Shown here: piece by piece, positions 1 through 64,000 of the stretch
How positions within the stretch are numbered: position 1 is the stretch's first letter
Layout of the letters: each line of letters opens with the position of its first letter
NCBI GenBank assembly: GCA_963555705.1
Contig: OY743180.1
Span: forward strand, 38,286,129-38,350,128
Direction: 5' to 3'
DNA: 64,000 nt
From: Ligustrum vulgare
Taxonomy: Eukaryota > Streptophyta > Magnoliopsida > Lamiales > Oleaceae
Notes under the pieces: model-generated
What the model saw: only the letters and a program-made list of their open reading frames with translations
The model's database searches: none
Told to the model about the DNA's origin: nothing
Translations under genes and position numbers: made by a program

Positions 1-699
1 TTTATTTATTGTTGTAGAAATTTAAGAATAATAAATATAACAATTAATACCATGGAATAGTTAATTATTTTTAAAATTTAGACTAACAGTTAGGACAAAA
101 AATCATTAATAACTATATCATTTTAAAACAATATAAATAAATTTGTTAACCATTAGTGTTAAAACATGTTATATGAGACTTTCTGGAATAAAAAATTAAA
201 TAATAATTAAATGTAATTGTAAATAAAATTATTTTGATAAATAATCTATTATAGAAAAAAATATTATTATGTATATGTAACAAAGATCTTAAAAGTAGGA
301 TTATTTATAACAAAATCTAAAACAACTTGATTAAATATTCAATATAAATGAAAATGAAAATTCGACATTGGATTTTTATGACTGAACAAAATTATTTATC
401 TGCAAGATTAAGACCAATAAAATATCACAATCATTTTAAAAAATTATTTACGTATTAAATGTAACTTTCTATAAAATACTCATTAATTTAATAAAACGCA
501 ATGCAAAGAAGATAGAATTTTAGATGTACTAAATAACAAAAAAAAAAAATTATTTATAAAAAAATTTATACGATAAGGTTTATTTAGTATTAGATGTGTA
601 ATACAACTTCGATATAATTTTGAAGTGCAAATTTTACATTGAATTTGTATGACTGAACAAAAATACTTATTTGTAAGATTCAATCAAAACATTAAGAGT
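1..699. other. AT-rich intergenic DNA with a diverged direct duplication
   Basis: I see no gene here. Two stretches, about 355-420 and 626-690, share a diverged sequence around the words 'atgactgaacaaaa' and 'gtaagatt', about 270 bp apart, which suggests an old tandem duplication. The rest is AT-rich and featureless. Confidence 0.5.
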
Positions 700-885
700 T
701 CAGAATAATTTTATGAAAATATAGAGGTTTAAACACAAATAACCAAATATAAATAAGAAAAAAATTCTCCATAAAAATTCTTTATAATTAAGCATCATTC
801 CATCATTGGTCAAAGTAACAACAGTGTGAACACAATAAAAGCTGAGTTTTACCGCTGCTTTTATGTATTTTATATATATATAAAG

Positions 886-945
886 AAAAGATAAAGATAA
901 AGATAAAAATAAAAATAAAGATAAAACATAAAGATAAAGATGATG

Positions 946-1027
<82 letters not shown>

Positions 1028-1031
1028 TAAA
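886..1031. repeat. Compound microsatellite (ataaag)n / (ataata)n
   Basis: A run of 'ataaag'-like units (about 886-935) is followed by an almost pure ATA/TAA trinucleotide tract (about 947-1031). Long translated frames across it are runs of a single residue (Tyr or Leu) and are not genes. Confidence 0.95.
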
Positions 1032-1314
1032 GGTAAAGATTGTGACATTGAAATTTACCCAATAGTTTTTACTTCCAGATACTTTTCATATTACGTTGTA
1101 AAAGACTCCTAATTTTAAGGAGTATTTTTGTAAGCTTCCCTTCCTAAAACATCCGTATACAATCAAATATTGTTTTTCTCCAAAAAAAATAAAAATATAT
1201 TTAGAGAATTAGGATATAGTATTTATTTTCAAAGTATGAAAATGATCAAGCGCTTGTTATTGTGCCAACGGAGCATGACACTAGAAAAGTTTTTTTTTTT
1301 TTTTTTTTTTTTTT

Positions 1315-1361
1315 AGAAAAGAACTCTTTCAAAGTAATCAATAAATGAATATACAAAGATT
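1315..1361. repeat. Left copy of a 47-bp target-site duplication
   Basis: It is identical to 1615-1661. It starts 'agaaaagaactc' and ends 'atacaaagatt', and a run of about 25 T precedes it. It flanks the SINE-like body. Confidence 0.85.
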
Positions 1362-1614
1362 AGCCCCCAGGGCCCATCTTGGTAAAGGAGATGGGTGGTA
1401 AGTGCTCAGTGCAGCTGTGTGTTTGGTTCGATTCCCCGCAAGGTGGAATTGGCCTTGTGGCAAGCGGGAGTTATTGAGCGTTTCTCATGCTTATCATAAG
1501 CCCTTCCACCCTGGCTCCTTGGAGGCATAACCTGGATTTACCTTCCCGAACCAATGGCCTTGGGCGTGATCGGTTCGGGCCCTCAGGGTGTGGGCTACAC
1601 CTTTTTTTTTTTTT
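1362..1614 (+). mobile_element. SINE-like element, about 253 bp, ending in a poly(T) run
   Basis: The body carries a perfect pol III B-box word, GGTTCGATTCC (1425-1435), with a weaker A-box-like stretch about 50 bp upstream ('tggtaaaggag'). It ends in about 13 T, as several plant SINE families do. It is bracketed by two identical 47-bp copies of the flanking DNA (1315-1361 and 1615-1661), both also preceded by T runs. The B box, length and tail support a tRNA-derived SINE; I do not recognise the family. The flanking duplication is far longer than usual for a SINE. Confidence 0.7.
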
Positions 1615-1661
1615 AGAAAAGAACTCTTTCAAAGTAATCAATAAATGAATATACAAAGATT
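1615..1661. repeat. Right copy of the 47-bp target-site duplication
   Basis: It is identical to 1315-1361 and directly follows the poly(T) tail of the SINE. The sequence after it (1662-1760) contains a GATTTGAATCTTACC word that could be the decayed B box of an older SINE; this is weak. Confidence 0.85.
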
Positions 1662-2050
1662 CGGGGGTTATCCTAATAGGCCGTGTTGCTCAAGTGTCCC
1701 CTACCCACCTGTCCTGGATTTGAATCTTACCCCTTCCCCTATATTCTCTCGCCTCCCCTTGTATACCTTCCGTACTCAAAACAAATAAATATTTATACGA
1801 TAGTTGATGAAGTTACGGACACCTGCAAGAAATAATCCGAAACATGGACCAAGCTCGCATCTTTACACCTTTAATTACATTGTACAAAGAGAGACACTGA
1901 CGGAGACAATTAGAGGTTTCCATAAATAAAATATCATGAAAGGTTCTTTAGAAAGAAATTCTAGTCCCATCAATATATCCCTGTGAAAAAAAATGTGCAA
2001 CTTTGGCACTGAATGAACTATATGGTAGGAGAAGGCACAGACACAGAGCT
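1662..2050. other. 3' flank and probable 3' UTR of the glutamyl-tRNA reductase gene
   Basis: This lies downstream of the HEMA stop codon on the minus strand. About 200 bp next to the stop is plausibly 3' UTR. No other coding sequence is visible. Confidence 0.5.
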
Positions 2051-5000
2051 TTACTTCTGATTTTGTTCCATCTTCAATCGAATCTTCTGTTCCAACACAG
2101 AAATCTCTGTCTCCAGACTGAACATTCTATTCAGAGCATGCATATTCTCAAGTGTCTCACTCAGTGTCCGGCTATCACTCCCATCACATCTTAGATGCTG
2201 CATCGGACCATGAAGGATCTTGTTTATGATCCCTCGACTAAGATCATCAACCGCCTTCCTCATTTTCTTTGGAATGTTATCGTCCAATTTCGACAAGCAT
2301 TTTTCGAGCTCTGCCGTTCTTATTCTCTCAGCATATGCCCTCAGTTTCTTGATAGTTGGTACAGTCTCTAGTGAATCCCGCCAGGCTTCAAATTGTTTCG
2401 ACTCCTCCCCGATAATTGCCTGAGCTTCCATTGCCTTCCTGAGTCGATCCTCTTTATTAGCAGCCACGACCTCCTTAAGATCATCGACGTTGTACACACG
2501 TGCAGTCTCGAGATCATTAACACATGACCCCACATTCCTTGGAACAGATATGTCAATGAAAAGTCTCAATCCCCCAACATTTTCAGAGACAGGTGGTAGG
2601 TCTGTCACATGCTCTTTCAAAAACAATGGAGTTTCTGATGCAGTGCTGGTAAAAACTACATCTGCTTCAGTGGCACAGCTTAGCATTTCTTCGAGGGGTT
2701 TGTAAATTATTTCGACGTCCTTAATCTCCTCACGAATGGCAGCAACTCGTTCTTCGCTTCTATTTACGACCACCATTTTTGTGCACCCTTTGGCCACCAG
2801 GTGTTTGATCACAAGCTTTCCCATCTTTCCCGCACCAATCACTAACATCCTCGCAGTGGCGTGGGAGGATTCGGGAAGCTTCATCAAAGCCAATTCTACT
2901 GCAGCTGAACTTACAGAAACTGCCCCAGCTGCAATGTTAGTTTCGGTTCTAACCCTCTTTCCAACCGTGATAGCGTGCTTAAAGAGGCCACTTATGTTCC
3001 TCCCAAATCCCACAACCCCTTGTCCAACTTTGACAACTTGTTTCACTTGAGCAAGGATTTGGCCTTCTCCCAATACTAAAGAATCTAGTCCAGCTGATAC
3101 TTCAAAGAGGTGCTGTGTTGCATCATTGTCATACAGCAAGAACCTGTGCTGACAAATCTCTGAAACAGGAATTCCACTAGTCTGTCAAACAAAAAAAGCT
3201 CAATTATGAAAACAGAAAACCATACTGTATCTTTGTAAGAACGAATATGAATATGATGAGAATCAGTTAATTTGTAATACACAGAGTAGAGAATCTTTAT
3301 CCCCATTCCTTCCAAAATCTAGTTCTTCTGCTGGTAGAAAAGAAAGGGGAGAGAATTTATGGAGACGTGAAAAAACCTAAAGGAAGAAAAAACATCTTAT
3401 TTAACATGCAGGAAAGCTATGAAATTTTTTATCGTTTCATCATTTGCTAATACGACTTGTTGTAGTCGCATCTTCTAGTAAATCTAGCAATGAACTGAAA
3501 GAGTCATTAAAGATGATTCACATAGCCTACAAATTTATTAGGAAAGATGCTTAGTTTTTCTTGTCGTCTTCACTGTTAACGTTGCGCACGGTGAACTTTG
3601 TGATAGATCTCTACATTTGAGATAATAGAATTTCTTTTATTTATCATCTAATAATAAATTCTCAAGGTTCTAATAAAGCACAAAAGAAAAAGTAATCTAA
3701 AATTTATTACCTTTGACATCCATTCAGTGACTTCTTTAATGCCCCGATGGCGAGAAAGAGCTACAACGTAGATTTCCATTCGGTTACAGGTACTAAGAAC
3801 AGCTGCTTCTTCAATATGATTCAAACCACACAGTTCCCCAATAGCTCTTGGCCACTCTGGTTCAGGTATAGCAAGTTTCTCCCGCATTTCAACCGGTGTA
3901 GTATGAATACTAAGTCCAATCACAACGATACTGCTCCTTTCCTTTGTATATCCTTAAATCCATCAAATACATAGCTTCAGAAACATCAAACACAGAGATA
4001 CTCATGGAAAATGCTAATATGAAGAAGAATTATTTCCACAAACAGGGGTTATAGTGTCAATAAAGTCACAAACCAAACATAAGCAATGGAAAAAATCAAA
4101 TGGAATTGTTTGTTACATAGTGCCGCAGAAGCACTACACAACACCGCATACTGACAACAGATGATCTTTGAACTTCAATTCCTTATTTAAGAGCATGTTT
4201 GGCTGTGTTTATAAGTAGCCTAGGACATACATTTAAAAAAAAATAAAAAAATAAAAAAATTATGCAGAGATGTACTTCCAATAAAAAGTAGGTTTTAACT
4301 TTTAAGCACAACCAAACAAGCTATGACGAGGACTGCTGGTGACTCCTAGAATATTTTTATAAAACAAACATAAGTGAAAGCATTGAGTATCACAAATAGC
4401 ATTTTATGGTAGTAAATATTAAACTTAGCATTATGAAGATATCTACAAGGAAAACTTTAAAATTGACCTAAACTAAGAAAAACTGTTATTTTGCGAGGTT
4501 CCAACAATTAATCAAACATGTTAATATATAAGAACAATTCGAAAATTGTTTATCTTGATGTTTCACAGAAGAATGACAGCTTATCATGATTTATCTTGTA
4601 AATGTAACAACATGATTGGTCGGCTCAAAAGCTGCTTAAAAGAAGGACCAAACATCTTTCTAATTCATCAATGCCATCATAAGATCATTGCAGCTTTATA
4701 TTATACTCTAAAAGCTTGAAATTATCATACATTAATAAAAATGAGAATGTATAACGAATTTAAAAGGTTAAAATGAAAGTGCAATTACTAATCACAAGAG
4801 AAAATGATTTATTCCAGATCATCCAAAAAAGGGTTGCATAAAATAAAAAAGTCCTTACTGTTAGCAGCAGATGTTTTCAGCTGTTCGAGAGCCGAGAGAC
4901 TGGAAGCCGAAGCTGAAGCCACATTAGTGGAATCCACTTTCTCGCCAACGGTCTGAACAGAAGCATTTGCCACAACCTCACAGCTAATGATCCTGGAATT

Positions 5001-5180
5001 ACTCCTCTTATTCTTAATCAAATGACATCGCTTGGCTCGAGCCACAGCCGCAACCGGATTGTAGAGCAGCCCAATCTTCGCCAGAGAAGCCGAGGCGGAC
5101 ATCGACATTGAAGACGATGTCGTGTTGCTGACTAGCAAATTCTCAATCTTAGCTCCTGCAAACGTGCTCGAAACAGCCAT
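2051..5180 (-). CDS. HEMA: Glutamyl-tRNA reductase, chloroplastic (three exons)
   Basis: The enzyme reduces the glutamate of glutamyl-tRNA(Glu) to glutamate-1-semialdehyde with NADPH, the committed step of tetrapyrrole (chlorophyll and heme) synthesis in plastids. Exons inferred from GT/AG sites with matching phase are 5180-4859, 3952-3711 and 3181-2051, giving about 564 aa, close to the usual 530-560. The first ~100 residues are Ser/Ala-rich and basic, like a transit peptide. The active-site cysteine lies in STCNRMEIY (C163). [10 protein letters not shown] (about 226-235) and the NADP-binding VIGAGKMG (about 302-309) follow. The C-terminal dimerisation helices end in MEQNQK. I start at 5180 (MAVSS), not at the upstream in-frame ATG at 5282, because the intervening codons translate the Leu/Phe-rich low-complexity 5' UTR. 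The gene looks intact. A small MITE sits in intron 1. The plant paralogue (HEMA1, 2 or 3) cannot be assigned. Confidence 0.95.
4193..4323. mobile_element. Small MITE-like insert in HEMA intron 1
   Basis: The left end 'catgtttggctgtgttta' matches the reverse complement of the right end (about 4300-4323, '...agcacaaccaaacaagc') with few mismatches, giving terminal inverted repeats of about 20 bp around an A-rich core. I could not fix a TSD. It lies between exon 1 (ends 4859) and exon 2 (starts 3952). Confidence 0.5.
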
Positions 5181-5340
5181 AGCCAGCAATTCCAAATCAA
5201 AATCCGAAAAAAAAAATAAAAATAATAATAATAATAATAAAACAAAAAATGAATCCCAAAAACCCAAATCCGAAATTATCAAGGACAGAGAAGTATTGGG
5301 TTGATAGATTTTGGGGACGTGGTGTTCAAATGCTGCCCTT
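5181..5340 (-). promoter_or_regulatory. 5' UTR and proximal promoter of HEMA
   Basis: Directly upstream of the start codon on the minus strand is a Leu/Phe-coding (ATT)n/T-rich stretch (about 5210-5245), typical of a leader. Around 5317-5325 there is an ACGT-core word (CCACGTCC on the minus strand). G-box-like ACGT elements are common in light-regulated tetrapyrrole genes; a role here is inference. Confidence 0.35.
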
Positions 5341-7740
5341 TTGATCTTTGGGAAGGAAGGGTTCTTCTGATTGGTCTGTTTTGACTTTTGTATACTTTAT
5401 TTGGATTTCTACCAATTCTGATTGGTCGATAGAGTGCACGTTCTATCCACACTCACCACCACCAAACTCCACCAGTGGGGTCCATCCCTAGTACAAAGTA
5501 GTGATGTTTTATTACTTTCTTTTTACTTTCATTTTCATGAATATATATATATATACCTAATAATAAAAGTACAACACTGAAAATATTTAATACAAATCCT
5601 TTTTGTACTTTTATTTATTTAGAAACTAAGCATTGTGTTTCGTAAATCGTAATATTCCCCAAGTGTTGTAATTTTATATGTTTTTTAATACATTTAATAT
5701 ATTTTTTTTAGTTTTCTAAAATTTGTGGACTCGATAAATTACATGCTAAGCATAGGACTATTATTTTTTAGAAATGTAAGTCTGGACTTCTACGTTACAT
5801 TTTAATCATGAGAGTCTTGATTACAGTTTCTTGAAGCTTTGATTTTATGGTTTTCGCTTTTGAAATTCTTACTAATTTTGAATATTTTCCCCGAACTCTT
5901 TCTCGTGTCATTGAAAGTTTGTAATTCTTATGAAAAATCATGTTTATGTTTTATTATATAACATAAAGATAAATGTTCAATCTTTTTAGAACACACATTC
6001 AACACAAACATAAAACATGGAGAATCAACTTCTTAGCTATTTCTAATATTCCTAAACTGCCCTTATTTGAAACTTAAATTCGTCATTTTAACCTTTATGC
6101 AATGGAATCTAATGGTCGTCGTGGATGCCTTTCTTTGGAAATGCATTGCACTTATTGAGTGATTAAGATAAAGAAATTTTACATTATTATTATCCAATTA
6201 CTTTTGAAATTTGACTATTTAACAAATATATTATGGGAATAAATAGTCAAGTTTTTACATCTGAGAAATTTGAAGTTGAATATATAAATAATTTTTCACG
6301 ATTACTTTTGGCCGTTTGGTCATTGCTTTCAAAATAAAAGTATTTTGAAAATTGAATTTAGTAGTTCAAATAGCTTAAAAATTATGTGTGAATATACCAG
6401 GATAAATATAGTTTTATCACTCACTTGATTCGTTATAGCTTAAACGAATTGTATGTTTGCAATTTTTTATGATATTGTATATTCATTTATTTATTTTCGA
6501 TAAAACTTTGGTTCAATTTCTATTAAACTTTTGAGTTTGATTGGATTTTTAAATGTTAATAAAGAATGAAAAAATTTAATGGAGGGAATCATTTATGAGC
6601 ACAACAATTAAAGTGTCTTTGATTGTGAACATTTACCATGAAAAGTGTCAAATTAATGAAAATATTTTACTACTTTCGTGTTTGATTGTAAATTTTGACA
6701 TGAAAAATGTTTTCTAGGTACAACTAGTTTCGCCCAATTTTCAAGAAAATATTTTTTCATGAGTTAAAAATTTAGATGTACCATTGTTCTGTTAAACACA
6801 CCCTTTATTGTCAAAAAATAAAAATAAAAAATAAAAAAATAAAAAAATAAAAACCCTTTAATGTTAGATTTATGCTATCTTTCTCCTCTAACACGTTCTA
6901 CTACTAACAAAAGACGAAATAAATTGCGATGGGAGTGACAAAGGGTCATGATCCTCCATAAACATATTTTAGACAAATAATTTGAAACAAGAAATTTTAA
7001 TTGAGAGAGTGCGATAGGGAGAAAAAGATAAGATGTGAAGACTAGTGATGGAGATTGCATACTAAGATTTTGAGGTCTTTTTCTGCCACAAAGATTTCAA
7101 TATGGGCCACATTTCTATTTCTATTTCATGAACAATACTATCAAGATTTTTTTATTTTTTATTTTTAACAATCTTCTTAGCCATACCTTATATTAGTATG
7201 CAAGGACCATAAAATTACACGAAATCATAATCTATACATTGTACGAAATTTATTGTTGAACTATATTTTCAGTTTTAAATAGTTAAAAGAGATGATATGT
7301 TTATTCATTTAATTTCCGTTGGGAAAAATTAACGTTTATAATAATATTCTAATAACATACATTTTACGTACATAAAATTTGACAGAATTTCGACTTATCG
7401 AAATGAATACATGAAGTGGAAATAAAAAATGCATGAATATGATTTCGATCGAGACAAGAGTTCGACTCTTTATCCTTAAGATGATAATGTCCCGCACAGA
7501 TGCTAACAATTTTCGTCAATTGTCTCCCAAGATACAACGACTACGTCCTGTAATAGAAGCACTCCAAATTACGTAGACCAAATAACCTTCTTATGTTTTG
7601 AACTCTCTTCATATGAAAGTCGACTCAAAATAAATGTACAATATTTTGAAGTGAACATGTATTAATATGACAATCCAATCATGAACAAACAAATGAATGA
7701 ATAATTAATAAATTCCAAACACATGTGATCAATATATAAT
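5341..7740. other. AT-rich intergenic DNA, no gene seen
   Basis: Both strands are full of stops, with no protein-like frame and no clear repeat ends. A short palindrome-like AT tract (about 5540-5555) and A-rich simple sequence (about 6815-6850) are the only visible structure. Confidence 0.5.
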
Positions 7741-8028
7741 TGTTGGAAATTTGTGTCTTCTCTATAAAAAGATACATCCCTTGGAATTTATCTCTATATG
7801 AAAAGACACACTTATTGAAAAATTTTAATCCCAAAAGTCATAAATATTTATCTAGAAGGATACATCTCTTCATCCAATTATGTTCTAGAATATTCAATAT
7901 TATTCTAATAATTTTCCAACAATAACACCTTTTTTAAGCTGCTTAATTTATCATTCACCGACTAACGGGTCCACTTAAATAATCATATAAAATTTGTCAA
8001 AACTAATTTTCTATACAAAGTTCCAACA
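7741..8028 (-). mobile_element. LTR-like sequence of a copia-type element (288 bp)
   Basis: It begins TGTTGGAA and ends TTCCAACA, a TG...CA-terminated inverted pair typical of copia LTRs. Immediately to the right, the minus strand reads 'cacgtgggggat', a plausible polypurine tract, so this looks like the 3' LTR of an element lying on the minus strand whose interior extends rightward. I found no second LTR and no matching TSD (left flank 'tataat', right flank 'atcccc'). The interior has no recognisable gag or pol. Confidence 0.5.
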
Positions 8029-8927
8029 ATCCCCCACGTGACTGAAAATAAATGCGAAGACTATGCAGATACTAAAAAGAGTATAGACAGAAAGCTATTA
8101 CATTACGAGATGTAGCTTTTGGCTTTGAACCAACCATAGTGAAATAGTATCGAATTTATTTGGTTAATCAGTGAACATGATTTCTTGAACTGTTCAGTCG
8201 TTGGAGTAAACCAAGACAATAGTACTCAAACAATATCTTCCCTAACAATTTTGGTTATCATGATTGTTTTCATTTTGACCCCGAACTATTGGTTTCATAA
8301 GCGCTTTTAAGAATTTAAATCTTGAAACATTCTCATAGAAGCGGCATCACTCTCACTTATATAGATGATCTCATATTATGAGAACTTGTCATACCCTTTT
8401 TCCAAGCTACATGAATCATTAAAAGTTTAACTTAACCTAAAACATTCTGCAGCTAGCACTTTTCTTATCATAGGAGTGTGTAGGAGTTAACTCCCAATTA
8501 CTCAATAAGTCTTCATAACTTAGTTGTCCTATTGAACCAAGATCTTAGGATCTCCAATCAACAAGATTTGGTTACTATTACAAAAATCATTTCATAGTAG
8601 GCTTTAAGTACATTCCCCTCGATATGAAGTATATTTGATGTCTTGGTAAACTTTCATCTCAAACTTAAAACCGATAGGTACAAGTATAAACACTTAATGT
8701 TGGAAGAGATGCAAAGTAACTTAACTATTAACGTAGAGTGCTATAAAGAAGTAATATAATACTTAGAGTTAATATTGCAAAATATAGATTGATGATGAGT
8801 GCAATGTAAGTAAGTAAAATAGATAAAATGATGCAAATGATATTTAAGGAGGTTCACTCAAATAACTTGATTTACGTCCTCCGTTACCAAGCTCTCCATC
8901 ACGAGTAAGGTCAAATCCACTATAATG
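8029..8927. other. Probable non-coding interior of the LTR-like element
   Basis: No protein-like frame is visible. Its position beside the polypurine-like tract suggests internal sequence of the element whose LTR is at 7741-8028. No primer-binding site was found. Confidence 0.35.
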
Positions 8928-9068
8928 GTAACTTATAACAAGGAGTACCATATCCTTAATTAGGTGGCTTACAATAAGGAGCACATATCCTTAAGTGACT
9001 TATAACAAGGAGCAATTATCCTTAGGTGACTTACAACAAGGAACATCTATCCTTAAGTGACTTACAAC
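8928..9068. repeat. Diverged tandem repeat, unit about 40-45 bp
   Basis: Four or more imperfect copies of a unit containing 'taagtgacttacaacaagga' and 'tatcctta' run in tandem. A remnant ('ttacaacaataaacacttatcctta') continues after 9,664, so the array was split by the hAT MITE at 9,069-9,664. Confidence 0.75.
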
Positions 9069-9664
9069 TAGGGGTGTCAAACGGACCGGCTGGCTCGGCC
9101 CATTTATCTTGAGTTTGGTCCAGCCCATGAGCTGAACCTAAGAAATCTGTGTGGGAAACGAGTCGAGCCGAGCTGGCCCGAGCCCGTGACGTCTTTTTTC
9201 TTTTAAAAAAAAATTATATTTGAATGACTTAAAAGTTAAAAGAGTTAAAATAGAAAATTGAATTGGATATTTAGATATATTATTATATTATGTGACATTT
9301 GTAACATTCAATTTATGCTTAAAATGTAACATTCTCGTAAGTCCGGGCTCGATTAATAATTTAAAACTTAAAACCTATAATAATAACATAATATTGTTAT
9401 GTATTTTTTGTTGCTTATAAATTTTTTAACCCAATCATTATAATTTATAAACATAAAAAAATGCATGAAAACAATCACAAATGTACGAGCTGGACACGAG
9501 CCGGCTCATTTCGCGGCTTGTTGGGCTTTCACGACCCGTCCAACACCCAAATTTTCTGTCCGGTCCAAGCCCACGTCCTTTTTTCACAAGCCGAGCTGAG
9601 TTGAGCTTTTAACAAGTTGAACCGAGCCAAACTCACGAGCTGTCTGCCCCGTTTGCCCCCCCTA
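9069..9664. mobile_element. hAT-type MITE, 596 bp
   Basis: Its terminal inverted repeats are TAGGGGTGTCAAACGG at the left and, inverted, CCGTTTGCCCCCCCTA at the right. It is flanked by the 8-bp pair CTTACAAC (9061-9068) and GTTACAAC (9665-9672), one mismatch. TAGGGGTG ends and an 8-bp duplication are hallmarks of the hAT superfamily. There is no coding capacity; the subterminal regions are GC-rich with repeated 'gagcc/ggctc' words. Confidence 0.8.
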
Positions 9665-11126
9665 GTTACAACAATAAACACTTATCCTTAACAACAATCG
9701 AATTTTCACAAGGATCTCGAAACCACCAAATATAATAAATTAAATTACATTTGAAATAACTCTCTTGACAAATGATATACTCAAATTAAGTCTTAAGAGA
9801 GTTAGACTAACACTTCATTGTTAGAAAAAAAAACTTTGATACAAATGATAATGAAAAGTTCAATGCAATCAAATATAATTTTTCAAAGAATATAATTTCT
9901 TATTAAATTATTAAATCAAGTTAAGTACCAAGATATGTCAATTGTTGAATAATTAACTACAAATTAAGCTCAAATTATCTACATGAGTTAACTCGGGCAT
10001 GAAGAAAGGGGTGGGGTTGAAGAGAATTGGTCTAAAATAGAAAAGGTTGATAATAAAGAGATTTGATGCTTTTGACCTGTCACATCATTGCATGTAATAC
10101 AAAATTGTCAGATTATTTTGACTTCTTTTCTATATTTATAACTCCAATTGTTCCCCATGTACCTCTGGATCTAATTTTGGAGACATCCATGGAATTGTAC
10201 ACCCTGTTCAGCAAAAATATTTTTCATATTTTTTTCATTGTTATTTTATAAAAACCTGCAAAAGGAGGCTAATGTTGTCAAGTCCCGCTATAATAGATTT
10301 GACTAACACCCTGTGTAGCATTTTTTCTTTTTTTGGCTTTGAAGTTGTACTCAATTGTACTAGGCTCCACTGATTCCAACACGATAGCCTCCAGGATTCT
10401 ATTGCACCTATCTAATCAACAACAATCATCTTCCGTAAATAGTAGAGAAATTGCTAAAAAATGTGGAAAAATATAACTGAACATTAGTTTGCTTATTATA
10501 CGTGATTAGGACTCCAAAATGATTGAACCAGTTGAGCTCTACTTGAGCTTGGCTCAACCTTGGAACAATTCATTTGAGCTTCATTTATTTTTGTATCATT
10601 TTTGTTGATAAATCTCTCTTATTGTGGTTTTTTCCATCAATAGTTATGGGTTATCTTTGTCCTTTTTCTTGTTGGTATTATTTTGATATTTCTTTGTGAC
10701 CTTTAGTTTTAGTTGGGGTTGGACAAGGAAAATTTTACACTGGAAGAGCTTCTAGATGAACGAGATATAATCTAAGAATGCAAATCATTAAATAGTCACC
10801 CTTATACATTTGTATGCCACGTCCTTTACTTTTAACAACATTTTCTATTCATAAGTCTTTGTCATCTGCTTCATGGGAAGCTTTTAAATGAGTCATGGTT
10901 CCTTAGCTATTTCTATAGAAAGCTTGTTTAATGTGCATTATTATCCTTGGCAAGCCGTTTTTCTTGAAAATAACTTTGGGGGCTTGGAGAAGTAGAATTT
11001 AAAGAACGCATTGTTTCCTTTTATTGTTGGTATATGTTCTGTATGCAAGAAAGGTCCAGCTGAAATTATATCAGTGCTTTGGGGGCTTGGAGAAGTCACT
11101 GCTTTTCTTCCCTACATCTTTTCACG
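9665..11126. other. Intergenic DNA and probable decayed left LTR of the copia element
   Basis: There is no gene. A 20-bp word, 'tttgggggcttggagaagt', occurs twice (about 10976 and 11078). The last about 28 bp before the primer-binding site ('cactgcttttcttccctacatcttttca', about 11097-11124) match the end of the 3' LTR at 38,887-38,914. Upstream of that the two LTR regions cannot be aligned, so the 5' LTR is rearranged or badly decayed. Confidence 0.5.
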
Positions 11127-11138
11127 TGGTATCAGAGC
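11127..11138 (+). other. Primer-binding site of the copia element (initiator tRNA-Met)
   Basis: The sequence TGGTATCAGAGC is complementary to the 3' end of plant initiator methionine tRNA, the usual primer for plant copia and many gypsy elements. It lies just after an LTR-like end '...catcttttca'. Confidence 0.85.
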
Positions 11139-11180
11139 GGTAAAGGCCAACATCGTTTCTTTTTTGGATCTCCACCTAGT

Positions 11181-11801
11181 ATGTCGACTGGGATGGACTC
11201 CGAAGCATCTGAAACCAGTAATACCTCAAACAAAAACCCTCCACGCAAAAACCTCTTTCTGCCTTTTGGGAGCAACATAGGGCAATCCATTACAATGAAG
11301 CTAACCAGTGAAAACTACCTTGTGTGGCGATCTCTCATTTCTCCGGTCATCAAAGGTTACAAGCTTGATGGTTTCATTTTTGGTACAAAGCTGCACCACC
11401 AAAATTTATTTCGATTCTTCTTGGAGCAACCATAGGTACACCTGGTAAATACAAACCTGCTACACCTGCTTTTGGACTTGAAATGAACACTACGAAGAAT
11501 GGGTTACCATGGACCAACTGCTTCTTGGTTGGCTTCTAAACTCTCTGACAGAAGAGGTGGTCGTGTAAGTTTTAGGGTGTTGTACCTCTCGCGATCTCTG
11601 GAAATCTATTGAAGATTACTATGGGGCTCAAAATAAAGCTCAAATCAACAATAATAGGCTCGAAATTCAGACTACTTAAAAAGAAGGCATGTCTATGACA
11701 GCATCTCCCGTTAAAATGAAACATCTCTCTGACTTCATTGCTGTGGCTGGTAAACCTATTCAAAATTCTGATCTTGTCTCTTTTGTTACTGGGGGACTCG
11801 G
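11181..11801 (+). pseudogene. Copia gag, first part (broken)
   Basis: The frame opens with an ATG at 11181 and reads LTSENYLVWRS and VIKGYKLDGFI, the N-terminal signature of the plant copia gag (UBN2/Retrotran_gag family). A frameshift occurs near 11400-11440. Other frames continue with DQLLLGWLLNSLTEEV, RDLWKSIEDYYG and GKPIQNSDLVSFV, all in family order, with stop codons between. It runs to the insertion point of element A at 11801, and the same domain resumes at 30925. Confidence 0.8.
11797..11801. repeat. Left TSD (CTCGG) of element A
   Basis: It is identical to 30925-30929 on the far side of the element. Copia gag coding continues across the join when the insert and one copy are removed. 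Confidence 0.9.
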
Positions 11802-14119
11802 TGACACGACCCCATCTCGAATCACCCTATGTGGACCCGAGACGTGGTGTGCGCCGATGATGGATGCCAGCTAGATACTGGACCCACCACCAAGGCTACA
11901 GAAACTTCTCGTAATACCCCATGATTTTAAAAAAATTTGACAGAGTTCCCTTTAAATATTGGATATAACCTCCCTGTAACAAATCAACAAATCCTCAAAC
12001 CACCACATGTAAAATACTGGGAATTCATATCCCTTCCCATCATCATATCAAAAATCAAAAGAGCGTATGACTGCCCATCTAGTTCTTACTACATATCATC
12101 CATTCCACTTACATTCAATACATCAACATATCATTCTAATCAACTAAGCACTTAACAAAACAATAACTCGAGAATGGACCGAGTTAAATATATATACATG
12201 GATCCCAAAAGAATGATAAAGACTAGAACATACAACTAAATGATCTTTGGCTCTTTGGCAGGCTTTCCAACTTCCTCTCAAAACTCAAAAGTATCCTGGT
12301 AATGAAAATGTTACAAAAATATGAGATTTTAACTCAGTGAGTGGAGTGTTTGAAAACTAGTCATACTTTTCTCGTTTATAATTCTTTATAAAGTCACTAT
12401 TTGTTTTGTAACTATATCTTTTGATTGACATAAGAAAAGATTTTACTTATCTGAAAAGCACATCTAGCTGAAATGAGAATTTATAAATACTGAAACCATG
12501 GCATAAATTGTGATAACTATCTGATAATACTAAAAATTCGTTGAACTGTAATGAGAAGCTGAAATATTTTTCTATGAATAAATATATCATACTGTACTGA
12601 AAAGAATCACATCAAAGTGTACCCAATGAATAACTTTACTCAAGTACAGAGTACTCTCGATGTACAAGGCAAAGCCATTCAAATCTGATAAGCTGATAAT
12701 CTGATAAACTGTGTCATATGCGCATAGACTGCCCCAAAGGCTAAAGCACCCTAGTACACGGCCCAAAGCCTATATGTGCACAAGAGTGGGTCCCAAAGAC
12801 CTCTGATAATCTGATAATATGGTCATACACTGTGGAAACGAATTCACATCAGTGCAGAGCGGGTAATATCACCTGGATACTTCTGATGGTTTTTCACAAT
12901 AATAATTTACATGTAACAAATTCTTTTATAGAATAATGTACTAAATTTATAATTTGATTAGCGAAGAAGTCTAAAATCATGCTTCTAAACTTGTATTTGC
13001 GAAAAGTAGTAATTTCCGTAACTTGTCTACTTAATTGAAAACAGGAATCGTATGGAAAATTTATGCCATTAAATATTAAAATTTAACTTTAAGGAAAAAT
13101 AAGTTTCTCCACTCACAGAGATTGTGACTGAAACCTAGTTTGGCTGATAGGCCTGGCCAATCTCCGTGTCGCCTCCTGAAAATTAAATTAAAACCTTGGA
13201 TCAACTCTACTAATTACAAATATTTAACAAATGCCCAAAATGAAATAACATCCTATACAATAACCACAAATTTCATATGCCTCCAACATTACATCCAACC
13301 AACCTTCTCTTATGTGAAATATAGCTTCATTATAACTCATATATCCTTTATTTAACCAATACCTCAATGGAATGCTCATAGACACCAAAACCCCTTTCCA
13401 AGAAACTAGTAATGGACTAATTCTTCAACTTAATTACATGGGTAATTTAATCTCCAAATAAACATCACCAAATTAAGCTTGAAATAATTTAACATAAACT
13501 CCAATAACTCAATCTTGCCCAAATCATGAATTTAATCCACTATTATTTCAAACCCTAGCATGTAACCACAATGTATTCAACCAAACTTAAATATTTAGCT
13601 CAATATCTTCAAGGGAACCATAAATCCATCCAAAAATCTAACATTTAACTCAAAAATCAAAACCCTAAAATCAACATCATATCTCAAATAAATGGGTATT
13701 GCCTTACCTCTTGAAAATGAAAATGAAGTCTTGAATGTTGAATGAAATTCCCCCTTTTTCCTTATCTTCTTCTTCCTTCCTTTTTCTTTTCTTTCTTCCT
13801 TTTTCCCCTTTTTTCTTCCTTTCTCTGCGTAACTCTCTCTGTGGTAGTGAAAATGTGTTTGGTTTGGTTGAAATGTTGTCTACTAATGTCAAGACAATGT
13901 AAAGTTTGATGGAAATTGCTTGTTGGGTCCTTCATTTATCTTTCAATAAAATTCCCATACATATATGATAATAAGTCCCCCAACTAATAATAAAATTTAA
14001 ATGATCCCCAAAATATCCACTCATTTAAATTGGTCCCCACTTGGACTAAATTGGTCAAAAATAAATGTTGACTTGATAAAATAATTATTTGACTTGTAAA
14101 ATTAAAGTGGGTTGTGACA
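11802..14119 (-). repeat. Element A, 3' LTR (left copy)
   Basis: It starts TGACACGACCCC and ends GGGTTGTGACA on the plus strand; it is the same length as, and nearly identical to, 28607-30924. It contains a pyrimidine-rich stretch (about 13750-13830). Short frames in it are mirrored in the other copy and are not genes. Confidence 0.95.
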
Positions 14120-14132
14120 ATCTTACCTCCTT
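14120..14132 (-). other. Element A polypurine tract
   Basis: The minus strand reads 'aaggaggtaagat' directly before the 3' LTR. A near-palindromic word, gaatttcgtcctcgaaattc (14136-14155), sits next to it. Element B carries almost the same pair (21840-21852 and 21858-21875), which ties the two families together. Confidence 0.8.
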
Positions 14133-14161
14133 AGAGAATTTCGTCCTCGAAATTCAATCAA

Positions 14162-17100
14162 CTACCATCTTAGAAGGTCAGGATACTTGGCTCGAGTTTG
14201 ATCTTCGTTTTCCCAAGTAGCTTCATCCACTGGATGATTCTTCCAAAGAACCTTGACAAATGGAATAATCTGGTTGTGCTGAATTTGTTCCTTTCGTTCA
14301 AGTATCCCTTCTGGTTCCTCCTCGTAAGTTAAATTCTCCTTAAGTTCCACTGGCTGTGGCTCGAGAATATGAGATGAATCTGGAATGTACTTACGAAGCA
14401 TCGAAATGTGGAATACATCATGAATCCTAGATAACTCATCTGGCAATGCTAAACGATAAGCCACTGGACCATTTCGTTCCACAATCTCATAAGGTCCAAT
14501 ATATCTTGGACTTAATTTCCCTCGCTTGCCAAATCTCAACACACCTTTCCAAGGAGACAATTTAAGGAAAACTCTATCTCCAACAGCAAATTCAAGATCT
14601 TTCCTGCGTCTGTCTGCATAACTTTTTTGTCTATCTTGAGCTGCTTTTAACTTCTCTTTAATCACTTTCACCGTTTCTGTGGCTATCTGAATAAATTCTG
14701 GTCCTTCTAATCTCCTCTCGCCTACTTCACCCCAACAAACTGGCGTTCTACATTTCCTGCCATACAGTGCTTCAAAAGGTGCCATCTCTATACTCGAGTG
14801 ATAACTGTTATTATAAGCAAACTCCATCAAACGCAGATGAGAATCCCAACTTCCTTTGAACTCTAGAACACAAGCTCTTAGCATATCTTCTAAGGTCTGT
14901 ATGGTCCTCTCTGATTGACCATCTGTTTGTGGGTGGAAAGCTGTACTGAACTGTAGTTTAGTACCCAAAGCATCTTGCAAACTAGGCCAAAACTTGGAAG
15001 TAAATCTAGGATCTCTGTCAGATACAATAGACACTGGAGTCCCATACAAACTGACTATCTCATCCACATACAACTTTGCTAGTTTACTCAGAGAAAAGGT
15101 AGCTTTGATCGGCAAGAATCTTGAAGTTTTGGTCAAACGATCGACAATCACCCAAACACCATCATGTCCATTTTGAGTGCGAGGAAGACCAAATAAGAAA
15201 TCCATAGTAATATGCTCCCATTTCCACTCCGGAATAGGCAGTGGCTGAAGAAGTCCAGCTGTTTTCTGGCGATCGGGTTTCACCTGTTGGCAGACAAAAC
15301 ACGTCGATACAAACTCAGCAATTTCTCTTTTCATACCACGCCACCAATAATGCTCCTTCAGGGTATGATACATTTTGGTGCTACCAGGATGCATAGCATA
15401 ACCTGAACTGTGCGCTTCTTCCAATATTTCTTTCTTCAATTCTGGAATATCAGGAACACATAGCCTATTTCCCATAAATAATGCACCATCCCTGATTTCA
15501 TAGTCTGTTCGCAAGCCAACAGTAACTTCTGCTTCCAAAGTTTTCAATGCCAAATCCTGCAATTGAGCTTCTCTAACTTTGTTTATCAGAGTAGGCCTCA
15601 CCTGAAAGTGAGCTAAGAGTGCCCCTGTAGTAGTTGTGGATAACTGAGCATGTAAGGTTCTAAATTCACCCATCAAAGCAGCACACATCGCACTAGATTT
15701 GGTGGAATGGCTACTGACCTTCCTACTCAAAGCGTCAGCAACTACATTAGCTTTTCCCGGATGATAATCAATTTTGCAATCATAATCTTTGATAAGTTCT
15801 AACCATCGCCTCTGTCTCAAATTCAATTCTTTTTGATCAAAGATATACTTCAAGCTCTTGTGGTCCGTGAATATCTGACATTTTTCACCATACAAATAAT
15901 GTCTCCATATTTTTAGTGCCAAAACCACTGCTGCCAATTCCAAATCATGAGTTGGGTAGTTTAGTTCATGCTTCTTCAATTGTCTAGAAGCATAAGCTAT
16001 AACCTTTCCATTCTGCATTAAAACACAGCCCAAACCTTGGCGTGATGCATCGCTATAGACTACAAACTCTTCACCTGGAGAAGGAAGAGTGAGTATAGGA
16101 GCGGAAACCAATCTACTTTTCAGCTCTTGGAAGCTCTTCTCACATTCTGGTGTCCACAAAAATTTCGAATCCTTTCGAGTCAAGCTAGTTAAAGGAAGAG
16201 CAATTTTGGAAAATCCTTCCACAAATCGACGATAATAACCCGCTAACCCAAGAAAACTTCGCACTTCTGTCACATTAGAAGGGCGCTCCCATTTCATCAC
16301 AGCTTCTGTCTTGATCGGATCTACATAAATGCCTTTTGCTGATATCACGTGACCTAGAAATACCACTTTATCCAGCCAATACTCACACTTGCTGAATTTC
16401 GCATACAAATGCTTATCCTTCAAGGTCTGCAATATAATTTTCAAATGCCCTGCATGTTCATCCTTGCTAGGAGAATATACCAAAATATCATCAATGAAAA
16501 CAATCACAAATCTGTCCAGATAAGGATGCAAAACTCTATTCATCAAATCCATAAATGCAGCTGGGGCATTAGTAAGCCCAAATGGCATCACCAAGAACTC
16601 ATAATGGCCATATCGAGTCCTAAAAGCAGTCTTTGGTATATCGGCATCTTTGATCTTCAGCTGATGATACCCGGATCGTAAATCAATTTTAGAAAATACT
16701 GCAGCACCTCGAAGTTGGTCAAATAAATCATCAATGCGAGGTAACGGGTACTTGTTACGAATCGTAACTTTATTCAACTGTCTGTAGTCAATACACAGTC
16801 TCATCGTACCATCTTTCTTCTTCACAAATAAGACTGGCGCTCCCCATGGGGAAACACTGGGTCTAATGAAACCCTTATCCACTAATTCCTCCAGTTGTAC
16901 CTTCAATTCTTTTAACTCTGTTGGAGCCATTCTGTATGGTGCTTGTGAAATAGGTGCCGTCCCTGGAATTAAATCAATAGAGAACTCAACCTCTCTATCT
17001 GGTGGTAGTCCCGGAAGATCCTCTGGGAACACATCTGGAAAGTCTCGCACGACAGGGATATCCTCAAGTTTTGGATTAGTGAGTCTAGTATCAATCACAT

Positions 17101-18654
17101 TAGCTAAATATGCATGACAACCCTTTTTTAGCAATTTTCGTGCATCCAAAGCGGATATAACACATGATGATAAGATTCTGCGTTCTCCAACAAGAACAAA
17201 TTCAAGTTCTTCTGGCTTCCTGAACACCACTTCCTTGCGGAAGCAGTCGACTGTAGCCCGATGTTCAGAGAGAAAATCCATCCCCAAAATAACATCAAAA
17301 TCATGCATATCAAGAGGAATTAAATCTGCCCGTAATTGATGATCATTCACCCTTATCATACAATCTCTATACACATTACTAGCCAAAAGTGATACTCCTA
17401 CCGGCGTTGTTACAGCTAATTCATTATCTAAAGGCTCTAACTGCTTCTCAGCATGACAAGCAAGTGCATAAGAAATAAAAGAATGTGTAGCACCTGAATC
17501 AATTAATGTGCGAGCATCTCTACCAAAAATAGATAACATACCAATAACCACATCCGGTGACTCCTCTGCCTCCTTCTGGGTCATAGCAAATACCTTACCC
17601 TGAGTCCTGTTACGCCCTGCCTGAGCTCCAGATCTAGCAATACTACCTCTAGCAACATTAGACTGAGCACCGCCAGTCGACCCTACTGAGATGTCCCTCT
17701 GACTCTGACTCTGCCCCACATTGCTAACACCTGGCTGAGGAAATAATATATGTGATCCGCTACTTTGCTGAGATTTGATTGGGCAATCCTTCCTCATGTG
17801 TCCCATCTGACCACACTGATAACAGACTCCAACTCCCTTAAGGCACTCTCCTGGATGAAACTTCCCACAAGACTGACACTGTGGAAAGCTACGAAAATCA
17901 GAACTCTGACTAGGCCTCGATCCCTGAGATCTCTGCATAGAGCCCTGTGGATGTATATGACTCCCTCCAGTCTGCTGTACAGAACTCTGACTCCGGCCTG
18001 ACATCTTACTGAATCCCGAACTCTGAGACTTTGATTTAAAATTTGTAGAATTTGTAGCACCTGGCCAAAACCCTTTTCTATTCTTCTTAGACCCTGAAGC
18101 CCCTGTTTGGCCACTACCTCCAAAACTCGTCTGTGCCCTTTGGTTGCATCCATCTATGATAGCTGTCTCGACCCTCAAAGTCGCTTCTACCAATGACCCG
18201 AAATTTTGATGCCCATGAACTGTCACGTAAGGCCGAATATCTGATCGCAACCCCTGCTCAAATCGCCTACATTTTTCTCTTTCATCAGTGATTAAGTTAC
18301 TAGCATACTTAGACAACTCTACAAACCTCAAATGGTACTCGGCAACAGACATGGATCCTTGAACTAATCTCAAAAATTCATCACGTTTTGCATCACGATA
18401 AAATGGAGGGTAATAAGTCTCTTTGAAAGCATCCGTGAACATAGCCCAAGTAATAACGCTAGGGTCTGGATACCGACATCGATATGATGCCCACCAATCT
18501 GCAGCTCCTCCCCTCAACAGAAAAATAGCAAGACGTAACTTCTTACCCTCAGGAACCTCCATTACATCAAATATATTCTCCAAAGATTTCATCCAAAGCT
18601 CAGCATCAGCTGGGTTGGATGTACCCATAAAAGTTTTTGCTCCAAGTTTCATAG
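14162..18654 (-). CDS. Element A gag-pol polyprotein (1,496 codons after the B insertion)
   Basis: This is the polyprotein of a Ty3/gypsy element. In order: retrotransposon gag (about 15-170, [11 protein letters not shown] and [14 protein letters not shown]), a Ser/Gly/Gln-rich linker, a zinc knuckle [14 protein letters not shown] (about 277-290), aspartic protease [10 protein letters not shown] (about 382), reverse transcriptase with FIDDILVYS (about 717), RNase H starting VYSDAS (about 864), an HHCC integrase zinc domain (about 1080-1125), an integrase core with D near 1149, SDRDPRF near 1213 and QSERT near 1245, and a chromodomain-like C-terminus ([14 protein letters not shown], about 1460). 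All catalytic motifs are present and no stop interrupts it. The natural start is not here: the frame continues from 28522-28262 on the other side of element B, adding 86 codons upstream. The C-terminus points to the Tekay/Del group, with moderate confidence. Confidence 0.95.
18650..18654. repeat. Left TSD (CATAG) of element B
   Basis: It is identical to 28262-28266. Removing B and one copy joins the two gag halves in the same reading frame. Confidence 0.9.
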
Positions 18655-21600
18655 TGTAGCGCCCCGAGTTCCGTATACCCGATTCACTACGTCATTTTCT
18701 GTCTAAATTTTTCGAATAATATTTTTGCGAAAGAAATAATTGAAATTCATTTTTGGCAACATTAAATAAACTGTAATGGCCGATAAAATTGAAAACATTT
18801 ATGAAACCATTTGAAATAGTAAATCGAACCATTAATATTGTAAAGAAATTGCCAATGTCATAATTTCTCAAATAAATGAACTTCTCTAAATTATTCGATT
18901 GTTTGGAAAATACGGAAACCATTAACGTCAAACTTTCAACTGTTTAACGATTATTGCCACCATCATTCATCGCTCGCCACCGTCTCCGAAATCTGCAAAA
19001 CTGTTAAAAAGTAGGGTGAGTATTTCATGGGGGAAATACTCAGTAGACTCATCGCAAATTAATTTAATTTATAAGATGATTAAACACATAAATCCCGGCT
19101 CTTTATAAAACGGGCATTGATAGAGCTTCTTTATAAAACGGCTCTTGATAAAACTCATATTGTGCATTACAGCACGGGACATATTTTGCAAATCATAGGC
19201 TCTTTGAAATTAGCTCTTTGAAAACAGCTCTTTGAAAACCATATACTTATAAAACACATTTTAATTATGCCAAGCATAATTTCTTTTGAAAGCATAACAT
19301 AAGATAGGATTGAAATCCTCATAAACATAAAGAGACACAAGAACTTTACCGAACTTAGGTGGCAAGAATTCTTATGCAGTAAAATCATAATAACAGTAAA
19401 ATCACAGTAAGATCATAATAACAGTAAGTATACCAAAACATAATTCATGAAATTCATAGGGATCATTTCCATCATAACATAAGATAGGATCGAAATCCTC
19501 ATAAACATATGCGACAGGAATTTTACCGAACTTAGGTGGTAAATCCTCATAAACATATGGAAAGACAGGAATTTTACCGAACTTAGGTGGTAAATCCTCA
19601 TAAACTTATGGAGACACAAGAATTTTACCGAACTTAGGTGGTAAGAATTCTTATGTGCATAGCAATGATCCAAAACATATAAAACATTATCGTAAAAACA
19701 TAGGGTATACTTACTTTTCATAAAAACATAAGGTATATTTACCTTTCATAAAACATACTTAATTTTCTTGAAAATTGACTTTCACAAGTCACATGACATT
19801 TATATGAAATCATAATTTAAATCAATTAATAAGTGCGAGTCTACCTCAAATCCGACGAGTGCAAAGTTGAGCGGGAATGACTTCAATTTCTTTAAATTCT
19901 CCGTACGCTTCGTCTTAGCCAATAAGTCACTTTAGTCTATCGAATATATAGTTCAAAATGATAAATTATAATTTGAGGACTAAAATTGATATTTTGAAAG
20001 TTGAGGGACTAAAATGAATACTTTGAAAGTTGAGGGACTAAAATGAATACTTTTAAAACTTGGGCTTAAAAGTAAATCAACAGGGACTGAAATGATAAGT
20101 TTGAAGCTAAAAGGACTGAATAAAACCTTTTTAAAACTTGAGGGGCTGATTTGAAATAACATTAAAACTTTAAAAAGGGCTGAAATAAACTTTTCAAAGC
20201 TATAGGGACTGATTTAAATCATTCAGAAGACGTAGGGACCAAAGTGCAAATTCTCGAAATATAATTCAGATTCTTTACTTTACTCTCTCATTTCAGATCG
20301 AGAAGAGACAGGGGGAGAGCAAAGCGAGAGATAGAGAGATGGCGTGCGAAATCGTGAGGGAAAAGGAGTGAAATCCGATCTTCCAGTCGGCGATGTGCCG
20401 GCGGTTCACCGGCGAAACGCCAGTGCAAGGTGCGGCAAGGGATGGGGTTGAAGATTATGGTTTCAGTGCGAGTTGGGTGTGAGAAACTGTGACGAACCGT
20501 GGCTTAGATCGCGATTTGGGAGTTGGGTTTTAACTGCGAAATCCGGTGGTCGTGCCGGTAAATCAGTCGGCGATCGAAGGTAAGTCTTGGGCTTGGTTTA
20601 TTTCTTGTTTTGGTTTTGATTTGAGGTTGGTTTTTGATTTGTTTGGGGTTAATGGTGGATTCTTAGAGTTTTCAGGCGACGGTTGTGGCTCTGGATGCAG
20701 GGAACGAAGGTGGTGTTTGATCCTGATGATGGTGATTGTGATTTGGTTGAACCGGTGAGGTGGTGGATTGAATTTGAAATGGCAGAGACAGTGATGGTTG
20801 AGGTGATGATGTTGATGATACATAGGTTTCGTGATTATGGTTTGGGGCTGCAACTGATAATTGTGGTAGCTGGATTGAGGATTGTTGGTTGACAGTGATG
20901 GCTGCAGAGTTGTGATTTGTGGTATTGCAGTGAACTTGGTTTGCTGTAAATGGATTGGGTTGGTGAAACGTTGTGAGTAATCAGGGTGATGATCATGATG
21001 TAGCCGGTTGGTTGGGTGATTGATTTGTGGCTGCCGGTTATGGAGTTGAGGCAAAGCTTGTGGATTGATGATGATTATAGTGATTGTCGTGATGGTAGGA
21101 CTGTGCTTGCAGGCGATTGGCAATGGTTCTGTGAAGGGCTGCAACCGGTGGTTTGGGTTGCTGCAAGCTGTCGAGGTTGCAGTAAAATTGATCATGGTGT
21201 TGATAAGGGATTTTGGCTATGGTGGAGGTGCTGATGTTCAGACTTGTGGTGTTGGAATTGTGGCATGGTGGCAGTATGGTCTGCGTGATGGCAGAGTGAT
21301 GGACGGTGAGGCAGTGTGGGTGGACTGTGGTTGCACTCGACTGAGATGGAGATGGAGCTTGGTGCAGGTGATGAAGATGTATGCTTATATATATTGTATT
21401 GTGGAATCTAAGTACATGGAAGTGTGAGTTGTGCCATGAGTATTGAAATGAAGATGGGGTAGATGATGATAATGATGAAGATGGAATATGAAATAGATGT
21501 AAAATTTATATATATAATGATGATGTTTTTGTATAAGGAATTGTATTAAAACTGATATATTTTGGACTGAAAATAAATTTGAATAAGGAAAATTGAAATA

Positions 21601-21839
21601 TTTTAATAAATTTGGAATTCAAAATAATTTTGAAGATAATACTTTGAATAAACAATTAAAATAACATAATTTTAGAAATTCGGACATTTAATTTAAAATC
21701 GAACAAATTCGATATTTCTTGACTTGGCTAGACGAATCCGTCGCGGCGTTAACTTCAAAATAATAGGTAAAATAGTAGCGATACAATTTTCTAAATATTA
21801 AAATAATTATTTATTGCATAAAAATTCTGGGTCGCTATA
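18655..21839 (-). repeat. Element B, 3' LTR (left copy)
   Basis: On the plus strand it begins TGTAGCGCCCCGAG and ends GGGTCGCTATA. It contains tandem repeats of about 60 bp with 'gaattttaccgaacttaggtgg' words (about 19280-19650) and shorter repeats 'gggactaaaatgaatac' (about 19978-20060). A diverged solo copy of the same family lies at 55361-58004. Frames of 60-210 codons in it are low-complexity (His/Thr/Pro-rich) and not convincing genes. Confidence 0.95.
19280..19660. repeat. Minisatellite inside the B-family LTR (left copy)
   Basis: Four imperfect copies of a unit of about 60-80 bp carrying 'cctcataaacat', a GACA/CACA segment and 'ttttaccgaacttaggtgg' occur. The same array is at about 25702-26082 in the right LTR. 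It may be a regulatory or structural repeat of the LTR; that is inference. Confidence 0.7.
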
Positions 21840-21852
21840 ATCTTACCCCCTT
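21840..21852 (-). other. Element B polypurine tract
   Basis: The minus strand reads 'aagggggtaagat' directly before the LTR. It is followed by the near-palindrome aatttcgtcctcgaaatt (21858-21875), also present in element A. Confidence 0.8.
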
Positions 21853-21875
21853 AAAATAATTTCGTCCTCGAAATT

Positions 21876-22380
21876 AAACTTACTTAATCTTATAATTTCT
21901 GAATACTTAATCAGAATCTCTTCTTCTTATCATCGAATATTCTCAAAATAATCAAAACAATTACCTGAATATTATCTCTACGCAATATACCCAAACATAT
22001 CAACATAATATCATCAACTTATCTTTCCAATATTTGTAACCCAAAATTCAGTAAACAAATATCTCCCAAAACTAAGATTCTATACTTAAATGTCACCAAA
22101 TTTCCTGCAAAGTATTTCTTTCACTTGTATATACGTATGAATTCTGATTCAATACGGTACTCATTTTACTTTCCACGTATCATCACATTATACCAAGATT
22201 ATCATTATTAAAACAAAATATCAGTACCCATAATCCAAGAAAATATTCCAAATCTCCAATCAAATCTCCTTTATCGATAAAATTTAACAGCGCATTACTT
22301 CTTGTCTCCTCTTTTCATTAAAATAATCCTGCGCTTTCTTGCTGGTCACAACATCACGCGGATTCACTCAGATCCTTGCG
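21876..22380. other. Element B interior, left non-coding part
   Basis: It is AT-rich without a recognised gene. Words 'cctgcgctttc' (about 22330) and 'ccttgcgcttttaaatag' (about 22374) are similar and may be a short duplication upstream of the first ORF. Confidence 0.5.
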
Positions 22381-22391
22381 CTTTTAAATAG
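22381..22391 (+). promoter_or_regulatory. CTTTTAAATAG motif before the cysteine-cluster ORF
   Basis: A TATA-like word lies 28 bp upstream of the first ATG (22409) and 43 bp upstream of the second in-frame ATG (22424). An almost identical word precedes LOG (23179-23188). It could be a pol II TATA box, or a subgenomic-promoter-like repeat inherited from an RNA template. If it is a TATA box, transcription would start near 22415, favouring the ATG at 22424. Confidence 0.45.
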
Positions 22392-22408
22392 TTCATGCTG
22401 AGAAGAGG

Positions 22409-22975
22409 TTGAATCATCAAACAATGGATATCATTCTTTCTAACATTCGCAAGTATTATTCCAGTCTTCCTATGAATGATCTGAGAAAGATCTATAAAAT
22501 AAGGCTCGAAAGATTGAGGTTGCTAATGGCTCATGATATTCCAGAAGATGTTCGCTGGTTGATAGAAGCAAAGGTTCGACTATCTGGTGAATTACCATCA
22601 ACATTTCCAAAGCACATGCCTGGTTTAGGCAAAAGCACGTTTGCAAAGAAACGAAGAGCAAAAAGACTGGGTGGTTGCTACAAATGTGCTCGTTGGAACT
22701 GTAATACTCGTTGCAAATCAGTAGGATATTCTTCTACTAATCGGGATGATAAAATCGAATTCATAAAGGGTGGACTGAGTAAGGAGTCTTTGGATGATAT
22801 TCGACTGACTCTTGAGACGCACCCAAGTGGTTATGTACAACGTGAACTTCTCTCCTTATACGCTCAGTTTAACGAGGACAAAAATCGTTATAGTCTCCAA
22901 AATATAATATCGAAAGATCCTGTTTGCCAGTCTGTTTTACAAAATGAGGCTTCTGGCAGTTCAGCAATGATATAA
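22409..22975 (+). CDS. Basic cysteine-cluster protein, possible nucleic-acid-binding protein (188 aa)
   Basis: I do not firmly recognise this protein. The first ~70 residues are charged and probably helical (LRKIYKIRLERLRLLM). A basic block, KKRRAKR (80-86), leads directly into a cysteine cluster C90-X2-C93-X4-C98-X3-C102. The C-terminal half is acidic to neutral and helical (about 112-165, GGLSKESLDDIRLTLE). A basic Arg-rich patch before a small Cys cluster is the layout of the cysteine-rich nucleic-acid-binding proteins of some plant RNA viruses (carlavirus-type NABP). That resemblance is my recognition by eye and is unproved; the flanking regions are longer than usual for that family. It starts at 22409 or, perhaps, 22424 (MDIILS). 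The ORF is intact and lies 287 bp upstream of LOG on the same strand, antisense to element B. Confidence 0.75.
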   Translation: MNHQTMDIILSNIRKYYSSLPMNDLRKIYKIRLERLRLLMAHDIPEDVRWLIEAKVRLSGELPSTFPKHMPGLGKSTFAKKRRAKRLGGCYKCARWNCNTRCKSVGYSSTNRDDKIEFIKGGLSKESLDDIRLTLETHPSGYVQRELLSLYAQFNEDKNRYSLQNIISKDPVCQSVLQNEASGSSAMI

Positions 22976-23070
22976 GGTAAATCTTTTTAAAATATTTTGC
23001 TGCTTTCTTTCACGCGTTTTGGAAATAAAATATATTTTCCTTTCTCGAGGTTTGATAAAGCTGGAAATAA

Positions 23071-23086
23071 ATCACCGAAAGGTGAT
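23071..23086 (+). ncRNA. Perfect hairpin with GAAA (GNRA) loop between the two ORFs
   Basis: ATCACC-GAAA-GGTGAT forms a perfect 6-bp stem closed by a GNRA tetraloop. TTTGATAAA occurs on each side (about 23051-23059 and 23089-23098). GNRA loops are a mark of structured RNA, but a 6-bp stem can arise by chance. It sits in the intergenic leader of LOG. Confidence 0.4.
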
Positions 23087-23178
23087 ATCTTTGATAAAAT
23101 AGTCAAAAGTTGGCCGATTTTGTCAAAAAGTGAATCTTTACTTTTTCAGAATCAATCAAAAACAGTAAATTTTTCCGG

Positions 23179-23188
23179 CTTTAAATAG
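23179..23188 (+). promoter_or_regulatory. CTTTAAATAG motif before LOG
   Basis: It matches the word at 22381-22391, one T shorter. It lies 84 bp upstream of the LOG start, a reasonable distance for a TATA box plus a leader of about 50 nt. The repeat of the same word before each ORF suggests that each ORF is expressed from its own promoter. Confidence 0.45.
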
Positions 23189-23262
23189 CCAAACATATTT
23201 CATAGTTCAGGCATCCCAAAATCACATCTTCTTCGTAAGTTTTCCCTTCTTTACTATCAAAG

Positions 23263-23916
23263 ATGGAAGCACCAAAACTTCGACAGATCAAAACTATTTG
23301 TGTATTTTGTGGATCAAAAGTGGGGAAAGGCTTCGGTTATCTAGAAGCGGCTGTAGATCTTGGAAAGAAACTGGGGGAAAAAGGTATCACTCTTGTGTAT
23401 GGGGGTGGTAGCAGTGGTCTAATGGGTTGTGTTTCCCAATCTGCTCTTGCAGAGAAATCAAAAGTAATCGGTGTCATACCTGTCCCTTTGGTAGATGTTG
23501 CAGGCAAAACACGAGGGCATGAAGTTCAAACCTTATCCATCCATGAACGCATAACTTGTATGCTATATGGTTCTGATGCCTTTATAGCCCTGCCCGGAGG
23601 TTTTGGTACCTTAGAAGAAATATTTAACATTACCTCGTGGGCTCAACTAGATCTCCATACTAAGCCTATTGGGCTTCTGAATGTTAACAATTTCTTTGAT
23701 GGTTTGTTAACCTTTATTGATTATGCTGTGGAACAGGGATTCATCTCTCCATTTTCCAGAAGGCTTCTTATTTCTGCTCCTACTATTGATGAACTACTGG
23801 ATAAGCTGCAGTCATATATCTCAATACAAGATCCAGCAGGAGTTAAAATAGATTGGTCGCAAGGAAGGGGAATCAAGCGAAAATGGAGTCCGGTTAATGT
23901 AAATTTAACTCTTTGA
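23263..23916 (+). CDS. LOG: LOG-type cytokinin riboside 5'-monophosphate phosphoribohydrolase (intronless, inside element B)
   Basis: LOG enzymes cleave ribose 5'-phosphate from cytokinin nucleotides, releasing active free-base cytokinin in one step. The 217-aa ORF has the full fold: TICVFCGSKVGK (11-22), LVYGGGSSGLMG (44-55), VIGVIP (68-73), catalytic Arg in SIHERITCM (R96), and the PGGxGTxxE signature PGGFGTLEE (111-119), then WAQLDLHTKPIGLLN. Length matches plant LOGs (about 210-240 aa). Plant LOG genes normally have several introns; this one has none, so it looks cDNA-derived. It departs from typical plant LOGs in the segment before R96 (about 63-93) and has an extended basic tail (WSQGRGIKRKWSP, 198-210). 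The ORF is intact. It lies antisense to element B, downstream of the cysteine-cluster ORF. Fold and motifs are certain; activity is inferred. Confidence 0.93.
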   Translation: MEAPKLRQIKTICVFCGSKVGKGFGYLEAAVDLGKKLGEKGITLVYGGGSSGLMGCVSQSALAEKSKVIGVIPVPLVDVAGKTRGHEVQTLSIHERITCMLYGSDAFIALPGGFGTLEEIFNITSWAQLDLHTKPIGLLNVNNFFDGLLTFIDYAVEQGFISPFSRRLLISAPTIDELLDKLQSYISIQDPAGVKIDWSQGRGIKRKWSPVNVNLTL

Positions 23917-23986
23917 ATCTTAGAATAGGTGGGGGTAGAGTACGGAGTATTCTCACTCTCGAGACACCCCTCCATTTACTAGGATT
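23916..23986 (+). ncRNA. Stem-loop repeat 1 downstream of LOG
   Basis: The core (23927-23973) starts AGGTGG and contains TACGGAGTATTCTCACTC and GAGACACCCCT. The outer arms are aatcttag (23916-23923) and ctaggatt (23979-23986), pairing except for one G-U. Inner GAGT/ACTC and GGGGT/ACCCC pairings are possible. It begins just before the LOG stop region and is part of the 3' UTR. Confidence 0.6.
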
Positions 23987-24012
23987 TCCTTAATGTTTAA
24001 ATCTTGTGTGTA

Positions 24013-24075
24013 CTTCAAAGATCCCAGGTGGTAGATTACGGAGTATTCTTACTCTCGAAACACACCTCTTTGAAG
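24013..24075 (+). ncRNA. Stem-loop repeat 2 downstream of LOG
   Basis: The core (24026-24067) reads AGGTGGTAGATTACGG..., has a GAGTA-TTCT-TACTC hairpin, and closes with CGAAACACACCT. The outer arms cttcaaag (24013-24020) and ctttgaag (24068-24075) are a perfect inverted pair unrelated in sequence to those of repeats 1 and 3. The same shape kept with different pairs suggests selection on structure. Confidence 0.65.
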
Positions 24076-24093
24076 GTTTTCTCTATTTCCTCA

Positions 24094-24155
24094 AAAGATC
24101 AGAGGTGGTAGGATACGGCTACTCCGGAAACACATCTCTCATTCTGAGGATCTTT
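24094..24155 (+). ncRNA. Stem-loop repeat 3 downstream of LOG
   Basis: The core (24103-24138) reads AGGTGGTAGGATACGG, a shortened apical hairpin CGG-CTACT-CCG, then GGAAACACATCT. The outer arms aaagatc (24094-24100) and gatcttt (24149-24155) are perfectly complementary. It is followed about 50 bp later by a poly(A)-signal word. Confidence 0.6.
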
Positions 24156-24202
24156 CCATGTTTTTTCTCTTATGCTTTCGTGTGTTCTCCTTATGAGAAA
24201 AT

Positions 24203-24208
24203 AATAAA
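24203..24208 (+). terminator. AATAAA polyadenylation-signal word downstream of the LOG cassette
   Basis: AATAAA within gagaaaataataaaatc lies 290 bp after the LOG stop and about 50 bp after stem-loop 3. With the TATA-like words it would define a plus-strand unit of about 22,381 to 24,240. In AT-rich DNA such a word is weak evidence on its own. Confidence 0.4.
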
Positions 24209-24239
24209 ATCTCTGCTATCATCTACTAAATCTCGTTTG

Positions 24240-25061
24240 TGATGTAAATGATCTTGCATGTCTAACCTTAATTCCTTTAGTGGATGCTTATCATATTATG
24301 CTCTTAATTCCAAATGATAAAATTCTGGATAGAGTCTCCCTTGTAATTTGGACTTATCCAAACCATAAGCATACTTCATAACTCACAATAATAAATAACT
24401 CCACATTTGATCACAACGATCTAAAAATATTGAAAACGATTCCAACACTTCAATATCATCAAAATATCCCATAATTCAATTCATAATTCCTCAACATAGA
24501 AATTTCAAATCATATTTTTTCAATATCACAATATTACTTCCTTCCATACCTTAATTGGCTCAAAAGTTACTCATACTTATAAATATATGCCATAAATCAT
24601 ATTCCCAAAATTTATTCACAAAGCCAAACTTCATAATAAATTTCTCTTCAACATAGAGGCATAATAAATTAACTCAACATAATATCCATTACTTAATTCT
24701 CAATAAAATCATATTATTCCCATTATGCTCAACACTCGTTTTCTTTAAAAAAAATTTCTCATAATCATACATTAAAGCATATAAGTTATGACAAAGCATA
24801 ACAACATCATTATTTTCGAAGAAATACATTCTTATTTCTCATAAATCATAAGTATCCGAAATACTCTTCATTCTTTCTCATAAATTAGTAAAATGAGTAT
24901 TCGAAATACTGAAATAACTTTAAACATCATAAACTTCTTTACCTCGGAGTTGGTGGAACGAATGATGGCAGTGGCAATCTTCATCAATAAAATTTTATAA
25001 TGGAAAATATTTCTTGAAAATTCTTTTTGAAAATTTTTCCAGTCTACAAAAACGCAGACTA
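24240..25061. other. Element B interior, right non-coding part
   Basis: AT-rich, with no gene recognised on either strand. A short minus-strand frame near the primer-binding site (24868-25074) has no family features I can name; it may be what is left of the region before gag. Confidence 0.5.
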
Positions 25062-25073
25062 GCTCTGATACCA
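25062..25073 (-). other. Element B primer-binding site (initiator tRNA-Met)
   Basis: The plus strand reads GCTCTGATACCA, so the minus strand reads TGGTATCAGAGC, three bases from the 5' LTR (25077). Element A uses the same primer. Confidence 0.9.
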
Positions 25074-25076
25074 ACT

Positions 25077-28000
25077 TGTAGCGCCCCGAGTTCCGTATAC
25101 CCGATTCACTACGTCATTTTCTGTCTAAATTTTTCGAATAATATTTTTGCGAAAGAAATAATTGAAATTCATTTTTGGCAACATTAAATAAACTGTAATG
25201 GCCGATAAAATTGAAAACATTTATGAAACCATTTGAAATAGTAAATCGAACCATTAATATTGTAAAGAAATTGCCAATGTCATAATTTCTCAAATAAATG
25301 AACTTCTCTAAATTATTCGATTGTTTGGAAAATACGGAAACCATTAACGTCAAACTTTCAACTGTTTAACGATTATTGCCACCATCATTCATCGCTCGCC
25401 ACCGTCTCCGAAATCTGCAAAACTGTTAAAAAGTAGGGTGAGTATTTCATGGGGGAAATACTCAGTAGACTCATCGCAAATTAATTTAATTTATAAGATG
25501 ATTAAACACATAAATCCCGGCTCTTTATAAAACGGGCATTGATAGAGCTTCTTTATAAAACGGCTCTTGATAAAACTCATATTGTGCATTACAGCACGGG
25601 ACATATTTTGCAAATCATAGGCTCTTTGAAATTAGCTCTTTGAAAACAGCTCTTTGAAAACCATATACTTATAAAACACATTTTAATTATGCCAAGCATA
25701 ATTTCTTTTGAAAGCATAACATAAGATAGGATTGAAATCCTCATAAACATAAAGAGACACAAGAACTTTACCGAACTTAGGTGGCAAGAATTCTTATGCA
25801 GTAAAATCATAATAACAGTAAAATCACAGTAAGATCATAATAACAGTAAGTATACCAAAACATAATTCATGAAATTCATAGGGATCATTTCCATCATAAC
25901 ATAAGATAGGATCGAAATCCTCATAAACATATGCGACAGGAATTTTACCGAACTTAGGTGGTAAATCCTCATAAACATATGGAAAGACAGGAATTTTACC
26001 GAACTTAGGTGGTAAATCCTCATAAACTTATGGAGACACAAGAATTTTACCGAACTTAGGTGGTAAGAATTCTTATGTGCATAGCAATGATCCAAAACAT
26101 ATAAAACATTATCGTAAAAACATAGGGTATACTTACTTTTCATAAAAACATAAGGTATATTTACCTTTCATAAAACATACTTAATTTTCTTGAAAATTGA
26201 CTTTCACAAGTCACATGACATTTATATGAAATCATAATTTAAATCAATTAATAAGTGCGAGTCTACCTCAAATCCGACGAGTGCAAAGTTGAGCGGGAAT
26301 GACTTCAATTTCTTTAAATTCTCCGTACGCTTCGTCTTAGCCAATAAGTCACTTTAGTCTATCGAATATATAGTTCAAAATGATAAATTATAATTTGAGG
26401 ACTAAAATTGATATTTTGAAAGTTGAGGGACTAAAATGAATACTTTGAAAGTTGAGGGACTAAAATGAATACTTTTAAAACTTGGGCTTAAAAGTAAATC
26501 AACAGGGACTGAAATGATAAGTTTGAAGCTAAAAGGACTGAATAAAACCTTTTTAAAACTTGAGGGGCTGATTTGAAATAACATTAAAACTTTAAAAAGG
26601 GCTGAAATAAACTTTTCAAAGCTATAGGGACTGATTTAAATCATTCAGAAGACGTAGGGACCAAAGTGCAAATTCTCGAAATATAATTCAGATTCTTTAC
26701 TTTACTCTCTCATTTCAGATCGAGAAGAGACAGGGGGAGAGCAAAGCGAGAGATAGAGAGATGGCGTGCGAAATCGTGAGGGAAAAGGAGTGAAATCCGA
26801 TCTTCCAGTCGGCGATGTGCCGGCGGTTCACCGGCGAAACGCCAGTGCAAGGTGCGGCAAGGGATGGGGTTGAAGATTATGGTTTCAGTGCGAGTTGGGT
26901 GTGAGAAACTGTGACGAACCGTGGCTTAGATCGCGATTTGGGAGTTGGGTTTTAACTGCGAAATCCGGTGGTCGTGCCGGTAAATCAGTCGGCGATCGAA
27001 GGTAAGTCTTGGGCTTGGTTTATTTCTTGTTTTGGTTTTGATTTGAGGTTGGTTTTTGATTTGTTTGGGGTTAATGGTGGATTCTTAGAGTTTTCAGGCG
27101 ACGGTTGTGGCTCTGGATGCAGGGAACGAAGGTGGTGTTTGATCCTGATGATGGTGATTGTGATTTGGTTGAACCGGTGAGGTGGTGGATTGAATTTGAA
27201 ATGGCAGAGACAGTGATGGTTGAGGTGATGATGTTGATGATACATAGGTTTCGTGATTATGGTTTGGGGCTGCAACTGATAATTGTGGTAGCTGGATTGA
27301 GGATTGTTGGTTGACAGTGATGGCTGCAGAGTTGTGATTTGTGGTATTGCAGTGAACTTGGTTTGCTGTAAATGGATTGGGTTGGTGAAACGTTGTGAGT
27401 AATCAGGGTGATGATCATGATGTAGCCGGTTGGTTGGGTGATTGATTTGTGGCTGCCGGTTATGGAGTTGAGGCAAAGCTTGTGGATTGATGATGATTAT
27501 AGTGATTGTCGTGATGGTAGGACTGTGCTTGCAGGCGATTGGCAATGGTTCTGTGAAGGGCTGCAACCGGTGGTTTGGGTTGCTGCAAGCTGTCGAGGTT
27601 GCAGTAAAATTGATCATGGTGTTGATAAGGGATTTTGGCTATGGTGGAGGTGCTGATGTTCAGACTTGTGGTGTTGGAATTGTGGCATGGTGGCAGTATG
27701 GTCTGCGTGATGGCAGAGTGATGGACGGTGAGGCAGTGTGGGTGGACTGTGGTTGCACTCGACTGAGATGGAGATGGAGCTTGGTGCAGGTGATGAAGAT
27801 GTATGCTTATATATATTGTATTGTGGAATCTAAGTACATGGAAGTGTGAGTTGTGCCATGAGTATTGAAATGAAGATGGGGTAGATGATGATAATGATGA
27901 AGATGGAATATGAAATAGATGTAAAATTTATATATATAATGATGATGTTTTTGTATAAGGAATTGTATTAAAACTGATATATTTTGGACTGAAAATAAAT

Positions 28001-28261
28001 TTGAATAAGGAAAATTGAAATATTTTAATAAATTTGGAATTCAAAATAATTTTGAAAATAATACTTTGAATAAACAATTAAAATAACATAATTTTAGAAA
28101 TTCAGACATTTAATTTAAAATCGAACAAATTCGATATTTCTTGACTTGGCTAGACGAATCCGTCGCGGCGTTAACTTCAAAATAATAGGTGAAATAGTAG
28201 CGATACAATTTTCTAAATATTAAAATAATTATTTATTGCATAAAAATTCTGGGTCGCTATA
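25077..28261 (-). repeat. Element B, 5' LTR (right copy)
   Basis: It is 3,185 bp, exactly the length of 18655-21839, and identical except for the three substitutions listed under element B. As the 5' LTR on the minus strand it should hold the element's own promoter. Confidence 0.95.
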
Positions 28262-28266
28262 CATAG
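28262..28266. repeat. Right TSD (CATAG) of element B
   Basis: It is identical to 18650-18654. Confidence 0.9.
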
Positions 28267-28522
28267 CTCTCTCAATGAGATTATCCTTTTCTGTGTGCGG
28301 TAGGAGGGAAGCAATAGCTGCAACGATCCTGTCAGTAGCAGGGTCAGGCTGTTCCTGCATTTGTGCCTGAGGCTGCACTGGAGGATGTACCTCGGGATGC
28401 ACCTGAGGTTGGTGAACTGATTCTGCTGCCCCACCGGCCTCCCCTACATGTCCTCCATCAGGGGCATTCTGAGTCTGAGGAATTGGATTTGGTTGCCTGC
28501 GAGTCCTACCACCACGAGCCAT
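28262..28522 (-). CDS. Element A gag-pol, N-terminal 87 codons, cut off by element B
   Basis: The ATG at 28522 opens MARGGRTRRQPN, followed by a Pro/Gln/Glu-rich segment and DRIVAAIASLLPH, typical of the start of plant chromovirus gag. The frame ends at the TSD (codons GCT ATG, ending at 28262) and resumes in phase at 18649. This start lies 85 bp inside the 5' LTR boundary, as expected after a primer-binding site and short leader. Confidence 0.85.
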
Positions 28523-28592
28523 AACTCTCTACAATGGTTGACAGAAAAAGATCAATAAATATGCAATGCAACCCAACAGACTCTATAACCAT

Positions 28593-28604
28593 GCTCTGAT
28601 ACCA
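28593..28604 (-). other. Element A primer-binding site (initiator tRNA-Met)
   Basis: The minus strand reads TGGTATCAGAGC, two bases inside the 5' LTR (which ends at 28607). Confidence 0.9.
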
Positions 28605-28606
28605 CT

Positions 28607-30924
28607 TGACACGACCCCATCTCGAATCACCCTATGTGGACCCGAGACGTGGTGTGCGCCGATGATGGATGCCAGCTAGATACTGGACCCACCACCAAGG
28701 CTACAGAAACTTCTCGTAATACCCCATGATTTTAAAAAAATTTGACAGAGTTCCCTTTAAATATTGGATATAACCTCCCTGTAACAAATCAACAAATCCT
28801 CAAACCACCACATGTAAAATACTGGGAATTCATATCCCTTCCCATCATCATATCAAAAATCAAAAGAGCGTATGCCTGCCCATCTAGTTCTTACTACATA
28901 TCATCCATTCCACTTACATTCAATACATCAACATATCATTCTAATCAACTAAGCACTTAACAAAACAATAACTCGAGAATGGACCGAGTTAAATATATAT
29001 ACATGGATCCCAAAAGAATGATAAAGACTAGAACATACAACTAAATGATCTTTGGCTCTTTGGCAGGCTTTCCAACTTCCTCTCAAAACTCAAAAGTATC
29101 CTGGTAATGAAAATGTTACAAAAATATGAGATTTTAACTCAGTGAGTGGAGTGTTTGAAAACTAGTCATACTTTTCTCGTTTATAATTCTTTATAAAGTC
29201 ACTATTTGTTTTGTAACTATATCTTTTGATTGACATAAGAAAAGATTTTACTTATCTGAAAAGCACATCTAGCTGAAATGAGAATTTATAAATACTGAAA
29301 CCATGGCATAAATTGTGATAACTATCTGATAATACTAAAAATTCGTTGAACTGTAATGAGAAGCTGAAATATTTTTCTATGAATAAATATATCATACTGT
29401 ACTGAAAAGAATCACATCAAAGTGTACCCAATGAATAACTTTACTCAAGTACAGAGTACTCTCGATGTACAAGGCAAAGCCATTCAAATCTGATAAGCTG
29501 ATAATCTGATAAACTGTGTCATATGCGCATAGACTGCCCCAAAGGCTAAAGCACCCTAGTACACGGCCCAAAGCCTATATGTGCACAAGAGTGGGTCCCA
29601 AAGACCTCTGATAATCTGATAATATGGTCATACACTGTGGAAACGAATTCACATCAGTGCAGAGCGGGTAATATCACCTGGATACTTCTGATGGTTTTTC
29701 ACAATAATAATTTACATGTAACAAATTCTTTTATAGAATAATGTACTAAATTTATAATTTGATTAGCGAAGAAGTCTAAAATCATGCTTCTAAACTTGTA
29801 TTTGCGAAAAGTAGTAATTTCCGTAACTTGTCTACTTAATTGAAAACAGGAATCGTATGGAAAATTTATGCCATTAAATATTAAAATTTAACTTTAAGGA
29901 AAAATAAGTTTCTCCACTCACAGAGATTGTGACTGAAACCTAGTTTGGCTGATAGGCCTGGCCAATCTCCGTGTCGCCTCCTGAAAATTAAATTAAAACC
30001 TTGGATCAACTCTACTAATTACAAATATTTAACAAATGCCCAAAATGAAATAACATCCTATACAATAACCACAAATTTCATATGCCTCCAACATTACATC
30101 CAACCAACCTTCTCTTATGTGAAATATAGCTTCATTATAACTCATATATCCTTTATTTAACCAATACCTCAATGGAATGCTCATAGACACCAAAACCCCT
30201 TTCCAAGAAACTAGTAATGGACTAATTCTTCAACTTAATTACATGGGTAATTTAATCTCCAAATAAACATCACCAAATTAAGCTTGAAATAATTTAACAT
30301 AAACTCCAATAACTCAATCTTGCCCAAATCATGAATTTAATCCACTATTATTTCAAACCCTAGCATGTAACCACAATGTATTCAACCAAACTTAAATATT
30401 TAGCTCAATATCTTCAAGGGAACCATAAATCCATCCAAAAATCTAACATTTAACTCAAAAATCAAAACCCTAAAATCAACATCATATCTCAAATAAATGG
30501 GTATTGCCTTAGCTCTTGAAAATGAAAATGAAGTCTTGAATGTTGAATGAAATTCCCCCTTTTTCCTTATCTTCTTCTTCCTTCCTTTTTCTTTTCTTTC
30601 TTCCTTTTTCCCCTTTTTTCTTCCTTTCTCTGCGTAACTCTCTCTGTGGTAGTGAAAATGTGTTTGGTTTGGTTGAAATGTTGTCTACTAATGTCAAGAC
30701 AATGTAAAGTTTGATGGAAATTGCTTGTTGGGTCCTTCATTTATCTTTCAATAAAATTCCCATACATATATGATAATAAGTCCCCCAACTAATAATAAAA
30801 TTTAAATGATCCCCAAAATATCCACTCATTTAAATTGGTCCCCACTTGGACTAAATTGGTCAAAAATAAATGTTGACTTGATAAAATAATTATTTGACTT
30901 GTAAAATTAAAGTGGGTTGTGACA
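28607..30924 (-). repeat. Element A, 5' LTR (right copy)
   Basis: It is 2,318 bp, matching 11802-14119. On the minus strand it runs from TGTCACAACCC at 30924 to ...GTCGTGTCA at 28607. Confidence 0.95.
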
Positions 30925-30929
30925 CTCGG
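30925..30929. repeat. Right TSD (CTCGG) of element A
   Basis: It is identical to 11797-11801. Confidence 0.9.
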
Positions 30930-31422
30930 TGCTGAGTATATTCCTATTAAATGTTTGATTAAGTCTCAAGAAAATATAACTTGACCTGAACTCCAAAGTA
31001 CTCTATTAAATTCTGAAACTAAGATAGACCAATTAACTCCTTCAGCTCCCCGTCTTTAGAAAGCCCTTTAGCTGCTGTGGCTCAGTCTCAGTCTCCTCAC
31101 CTATCTGCAAATTTCTCAAAATAAACAAATTTCAAACATAAAAACAATTTTCATAGACCATCTACTGGAAATCAAGTTCAGCACTATAGAGTCGATTTTA
31201 CTAGAAATAGGAGAGGTGGTTTTTCGTTTCAGATGAAAAGGAGGTCGAAACAACAATTTCAACGACAATGGTGTACCAACAATATGCAACAAATATGGCC
31301 ACTCTACTCTTGACTGTCCGTATCGAACTAATTTGTCTTATCCACTTCAGCCTATGTTGTTGCCACTCCATCAAAAGTGATATATGATAACTGGTATTTT
31401 GACAGTGGTGCATGTCACCGAC
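30930..31422 (+). pseudogene. Copia gag, second part, and start of protease (broken)
   Basis: It resumes the frame left at 11796, reading EYIPIKCLIKSQ after the join. A decayed zinc knuckle follows (ICNKYGHSTLDCPY, about 31280-31325), then WYFDSGAC (about 31394-31415), the protease D-S-G-A site. Stops interrupt it. It ends at the TSD of the 224-bp insert. Confidence 0.75.
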
Positions 31423-31646
31423 TGTAACGTCCCGGGTCCCACCTAACGGCCGGTCCCGACCGTTAGATGACGGCGTACTGTCCCCACTGTACCAACACGA
31501 GTCCTTTCAGCATACTTTGTCCTCACTCGCACGCTCCTCGAGAAAACTTCTCAGAGGGTCATCCATCCCAGAATTGGTACAGTGGGGACAGTACGCCGTC
31601 ATCTAACGACCAGAACAGCCTGTTAAGTGGGACTCGAGTTGTTACA
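31423..31646. mobile_element. 224-bp palindromic LTR-like insert (TSD CCGAC)
   Basis: It starts TGTAACG and ends GTTACA, flanked by CCGAC at 31418-31422 and 31647-31651; removing it restores the copia frame (DSGACHVTDDLVKLS). The outer about 20 bp form an imperfect inverted repeat (tgtaacgtcccgggtcccac versus tgtaacaactcgagtcccac). Inside, a perfect inverted repeat of about 35 bp runs from about 31463-31497 to about 31574-31608. TG...CA ends and a 5-bp TSD fit a solo LTR; the double palindrome is unusual for one. A MITE-like origin is the alternative. Confidence 0.75.
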
Positions 31647-31651
31647 CCGAC

Positions 31652-32618
31652 GATCTTGTAAAATTGAGCTCCAAAACGAAGTATGCATGTAAAAGAAATC
31701 TCATAGTTGGTAATGGTAATCCTTTGTCTATTTCACACGCTGGTCACTCCACCCTTCCTTCCAAAAACTCAATAGTTTTACTAAACAACATTCTCTGTGT
31801 ACCTGAAAAAACCAAAAATATTCTGAGTGTATCCAAAATAACTATTGACAAACATGTTTTCATTGAATTTCATCTGAATTATTGTCTTGTGACTTGCAAA
31901 CCAAATGGGTAATGCTGCAAGGGAGAGTTAGAGATTGACTTTACCAGCTTGAATTGCCTCCTAAGAAGCCTGTTAATAGTGCTAGAAATAAAAATAGTCC
32001 TAAGGCCAACTGCCATTTTGTTGAGTCTAAATCTCTTGAAGGTAGTCTTTGGCACAAGAGATTAGGACTTCCTTCGGTTAAGGTCTTAAATCAAGTTTTT
32101 GGGTCACGTAATGGAAGTCGGATTGTCAATTCCTAACTTTTGTGAAGCTTGTCAATTAGGTAAATCGCATGCTCTTCCCCTTAAGAAATCGGAGTCACAA
32201 ACCTTGAAACCCCTTGACATACAAATGTGTGCCTCACCTGTAACTTTCACAAATGGTTTTAGATACTATATCCATTTCATTGATGATTTCACTCGTTTTA
32301 CTTATCCTATGAATGTTAAATATGAAGCTTCAAAGATTTTCACCACTTTCAAGGAAACTGTTGAACATAAATTTGACCAAAAAATCAAACTCCATTCTGA
32401 TTGGGGAGGAGAATATAGATCATTTACTGATTTTCTCCAAGAAAGTGGAATCAGTTTTAGACACCCTCCCCCTCACACTCATAAACAAAATGGTAAAGTC
32501 GATATAAAACACAAACAACATTGTTGAAATGAGACTTACTCTTCTTGCTCAAGCTCACATGCCTCTAAAGTTTTTGTGGGAGGCTTTTCAAACTCCAGTT
32601 TTTCTTATAAAAATGTTA
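31652..32618 (+). pseudogene. Copia protease end, gag-pre-integrase and integrase (broken)
   Basis: It reads NILCVPEKTKNILSVSK (end of the protease region), LWHKRLGLPS (gag-pre-integrase), FCEACQLGKSHALP (integrase zinc region), YYIHFIDDFTRFTY, then SDWGGEY and HTHKQNG (integrase core). Two frame changes and a stop near 32526 break it. It stops at the TSD of the hAT insert (32619-32626). Confidence 0.85.
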
Positions 32619-34621
32619 CTTACTCTTAGGGGTGTAAATCGGTTTGGGCGATTTTTGACAAATTTTCAAACCAAACCTTTTAAAACGGTTTGACTTTTTC
32701 AACCCAAACCAAATATTTAATTTCCTAAACCAAACAAAACCAGATCAAACAATTTTTAGCGGTTTGGTGCTGGTTCAAACTATAGTTTGCAAACAAAATT
32801 AATCAAAAAAAGATTTCAAACAACGGCTGATCACAAGAATCATATAAAATCTTGTTAAGAGGCTTTTCACTAGCATAACATAGTAATATACTATAATAAA
32901 GCTCATAGATAAGTTATACATTAATTAGGAACCAAACATCAAAAAGATTATTGTCGAAAAGAAATTGAGTCTAGATTAGTAAAAATGCGTGTCAAATCTG
33001 GAATTAGATTTAGCCTTTTTACTAAATCTAGAAAATAGTGAAGAGAATAAAATATCTTCAACTTAAATCAAATTCATACGCCTTCATTCAAAATGAAGGC
33101 AGAATCAAAATATTTCAAATGTCCATTGTCCACAACAATATAGCATGACGGTAATATTAAAAACTTTTCCCAACAAAATGACAAATCATACAAGAATCAA
33201 AATGACAAAAATGGGTTTTTGTTGGTTGTTGGTTTGAAACGGGTTTTGAAAAGTGAAACTTAAACTAAACTATTTGAAAGCGGTTCGGTTTCGGTCAAAA
33301 CCAAAAGTTGACGGGTCTACGTGGATCTAAACCAACGGTTTCAAAATTGAGTTTTCAATTTGGTTTAGCGGTAGTGATGGAAAGGGGGTGGGTTCAGGAT
33401 GGGTACCCCGACCCTCTACTTGCCCCCGCGAATTTCATAGCGGATCGGGTTCGGGACGGGGCAACCCGAGTCTAATTTTGTTCACCCCCCATTTGGGGGG
33501 TGAACGTTACCCCCTTCCTTTTTTTAATAAAAAAATTGTACAAATCAACTCAAAAAAGAAAAGGGACCCACCAATTTTCTTGAAAACTGATGTTAGCTTC
33601 TAAAAGAAGTTTTTTATATATGTGCAGCAAATGGAATTTTTTTTATTAAAAAAAAAGGTACAAATCAATTTCTCAATAGAAAGGGCCTAACAATTTTCTT
33701 GAGAATACATTTTAGCTTCCAAAAAATGCTTTTCATATATTTGCAGCAAAGGGAAAATGCACTGGAAGACAATACGAAAAAGTCTCCATTTTCGGGCCAT
33801 TTATTACAATAGAATTAAGTAAAAAAAAAAAATCGAAATATATTTTCAACAGCTCGTTGTCGTATTTTTCAACAGGTGGGTTCTATTTTTTTTTCTGATA
33901 TTCAAAATTTCAACTGGTGGGTTTTTTTTTTCCTGATATTCAAGATATATACATACTACAGTATTTGGTCATTTGAGTGCACTAACGTCGTTGTGTTCTT
34001 CCTGTTGATTAATGTGTTTGATGTATTTTTATTTTTATATTCTTGTTGCAGATTATTGATTTGAAATGGGACTCATATTTTGAACCTAAGATTTTCAAGT
34101 TCATCAACTTTTCAGGTAAATAACTTCTTTAGTAATGCAATAAAATGGGTTCTTGTCTTGAAAGTTATGTGGGTTTGGATTGTAGTTTTTTCTGCCTTCA
34201 TATGAATTTATGATATTTTATGTGATATAATGTTTAATGTCTTCCCAATAATTTATGATCAAGTCTCCATGCATGACAATTTGAATTTAAGTCTAGTGTT
34301 TTCGTGTTGGAGTTGCAAAATGTAAACTTGATAATTAGTGCATCAGCAGCAAAAGGAAATCTGAATTGATGGGCTTTGAGGTTTAGGACTTAATGGAAAT
34401 CAAAGTTGTAAGAAAGAATTATGGGAGTTTCTGCTTATTTTGTATGCTTATTTTAAATGGAGAGATTATGGGGAGAGGGAGAATTGATGGTAGAATGAAA
34501 TGGTTGTAGGTCATGAGTTCTATATGCTTGGAGTTTTACCATATCCAATGATCTGTGGAACTTGGAGAATGCAAATAACTTATTGATTCATGTTAGTTCT
34601 TATGAATTAGATTAGAATTTT

Positions 34622-34622
34622 G

Positions 34623-34676
<54 letters not shown>
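34622..34676. repeat. (ATT)n microsatellite
   Basis: An almost pure ATT tract of about 18 units lies just before the FAR1-like frame. Confidence 0.95.
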
Positions 34677-34678
<2 letters not shown>

Positions 34679-35282
34679 ACAAACTATTGACCTGTCACTA
34701 GAATTGGAGTATGATAATGGAACTACTCGTACTTATAGAGTAAAAGAGATTGAAGGGAGGAGAAAGATTCGCACAGTCACATACAACCAATTGGAAGAAA
34801 CAGTGTCATGCACATGTAGAAAGTTTGAGTTCGATAGAATCCTTTGTTCACATGCGTTGAAGTTGTTCCGCCACTTAGAGCATAAAAGTCTACCGCCTCG
34901 ATACTATTTGAAAAGATGGACAAGAGTATTTACATATGAAGATATTTGTGACCCCAAGGGAGAGATAATTCCAAATGACAATGATCCAATGCTAACAGCT
35001 CGTTATAGTGAGCTATCACATATTTCACAAAGAATTGTCTCCACTAGCTCTAGGCATGTTGATGTTTTCAATTTATGCAAGTCATTGTTACTCGAGCTGG
35101 AAGCGAAGATTGAAGCATGTTCAGGTATCGAGGCAAGTGATAATTTGGTTTCAAACCTGCAAAAATATTGTTCATTGCGAGACCCAATAAAACGACACAC
35201 AAAAGGCCAATCTAGCAAAAGAATTAAAGGTGCACTAGAAACTAAATCAAAAAAGAAGACTTCACAAAGATTAGCGGGTTAG
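34677..35282 (+). pseudogene. FAR1-related (FRS/MULE-type) C-terminal fragment with SWIM zinc finger
   Basis: FAR1/FHY3-family proteins are plant transcription factors derived from Mutator-like transposases. This frame of about 200 codons reads ETVSCTCRKFEFDRILCSHALKLF, the C-X-C...C-X-H SWIM zinc finger, then LPPRYYLKRWTR, a family signature. The rest is a family-like helical C-terminus that ends in KKKTSQRLAG. There is no FAR1 DNA-binding domain or DDE transposase core, and the frame runs into an ATT microsatellite upstream. It is a truncated copy, either captured by the hAT element or an older exon. I keep under 20 residues per motif; the SWIM finger spans about 34799-34862. Confidence 0.8.
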
Positions 35283-36437
35283 TTTTTAACCAAACTTACA
35301 GTGTATATGTTCTTTAATATTTATTTGATGAAATTGATCTTTTATGTGGAAATTAACAAGGTATATATCCACATGCAGGTTTATCGGCTCAAAGTGAATT
35401 TCAATCATGGAATTTAGCAGAGTTCAACCACGACTCGAGTGATTTCATAATATCATAGGAGGTATATACAATTTATAAATAGTGTTAACGTATTTTAACT
35501 TATTGACCTTCGTATGGATAATATCATTCTACTATTAACATTCACTCTAATATATCTACATATGTAGGCTTCTTCATTCTAAATGTATGCACATTCAGAG
35601 ATGACTAGAAGCCAACCAAACTTGAATGCGTCAACATCAAATGACATGAATTTACCAACATTTTAGGAAGTATTACTTCACTCGGTGTATGTTACTAATT
35701 AATCTACTATTTATTTTCTTGAGGTAAATTGATGTGATACTTTATTTCATCTCACGCATATTATATATTTGCAGGTTCTTAGGGAGGAGTTCTATCATAC
35801 GGACAATCTATTTTATGTGAAGTATTTGTAGTATTTAGATATTTAGAATGATTATTTTTTGTGGTTCAACTAAGCAGTGTTAACATATTATGTAGAGTTT
35901 GTTTTGAGGTAAGTTTCTAAAAAATTAGATTCATTTTGGTGCTTGAATGTAAAATAGTGGTTCAACTAAGCAGTGCTTAAATTTATTTTATGCGAGTACG
36001 AACTAGAGGGTAATCAATGGCATGATTGTTTCTTGCACTTTGGAAATTATGTTTGGTATTAAAATGACATTGTGTTTGATAAATCACTTATAAACGATTT
36101 TTTTTTATAAATAGAGACGGGCAATATCTCGTTTGTTCTTTTTTTTTAAAAAAAACAAAAATAAAAAGTGCTAGGTGAAAATCTTTGATCAGTAAAAATT
36201 GTTGACTTTAAAAAAAAAATAGACCAATGATAAATTAGTGGCCTTTTTATAAAAAAAAAAAAGTGTAAACAATTTTTACCAAACGGACTTTTTTAAAAAA
36301 TGCTAAGTTATTTTATTATTAATTTAATATTAATTAAATGAAAGAAAGAATCAAGTTTGTCAAATGTGTTGATGAAATAGTTGCTTGGTTCTGGAATAAG
36401 AAGTGTAAAGAGGACCTTTATTTTGTTGTAAAATCTT

Positions 36438-36471
<34 letters not shown>

Positions 36472-36549
36472 GAAATTAGCCGATATGTGTTCCCAAGAAT
36501 ATTTTTAGTCCCCTTGCTGATTTGTACTTCTTTTATATAAAAAAGGTAG
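35283..36549. other. Non-coding remainder of the inner hAT element
   Basis: AT-rich. Possible decayed intron/exon remnants of the FAR1-like gene occur (about 35370-35460, 'gtttatcggctcaaagtgaatttc'), but nothing I can call as an exon. Poly(T) and poly(A) runs (36128, 36440) are present. Confidence 0.4.
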
Positions 36550-36773
36550 AGGGTAAACAAAATTAGACTCGGTCAACCCCGTCTAATTTTTTTTTATTTT
36601 TTCAGTATTTTTTATTTTCTTTTCTTTATTTATTCGGCGGTGGGTTCAAGTCGGGGCGGCCAAACCTGCCCCACCCCGCGACTCGCCCGGGTTATGAAAC
36701 TAGCCCTGTTGGGGGCGGGTTTTTTTGCCATCTATAGCGGGTTGGGATTTAAATTTATAGCACTACCTACTCC

Positions 36774-37420
36774 CATTCTAAATAACATTGAACCATGGGA
36801 AAAGTTACATAATAGAAAACCTGACTACACCATGTTGAAAGTGTTTGGCTCCGCGTGCTTTCCTTGTTAGCGAGCTTATCAAAGTCACAAGTTTCAATTT
36901 CACTCTACGAAATGTATTTTTATTGGATGTAGTGAGTCTCGTAAAAGTTTTAAGTGTCTTAACTAAAATGGTAGAATCTACATTTCTCGACACGTTGTCT
37001 TCAATGAGTCATACTTTCCATGTAAAACAGGCTTCTTTGACAAAGATCAATCCAATAACACTATTAAGGGTCTTGTCTCTACATGGTTTTCTCTCCCTAT
37101 CTCATCCAATAATTCTACAAATTTGAACCAAAATCAAGTTCAAGTTTGTACTGAACATACTCAAGACACTCCTACCACAACATTACAACACAGCAACGAG
37201 AACGAACAACAATTTGATGAGGAACACAATGCTCTTCTTAAAATTGAAATTTGCTATGGGTGAGGAACACAAGCTCTTCTTAAAAATCAAACTTGACAAC
37301 TTTTTCCCTACTCTACCAAATATAACATTGTTGGTAACAAATGGGTTTATAAATTCAAGTACAACTCCAATGGAACCATCAATAGATATAAGGCTCGTTT
37401 AGTTACAAAAGGTTTTCTTC
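36774..37420 (+). pseudogene. Copia integrase end and start of RT (broken)
   Basis: It reads LNNIEPWEKLHNRKPDY and LKVFGSACFP, the standard end of the copia integrase region, then a variable linker with several stops, then NKWVYKF and INRYKARLVTKGF (start of the RT domain, about 37335-37412). Frame changes occur near 36870 and 37260. Confidence 0.85.
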
Positions 37421-38735
37421 AAACTCCTAGAATTTATTTCTCTAAAACTTTCAGTCCCGTTGTCAAAGCTAGAACTATTAGAGAGGTTCTTACCATAGTT
37501 GTTACAAAAAATTAGTCTATAAAACAAATTGACATCAACAATGCCTTTCTAAATGGTGATATTGAAGAAGATATTTATATAAATCAACATAAAGGATACA
37601 TTGACCCAACCAAACCAAATCATGTGTATAAATTGAAAAAGGCTTTGTTCGGACCGAAACAAGCTCCTCTAGCTTGGTTTGATAAGCTAAAGATGACTCT
37701 CTTAAGTTGGGTTTAAGGGCTCCAAACTAGATTGTTCATTATTCAGTTTCAAAACTGACCATTCTATTATTTTTATGCTTGTACATGTTGATGACATCAT
37801 TATCATTGGTGATGAGTCTTCTCTTGTTGAGAAATTTATTCAACAACTCCATAATGTCTATTCTTTGAAAAACCTGGGTCACCTTCACTTTTTCCTTGGG
37901 ATTGAAGCTCAACAGGATGACACAGGTATTTATCTCTCTCAATCTAGATATATTGTAATGTGTTGAAAAGAATAAACATTAGAGGATTAAAACCAAGCAT
38001 TATGCCTCTGGTTGTTGGCAAAAACATTTCCATCTATGATGGATCTCCTATGGTAAACCCTTTTGTGTATAGGAGTGCTCTGGGAGCTTTACAGTACCTA
38101 ACTTACACACGGCCAAATATTTCATTTGAAGTCAATAAGTTAAGTCAGTTTCTTCAACAACCAACAGATTTGCATTGGCAAGCAATTAAGCGTATTTTTC
38201 GGTACTTGAAGGGTACGTTATATCACAGTCTCCATATCAAACCTTGTGACTCTTTGACATTGATTGGTTATTCTGATGCCAACCGGGCATCATGTCCCAA
38301 TGATACAAGTTCTGTTGGTGGATATTGTGTTTTTCTGGGCGTAGCTCTTATGTCATGGAAATCCAAAAAGAAAACAGTTGTTGCACACTCAAGTACTGAG
38401 TCTGAGTATCGAGCTCTTGCCTAAGTCACAACAGAAATTACTTGGCTTCAATCATTGTTAAAGGAGCTTCATTTTCTTCCCTCTAGTTGTCATGTAACAT
38501 GGTGTGACAACACCAGTGCCGGTGCTCTTGCGTTGAATCCCGTCTATCATGCTTGGACCAAACACATTGAGATCGACCTTCATTTCGTAAGAGATAAAGT
38601 TCTACAAAAGGAGCTTAAAAATCGATATGTGCCTTCATGTGATCAACTTGTCGATTGTTATACAAAGGCTCTTTCATCTCACAACTTGACACACTTTAAA
38701 GGCAAACTTGGAGTTGTTGAATTACCCGCTCGTTT
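37421..38735 (+). pseudogene. Copia reverse transcriptase and RNase H (broken)
   Basis: RT motifs FSPVVKARTIREVL, IDINNAFLNGDI, KKALFGPKQAPLAWF and VHVDDIIIIG (YVDD site read as HVDD, about 37785) are in order across three frames. RNase H reads RSALGALQYLTYTRP, LIGYSDANRA, VAHSSTESEYRALA, CDNTSAGALA and ends near 38735. Internal stops include one near 37512, 37715 and 38422. It is not functional. Confidence 0.9.
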
Positions 38736-38744
38736 GAGGGGGGA
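38733..38744 (+). other. Copia polypurine tract
   Basis: The sequence 'ttgagggggga' immediately precedes the 3' LTR start (TGTTTAG). Confidence 0.75.
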
Positions 38745-38914
38745 TGTTTAGAATGTTTTCTTTTTAGCCCTGTTTTCTGCCTAGTTTAAGGGCCCAGTCT
38801 TTTGGCCCACTTGCTGTAATTGTTTTACATAGTTTGTGCTATATCGAACTAAGATTCTTAAGCTCTGTAAATTGGTTATCAGAAGCCATTGCTTTTCTTC
38901 TCTACATCTTTTCA
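38745..38914 (+). repeat. Copia 3' LTR (170 bp)
   Basis: It begins TGTTTAGAATG after the polypurine tract and ends CATCTTTTCA. The last 28 bp match the sequence before the primer-binding site at 11127. The short length and poor match to the left side make the LTR pair incomplete. Confidence 0.65.
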
Positions 38915-41828
38915 TAAGCATTATATTATTTATTGGACTATTACCATATTTGTGTAACTTTCGACCATAATCAATTACTATACTTTCTTTGATTTTCCAT
39001 TGTCATCTGCAATCGTTAAAACATCCTGCTAATATATGCAGCAGAATTTTACATACATCATACATTAAAGAATGACCAACTTGCTTGTATGTAAATTGAA
39101 ACGTCTCAGAATATTAATCCATTATTATCAATGGATTTACAAATCTTACAAACATAATAACTTACTGATAAGTTATTAAGTACGTTTTCTTGGTCTTAAA
39201 TTTAGACAATTGTAAGTGTTTTAGAGTTAGATATTGTCTAATTATGTATTTAATTTTATTGTTTTAGGAAAAACTCAATTTTGATGCATTTGAAGGGTAA
39301 AGGGAGAAAATGGATTGAAACGTACAAAAAAGGATAAAGTGGGGACTGAAGTGCAAGCTTCCAAAAGCTGAATGGCTTGAACTACAAATAAAAAGAGGTT
39401 AATTGGAATGAAAGCGACATTATAAGGACTCAATCGAAGGACCCAAAAAGAAGGACCAGCATGCAATTAAATTAGGACCAACATGCATATATAGAAAATT
39501 GAAAGTAAAATTTATAAGTAAGCCATCGCGCACTGTTGAAGAGGCAATCGCGTGATGTGTTATTAAGCCAACAAAACCACAACATGTAAAGCCAAGCGAT
39601 AGGGCATGGTATAACTAAGCGATGGCTTTGTTAAAATTTGGGAGTCACGTTTTCTTTTAATTTTTTCGACTTTTGGGTAACTTAAGATACTTTTACTATA
39701 ATTTTACCCCAAGTATAAATGAGAGGTGCACGAAATTAATTAGGGTTGTTCATTATTCATCAAAACGATGCACAAATTAAGAGAGATAAGGCAAGAAGAA
39801 CAAGATCATACTTAAATTTTGAAGATTCACACATCCGAATTGAAGATTTAAGGCAAAGAATTCATCTCCTACATTCTTTTTATTATTGGAAGAAGATGAT
39901 ACTTGTTATTTATTTATTTCAATTCAAAACGATACTTTTTATTTATTTCAATTCAAGAATTGGTAGTTTAGGGATTTCTTGTATTTTCTTGATTAATCTT
40001 GCATACTTTAATTGATATTATTTGATTGATTGACTACCAATTAAATAAATTGTTTCTTATTGTAGTATTGAAAAAGTCAAGATAGTTTAGAACATTGCAT
40101 GATTAATACATAAACACTAGATATTAGGAATAATACTATGACGTGTAATCTAATGGATAACCGTGTGATTTAATGTGTTCTAAACATTCGTATTCGGACT
40201 AAGAATAAATTCATGTTATTTTAGTATAAATTTAATTTGTCTTGAAAAAGAAAGTTAATTATATGAGAATTATCGATTGTCAAGTAATGCATTAATGATT
40301 TAAACTACAATTTGATGAATGTAGATAGATGATAATAAGTGGATTCGAATTCCAATACATATCCTCCATTCTTATTTTAAAACTCAACATTTTTATTTAT
40401 TGCAAAATTTTATAATAATTCGAACAAAGCACCTTTAATTATTTCATTTAATTGAATCAATAGTAGACATGTAATTAATTAAGACTAGAACGTATTCTCT
40501 GTGGGACGATAACTCTAAATTCTTTACAATTATTACTTGTCAACGATTGCATGCACTTCTGAAATTTTACCAAACACCAAACACTTGCATAACGACTAAC
40601 TTGCATGCAAATATAAATAATATTTTTTTTATTACGTACTTATTGTTACTAATAACTTCCAACATAATAAATATAAATATTTTATTTTCAAAACACACGT
40701 TGCAAATACAATAACAAATCCAACATTATAAACAATTTTACACCACTTACATATGTCATATTACTCACAAAATAGCTACATGTTGAAAACACAATAATAA
40801 ATTCATTACTATAAACAATTATACACATGTTACATATATATGCTATACATCACAAAAATGTCTAACTTATGTGCAACGCGTGCTCAACCCACTAGTGTTA
40901 CATGAATATAAATGTATTATTATATCCTTTTTAAAATTTTTAAAATTGTGTTCAATGTTAATTTTTGGGTCATCTAACAGACATTTGGATGGATCCCATC
41001 AATTTGGTCCAATTCCGATCATTTGAAAGGATTGGAGTTACGGTTGCAACTTGCAACAAATGAAATATTAGGGTAAAATCTGTAAATTTTTGAAATGTTT
41101 GAGGCTGCAATTGCAATTACCCCTAATTTTGTACGCTTAATATATATATATTGTTGGACTGGAAAATGGATTTTGAACACTTTGAGGCCAGTGAAATTTA
41201 TTAAACCAGACTTGGCCTAATGATTTAAATGGCTGGCCTGACCCTATTGTCTCTACATTTGTAATCTCAGGTTTTGGTCATGCTATTTTGTTTAGAAAGC
41301 TGTGGCATGCTGATATTATGATACGTGAAAGATTGGTGTGGTCGTTGATTCTAGGTTATTGGCTTATTTCTTTTAAGCATCATTAAGGTCCCTAAGACTA
41401 ATAGGATTTATGTTTAAAAGTTTCACTCTTCGTGGACGATCCATGCAGCTACAGTCTCTCAAAATGACAGAACAGAAATATGAATTAATAAGTGACAAAA
41501 ATTTATATTGTTTTTTAAAAAAAAGGATATTTTTGTTCTAAAAACATTGAAATTTGTCATTTTATGAACAATGAATTTTTGATACCTTTTGCTACGTACA
41601 AGCATTCATAAATATGTGGATGTATTGATTAATTATTTACAAGTTGACCTTTAGGAACAGCTTCTATGTATACATATATTATGTTAAATAGTTTCTCTCT
41701 ACTATTAATGGCCTCTCTAAAAAAAAAAAAAAAAATTGGGTGATTTCTTTAAAAATAAATCTGATACTTGCAAACATTTTAAAATTGAAAACCTCTTGTT
41801 GAAAATCAAGTCTATAAAAATGTTTTAG
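38915..41828. other. Intergenic DNA, probably old retroelement debris
   Basis: No gene is visible. Around 40497-40560, 'ctgtgggacgataactct' followed by 'attacttgtcaacgattgcatgcactt' resembles the end of LTRs in several plant gypsy families, so a decayed LTR may lie in about 39200-40580; I could not find its ends. 'cgatggcttt/gccatcgcg' words occur near 39523-39625. Confidence 0.35.
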
Positions 41829-42525
41829 TCTGTGTTCTCTTTATATTTCAGTTTTCTATTTTCATTTTCGAAAATATTTTTCTGTTTTCTACTTTCAGTA
41901 CTGTTTTCAAAATTCCTAAAAAACGTTTTTGGTTTGTTATTTCTGAATACGGTTTTCAAAAATGAAAAGTTGAAAAATACGTTCTGTTTGAAAATTTACA
42001 GAAAACTTTTTTGTATACTTTTAATTATATTTAGAGGGTTTTCTAATGATGAAAAATTGTTCTTATTTAGATAACTTCGAAAGTTTTATGAAAATAAATT
42101 GTAGTTGTAAATAATATTAGAAATAATAATAGAAATGATAATTTGTAAATAATACTAGAAATAAACTTTAGCTAAAAATAATACTAGAAATGATAATTTG
42201 TAAATAATACTAGAAATAATTTTTTTTTTTAAGTTACTAGAAATAAATTTTAGCTATAAATAATATTAGAAATGATAATTTGTAAAAGGGAAAAATAGTG
42301 GTATTGGTTGAATTTTTTTTTTAAAAAAAGTGAGAATGCGCGTTTTCGGATTTGTAAAAAAAACGCGGAAAAATGTCAAAACTACGTTTTCTGTTTTCTT
42401 TACAAAATCTTTTTTTCTGTTTTTCGTTTTCATTTTCGGAAATAGTGTAACACAACGCGTTTTCTACATTTTCGAATATAGAAAACATAAAATAGTTGGA
42501 AAATGGCAAAGGAACGTAGTCTTAG
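41829..42525. mobile_element. MITE-like element, copy 1 (about 700 bp)
   Basis: The left end (about 41829-41875) carries 'gttctcttta' and 'tattttcattttcgaaaat'. The right end (about 42470-42525) is the inverted form ('attttcgaatatagaaaac ... ggaaaatggcaaagg'). The left part matches the left part of copy 2 (43262 on) over about 180 bp with gaps. No TSD was fixed. Confidence 0.5.
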
Positions 42526-43261
42526 ATTCTTAGAACTGATAATGGACTTGAATTGCAAATGGTCTAACTTAATTGATGAATAGGAAATTAAAGGGATATA
42601 CTCGAGAAAATAATTAATCAGCAAGAGACAGAATGAGAACAAAAATATGGTGCAACTCCCATAAAATTCGTAACATTTATATTTAATTTTAAAGTCAAAA
42701 TCTAAAGAGAAAGTGTTTTGGAGATGGCTCGCATCATGTCTCGAAAAGGTAGGATGTTTATGATCATTTTTGCTGAAGAAAAGAAGATAATTTTGGATCA
42801 AAAGAATGTATTAAGGACTAAATTGATGTAAGTTAGAAGTCATGAACATTATAGGGACATAATTAAATTTATTAGGAAAGACATGATTTAGTTTTAATTC
42901 CAAAAAACCGGAAAATCGGATTAGTAATTATTGGGGACAAAATTGAACTAAATTGAAAATTTATGAATATTATTTGGGACTCATTTGAATACGGTTGAAA
43001 ATTTTGGTTTATGGATAAAAAAGTTGAAAACTAGAAATTGACACTTTCACCTCTAGTGAGCAACAATATTTGAGGCCTTCGTACGGATAGTAATTTCGTA
43101 GATAGCCCTTGTATGCTATCTTGCCTTAAAGTTCATGTCGAGAGCTTCACTTTGATATAAAAATTGTATATATTTGGACTTAGGAAGATCCTCGAAATTA
43201 GTGTCAAAGTTAGACCCAAAATTAGAATATCTGGAAATTCTCTAAATGTTGAACATTAGGT
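42526..43261. other. Spacer between the two MITE-like elements
   Basis: No gene or repeat is recognised. It has several 'ggggacaaaattgaac' and 'gggacataattaaatt' phrases typical of decayed LTR or leader sequence. Confidence 0.4.
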
Positions 43262-43687
43262 GACGTTCTGTTTGTATTTTATTTTGTATTTTTATTTTCG
43301 AAAATATTTTATATTTCCTGTTTTTATTTTTATTTTTAAATTTGCTGAAAACGTGTTTGGTTTGTCATTTCTAAAAACTGTTTTTGAAAATGAAAAGTTG
43401 GAAAACATGTTTTGCTTGAAATTTTGCAGAATACTACTTAAACTATTTTTAATTAATTTGCTTGCAGAATGCTACTGGCTCAAACTCAAATTTCTTTTCA
43501 CGATACACTGAAAACACAGTTACCTGCAACACACTAATGTGAGCATTAAAAGTCTTTATTAACATCAAGAATTCCTACTTAATTTTTTTTGTAATGTTGA
43601 TATTGAATTCAATAAAACATTATTTTAGGATAATTCTAAAAAAAAAAAAAAATCAACTTTATTTTAAACTTAGTTTCAAGCCAGGAT

Positions 43688-43718
<31 letters not shown>

Positions 43719-43799
43719 TCTTTATTTAGGCTTAGTTCCAAGTTAGGATAAAAAATAAAAATCAACTTTATTTTAAATTAAGTTCCAAGGCAAGATAAT

Positions 43800-43853
<54 letters not shown>

Positions 43854-44130
43854 ACTTTATTTTAAGCTTAGTTCCAAGTCAAAAAAATTCTTTTTTTAAA
43901 AAAATAAATAAATAAATAAATAAAATCTCAAGACGCATTTTCAGCATTTTGAACATTTTTTGTCGAAATACACACAAAACGCTCAAAACGAGGTTTTAGA
44001 CTTTTTGCGTTTTGTGTACAAATATATATATATTTTTTCCAAAATACGTTTTCGAAAATGGTAAAAAGAACACGTTTTTAGTATTTTCGAAAATAAAAAT
44101 AAAAAACGACATCAAAACAGCAAAGAGAAT
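43262..44130. mobile_element. MITE-like element, copy 2 (about 870 bp), with a poly(A)-linked tandem array inside
   Basis: The left end is 'gacgttctgtttgtatttta...tattttcgaaaata'. The right end (about 44060-44130) is its inverted form ('tattttcgaaaataaaaat...cagcaaagag'). It is the same family as 41829-42525. The extra length comes from the tandem repeat at about 43610-43880. Confidence 0.5.
43610..43880. repeat. Tandem repeat with variable poly(A) tracts
   Basis: Four to five copies of 'tcaactttattttaa(a/g)cttagttccaag(c/t)caggataattct' alternate with A runs of 14 to about 50. Poly(A) length differs between copies. It lies inside MITE-like copy 2. Confidence 0.85.
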
Positions 44131-44735
44131 ATGATTGAGTGTTCGAGCCAAGCATGGAGGCTTTCGTACTGGCAATGCGTTGTCTAATTAAAAAGCTGTA
44201 AGTCAGAGACTTTGAATATGCTTCAGAATGAAATGATAGCATTTCCTAGTCATAGGCTTGAGAAACTATGCTTGCGTTCGGAAAACAAGTGAAATAATCG
44301 GTACAATTTTTAAATATTTTTTTAATCCCACAAATTCTCTTTTCAATTTTTAGCCACAATTTTTACCTAAAAAATATAAATAACACTAATTATTAGGTGA
44401 TATAAGCGTTGCCGCAGGCTATGTGGACTGAAAAATGGATGGATCGATAACATTGAGTATTGATTATCAAGAAAGGAATAAAATGACTATTATGAATGAG
44501 TATCCACTATCGGATTAAATAAATGATAGGAAAATGATTCATTTGTGGGCCATACGCCTGCCCAATGGGTAGGTGGGCGATGGGCCAATCCATCCATATT
44601 TAACACCCACTTGACATTTGTGAAGTGAGTATCATATTTGGTGCTTATGCTCAAATTGAATCTGCTAATGGAAATTTCACCTAGGGCTGTTTTTAAAGAT
44701 CACAATTCATTTTTAAGGTAATAGGTTTATTATTT
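44131..44735. other. Intergenic DNA
   Basis: No gene or clear repeat is visible. It precedes the inverted-repeat-bounded region starting near 44736. Confidence 0.4.
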
Positions 44736-45408
44736 CACAAATCAGGTAATAAATACATATTTATTTTGTTAATAAATAAACAATTAACCAAACAATTACC
44801 CACCCCACCTCCAACCCGTCAACCCTACCATGCCCTAATGAGTTCATTTTGACATCCACTTAATCTGACCCTGGACAGAGGCCGCCGCTCCACCCCAAAG
44901 CAAGAGAAGGTCGCCACTACTTAGCCTTCATCACCGATAAGCGTCAGGTGAAGCATGGGCTTCAAGTAACGATCCTCCGACTTCTCTAAATTCCAAGCTG
45001 ATTCAACTCGATCGAAATACAAGCTTGCCTTGTTGCTTCCTGGATTCATTGCTGCCTTTAATTTTCTGGTGTGTGGTGGCGTGGTGGTGATTGTGTGTTG
45101 GTGGAGACGGTGATTGGCAGTGTGGTAGTGTTGCATTGGTGAAGACGGTGATTGCTAGTGCGTTTCTAGAGAGGTTAAATGCAGACGGTTCGCATTGTAG
45201 CAGTGGCGGTGGCACTGCCAGTGGTCGATGGTGGTCCGGTGTTGAGGTTGGTGGTTAGGTGCTTCCGTTCTGGTTACATTTTTGGGTCACATTTGTGGAC
45301 TAGATCGCTGCTGCTTCGTCTATTACACGGCGGTGATGGTGGTGCACAACCTCTGCCTTGTCTGTGGCGATAATCCTAGTGGCTTCCGGATGTCCTCAAT
45401 GAAATGCT

Positions 45409-46880
45409 CTGGTCACACGTTCTACACCTCATGTCACACGTTCCATCCCCAGAGTCACATGTTCAATTTTTCTTAGGTCACATTCATAAACTCTCAGGTC
45501 ACACGTTCATTTTCTTAAGTCACACCATCAAATTATAGAAGTGGTGGTTTGAGCTCGATTGGGCTATGGAATTGTCTCAGTTGGGTGTGTGGAGTTTGTC
45601 ATTGTAGGTTGCTTGGTAAATGGAAGTTTGGTTATCAGGTTGGCAGTGGAGGTTGGTGGGTTGTACGTTGTTGAGGTTGTAGTGGTGTTTGGGTTTTTGG
45701 TCTGCTATGATGGTTAAGGCTCGGGTATGGTGATGTGGTGTTGAATTGGGGATTGTGATTTTGTTTGTGTTTATTCTCATATTATTGACGATTAGAAATC
45801 TATATTCCAACATCAATATGTGAATTTCGAGCTTGAAGGTGATGGTGGTGCAAAATTAATTTTCGGTGGTGACGGTGGTCACTGGTTGTGCATTTGCGTG
45901 GTCACTGGTAGTTGTGCAGTGCGGTCACTTATTGTGCATTTGCTATCAGTGGTGGTTGTGATTGTGCATTGCGTTCACTGGTTGTGCAGTGTGGTCACAT
46001 GTAATTGGTCACAGTCATATTCCACAGGTCACACAACAAAATCTCAGGTCACGTGTCAAATGTGACACACTAATGGGTCACAGTCATATTCCACAGGTCA
46101 CACAACAAATTTTCATGTCACACTTTAAATGTTTAGGTCACATTGACGCATTAATGGGTCACAGCTATATTCCACAGGTCACACAACAAATTTTCAGGTC
46201 ACCTTTAAATGTTTAGGTCACATATCACATTTAATGTATTAAGTTACAGGTCACACAATAAATCTCAGGTCACACTTTAAATGTTTTAGGTCACATGTCA
46301 CATTTAATTTATTAAGTCGCAGGTCACACTTTAAATTTTCAAGTCACGTTTGATGTATTAGGTCACATGTCATTGTTCACACTTCAAAATGTGAATGTCA
46401 CATGTCAAATTTGATGCAGAAAGTCACATGTCACACTTCAGAATTGTTCAGGTCACAATCTATTTGATACATTGCATTACAGTCCATATGCTGGAGCCTG
46501 GAGGTCACACGTAACAGGTCACAAGCCATAAAATCCCTTGGTCACATATCAATTTTATCAAGACACAAATTCAAGAAAATTGGTCACACTTTATAGTTTA
46601 GGTCACAATCACATCTTGATTCATACTTTAAGTCACATATTACATTTGAGGGTCGCATGTCATATTTTACATCTTGCAAATGACAATTAATAGTCACAGG
46701 TCACATATGACTCATTAGGTCACATGTTCAAAAATGTTCTAATCTTCTTCTTCCAGATGTCGCATTAGGTCACATGTTCAAAAATGTTACATTCTTCTTC
46801 TTCTTCCAGATGGCGGTCACATGTCACATATGACGCCTTAGGTCACGGGTCACATATGGTGCAATAGGTCACATGTTAAA
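45409..46880. repeat. Irregular GGTCACA-rich array
   Basis: The heptamer GGTCACA, or a variant, recurs dozens of times with spacing of about 10-30 bp, often as 'aggtcacatgtcacattt' or 'attccacaggtcacacaaca'. Longer local units occur (for example, 46010-46210, three copies of about 65 bp starting 'gggtcacagtcatattccacagg'). Between 46720 and 46910 units end in 'ttcttcttcttcc'. Confidence 0.9.
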
Positions 46881-47051
46881 AAATGTTCCAGACTTCTTCT
46901 TCTTCTGGATTCTGGAGGTGACGACAGGAGACGGCGACGGCGGCGGAGTTGGGTGGTGGTCGCTTTAGTAAGATGCGATGTCCGTTAATTCAAAATTTGA
47001 ATGTAAGTTACAGATTTTATATTTTTTTATTAATTTCACAATTCATCAATT

Positions 47052-47245
47052 TTCTTGTGGTGGTGGTGGTGGTGGAGATGAGTCGAAGGTCACGTTGAAG
47101 GTGGTGATAGTGATGACAACAATGGTTGGTGGTGGTGACGATGGCGGCGACGGTGGTGGTGGTGACAGCGGTGGTGGTGGTGACGACGGTGGTTGGTGGT
47201 GGTGATGGCGGTGGTGGGGGTCGGAGGTGATGGTGGTAATGGTGA
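47052..47245 (+). repeat. GGT/GAC-rich simple repeat
   Basis: Runs of (GGT)n with GAC and GAT triplets occur, with GGTGGTGGTGGTGGTGG at 47056. The strand asymmetry (G-rich on plus) is strong. Similar GGT-rich DNA is at 45070-45300. Confidence 0.9.
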
Positions 47246-47430
47246 CAGTTATGAAGTGTTGCTACAATCTGGGAAGTTTTAAACTCCGTAGGGGTGGAGT
47301 AGGGTGGATGGGGTGGGCGGGTGGTTTAATTTGTGTAATTATTATAATGTTTTTATTATCACCTGATTTATGAATGTTTAAACTATTTTCTTTAATTTTG
47401 AAATGTGTTATTGTAACAACCTGATTTGTG

Positions 47431-48343
47431 TATTTTTCCCATCTGCTAATTACAAGGTCATGTGATATTTAAAATTAGTTTTATTGAATGGATGTTGGGA
47501 AAAATATCTCAAAGACTTTTTAGCACTTGATATGGTCATCATGAATTCATGCATTTTAGGTTAACGATATAATGTTGTTTTTGTGAATTTAATCAATAAG
47601 CATTCAAGGAATATCCTTGTACTAATGTTGTGATTTTATTGAGGACATAGTGATATGATCTTGAACAAAGAAAGGGCATACAATACACTTAAGGATAGTT
47701 CTTCAAATATCATGGGAAAATCAATTGCACTCAAAATCCAAAGAGTATAAATTCAGGCTAGATCAAATGATATTTTTTGAAATCTCATTTGAGGTGGAAT
47801 CACGAGTTTCTCACTTTATTTTCATGGAATAAGATGCTTACAAATAAGGTATTGTAAATAAGATGCTTAGATAATAGATATTATAGATTGTTATTTGTTT
47901 GTTACTTGTTAGTGACTAGTGTAACTTACTTGTTAGTTGTTAGAATTAAAAGTGAATTAAATTGAAAGTCGAAATGATGAATTATAATTTATAAGTTTTA
48001 ACGTAAGTAAAAAAAATGTTCAAAATTTAATTAATCAATTATTCAATTATAATATGAGAAGACAAAAACTAAAATTGAGTAAAAAAATTAAAATTTAAAA
48101 GTTTAAAAAATAAAACCCTCCTCCTTTTTCCGGGTTTGAAATCGGCTACTAAATTAAATAATTGAGTTTTTAGTAGGCGGAGTTAAAATTGTACACAAAT
48201 AATTTGTTACGTGTACAAATTTTTGTTTTGAAATCAAAATTGTATTTTATTTTATATAAAGAAATTAAAGGTTGAAGTTAAATATCATTTATCTGACTGC
48301 ATGCAATTTCGGAATACTTATGTTGTATGCGTAAATTACCATC
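47431..48343. other. Intergenic DNA, left flank of the hAT transposase
   Basis: No gene is seen. I looked here for a TAGAGGTGGCAAA-type left end for the hAT element and found none, so the left end is probably deleted or decayed. Confidence 0.4.
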
Positions 48344-50499
48344 TTACCAATCTTTGACACATATTAATGCTTCCAAAATATCTTCTTTGAGTCGGCTCCT
48401 AACTTCTGACAAAACCCTTTTACTTGGACTAAAAGCAGACTCCGAAGCTACGGTGCTAGCCTGATGTGTTAGTAGATCTTTTGCTATGGCTGAAACAATC
48501 GGATATTTTCGTTCATTTGTTCGCCAATAATGAAGTACATCAAATTCTAAATAATTAGCAGCCTCCACATTTCTAATTAGATCTTGTCCAAAATAAATTT
48601 TCAATTCTTCAGGTATTTGAAGTGAACCTGATTCGTTGCAACTAGTCGACGTACTATAAGAAGAAATTCATTGTGTTTGACTCATTACTTTCATTAAATT
48701 GTATAATTCTACTTCTTCGTCTTCAAGTGTAGTATCATGTAATGGTGCAGATTGTGTATGAGTAACATTAGTTCCTAATCGAGCTGCATATATGGTGTAC
48801 ATGTTTACTAACGTACTTTCTAAATTATTATAAGTGATAGGTTTATCAAAAATCAAAGAGCTATTGATTTTTGAAACAAGAATTTTCGTACCTTTTAAAT
48901 TGAAACGCGGGTCCATTATGTATGCTAAGGGAGATAACATAGGTAAATCTTTCCAATATTTTCTAAATTTCATTTCTATAGCAATTATCATTTCAACAAA
49001 TAATGAGTCACGTCTATATCTATAAAAAGTTCTTGCAATAATATAAAGACGTTCAAGAACTCTTGAACTAGTTGGGTAATATACCACAGATAATATGTTG
49101 GTTGAATCGTAAAAACTTGTCAAAAAAATTTTCGCTTTAAAAGCAACTTCCCAATCCGATTCTATTAATAAAGGGTCATTGTCATTCTTAAGTGGTCTAC
49201 TGTTATAATACTCAATTATTATGTGTTCATATCCTTCACATGATTTAAGTAACAAGTATGTAGAGTTCCATTTATGACCTACGTCGGTGATAAATTTCTT
49301 AGGATCTAAATCGTATTGGGAACACATCTCTTCAAAATATTGTTTTCTACTCGGTGATATGGTTATATGCACTAATGCATCCCTAATTTTATCCATTTGA
49401 TTTTTAATATGTTTAAGTCCATCTTGAACAATTAAATTTAAAATATGACATACACATCTAACAAGGAATAAAAAATCACCAAAATTCGGATTAATAATTC
49501 TACATAACTTATCTACTACAGGCTTATTTACACTAGCATTATTTAAAGTGAATGATCAAATTTTATTTTTGGACTCATATTCTCTAACAATCTGCAGTAT
49601 ATCATTAAATATGTTGGTTGCGTTATGAGGAAATTCTATAATTTTAAAAGCGATAATTTTTTTATGCATAACCCAAAGTGGATCATTGTAGTGTGCAGTT
49701 GCAGCAATATATCTTTTTTTTGTTAATACCTTCCCAAAGATCGAAAGTAAAAGAAATAACACTACCATATTTATTTAAATCGACTATTAATTGTTTCTTA
49801 GTTTTTAGAAAATATTCTATTGTATCAGAACGCAGAGTGTTTCGACTAATACCGACATACCTAGATTGAAGATAACGCTTGATGTATGTAACAAAGTGTT
49901 CGTTGTCCACTATGCTTAGTAGCAACTTCGCCCCCTAATAAATTGAACCATCCCAGTTCGATTATCTTCTTCGGAATACATCTAATTTGAAAGTGTTGTA
50001 GATCCCGCTGTAGAACCACTAGCAGCCATGAAGCAAATTGTAGTTGACTTTGATTCGATTCAATGAACCCGTGCTTGGTCTGACACCTGCGATAGTGACG
50101 GTTGAGGTGTGTAGTACCAATGCCATTTGCCCATGCCAATTGTTGTGTACAATATTTGCACACAGCTTTGAACTCTTGTTTTCCTTCAATTATTTTCCCC
50201 GTTGCGACCAATTTAAAGTGATCCCAACACTTTGAGGTTGACTTATTACTATTTCTAACTTTTCATTTCCCTCTTGCATCGGGAATATCGGGATCATTTT
50301 GTAAAATTTCAACATCTGCATCATTTTCAACATCCTCTAAGTCGATTGTTTGATGTAATGCATCTTCTTCAATATTTTCGAGAATTGGTATGTTGTTGAG
50401 ACCGGAAAATTCATTTTCGAACTAAGAGTCATGCCCTCCAAATCCAGGTGGTGGACCATCGAACAATTCATTAACAAATCTTCGGGCACTGGGATCCAT
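48344..50499 (-). pseudogene. hAT transposase gene (BED zinc finger to dimerisation domain), broken
   Basis: Reading on the minus strand: an ATG at 50499 (MDPSARRFVNELFDGPP), two in-frame stops, a BED-type zinc finger (CWDHFKL...VCKYCTQQL...HLNRH, about 50230-50090), a frameshift, then GISRNTLRSDTIEYF and SFTFDLWEGI (about 49860-49740, catalytic-core start), HYNDPLWVMHKKI, a region ending in LIVQDGLKHIKNQMDKIRD (about 49430-49370), a 242-codon open stretch with DVGHKWNSTYLLL and LAYIMDPRFNLKG, a stop, and the hAT C-terminal dimerisation domain (LEFDVLHYWR...ASTVASESAFS...KRVLSEVRSRL) ending at 48344. All domains are in the right order but in several frames, so it cannot make a full transposase. 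Plant RICESLEEPER/Ac-like proteins are the nearest recognisable relatives. Confidence 0.9.
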
Positions 50500-50650
50500 A
50501 TGTTGAAAATTTGAAATAGAAAATGAAATGTGTGTAATTGTATTTGTAGTGGTAAGCTAGAACTAGAAGTAGTCAAGTAGAATGATTTGAAAATTGTGTG
50601 TGTATAACTGTATACTATGAATAAAATAATAATAATTGAATTAGAAATAT

Positions 50651-50823
50651 AAGAATGTGTTTGGTAAACTTGTTTTTAAACATGTTTTTTCCTACACAAT
50701 CTCCCAAATCACTTTTTAACCATACACATTTTCTCTCTCCATTTTTCAACCATACATTTTACCTAGAAAACACAAAAAAAAACATGTTTTTAAAAAACAA
50801 AAAACTTTTAACAAACAGAGGCT
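50651..50823. mobile_element. MITE, family with GTGTTTGGTAAAC / AACAAACAGAGGC ends, copy 1
   Basis: The left end is 'atgtgtttggtaaacttgtttttaaac' and the right end 'ttttaacaaacagaggct' (inverted 'agcctctgtttgttaaaa'). The core 'cactttttaaccatacacattttctctctccattttt' recurs at 59735-59890 and, diverged and duplicated, at 62340-62610. Confidence 0.6.
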
Positions 50824-51059
50824 AAATGTAATGACAAATTGAGAGAATGACTGAATGAGTATTACTACGTAGTGTTTGTATTGTGTAAAGGCAAGTCGAG
50901 AGAGCTTAAGAGTTGAGAGAGGATTGAGATTGGGTTTGTTGGGAGTGGTGGTTTGATTAATGAAGTGAGTAAGTATTTATAGGAGAAGGAAAAAAAAAAT
51001 AAAAAAAATTATAAAAACAGGTAATGGTCACAAATGTGACCGTTACCAACGGTCAGATT

Positions 51060-51241
51060 TTTTTTTTTTTTTTTATGAGCCGGCTAGCCGAGCGGCTCGT
51101 CGGCTCACTAGCTCGTGGAATCACGAGCCGAACCATGCTCGGCTCGTGGTTCCCTAGTCGCGATTGGCTAGTGGATTGGCTCTCCATTTTGGCGAGCCGA
51201 TCGACGAACCAGCGGGTAGTTCGACCCGTTTGCCACCTCTA
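51060..51241. mobile_element. Right end of a hAT element
   Basis: It ends ...GACCCGTTTGCCACCTCTA at 51241; inverted this is TAGAGGTGGCAAACGGGTC, a classic hAT terminus. The subterminal DNA has repeated 'gagccg/cggctc' words. It probably belongs to the element carrying the transposase at 48344-50499, whose left end I could not find. Confidence 0.65.
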
Positions 51242-51249
51242 GGTGAGCA

Positions 51250-52757
51250 CATTAATACCTGTCCACCGGATAGGTGATCGTTTATATAAATATATATTCT
51301 TTTAATTCGGCATTTTCTATTTTTCTATGGTTTGTAATTTAGTGAGTTTAATTTAATTACCAAAAATTCTTGTTTAGTAATTTATTAAGTTTAATTAAAT
51401 TACTAGATGTTTAATTGGACTTGAATTTGTATTTATCTCTCATTCTTATGATGTTACTTGGAGTACTTATCTCTTATTGTTAATGATAAAAGTTTTTGTA
51501 TGAGATAATGCTTTAGCTTTGCTAAAATTATTGTTTGGCCGAAAATTCTAGCCTGATTATGATAGTGTTTTATTTTGCCGAAAACTCTAGCATTTATTTC
51601 TTACCGTCCAAGTTTATTTGTATTACTTGATTGTTAAGTAATTCACTTATGGTAAGATTCTTTTAATGCATCATTATCTACCTTATCTCTATTAACTTGT
51701 TATTATCTTTGATATATTGCAGGGTATTGAGATTTTGCACAACTAGAATTCTTAGATGACAAGAAACTTGGTGTGCATAAAGAGAGAAAGCTGATGACGT
51801 TTTCTCTAAGTCTTCTGAAGCTCAAAACAGTCAGTGCTGAGCAAATAATCGGCTTCTTAATTTTGTGACTTCTCCATTTGAGTGAACATCTTAGAGACAT
51901 AGAGCTTATTCAGTCATAAAAAATCAATCTTCAAACTACAAATCTAAAAGGTGCTCCCGAGGAGCTTCAATCACTAAAGAAAGAAAAAACCTTCAAACAA
52001 AGATCAAAATGGATATTTGAATCAAGATCGAATAAGAGTTTGGATTTGCTGAATTCTGTGCAGTGTCAAGGGAAGCTACTGAAGAGTGATGGGACGTCAA
52101 CTCACATTACACACCATCGAAGAATCTGGGAGTGATTCGTTTAATTACATGGGTGTTTGATAAATTTTTGTGTAAATTTGTCTTGTAATTTCATTGAAAT
52201 GTGTAACATCATTTTCTTATTAGTGATTGATTTTTGTCAGCAATGTGTGGGCACGTGAATTTTTCCTGATAGAGTTTTTGTTCACGTTAAACTCAAATAT
52301 TGTGTTTCAATTACTTTACAATTCTGCATCACTTAATAATTTCGTTCCCGATTTATTATCCAGACGAATATGTGATAACTAGATTCATCAGGATTTATGC
52401 TAAACAAGACTTCACGTATTTCTTTTTATATTTTACTGTCTAGAAAAATCCGTGACAATTAGTTTCGACTTATTAATAACAAAATTAAACAACTTTAAAT
52501 TTTCAATATATATTGGTAAGGAGATTTTGGCATTCAGAAATCAAATACGAAATTTAGTAACTAAAATAGTTGGTGCAGGAATACTTTGCATCTTCTTTGC
52601 ATAATAATGTTCATCTATTCATTTCAGCCTTGCGGTTTGAATTTCAATTGCTAACTTCGGTTGATAGCAGCACCAGCACTAAATGGCAGTTCTTTAATTT
52701 AGAATATTTTCGTCAGTTTTCGAAGCCAAAAAAAGGGGATTATGCTACTTAGATAAT
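51250..52757. other. Intergenic, probably retroelement-derived DNA without a recognised gene
   Basis: Short exon-like stretches (about 51720-52140) contain frames such as 'gtgctcccgaggagcttcaatc', but no domain I can name. No LTR pair is seen. 'gccgaaaa(c/t)tctagc' occurs twice (51538, 51576). Confidence 0.35.
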
Positions 52758-52858
52758 ATATTTGAACAACATTATGGACAATACACTTATATGGGGTGGA
52801 ATCCACATTTTGATGGACTCCACCCTTTATAAGTGTGTTGTCCACAATATTGTTCAAG
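52758..52858. mobile_element. Foldback MITE-like hairpin, about 100 bp
   Basis: Two arms of about 44 bp, starting at 52758 (ttgaacaacattatggacaa) and ending near 52858 (inverted ttgaacaatattgtggacaa), are inverted repeats with about six mismatches around an 8-bp loop (cattttga). It fits a Stowaway/foldback-type MITE; the TSD is not clear. Confidence 0.6.
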
Positions 52859-54445
52859 TATCATTTTTCAAAAAAATAAAATAAAAATGGAACATGTTGA
52901 TTTTCATTGGCTTAGTCAAAGGTCCCCGATTTGAAAACAAGCCTAACTTACTATCCTTGAGCGCAAATGTACTTTTAACATTATAAGATGGAAATCATTA
53001 CTCAAAAGTTGTAAATAAATTACTAAAAGGGGTATTTGTACAGATGTCACTAATATGAAAATGCATTAAAAATTCATTACTTTTTCAAATTTTGAAAAAA
53101 TGTCATTTTTTAGTGCAAAAATTTCAATTTACCATTTTCAATACTTTTATCAGTTTTGCTCCCCTACTCATGAGGTAGGGGAGTTATATATCCAAGACTC
53201 TTGGGGTGAGGGTAAAAAGTTGTGGTGAAAGTGAGGGCCACTTACACCCACCCTATAGGGAGTTTTGTGTGTATTGAGTAAATAAGCCCTTTACTCTTCA
53301 TGGATAGGGGAGCATCTTCATACTTTTTACATCAAAACACTTGATATGTGGCTTTTTAGATAAGCTATTACACAATGGATAATAGGTAGATTAACAAAAT
53401 AAAAAATAATAATTTCTAGCATTTTCTCAACGTTAGTTGTAAGCACGTGTTTTTGTACGTCTTTTGTATAAGATAAATGATGCACGTCGCTGAAAAATAT
53501 GAAAAGAAATATGCACAGACAATCGAACTAATTTAAGATCATATTTTTGTAATAAAAAAATTAACATTATGTAAGTATAAACAAAAATTTCAGTTTTAAT
53601 TTTTTTTTTTTCCAAAAGAGTTTAGAAATTATTTATTTTATATTCTTAACTAGATTTTAATTAAAAAGTAAATCTCGTTTCGTATGAATCAATTAATGAT
53701 TTTAATAAGAATTTAATGATGTTATTAACAAAAGAGAATTCTATTTAAATGTATTATAGATTAATATTAATAGCTAATAATAATTTTATTTAATGGAATA
53801 AACCAATGTTAAGGTTAATATTGATCGAAAACCTAAAAAAGGATTGGTAAAATGAAAAATCAAAAGTTTCACACTCATCTATACTTTTAATATATTTTAT
53901 GTATGTATGTATATATGTATGTATTGTATGTAAAATTAGATGTAGATAGATTAATAACAAAGTAATTTTCTCTTCTTTTCTTAATACTAAATAAATGAAA
54001 AAATATATATAATAATATGAAATCAAATTACAATATTGAATATTTTTAGATAATAAATTAATTTAATATTAAATAAATTATAAAGAAAAATAATATAAAA
54101 TTATATTATAACATTATAAATTACTAAATTATAAATTAATGATTTAATATTATTAAATAATGAGTAAGGATATAATGAGTATATAACAATATATGAGGGT
54201 AAAATAGGTGTACAAAATAAGTTGTTATTTATTTTTTGTTTTTTGAATGGAAAAGGGATTTTTGGTGATAAAGCTTCATCTCGGATTTTAATTCGGGTTA
54301 TTACTGAAGAAATTGTACCTATTTTGTGTGTGATTTCTAGGGGATCTCGATTGAAAGAAATTTTGTTGTTAGTTGAGGCTCTTTTATAAGCTAAATAATT
54401 TCATAATTGAGTTGGTTTGAATCGATTAGCAGTTTGACTTCTTCT

Positions 54446-54479
<34 letters not shown>

Positions 54480-54849
54480 TGCAGCCTTATCAATAAAAAA
54501 AATTTCAATTTATAAACATGAATAGTATTATCGAACAAAGCCTAAAATGTAATGTAATTAAAAAAAGTTACAGTGTCAATTACCTTGGGATAAATTACTA
54601 AAGTATTCATTTAACTAGTTGCTTAATTATAATTTAAATAATTAATCATCATAGTTAACATATGCAATCCTTTCTAATGATCAAAGGATATTAAGGTCTG
54701 TTTTGCATTGATGTTGTGAATATAGTTTTTTGCTGTAAAGTTTTTATTAGAACTTTTTTAAAAAGGTGATGTTAATAAAAATAGTCGATCGTTTGAATAT
54801 CAGTTCAGAAAGTACCGTTAACATTAAATTGATTGTTTGACAGTATAAC
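52859..54849. other. AT-rich intergenic DNA
   Basis: No gene is visible. It holds a short palindrome ctcccctac-tcat-gaggtaggggag (about 53159-53183), tatgtatgta tracts (53898-53930) and a poly(T) tract (54446-54478). Confidence 0.5.
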
Positions 54850-55360
54850 TAGATATGACAATGGGGCGGGTATCCCCGCTTCGTGCCCCGCACCACGAAA
54901 TGAACCTCAAACTCATATCCGTCCATGACCCGCTAAGTCATAACGGGGCGGGATGGGCATGGGTTCAGGACGGGTCATCCAATACCTGCCCCTCCCCGCC
55001 CCACCCCGTTAACATTCAGTTTATTTTTTTTTCTTTTTTAAAAAAATATTATTTGAACGTTTTTTTCATTTGTTTTATTATTAAATTCTATCCCTCATAA
55101 TTAAACAACTTTTTTAAACAATACAATATCAAAAACATTTTTTCCAACAAGATCCTAAAAAATTTTTAAATACTCATCATAAACAAAAACTAACAAAATA
55201 TAATATTTTTTCAAGCTATATAGTAAAAAAAAAAAAAATTAATTATTTTTTAGAATAAGTTGCGGGGCGGGTCAAACAAAACCTGCCCCGCCCCATACTC
55301 GTTTTGAGTTTTTCATTTTAATCCCATCAACTTGCGAGGCGACTTTTTTCGCCCCATTAG

Positions 55361-58004
55361 TGTAGCGATCAAGAATTTTTACGCATTTAATAATTATTTT
55401 TAAAATTTAGAAAAATCGTGTCGCTGCTAGTTCACCCATTTATTTTTTTATTTTTATGTTAACGTCGCGTCGTGTTCGTCTAGCCAAGTCGAGAAATATC
55501 GAATTCGTTAGATTATATATTTAAAATTTTCGAATTTCTAAAATCAAATTATTTTAATTATTTATTTAAAGTATTATTTTTTCAAAATCATTTTTAAATT
55601 CCAAATTTATTAAAAATATCTTAATTTTCTTTATTAAATTATTTTAAGTCCAAGTACGTAATTCAATTTTATCTCAAAATTTATTCATTCTCAAATTTAT
55701 TTTCAGTCCAAAATATATATCAAAATTTACACAATAATCTAATCCATTATCATATCTTTACACCAATTCCATCATCATTTCCATATCAATCAATTAGGAT
55801 GTTTTCCACTATTCTTTCCTAAAAGTCCTAATTTAATACCAAGATTTCAGCATCTTCACACATGAACAATTGGATCACACTAAGCACCATCATTATCATC
55901 ACCAACTCCACTTCACTGCCAACCTATATCTTCACCCACGGTTTCATCATCACAAAACTTCCATTGTCTGCAGCAAATTTGTCTCCAGCCCTTCTCCATC
56001 ACAATCACGGCCAGCTCCTCCCAGTCCCCTCCAATTTAACTCCATCCAATACAATTTCCATTGCCAGCAATTTTCATTTGCAAGATCATCACCACTATCA
56101 AACCACAATTACTTCCAAAATGTTATCACCTGCAATTTCTCAATCCAGCCATCACCCCTGCCCCGGTTGAACTCCAAAACCAGCATCACAAACCACCATT
56201 AAGATCCTGCCATAACCATCATCGGAATCCATCCACTGCAAACCAATCGGCAACACCACTCTGCCTCCATCATCATCACACAGACCACTATCTCACCAAC
56301 GCGGCAGCACCTCACAACCATCATCACCACCTCAGTCACCGGAATTGAACTCAACCACATCACAATTTAACCATCAACCCCGTTTCCATAATCTGCAAAT
56401 CTCAAACTTCACCAATCATTATCATCATCATCATCATCATCATCACCACCACCACCTCCATCTTCAGCCACCAACCTCACACAGTCACTGCACCACCAAC
56501 GAACCATCCCAAACCGCCACCATCGACGGACACCAAAAATCCCCTCCAATCCAAACCAAAAATCAAACAACCCTAAAAATCAAGAATAAGACATAAACCT
56601 AATAATAGATCAATTACCTACCTCAAATGCCGAATTCTAACCGAAAAACCCCAATTTTCTGCCTCGGATCGCACACAAAAATCACACTCAATCCGCTCAA
56701 AAACCTTAACCACTCTCTGAACGCTTCTTGCCGCTACCCTGCGACGGCATTCCGCCGGCTAATCGCCGGGTGTAGCGCCGGAAATTGTGAAGGATATCAC
56801 ACTTCCTCTTCCTCTCTGTTCTTCCGCCCTCGACTCTCTCTCTGTCTTACTACTCAGGTCGCGAAATGGTAGAGAGAGAGAGAGTGAAATCTGATTTTAA
56901 GTTTTGTTTTGATTTTTCGGAATTTGCAAATCAGTCCTCAAGTTTGAAAATGTTTTATTTCAGTCCTTTCAACTTTAAATCTTTTAATTTCAGCCCTTAA
57001 GTTTTAAATGAGTTTAATCAATCCTTCATTTTTAAAATATATTATTTCAACCCTATTGTTTTGAGTTTCCGACCCAACTTTTGAAAATTTACATTTTAGT
57101 CCCTCAACTTTCAAATTATTCATTTTGATCCCTCAACTTTCAAAGTATTCATTTTAGTCCCTCAATTTTCAAAGTATTCATTTTGGTCCATTAACTTTCA
57201 AATCATCAATTTCAGTCCTCGGATTGTAAATTATCGTTTTTTTTTTTTTTACTATAAATTTCAAAAGACTAATGTAACTTATGGGCTAGACGAAGCGTAC
57301 GGAGATTTTAAAGGAGTTAAGTCGTTTCCCGCTCAACTTTGCACTCGTCGGATTTAAGATAGACTCTTATCTACAAATTTTTACGTTTTTCAAAAGTGCG
57401 CATTCAATAGTTATTTGGATTATAAGTTTAGCATGTATGATTGTGTTCATGAGAATTACTTGCTTAAATGCATGAGAACTTGAACTTTTCAGTTCATGAA
57501 AATTACTTGCTCTCTGAGCATGAGAACTTGAACTTTATGTTCATGAGAATTACTTGCTTAAATGCATGAGAACTTGAACTTTATGTTCATGAGAATACTG
57601 GTGATCGTTAGACACCTGAGAACTTGAATATCAGGATTATGTGTTTTAATTTATAATGTTAAATGATTATTATGCGCAAGTCTACTGAGTATTTCATTTT
57701 GAAATGCTCAACCCGTTTTTAAAAATCTTTTGCAGATTTCGAAGACGGTGGCGAGTGATGGGCAATGACGGAAAATTACAAATTGATATTTTTAAAAGTT
57801 GTGAGCTTTGAAATAATTATTTCATTTTATCAAGAATTGTCATTTTTATAAATTTGTACGAATTTACCTATTCCATTTGAATTATCGCAAAACTTTTATT
57901 CAATAAATGCAATATTTAATATTTAATCATTTTCCGCAACAAAAGTTTTATTCAAGAACTTAGAAAAGTGACGTTCCCGACTCCTCGGAACTCGGGGCGT
58001 TACA
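55361..58004 (+). mobile_element. Solo LTR of the element B family (2,644 bp, TSD ATTAG)
   Basis: It starts TGTAGCGATC and ends CGGGGCGTTACA, flanked by ATTAG (55356-55360 and 58005-58009). Its left part ('tagccaagtcgagaaatatcgaattcg', about 55475-55505) is the reverse complement of the end of LTR B (21710-21740), and its right end mirrors the B start (TGTAGCGCCCCGAG). So it is the same family in opposite orientation, diverged, and left by LTR-LTR recombination. Tandem units 'ttcatgagaattacttgct' (57440-57600) replace the array seen in LTR B. His/Pro-rich frames at 55862-56596 come from CAT/CCA repeats and are not genes. Confidence 0.85.
57440..57620. repeat. Tandem repeat within the solo LTR, unit about 55 bp
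   Basis: Three to four copies of 'gttcatgagaattacttgcttaaatgcatgagaacttgaactt' with small changes. Confidence 0.8.
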
Positions 58005-58060
58005 ATTAGGGTCGGGTACCCATCGGGATCGGGACGAATCGAATTTTTTTGCCATCCCTA

Positions 58061-58982
58061 AGCATAAATGTAAAAATTCTCTTGTATAAACTAATATTTT
58101 ATCACATCTCATAGTTAACTAAAAATTAAATAGTTATTTCATCTCAATATTGAAATCTATCTTGGATAAAATATATTTTACTAATTCATAAAATATAATA
58201 CTTCACTATTTCAATATATGTCATATTTTATTAATTAATTATGAAAAATATATTTTCAATTTATTTTCTAAATATTTCATGTTTATTAATTAATAAAATA
58301 TAATATTTCAATACTAGTTATGAAAAATATATTTTTAACATCTTTCAAAATATTATTAATTAATAAAAAATAATATTTTAATGCGAATTATGAAAAATAA
58401 CACATTTTCAATAGATTTGATAATAAAATATTATATGTTTTATGTTTTTATAAAAGTACTTCTTGAAGAAGTTATAAATTCGAATTTCTTTAAAACAATT
58501 TAAAAAAGATGTTTACCCAATTAAAAATTAATTTTTTCGACTACAGTCAAACGCCTATATTTTTTTTAGAAAAACACTTTGGGCATTTTAAAAATACTTT
58601 TATACTTCCAAAAGCCCTACCAAACACGCTAAAAAAAAAAGCATAAATTACCAATATTACAAATTGTGCACTTCACATGAAAAAATTAACATCTTTTTAG
58701 ATTTGCTTCTCCAATATTTTCATAGAGCTAAACAAGATTTTAATACTCTATAACGTCAATGAAAATAATCATCTCCAGAAATCCAAGGCAACTAATAAAT
58801 CATTTTCTTCTGCTAAAATTCGAAGAACAGAAAGTTAGGAGCTGATAACCTATACATACTGCACTATAAAAAAGAGAATTTTAATTTCGAAAGAAATCTC
58901 CACTTGATGTAAAAATATTTGAATTTTCTGTCAGCCAGAACAAAATCTATAGCTCCATTTTCGACAGTCCTGCACAATAAGA
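58061..58982. other. Intergenic DNA and 3' UTR of the bHLH gene
   Basis: AT-rich. The last few hundred bases before 58983 are the probable 3' UTR (minus strand). Two direct phrases 'aaatataatattt' repeat around 58150-58380. No gene is seen. Confidence 0.45.
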
Positions 58983-61638
58983 TCAAGTTGTGATCATTGG
59001 AAAATGACTTGAGACAATATCAAACCAATATGTCGCCAAGTCTTCGAGACAAATACCATTTGGTCCTAAATTGCTGCCCGGAGCCATTTGGAGAATGCTA
59101 TGAAGATCATTGTTCCACAAAGACTGCAGAAAATAAATGCACCGTGTTATTTATTTATTGCTTATAGAAGAAGTAGCCATAACAAGCAAGCAGAGAGATT
59201 TTTGTACTACCTGAGGTGAGGGATGATACGGAGGATTAGTACCCGGGGGACCTGGAGAAGGATGAGACCGACTCAATCCATAACCGATTCCGAGGGCAGC
59301 TGAATTGTTACCTCGAAATTGAAGAATCTAAACACAGCGAAATTGTAAGATTATTTGCAATTCTTGTCATGTGCCAAAGAAGTAATGCAAAATGAATGGT
59401 TACTATCTCACATCTTTGGATAAAATCCGATCAATATCAGCGTCCAATTCTGGATTTACAGTTGCAAGTTTCATTGACAAAAACTGCAACAAGAAAGTTT
59501 AAGGCATTGTTATTAGATCATAAAAAATAAAAAAAAAATCCGCACGAACAAAAGCTTCGAATCTTCCAAACAATCTGTATAGTATTACGTAATGATAACT
59601 TTGTTTAATACTTCTCAAGAAGCTCATGTAGTTGTGCATAGTTCTCACCCGTGACTAGGACTTGCAAGAAAACTTCTTGGAAACGGATATACGCATCAAT
59701 CAACCCATCAAGTTATGATAAGAAATAGCGACTAAGCCTCTGTTTGGCAAACTGTTTTTAAACAACACATTTCCCCCAAACAACTTTTAAATACGTACAT
59801 TTTCTCTATCCACTTTTCAACCACATATTATACCTCGAAAATATCACATTCTTTGTTTGTAAACAAAAATATTTTAATAAACAGAGCATTATCTTGTCAA
59901 AGTTACTTTTATTGCAGGGGAATTTGTTGGACTCTACGAAGCTTAATTATACTCTACACTCGTCTTCTTGATTCCTGACCTTTAAGGATCCAATTTTGTG
60001 TGTGAGAGAGGTGTGAGGAATCCTAGTCTCTGTTTTCCTCCATCATGGTGAAAAATTGCAGCAGCTCATATGTTTAGGGCTAGCCACTCTAAATTTGCAT
60101 ATAGGCATTTCTTGGGTTTGATTTTGTTCTGTTTTTATTGCTCTCGTAAGTAGGGACTAGGGAATAGGGCTCTAGCGATAAATTCTGTATATGGAGGACA
60201 ATCCTCATCTAATTTTATTGCAATGTTGAAATAATAAAGCTTATTTTCTCATATTAACAAACATATAATTCGCCAAAACTGAAAAAAAAAAAAAAAAAAA
60301 AAGCATACCTCAACCTGCTGTTGCAGCAATTGCACATAGTTGATAATCTCATCAAGCATCACTGCTTTCCCAGTAATCTTCAAGATCAAAATTAAGAAGA
60401 CTCGGTACTAATATTCGGATACAAATTAATATACTAAAATTAAACTAAACAGCTAGTTACCTTATTGCAGCCAGGAACCAGTTCTTGCAGCAATCTCATC
60501 CTTTCACTGATCCTCTCTCTTCTCACCTGAAAACAAAATCGACTTTATACTAATATTCTCTGAAAATGATATTTGTGATGTTAAGAGGGAAGTTTTCAAG
60601 TTACTGAAGAGAAGAAAAGAGACTTTAGGAAAGCGGTTTTCGGGGATTCAAATTCAAGAATCAGTTCAGTAGAGAAAGATTTAAGTACAACTATAGGTTA
60701 AAAGGAATGATTTATTACCCTTTCTGCAAGGCTATGACTGTTTGTTGCCTGTCCCTTATTGGCTCTTACATGGATGAAATTTTCTTTAGAAGGTTCTGCG
60801 GTAATAATAGAATTATCCTTGGCTTGTTTAATTGCTTGCTCGTTGCGCAAATTCGCACCAACATTTTTTTCAAACTTATGTTTCTTATCATCGTCTTCTT
60901 TTGGGAATTGAGATGCCTCCTCGGACGGATCCTTCTGGTGTTCAACTTCAATATTCTACGACAATTGACAATCGCAAAAGATCTCAAGACATTGAATGTA
61001 TGTTTGGTTCATAGTAGATTTTCCTTAATGCTGTCCAGTGTCCACTATTATCTAGCAACAGTAGACTTGTACAATAGAACAGTAATCTCAAAATTAATTT
61101 TATAAGTTACCTTAAGTGAAGCTCCAAGTGATGTTTTTCTTTTCCTCATTGAAACTCCGACTACTCCATCTTCAGAACTTTCGCAAAGCTCCTGAGCATC
61201 TGCAACGTTTCTTAAGGCCCTCTCAACTGTGGCTAGGGTCGGATGACGGCTCGTTCCAGTAATTGGGACACACTCGGGCATCCGGAAAGAAGGGACCATT
61301 TCTGAGTAGCTTCCACTTCCAAAACTCGGAATCTTTGGCATCATATCAACTGAACCCAACTGAGATGAGAAATTAGAGTAATGTGAATTGGCAAACTCAT
61401 TTTGAGGAGCAATGGAAGAACCTTCGAAATCCCCTCTCAGATTTAACGGAACAATTGTATCCCAAACCGAATCATAGAAAGGGTCTACCCGATTTGTTGA
61501 TTTGAACATGGATTCGGATCCCATTCCCGGAACATTATCATATATCGAATTCGTAACAATCCCAGAAGAAGGGAAATTCAGAATACTATCCCCTTTCCTT
61601 TGCTGGAATCCCCTATTCACTTTATCCTCACTATCCAT
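58983..61638 (-). CDS. bHLH transcription factor, BPE/bHLH49-CIB-like (seven exons)
   Basis: This is a nuclear DNA-binding protein of the plant bHLH subfamily that includes BIGPETAL, bHLH49/74 and CIB factors, which act in cell elongation and growth control. Exons on the minus strand, all in phase 0 with GT/AG sites: 61638-61111, 60955-60719, 60526-60461, 60377-60309, 59483-59412, 59327-59211, 59123-58983; 409 aa. The first 170 residues are acidic/Ser-rich and unstructured. RKRKTS (about 167) is a likely nuclear signal. The basic region ([17 protein letters not shown], about 249-265) has H250, E254 and R258, the H-E-R set that binds the CACGTG G-box. Helix-loop-helix: [11 protein letters not shown], then [27 protein letters not shown] (two halves of a 27-residue helix spanning about 278-304). 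A conserved tail ends in FPMITT. I begin at 61638 (MDSEDK) rather than the in-frame ATG at 61653. Intron 4 contains a MITE. Confidence 0.93.
59735..59890. mobile_element. MITE, copy 2, in bHLH intron 4
   Basis: The left end is 'gcctctgtttggcaaactgttttt' and the right end 'attttaataaacagagc'. The core 'cacttttcaaccacatattatacctcg' resembles 50651-50823. It lies between exon 4 (ends 60309) and exon 5 (starts 59483). Confidence 0.65.
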
Positions 61639-62300
61639 GATCAAGAATATCAAGAACTATGTAGAACTAATTCAACCCAACTTCAATTCACCCCAAAATT
61701 CAACAGAAAAACTAGAGCCACAACCTGATAGAATTGTATAATAGAAGGAACTAAAGGAAAAGTGAGGGTTTGATTACACGTAACTGGTAATATCTTGCAA
61801 CACCCTACAAGGAACAAATAATCGCAGCTTTACAGAATTTATAATGCAATTTAAAGAAAAGCAAGATAAACCCATTACGCACTCTACAGGGCACAAAGGA
61901 AAAGGTGAAAATCTGTACCAAGCGTAAAATCTAATTAAACTACCATAACCATTTCAAGAACCCTATGATAACATCTATTTTTATACGGAAAAAAAGTATG
62001 AATCTTTCAGGGCTTAAAGTAGACAGTCGAACATTGTGAGGAGCAACAGCTCGCCAGACTACTGAAAAAAAGCAGATTCCCGATTCTCTCTCTTTTATCT
62101 ATAGAATTTTCACCTTATGTTACAAAAGCACTCAACTAATTCTAATACAAGGAAAGTAAGCATTTAACCCCTGAAAGAAACTAGTGCCAAACAATCAGCT
62201 GCTGAACAGAAAAAGCTTTGAATTGCAAACGAACAATCACACAAGAATCACAGTTTTAGGGACCCTATGGGTAGCTAGAATTGACCAAAAAGGACTTAAT
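61639..62300 (-). other. 5' UTR and upstream region of the bHLH gene
   Basis: This lies directly upstream of the start codon on the minus strand, without another gene. The leader is likely in about 61639-61850; I see no decisive TATA box or start-site signal. Confidence 0.4.
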
Positions 62301-62339
62301 TCTACTGAGCATGGAAGAAGACCAAAAAAAAATAAATAT

Positions 62340-62612
62340 TAATTTACACAATTTTTCATATCACTTTTTAATTATTCATATTTTCTGTCTTCAATTTTTA
62401 ATCTTACATTTTACCTATCACTTTTTAATTATTCACATTTTCTGTCTCCAATTTTTAATTTTACATTTTACCTAAAAAACACAAATAAAGACATACTGTT
62501 CTTTTACGCAATGATTACAATTTATAAACAACACAATTTTTCAAACTATTTTTTAACCAAACACACTTTCTCTATCCAATTTTCAACCACACATCTACCT
62601 AGAAAAAAAAAA
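62340..62612. mobile_element. MITE-derived sequence, copy 3, with an internal duplication
   Basis: The unit 'tcactttttaattattca(t/c)attttctgtct(t/c)caatttttaat(c/t)ttacattttacct' occurs twice in tandem (about 62362-62414 and 62417-62472), then a third diverged copy (about 62540-62605). All resemble the MITE cores at 50700 and 59790. Confidence 0.5.
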
Positions 62613-62738
62613 CCTAGGTTAGCCGCCTGTCACGGACTTGGAGATTTCAAGCTCTGTGCGACACTTAACTCATCAATATTCTCGTAGGATATTAGCTAAG
62701 TGCCGCACGGAGCTTGAAATCTCCAAGTCCATAACAGT

Positions 62739-62750
62739 TGGTATCAGAGC
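62739..62750 (+). other. Primer-binding site of the small gag-only element
   Basis: TGGTATCAGAGC lies directly after the left terminal repeat and defines the plus-strand direction. Confidence 0.85.
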
Positions 62751-62780
62751 CTAAGTTTGGCTTGTGTATATCTTGACGTG

Positions 62781-63773
62781 ATGTCGAGTGAGGAAGTTTC
62801 TGGCACTACTGGGATGGAGCATGGGCGAGCGGTTGAAGCGATGGTGGAAGACAAGAAGTCTACGATACGCACACGTAGTAAGAGTCGACCATGAGCTTCA
62901 GCAATGGAGTCTCTTGAAGATATCTTCCTTAATATGGAAGAGCGCATTGAGATGGTGGAGTAGTCACTCTCTACCTTGGAGACTCACACCTCAGAGCAAA
63001 TTGATTCTCTAAAGGAAGGACAAGATGCTCTTAGGAATGAGATTGTCGTAGTAGAGGCAAGGATGATGGATGCCATCGCGTCCATCCAAGCCCAAGTAAA
63101 CAAGCTTTGTGAGGATTTGCACAAGGACATAGCCGCCTGTCAACGCGCCATGGCTAGCATGAGTGCTAACAATACTACATTGGCCCCAAGAATTGAGTAC
63201 CCCAAGCCGAAGGAGTTCGACGGCAAGAGGGACGCCAAGGAGGTAGAGAATTTCCTGTGGCGCATGGAGGTCTACTTCGAGAGCATTAACGTCATGGATG
63301 AGACAACAAAGATACGAACCGCCACTCTTTACCTTAGTGATGTTGCAGCTTTATGGTGGCGTCGTAAGCATGCTGACATAGAGCATGTGAAGTGCAAGAT
63401 AGACACATGGGCTGATTTCAAACGGGAGTTGAAGCGCCAATTCTATCCTGAAAATGTAGTCTATGAGGCTCGAAAGAAGATGCGTCTATTGAAGCATAGG
63501 TCTACAGTTCGGGACTATGTTCAAGAGTTCACCACCCTAATGCTTCAAATCCCAAGCATGGCGGAAGAATACTTGCTCTTTCACTTCACGGATGGGCTCC
63601 AATATTGGGCACGAATAGAGTTGCTAAGGCGAGGAGTTAGCAACATTGATGAGGCAATTACAGTAGCGGAGTACCTGGCGGACTATTCAAGGGACGATGC
63701 CTCAAAATCCAAGGATTTGGAGTGTCTAGCTTATAGAGAGAGCTTGAGAACTTGTATAAAACACTTGTAGAAG
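62781..63773 (+). pseudogene. Ty3/gypsy gag with two in-frame stops
   Basis: One frame runs from the ATG at 62781 (MSSEEVSGTTGMEHG) to 63770, broken by TGA at 62892 and TAG at 62961. Each stop is a single C-to-T step from CGA or CAG, as methylation-driven decay would give. The downstream open part, which could start at 62976, has a coiled-coil-like N-terminus (about 1-60), then the gag core: YPKPKEFDGKRDAKEVENFL, LWWRRKHADIE, ELKRQFYPENVVYEARKKM and VRDYVQEFTTLMLQIP. The zinc knuckle, protease and the rest of pol are missing: the frame ends 20 codons after the gag core. Confidence 0.85.
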
Positions 63774-64000
63774 AGAGTCCCAAGTGTTGGTCGAGTATTG
63801 TAATATTGGAGAGTTTTAATACAAAGAGTGTATTTCTCTCTAATATAGTTTGCTAGCTTTCCTTTGTCATTTGTTTGTAAGCACTTGGGGAGTGCTTGGT
63901 CAAGGAGCGAGGCTGACTTAGCTAGTATCCGAAGGGAGGATTGAAGAGCTAAGTGCCGCACGGAGCTTGAAATCTCCAAGTTCGTGACACGCCGAACACT

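Follow-up and report, generated by a model that had tools for sequence, protein, structure and literature searches.

The window analysed here, a stretch of 64,000 nucleotides from Ligustrum vulgare, contains two nested LTR retrotransposons, and the inner one, element B, carries two genes (Table 1). The LTRs of B are 3185 bp each and align without gaps, with three mismatches, all of them A/G differences. By this LTR pair, a 5-bp TSD, a PBS and a PPT, B is a non-autonomous LTR retrotransposon (LARD-like). The PBS and PPT put B on the minus strand, and both plus-strand ORFs in its interior are therefore antisense to it, an orientation that the earlier note on this DNA had missed. These ORFs are intact and neither has an intron. 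The ORF list shows no gag-pol inside B, as in LARDs, and no pol similarity was detected there by tblastn (1e-5) with the pol of element A or of a second pol-bearing locus, L001. An Rfam scan of the interior gave one sub-threshold match, which was taken as chance. With substitution rates of 1.3e-8 to 7e-9 per site per year, the LTRs place the insertion of B about 36,000-67,000 years ago. The earlier note had described a young LARD-like element with complete LTRs, TSD, PBS and PPT, three LTR differences in 3185 bp and a two-gene cassette including an intact LOG ORF. All of this was found again, and the age proposed there, under about 100,000 years, agrees with our date.

Table 1. Features of the nested elements and of the module in the window.
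Feature	Position	Strand	Remarks
Element A	11802..30924	-	Tekay-like Ty3 in our reading; gag split by B
LTRs of element A	11802-14119 and 28607-30924		2 mismatches in 2318
Element B	18655-28261	-	
TSD, left copy	18650..18654	.	CATAG
3' LTR of B	18655..21839	-	LTR alignment; element sense minus
PPT of B	21840..21853	-	TAAGGGGGTAAGAT
Module shared with group II	22213..24185	+	unrelated backbone; 82.6% identical to L031
Module core shared with group III	22380-24152	+	L043; plus a 49-bp block near 22119
TATA-like site	22383..22391	+	TTTAAATAG; ~41 bp before ORF1 start
ORF1, NABP/Carla_C4 family	22424..22975	+	183 aa; CxxC-x4-C-x3-C after basic run
Second TATA-like sequence	23180..23188	+	TTTAAATAG; upstream of LOG
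ORF2, LOG-type phosphoribohydrolase	23263..23916	+	217 aa; altered base pocket; tail VNVNLTL
Three imperfect repeats	23925..24152	+	downstream of LOG
PBS of B	25062..25073	-	TGGTATCAGAGC; tRNA-Met type
5' LTR of B	25077..28261	-	LTR alignment; element sense minus
TSD, right copy	28262..28266	.	CATAG

Element B sits within the gag of the young Ty3 element A, and joining the short flanks minus one TSD restores 39 codons of unbroken frame. The two elements resemble each other over 79 bp spanning the LTR start and PPT (78% alike, E 1e-6) and over 70 bp adjoining the LTR (77%, E 1e-7), and their PBS are identical in kind (tRNA-Met). B thus has the PPT/LTR start and tRNA-Met PBS like those of a chromodomain-encoding element by which we recognize Tekay, while encoding no RT or INT itself; the pol of element A gives a weak chromodomain match only (E 0.0033, under the Pfam cut-off). 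On these sequence features we read both elements as Tekay-like (Ty3 chromovirus), the lineage name being our own reading.

ORF1 scores above the curated Pfam cut-offs of both viral models, Viral_NABP (PF05515; 30.9 vs 23 bits) and Carla_C4 (PF01623; 26.8 vs 20.9 bits), and 26 and 24 of 27 members of its family match the two models at E 0.001. None of five shuffled sequences did so. By these profiles, ORF1 falls in NABP/Carla_C4, a family of nucleic-acid-binding proteins from carlavirus-like plant viruses. The earlier note had called it a cysteine-cluster ORF; the cysteines are there, and the description was incomplete in missing a recognizable viral family. There are 352 homologues; among the 120 listed, identity is 53-72% across most of the protein and all named organisms are plants. 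The predicted structure is poor (pLDDT 56). When this model was compared with BFVD, five of the top six matches were NABP or silencing suppressors of carla- or allexi-like viruses, with a nameless top match and a best E of 0.17, which is not significant. PDB sequences gave nothing significant (best E 0.25), and single-protein and alignment queries for NABP in IMG/VR gave 7 and 61 pattern matches, none of which was confirmed.

ORF2 keeps the catalytic residues R96 and E119 of PGGxGTxxE, as do all 35 distinct genomic copies. At the positions of the cytokinin prenyl pocket (M, H, K, E, W) it has I93, H94, I97, N122 and W126, so that three of the five are replaced. Since both the prenyl and the adenine pocket are changed, cytokinin activation may be lost. 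The earlier designation as a hormone-activating enzyme is therefore not supported by the pocket, although the catalytic residues are kept. The EAR motif is defined as LxLxL (PMC6283911); a strict EAR-like tail of this form ends 93 of 120 listed ORF2 relatives versus 0 of 120 host LOG3-like proteins, and the tail of the window's own ORF2 fits it in relaxed form only. Separately, some 'LOGL10' genes of plants, among them entries from Diospyros and Populus, look like transposon genes, which is a caution for annotators.

The module is present in many copies. At 150 of 150 scored genome places, window included, NABP encodes an identical protein (100%, stop-free); these were drawn from 8,795 first-look candidates, the others being unscored. 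LOG exceeded the cut-off at 150 of 150 places scored out of 7,995 candidates, and 40 of 40 scored matches to the cassette DNA were 99-100% identical. The earlier note had set a single cassette-bearing copy as grounds for withdrawing its proposal, which is not what the genome contains. An intron-bearing host gene pair was rejected because introns are absent and the copies are dispersed, numbering at least 150. That the ORFs arose by chance was likewise considered and dropped.

Twenty 10-kb loci were sampled from candidates ordered by LOG score, a choice biased towards intact LOG. All twenty have NABP followed by LOG, with stops in 4 LOG and 3 NABP copies and 2 further NABP copies broken. They form three LTR backbones (groups I, II and III) with nearly no detectable similarity beyond a module of ~2 kb: group representatives are 81-83% identical where they align across the module and scarcely align outside it (1e-6), and a single locus of the 20 matches B beyond 21455-24454. 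No pol similarity was found in these loci within 10 kb, against two pol proteins. The module is antisense in all 17 loci that could be oriented by a PBS, and a sense PBS upstream of NABP occurs in 0 of 20. A single capture private to B was consequently dropped, since at least three LTR backbones share the module. L034 is a chimera, with a group II LTR and module within a different LTR pair, and for this reason was not counted as a fourth family.

The backbones differ in PBS kind (tRNA-Met vs half-tRNA type), PPTs and LTR length (from ~180 bp to more than 3 kb). A GTTATCAGCACGAG-type PBS, with up to one mismatch, is present in all seven group III loci; it may be complementary to half tRNA-Ile, which by the lineage rule of PMC6317226 would make group III a candidate Ty1/copia Bianca. 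Descent of all groups from one ancestral LARD with the module, whose LTRs and backbone diverged past recognition with no transfer between families, would account for the gene order and antisense orientation alike in all groups and for the upstream 49-bp block common to groups I and III. However, the inter-ORF spacer is still 72-77% identical over aligned positions, yet the backbones are nearly matchless at 1e-6, and such descent has to explain PBS of different kinds, the half-tRNA type being found in Ty1/copia only according to PMC6317226, as well as the different PPTs and LTR lengths. We consider it rather unlikely.

Within the module, all four copies checked from groups I and III have TTTAAATA at the ORF1 TATA-like position, and both copies checked with a group II interior have it altered. 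The repeat stretch after LOG is 86-91% identical between backbones. The RNA fold of 23920-24180 taken whole gave no signal (z -0.2). As a lead only, five single repeats gave z of -0.6 to -2.5, with one compensatory pair from one event. An AATAAA at 24203 falls beyond the shared module; of six copies compared, the window copy alone has it there.

It is also conceivable that the module is itself mobile or viral, such as what is left of a flexivirus-like RNA virus, or a satellite of one, that entered LTR elements on separate occasions. NABP is of families that occur in Alpha- and Betaflexiviridae, with the non-significant fold matches pointing weakly the same way, and both ORFs are intronless. 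This is unlikely: the ORF lists of B, and Pfam scans limited to its two ORFs, showed no viral gene for replicase, movement or coat protein, the module is not bordered by long terminal repeats in a repeat scan of 22200-24300, and in L001 NABP is a sense-oriented extra ORF downstream of pol, with no LOG in the remaining 1 kb. There are signs of the pair in other plants as well. Three Orobanche gene models fuse NABP and LOG domains, and in four NABP/LOG cluster pairs the longest contig has one common size (1.5 kb or more), so that the two genes of these pairs probably lie on the same contig.

Both module genes are under purifying selection between backbones. For LOG, dN/dS was 0.097 (I-II, 24 pairs), 0.087 (I-III, 14) and 0.104 (II-III, 84), and for NABP 0.135 (I-II, 22 pairs), 0.126 (I-III, 12) and 0.172 (II-III, 66). 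Within groups the values were higher and scattered (LOG 0.15 and 0.28, NABP 0.20 and 0.29; individual pairs reach 2.2), which is what decay of many copies once inserted would produce. These within-group values, the very young or near-identical state of B and many copies, and the gene capture by LTR elements that PMC7264820 presents as common would all suit passive cargo, that is, two genes transduplicated by the B lineage, amplified and intact merely through youth. Against this stand the between-backbone values of 0.09-0.17 at dS 0.38-0.80, the dN/dS of B-NABP versus the pol-linked NABP of L001 (0.281/1.445 = 0.19) and the divergence of the listed plant NABP homologues. We regard passive cargo as improbable.

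We favour the reading, as the probable one, that B represents a non-autonomous, Tekay-like LTR element of high copy number whose only recognized genes form an antisense NABP-LOG module, and that this module is a transferable accessory, also present in at least two other unrelated backbones, translated and selected as an aid to carrier persistence. The functions of its genes we infer from sequence. The module would have its own plus-strand transcript from the TATA-like site, and intact elements, for example of the element A family, would provide reverse transcription and integration in trans. NABP may act like its viral relatives, in nucleic-acid binding, silencing suppression or transcription control, and LOG may be a nucleotide phosphoribohydrolase with a shifted substrate, a recruiter of TOPLESS via its EAR-like tail, or both. 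Antisense placement might be favoured because a sense unit could terminate the genomic RNA of the element early. A bolder version is possible, and we hold it tentatively: NABP, of flexivirus type, and the remodelled LOG, its tail resembling that of a repressor, would form an effector-cassette-like module that moves between unrelated LTR families of both superfamilies and is strongly selected in antisense, one protein countering silencing or changing transcription and its partner altering the nucleotide or hormone chemistry of dividing cells, whereby carriers reach very high copy number.

Non-autonomous LTR elements are usually viewed as non-coding parasites of autonomous ones. Here, very abundant LTR elements without gag-pol carry two selected accessory genes, tied to virus protein and hormone-enzyme families, across unrelated backbones. 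The intactness kept by selection suggests that the pair is useful to its carriers. If it is, three long-standing questions become testable: why plant LTR elements retain extra ORFs in antisense, by what means non-autonomous elements can outgrow the helpers they depend on, and whether virus-like effectors serve retrotransposons against silencing.

LOG domains in Ty3 elements are already known; the literature searched yielded no account of a partner of viral type, of an antisense module common to several backbones or of selection on it. The earlier note took an intact hormone-activating enzyme plus a second intact ORF in a LARD-like element for an undescribed class; LOG-type (YgdH) domains are in print for Citrus and Populus elements (Alvarado-Marchena 2022, PMC9289625, citing Steinbauerova 2011). 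Those extra ORFs share with B a LOG-type domain carried by LTR retrotransposons; they come from reverse-transcriptase-selected consensuses, and the passages on them in that paper mention no NABP partner, antisense module across unrelated backbones, EAR-like tail or selection test. Compared with plant LOG (AtLOG3, PDB 2a33/2q4o), ORF2 is alike in fold (TM 0.94 normalised on target), R96, E118, E119 and PGGxGTxxE, and differs in K97 to I, E122 to N, M93 to I and an added basic and LxLxL-like tail; it falls on a separate side of the tree (99/96) under narrow sampling. ORF1 shares the basic run, the four-cysteine cluster and both Pfam models with the cysteine-rich NABP of carlaviruses, allexiviruses and mandariviruses, whereas the retroelement family is ~182 aa, has a long conserved C-terminal half and is encoded in chromosomal LTR elements. 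The aORF-3R of Grande, RIRE2 and Retand are likewise accessory ORFs in antisense, and some of them have a promoter of their own; as described in PMC7264820, they lie beside gag-pol and lack clear similarity to known proteins, whereas B has no gag-pol and two recognizable families common to several LTR backbones. LARDs are defined as non-coding. B resembles them in its complete LTRs, PBS, PPT, TSD and lack of gag-pol, and departs from that definition with two ORFs whose dN/dS between backbones is 0.09-0.17.

We identified in the young LTR element B a module of ~2 kb that is common to three groups of LTR backbones. The module consists of two selected ORFs (ORF1, NABP; ORF2, LOG) and a conserved stretch 3' of LOG, and is antisense to its carrier wherever orientation is readable. 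All structural features that the earlier note had described for B (LTRs, TSD, primer-binding site (PBS), polypurine tract and both ORFs) are present in the sequence, the TSD being CATAG. Both the PBS and the polypurine tract are found on the minus strand; B therefore reads in minus sense, with its two plus-strand ORFs running antisense to it. B is inserted in the gag of A, a minus-strand Ty3 element; when B and one TSD are removed and the short flanks joined, an open frame runs through 39 codons. In the polyprotein of A, Pfam recognises RT, RNase H and integrase, with a weak chromodomain match (E 0.0033, below Pfam's cut-off). Because the PBS is identical in A and B, and ~79 bp over the LTR start and polypurine tract are common to both (78%, E 1e-6), B is taken as a putative Tekay-like, non-autonomous element. 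The LTR divergence places its insertion at ~36,000-67,000 years (rates 1.3e-8 to 7e-9), in line with the previous estimate of under about 100,000. No NABP or LOG similarity was found elsewhere in the window, outside B.

Features of the window, with position (or sequence), strand and remarks
Feature	Position or sequence	Strand	Remarks
Glutamyl-tRNA reductase (HEMA-like) exon	2051-3184	-	
Possible N-terminal, transit-peptide-like exon of HEMA-like gene	4809-5396	-	by eye
A LTR pair	11802-14119 + 28607-30924	-	2 mismatches in 2318
B LTR pair	18655-21839 + 25077-28261	-	3185 bp each, ungapped, 3 mismatches
B PBS	TGGTATCAGAGC	-	
ORF1 (NABP)	22424-22975	+	183 aa
ORF2 (LOG)	23263-23916	+	217 aa
Repeats 3' of LOG	23925-24152		three, imperfect; possible stem-loop, one compensatory pair
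SWIM-type ORF	34611-35282		
Copia-like RNase H remnant	37948-38424		by eye
hAT-like fragment	48668-49555		
Old relative of B LTR	55360-57760		opposite orientation, ~76-83% in patches
Ty3 gag	62964-63770		

The module was followed in 20 ten-kb copies taken down the LOG-score list, a sample that favours intact LOG, not NABP. NABP precedes LOG on one strand in 20/20, with NABP in pieces in 2. Interior similarity divides the copies into group I (the window and L042, with B-type LTRs), group II (11 loci, 8 of which show an LTR beginning with TGTTGACC or TGTTAGCC, and the chimera L034) and group III (7 loci; LTRs of ~180-260 bp). Representatives of the groups are 81-83% identical over the module and share almost nothing beyond it: alignments run from -211 to +1761 of the NABP start between I and II; those between I and III cover -44 to +1728 and a separate 49-bp block. 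Among ten 1-kb windows along B, the three at 21455-24454 match all 20 loci and the remainder match no locus or L042 alone. At 1e-5, the 20 loci gave no match to the pol of either A or L001 (a separate contig with NABP downstream of pol). TSDs were recovered by script in 7/20 loci (5/7 in group III).

A PBS was identifiable in 17 of these loci and is antisense to the genes in all 17; a sense PBS upstream of NABP was found in 0/20. Ten are of tRNA-Met type and seven of GTTATCAGCACGAG type, which appears to fit a half-tRNA-Ile primer. Such a primer is given for Bianca, a Ty1/copia lineage, in the available part of PMC6317226. If the seven are of Bianca type, the module crosses the Ty1/Ty3 divide. 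In L034 (G000:C8:8417813-8427803, G000 being the genome sampled), a group II LTR and module are nested between the LTRs of another pair (860 bp, 97.8% identical; its TSD is GTTTA), which may capture the module in the act of changing carriers.

The genome searched, in which the window lies, is a 1.385-Gb assembly of 51 contigs. Matches fell on contig numbers up to C23; if these represent 23 chromosomes, the number may be of Oleaceae type. Those of the match-bearing contigs that were measured span 41-100 Mb. First-look candidates numbered 7,995 for LOG, 8,795 for NABP and 2,639 for cassette DNA, of which 150, 150 and 40 were scored. All scored LOG places exceeded the Pfam cut-off (one with a stop inside the matched domain), and all scored NABP places, the window included, were 100% identical over 183 residues without a stop, spread by our own reading over contigs C1-C16. 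The cassette is thus multi-copy (150/150 NABP; 40/40 DNA matches at 99-100% identity), and not limited to this one copy; a single copy is what the earlier note had named as contrary to its reading. Some copies are in tandem at ~6.0-7.1 kb, near one LTR plus interior.

Among the loci of three genome searches and the 20 ten-kb copies, 31/35 distinct LOG copies lack stops and gaps, and 31/34 NABP copies 165 aa or longer lack stops. With L034 counted in group II, and L030 and L044 left out for NABP (no alignment of at least 165 aa), dN/dS between groups is 0.087-0.104 for LOG (dS 0.38-0.49) and 0.126-0.172 for NABP (dS 0.55-0.80). Comparisons inside a group give higher, scattered ratios (LOG 0.152 and 0.283; NABP 0.203 and 0.293; as much as 2.2 for single pairs), a pattern to be expected should many copies degenerate once inserted. 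The stretch 3' of LOG is 86-91% identical between groups, against 72-77% for the aligned positions of the inter-ORF spacer, and its repeats may form a functional RNA element.

Two Pfam families match ORF1 above the curated cut-off, Viral_NABP at E 3.4e-7 and Carla_C4 at E 5.1e-6; aligned family members match these in 26/27 and 24/27 cases at E 0.001. Five of five shuffles retaining every C, K and R gave no match, nor did the zinc-knuckle gag-pol of A match NABP families. Homologues passing E 0.01 numbered 352 of 404 protein-database candidates; of the 120 listed, those with a named source come from Orobanche, Striga, Populus, Xanthoceras and Acer, and 105 of the 120 carry CxxC-x4-C-x3-C. A fold search from a poor model (pLDDT 56) returned nothing significant; among the top six non-significant viral-library entries, the first carries no name and five are NABPs or silencing suppressors (from Sweet potato chlorotic fleck, Helleborus mosaic, Fig latent 1, Chrysanthemum B and Garlic A viruses).

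ORF2 is a LOG (PF03641, E 9e-34; best solved structure AtLOG3, 2a33). Mapped onto C. glutamicum LOG (CgLOG; available part of PMC4979012), it keeps the catalytic Arg99 (R96) and Glu122 (E119) and the phosphate-site Ser19 (S18) and Thr119 (T116), while the adenine/prenyl residues Met96, Lys100 and Glu125 are changed to I93, I97 and N122. The Lys position is M, I or L in 112/120 listed relatives and the Glu125 position Q or H in 102/120; both are conserved in 120/120 host LOG3-like proteins. Alanine at AMP-binding and catalytic residues almost abolishes CgLOG activity, S19A excepted (PMC4979012, same part). The ORF is intact as proposed; given these effects, that it activates cytokinin cannot be taken for granted. 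LxLxL occurs within the last 15 residues of 93/120 listed relatives, and a basic run with relaxed LxLxL within the last 25 of 94/120, against 0/120 host LOG3-like proteins for each; by our count 38 of the listed relatives are Reevesia clusters, so the 120 are not independent. The window's tail, VNVNLTL, is the relaxed form. In a LOG tree of 52 selected rows (host sampling narrow, bootstrap not settled, long branches flagged), 33 transposon-type LOGs group with the window, split off from AtLOG8 and 16 LOG3-like rows by a starred branch (99/96).

The NABP-LOG partnership is probably not private to the Ligustrum vulgare genome, as indicated by two lines. NABP and LOG domains are fused in three Orobanche gene models (two rescanned). 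Equal-sized longest contigs pair NABP with LOG clusters seven times, four at 1.5 kb or more, a number reached by 0/2000 jittered sets; the pairing compared 105/120 and 64/120 listed clusters, those on chromosome-size contigs or lacking contigs being left out. In L001, NABP lies downstream of an integrase frame and reads in the same sense; the frame has no chromodomain match and the remaining 1 kb no LOG similarity. Against B-NABP, dN is 0.28 and dS 1.45, with synonymous sites partly saturated. L001 is deposited in a public bacterial MAG; its integrase and NABP resemble plant retrotransposon DNA, presumably Athila-like contamination.

The unit may make its own mRNA; in the copies checked from groups I and III, a TATA-like site precedes NABP by 41 bp. 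Carriers would use helpers in trans, such as the family of A. Antisense placement may be favoured in that the genomic RNA would be cut short or divided by a sense-oriented unit, and NABP and LOG might aid persistence via silencing, transcription or nucleotide chemistry. We consider this reading of the module as a whole somewhat better than evenly supported, and any single function less so.

In the full-text literature, with most subscription papers outside it, neither a NABP or carlavirus-type protein linked to LTR retrotransposons nor a LOG with an EAR tail was found. The earlier view that such an element is not a described class does not stand for LOG, since LOG/YgdH carriage by LTR elements is in print (PMC9289625, available part). 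Antisense accessory ORFs are likewise known; those described in the available part of PMC7264820 are without clear similarity to known proteins, and in this the module differs from them.
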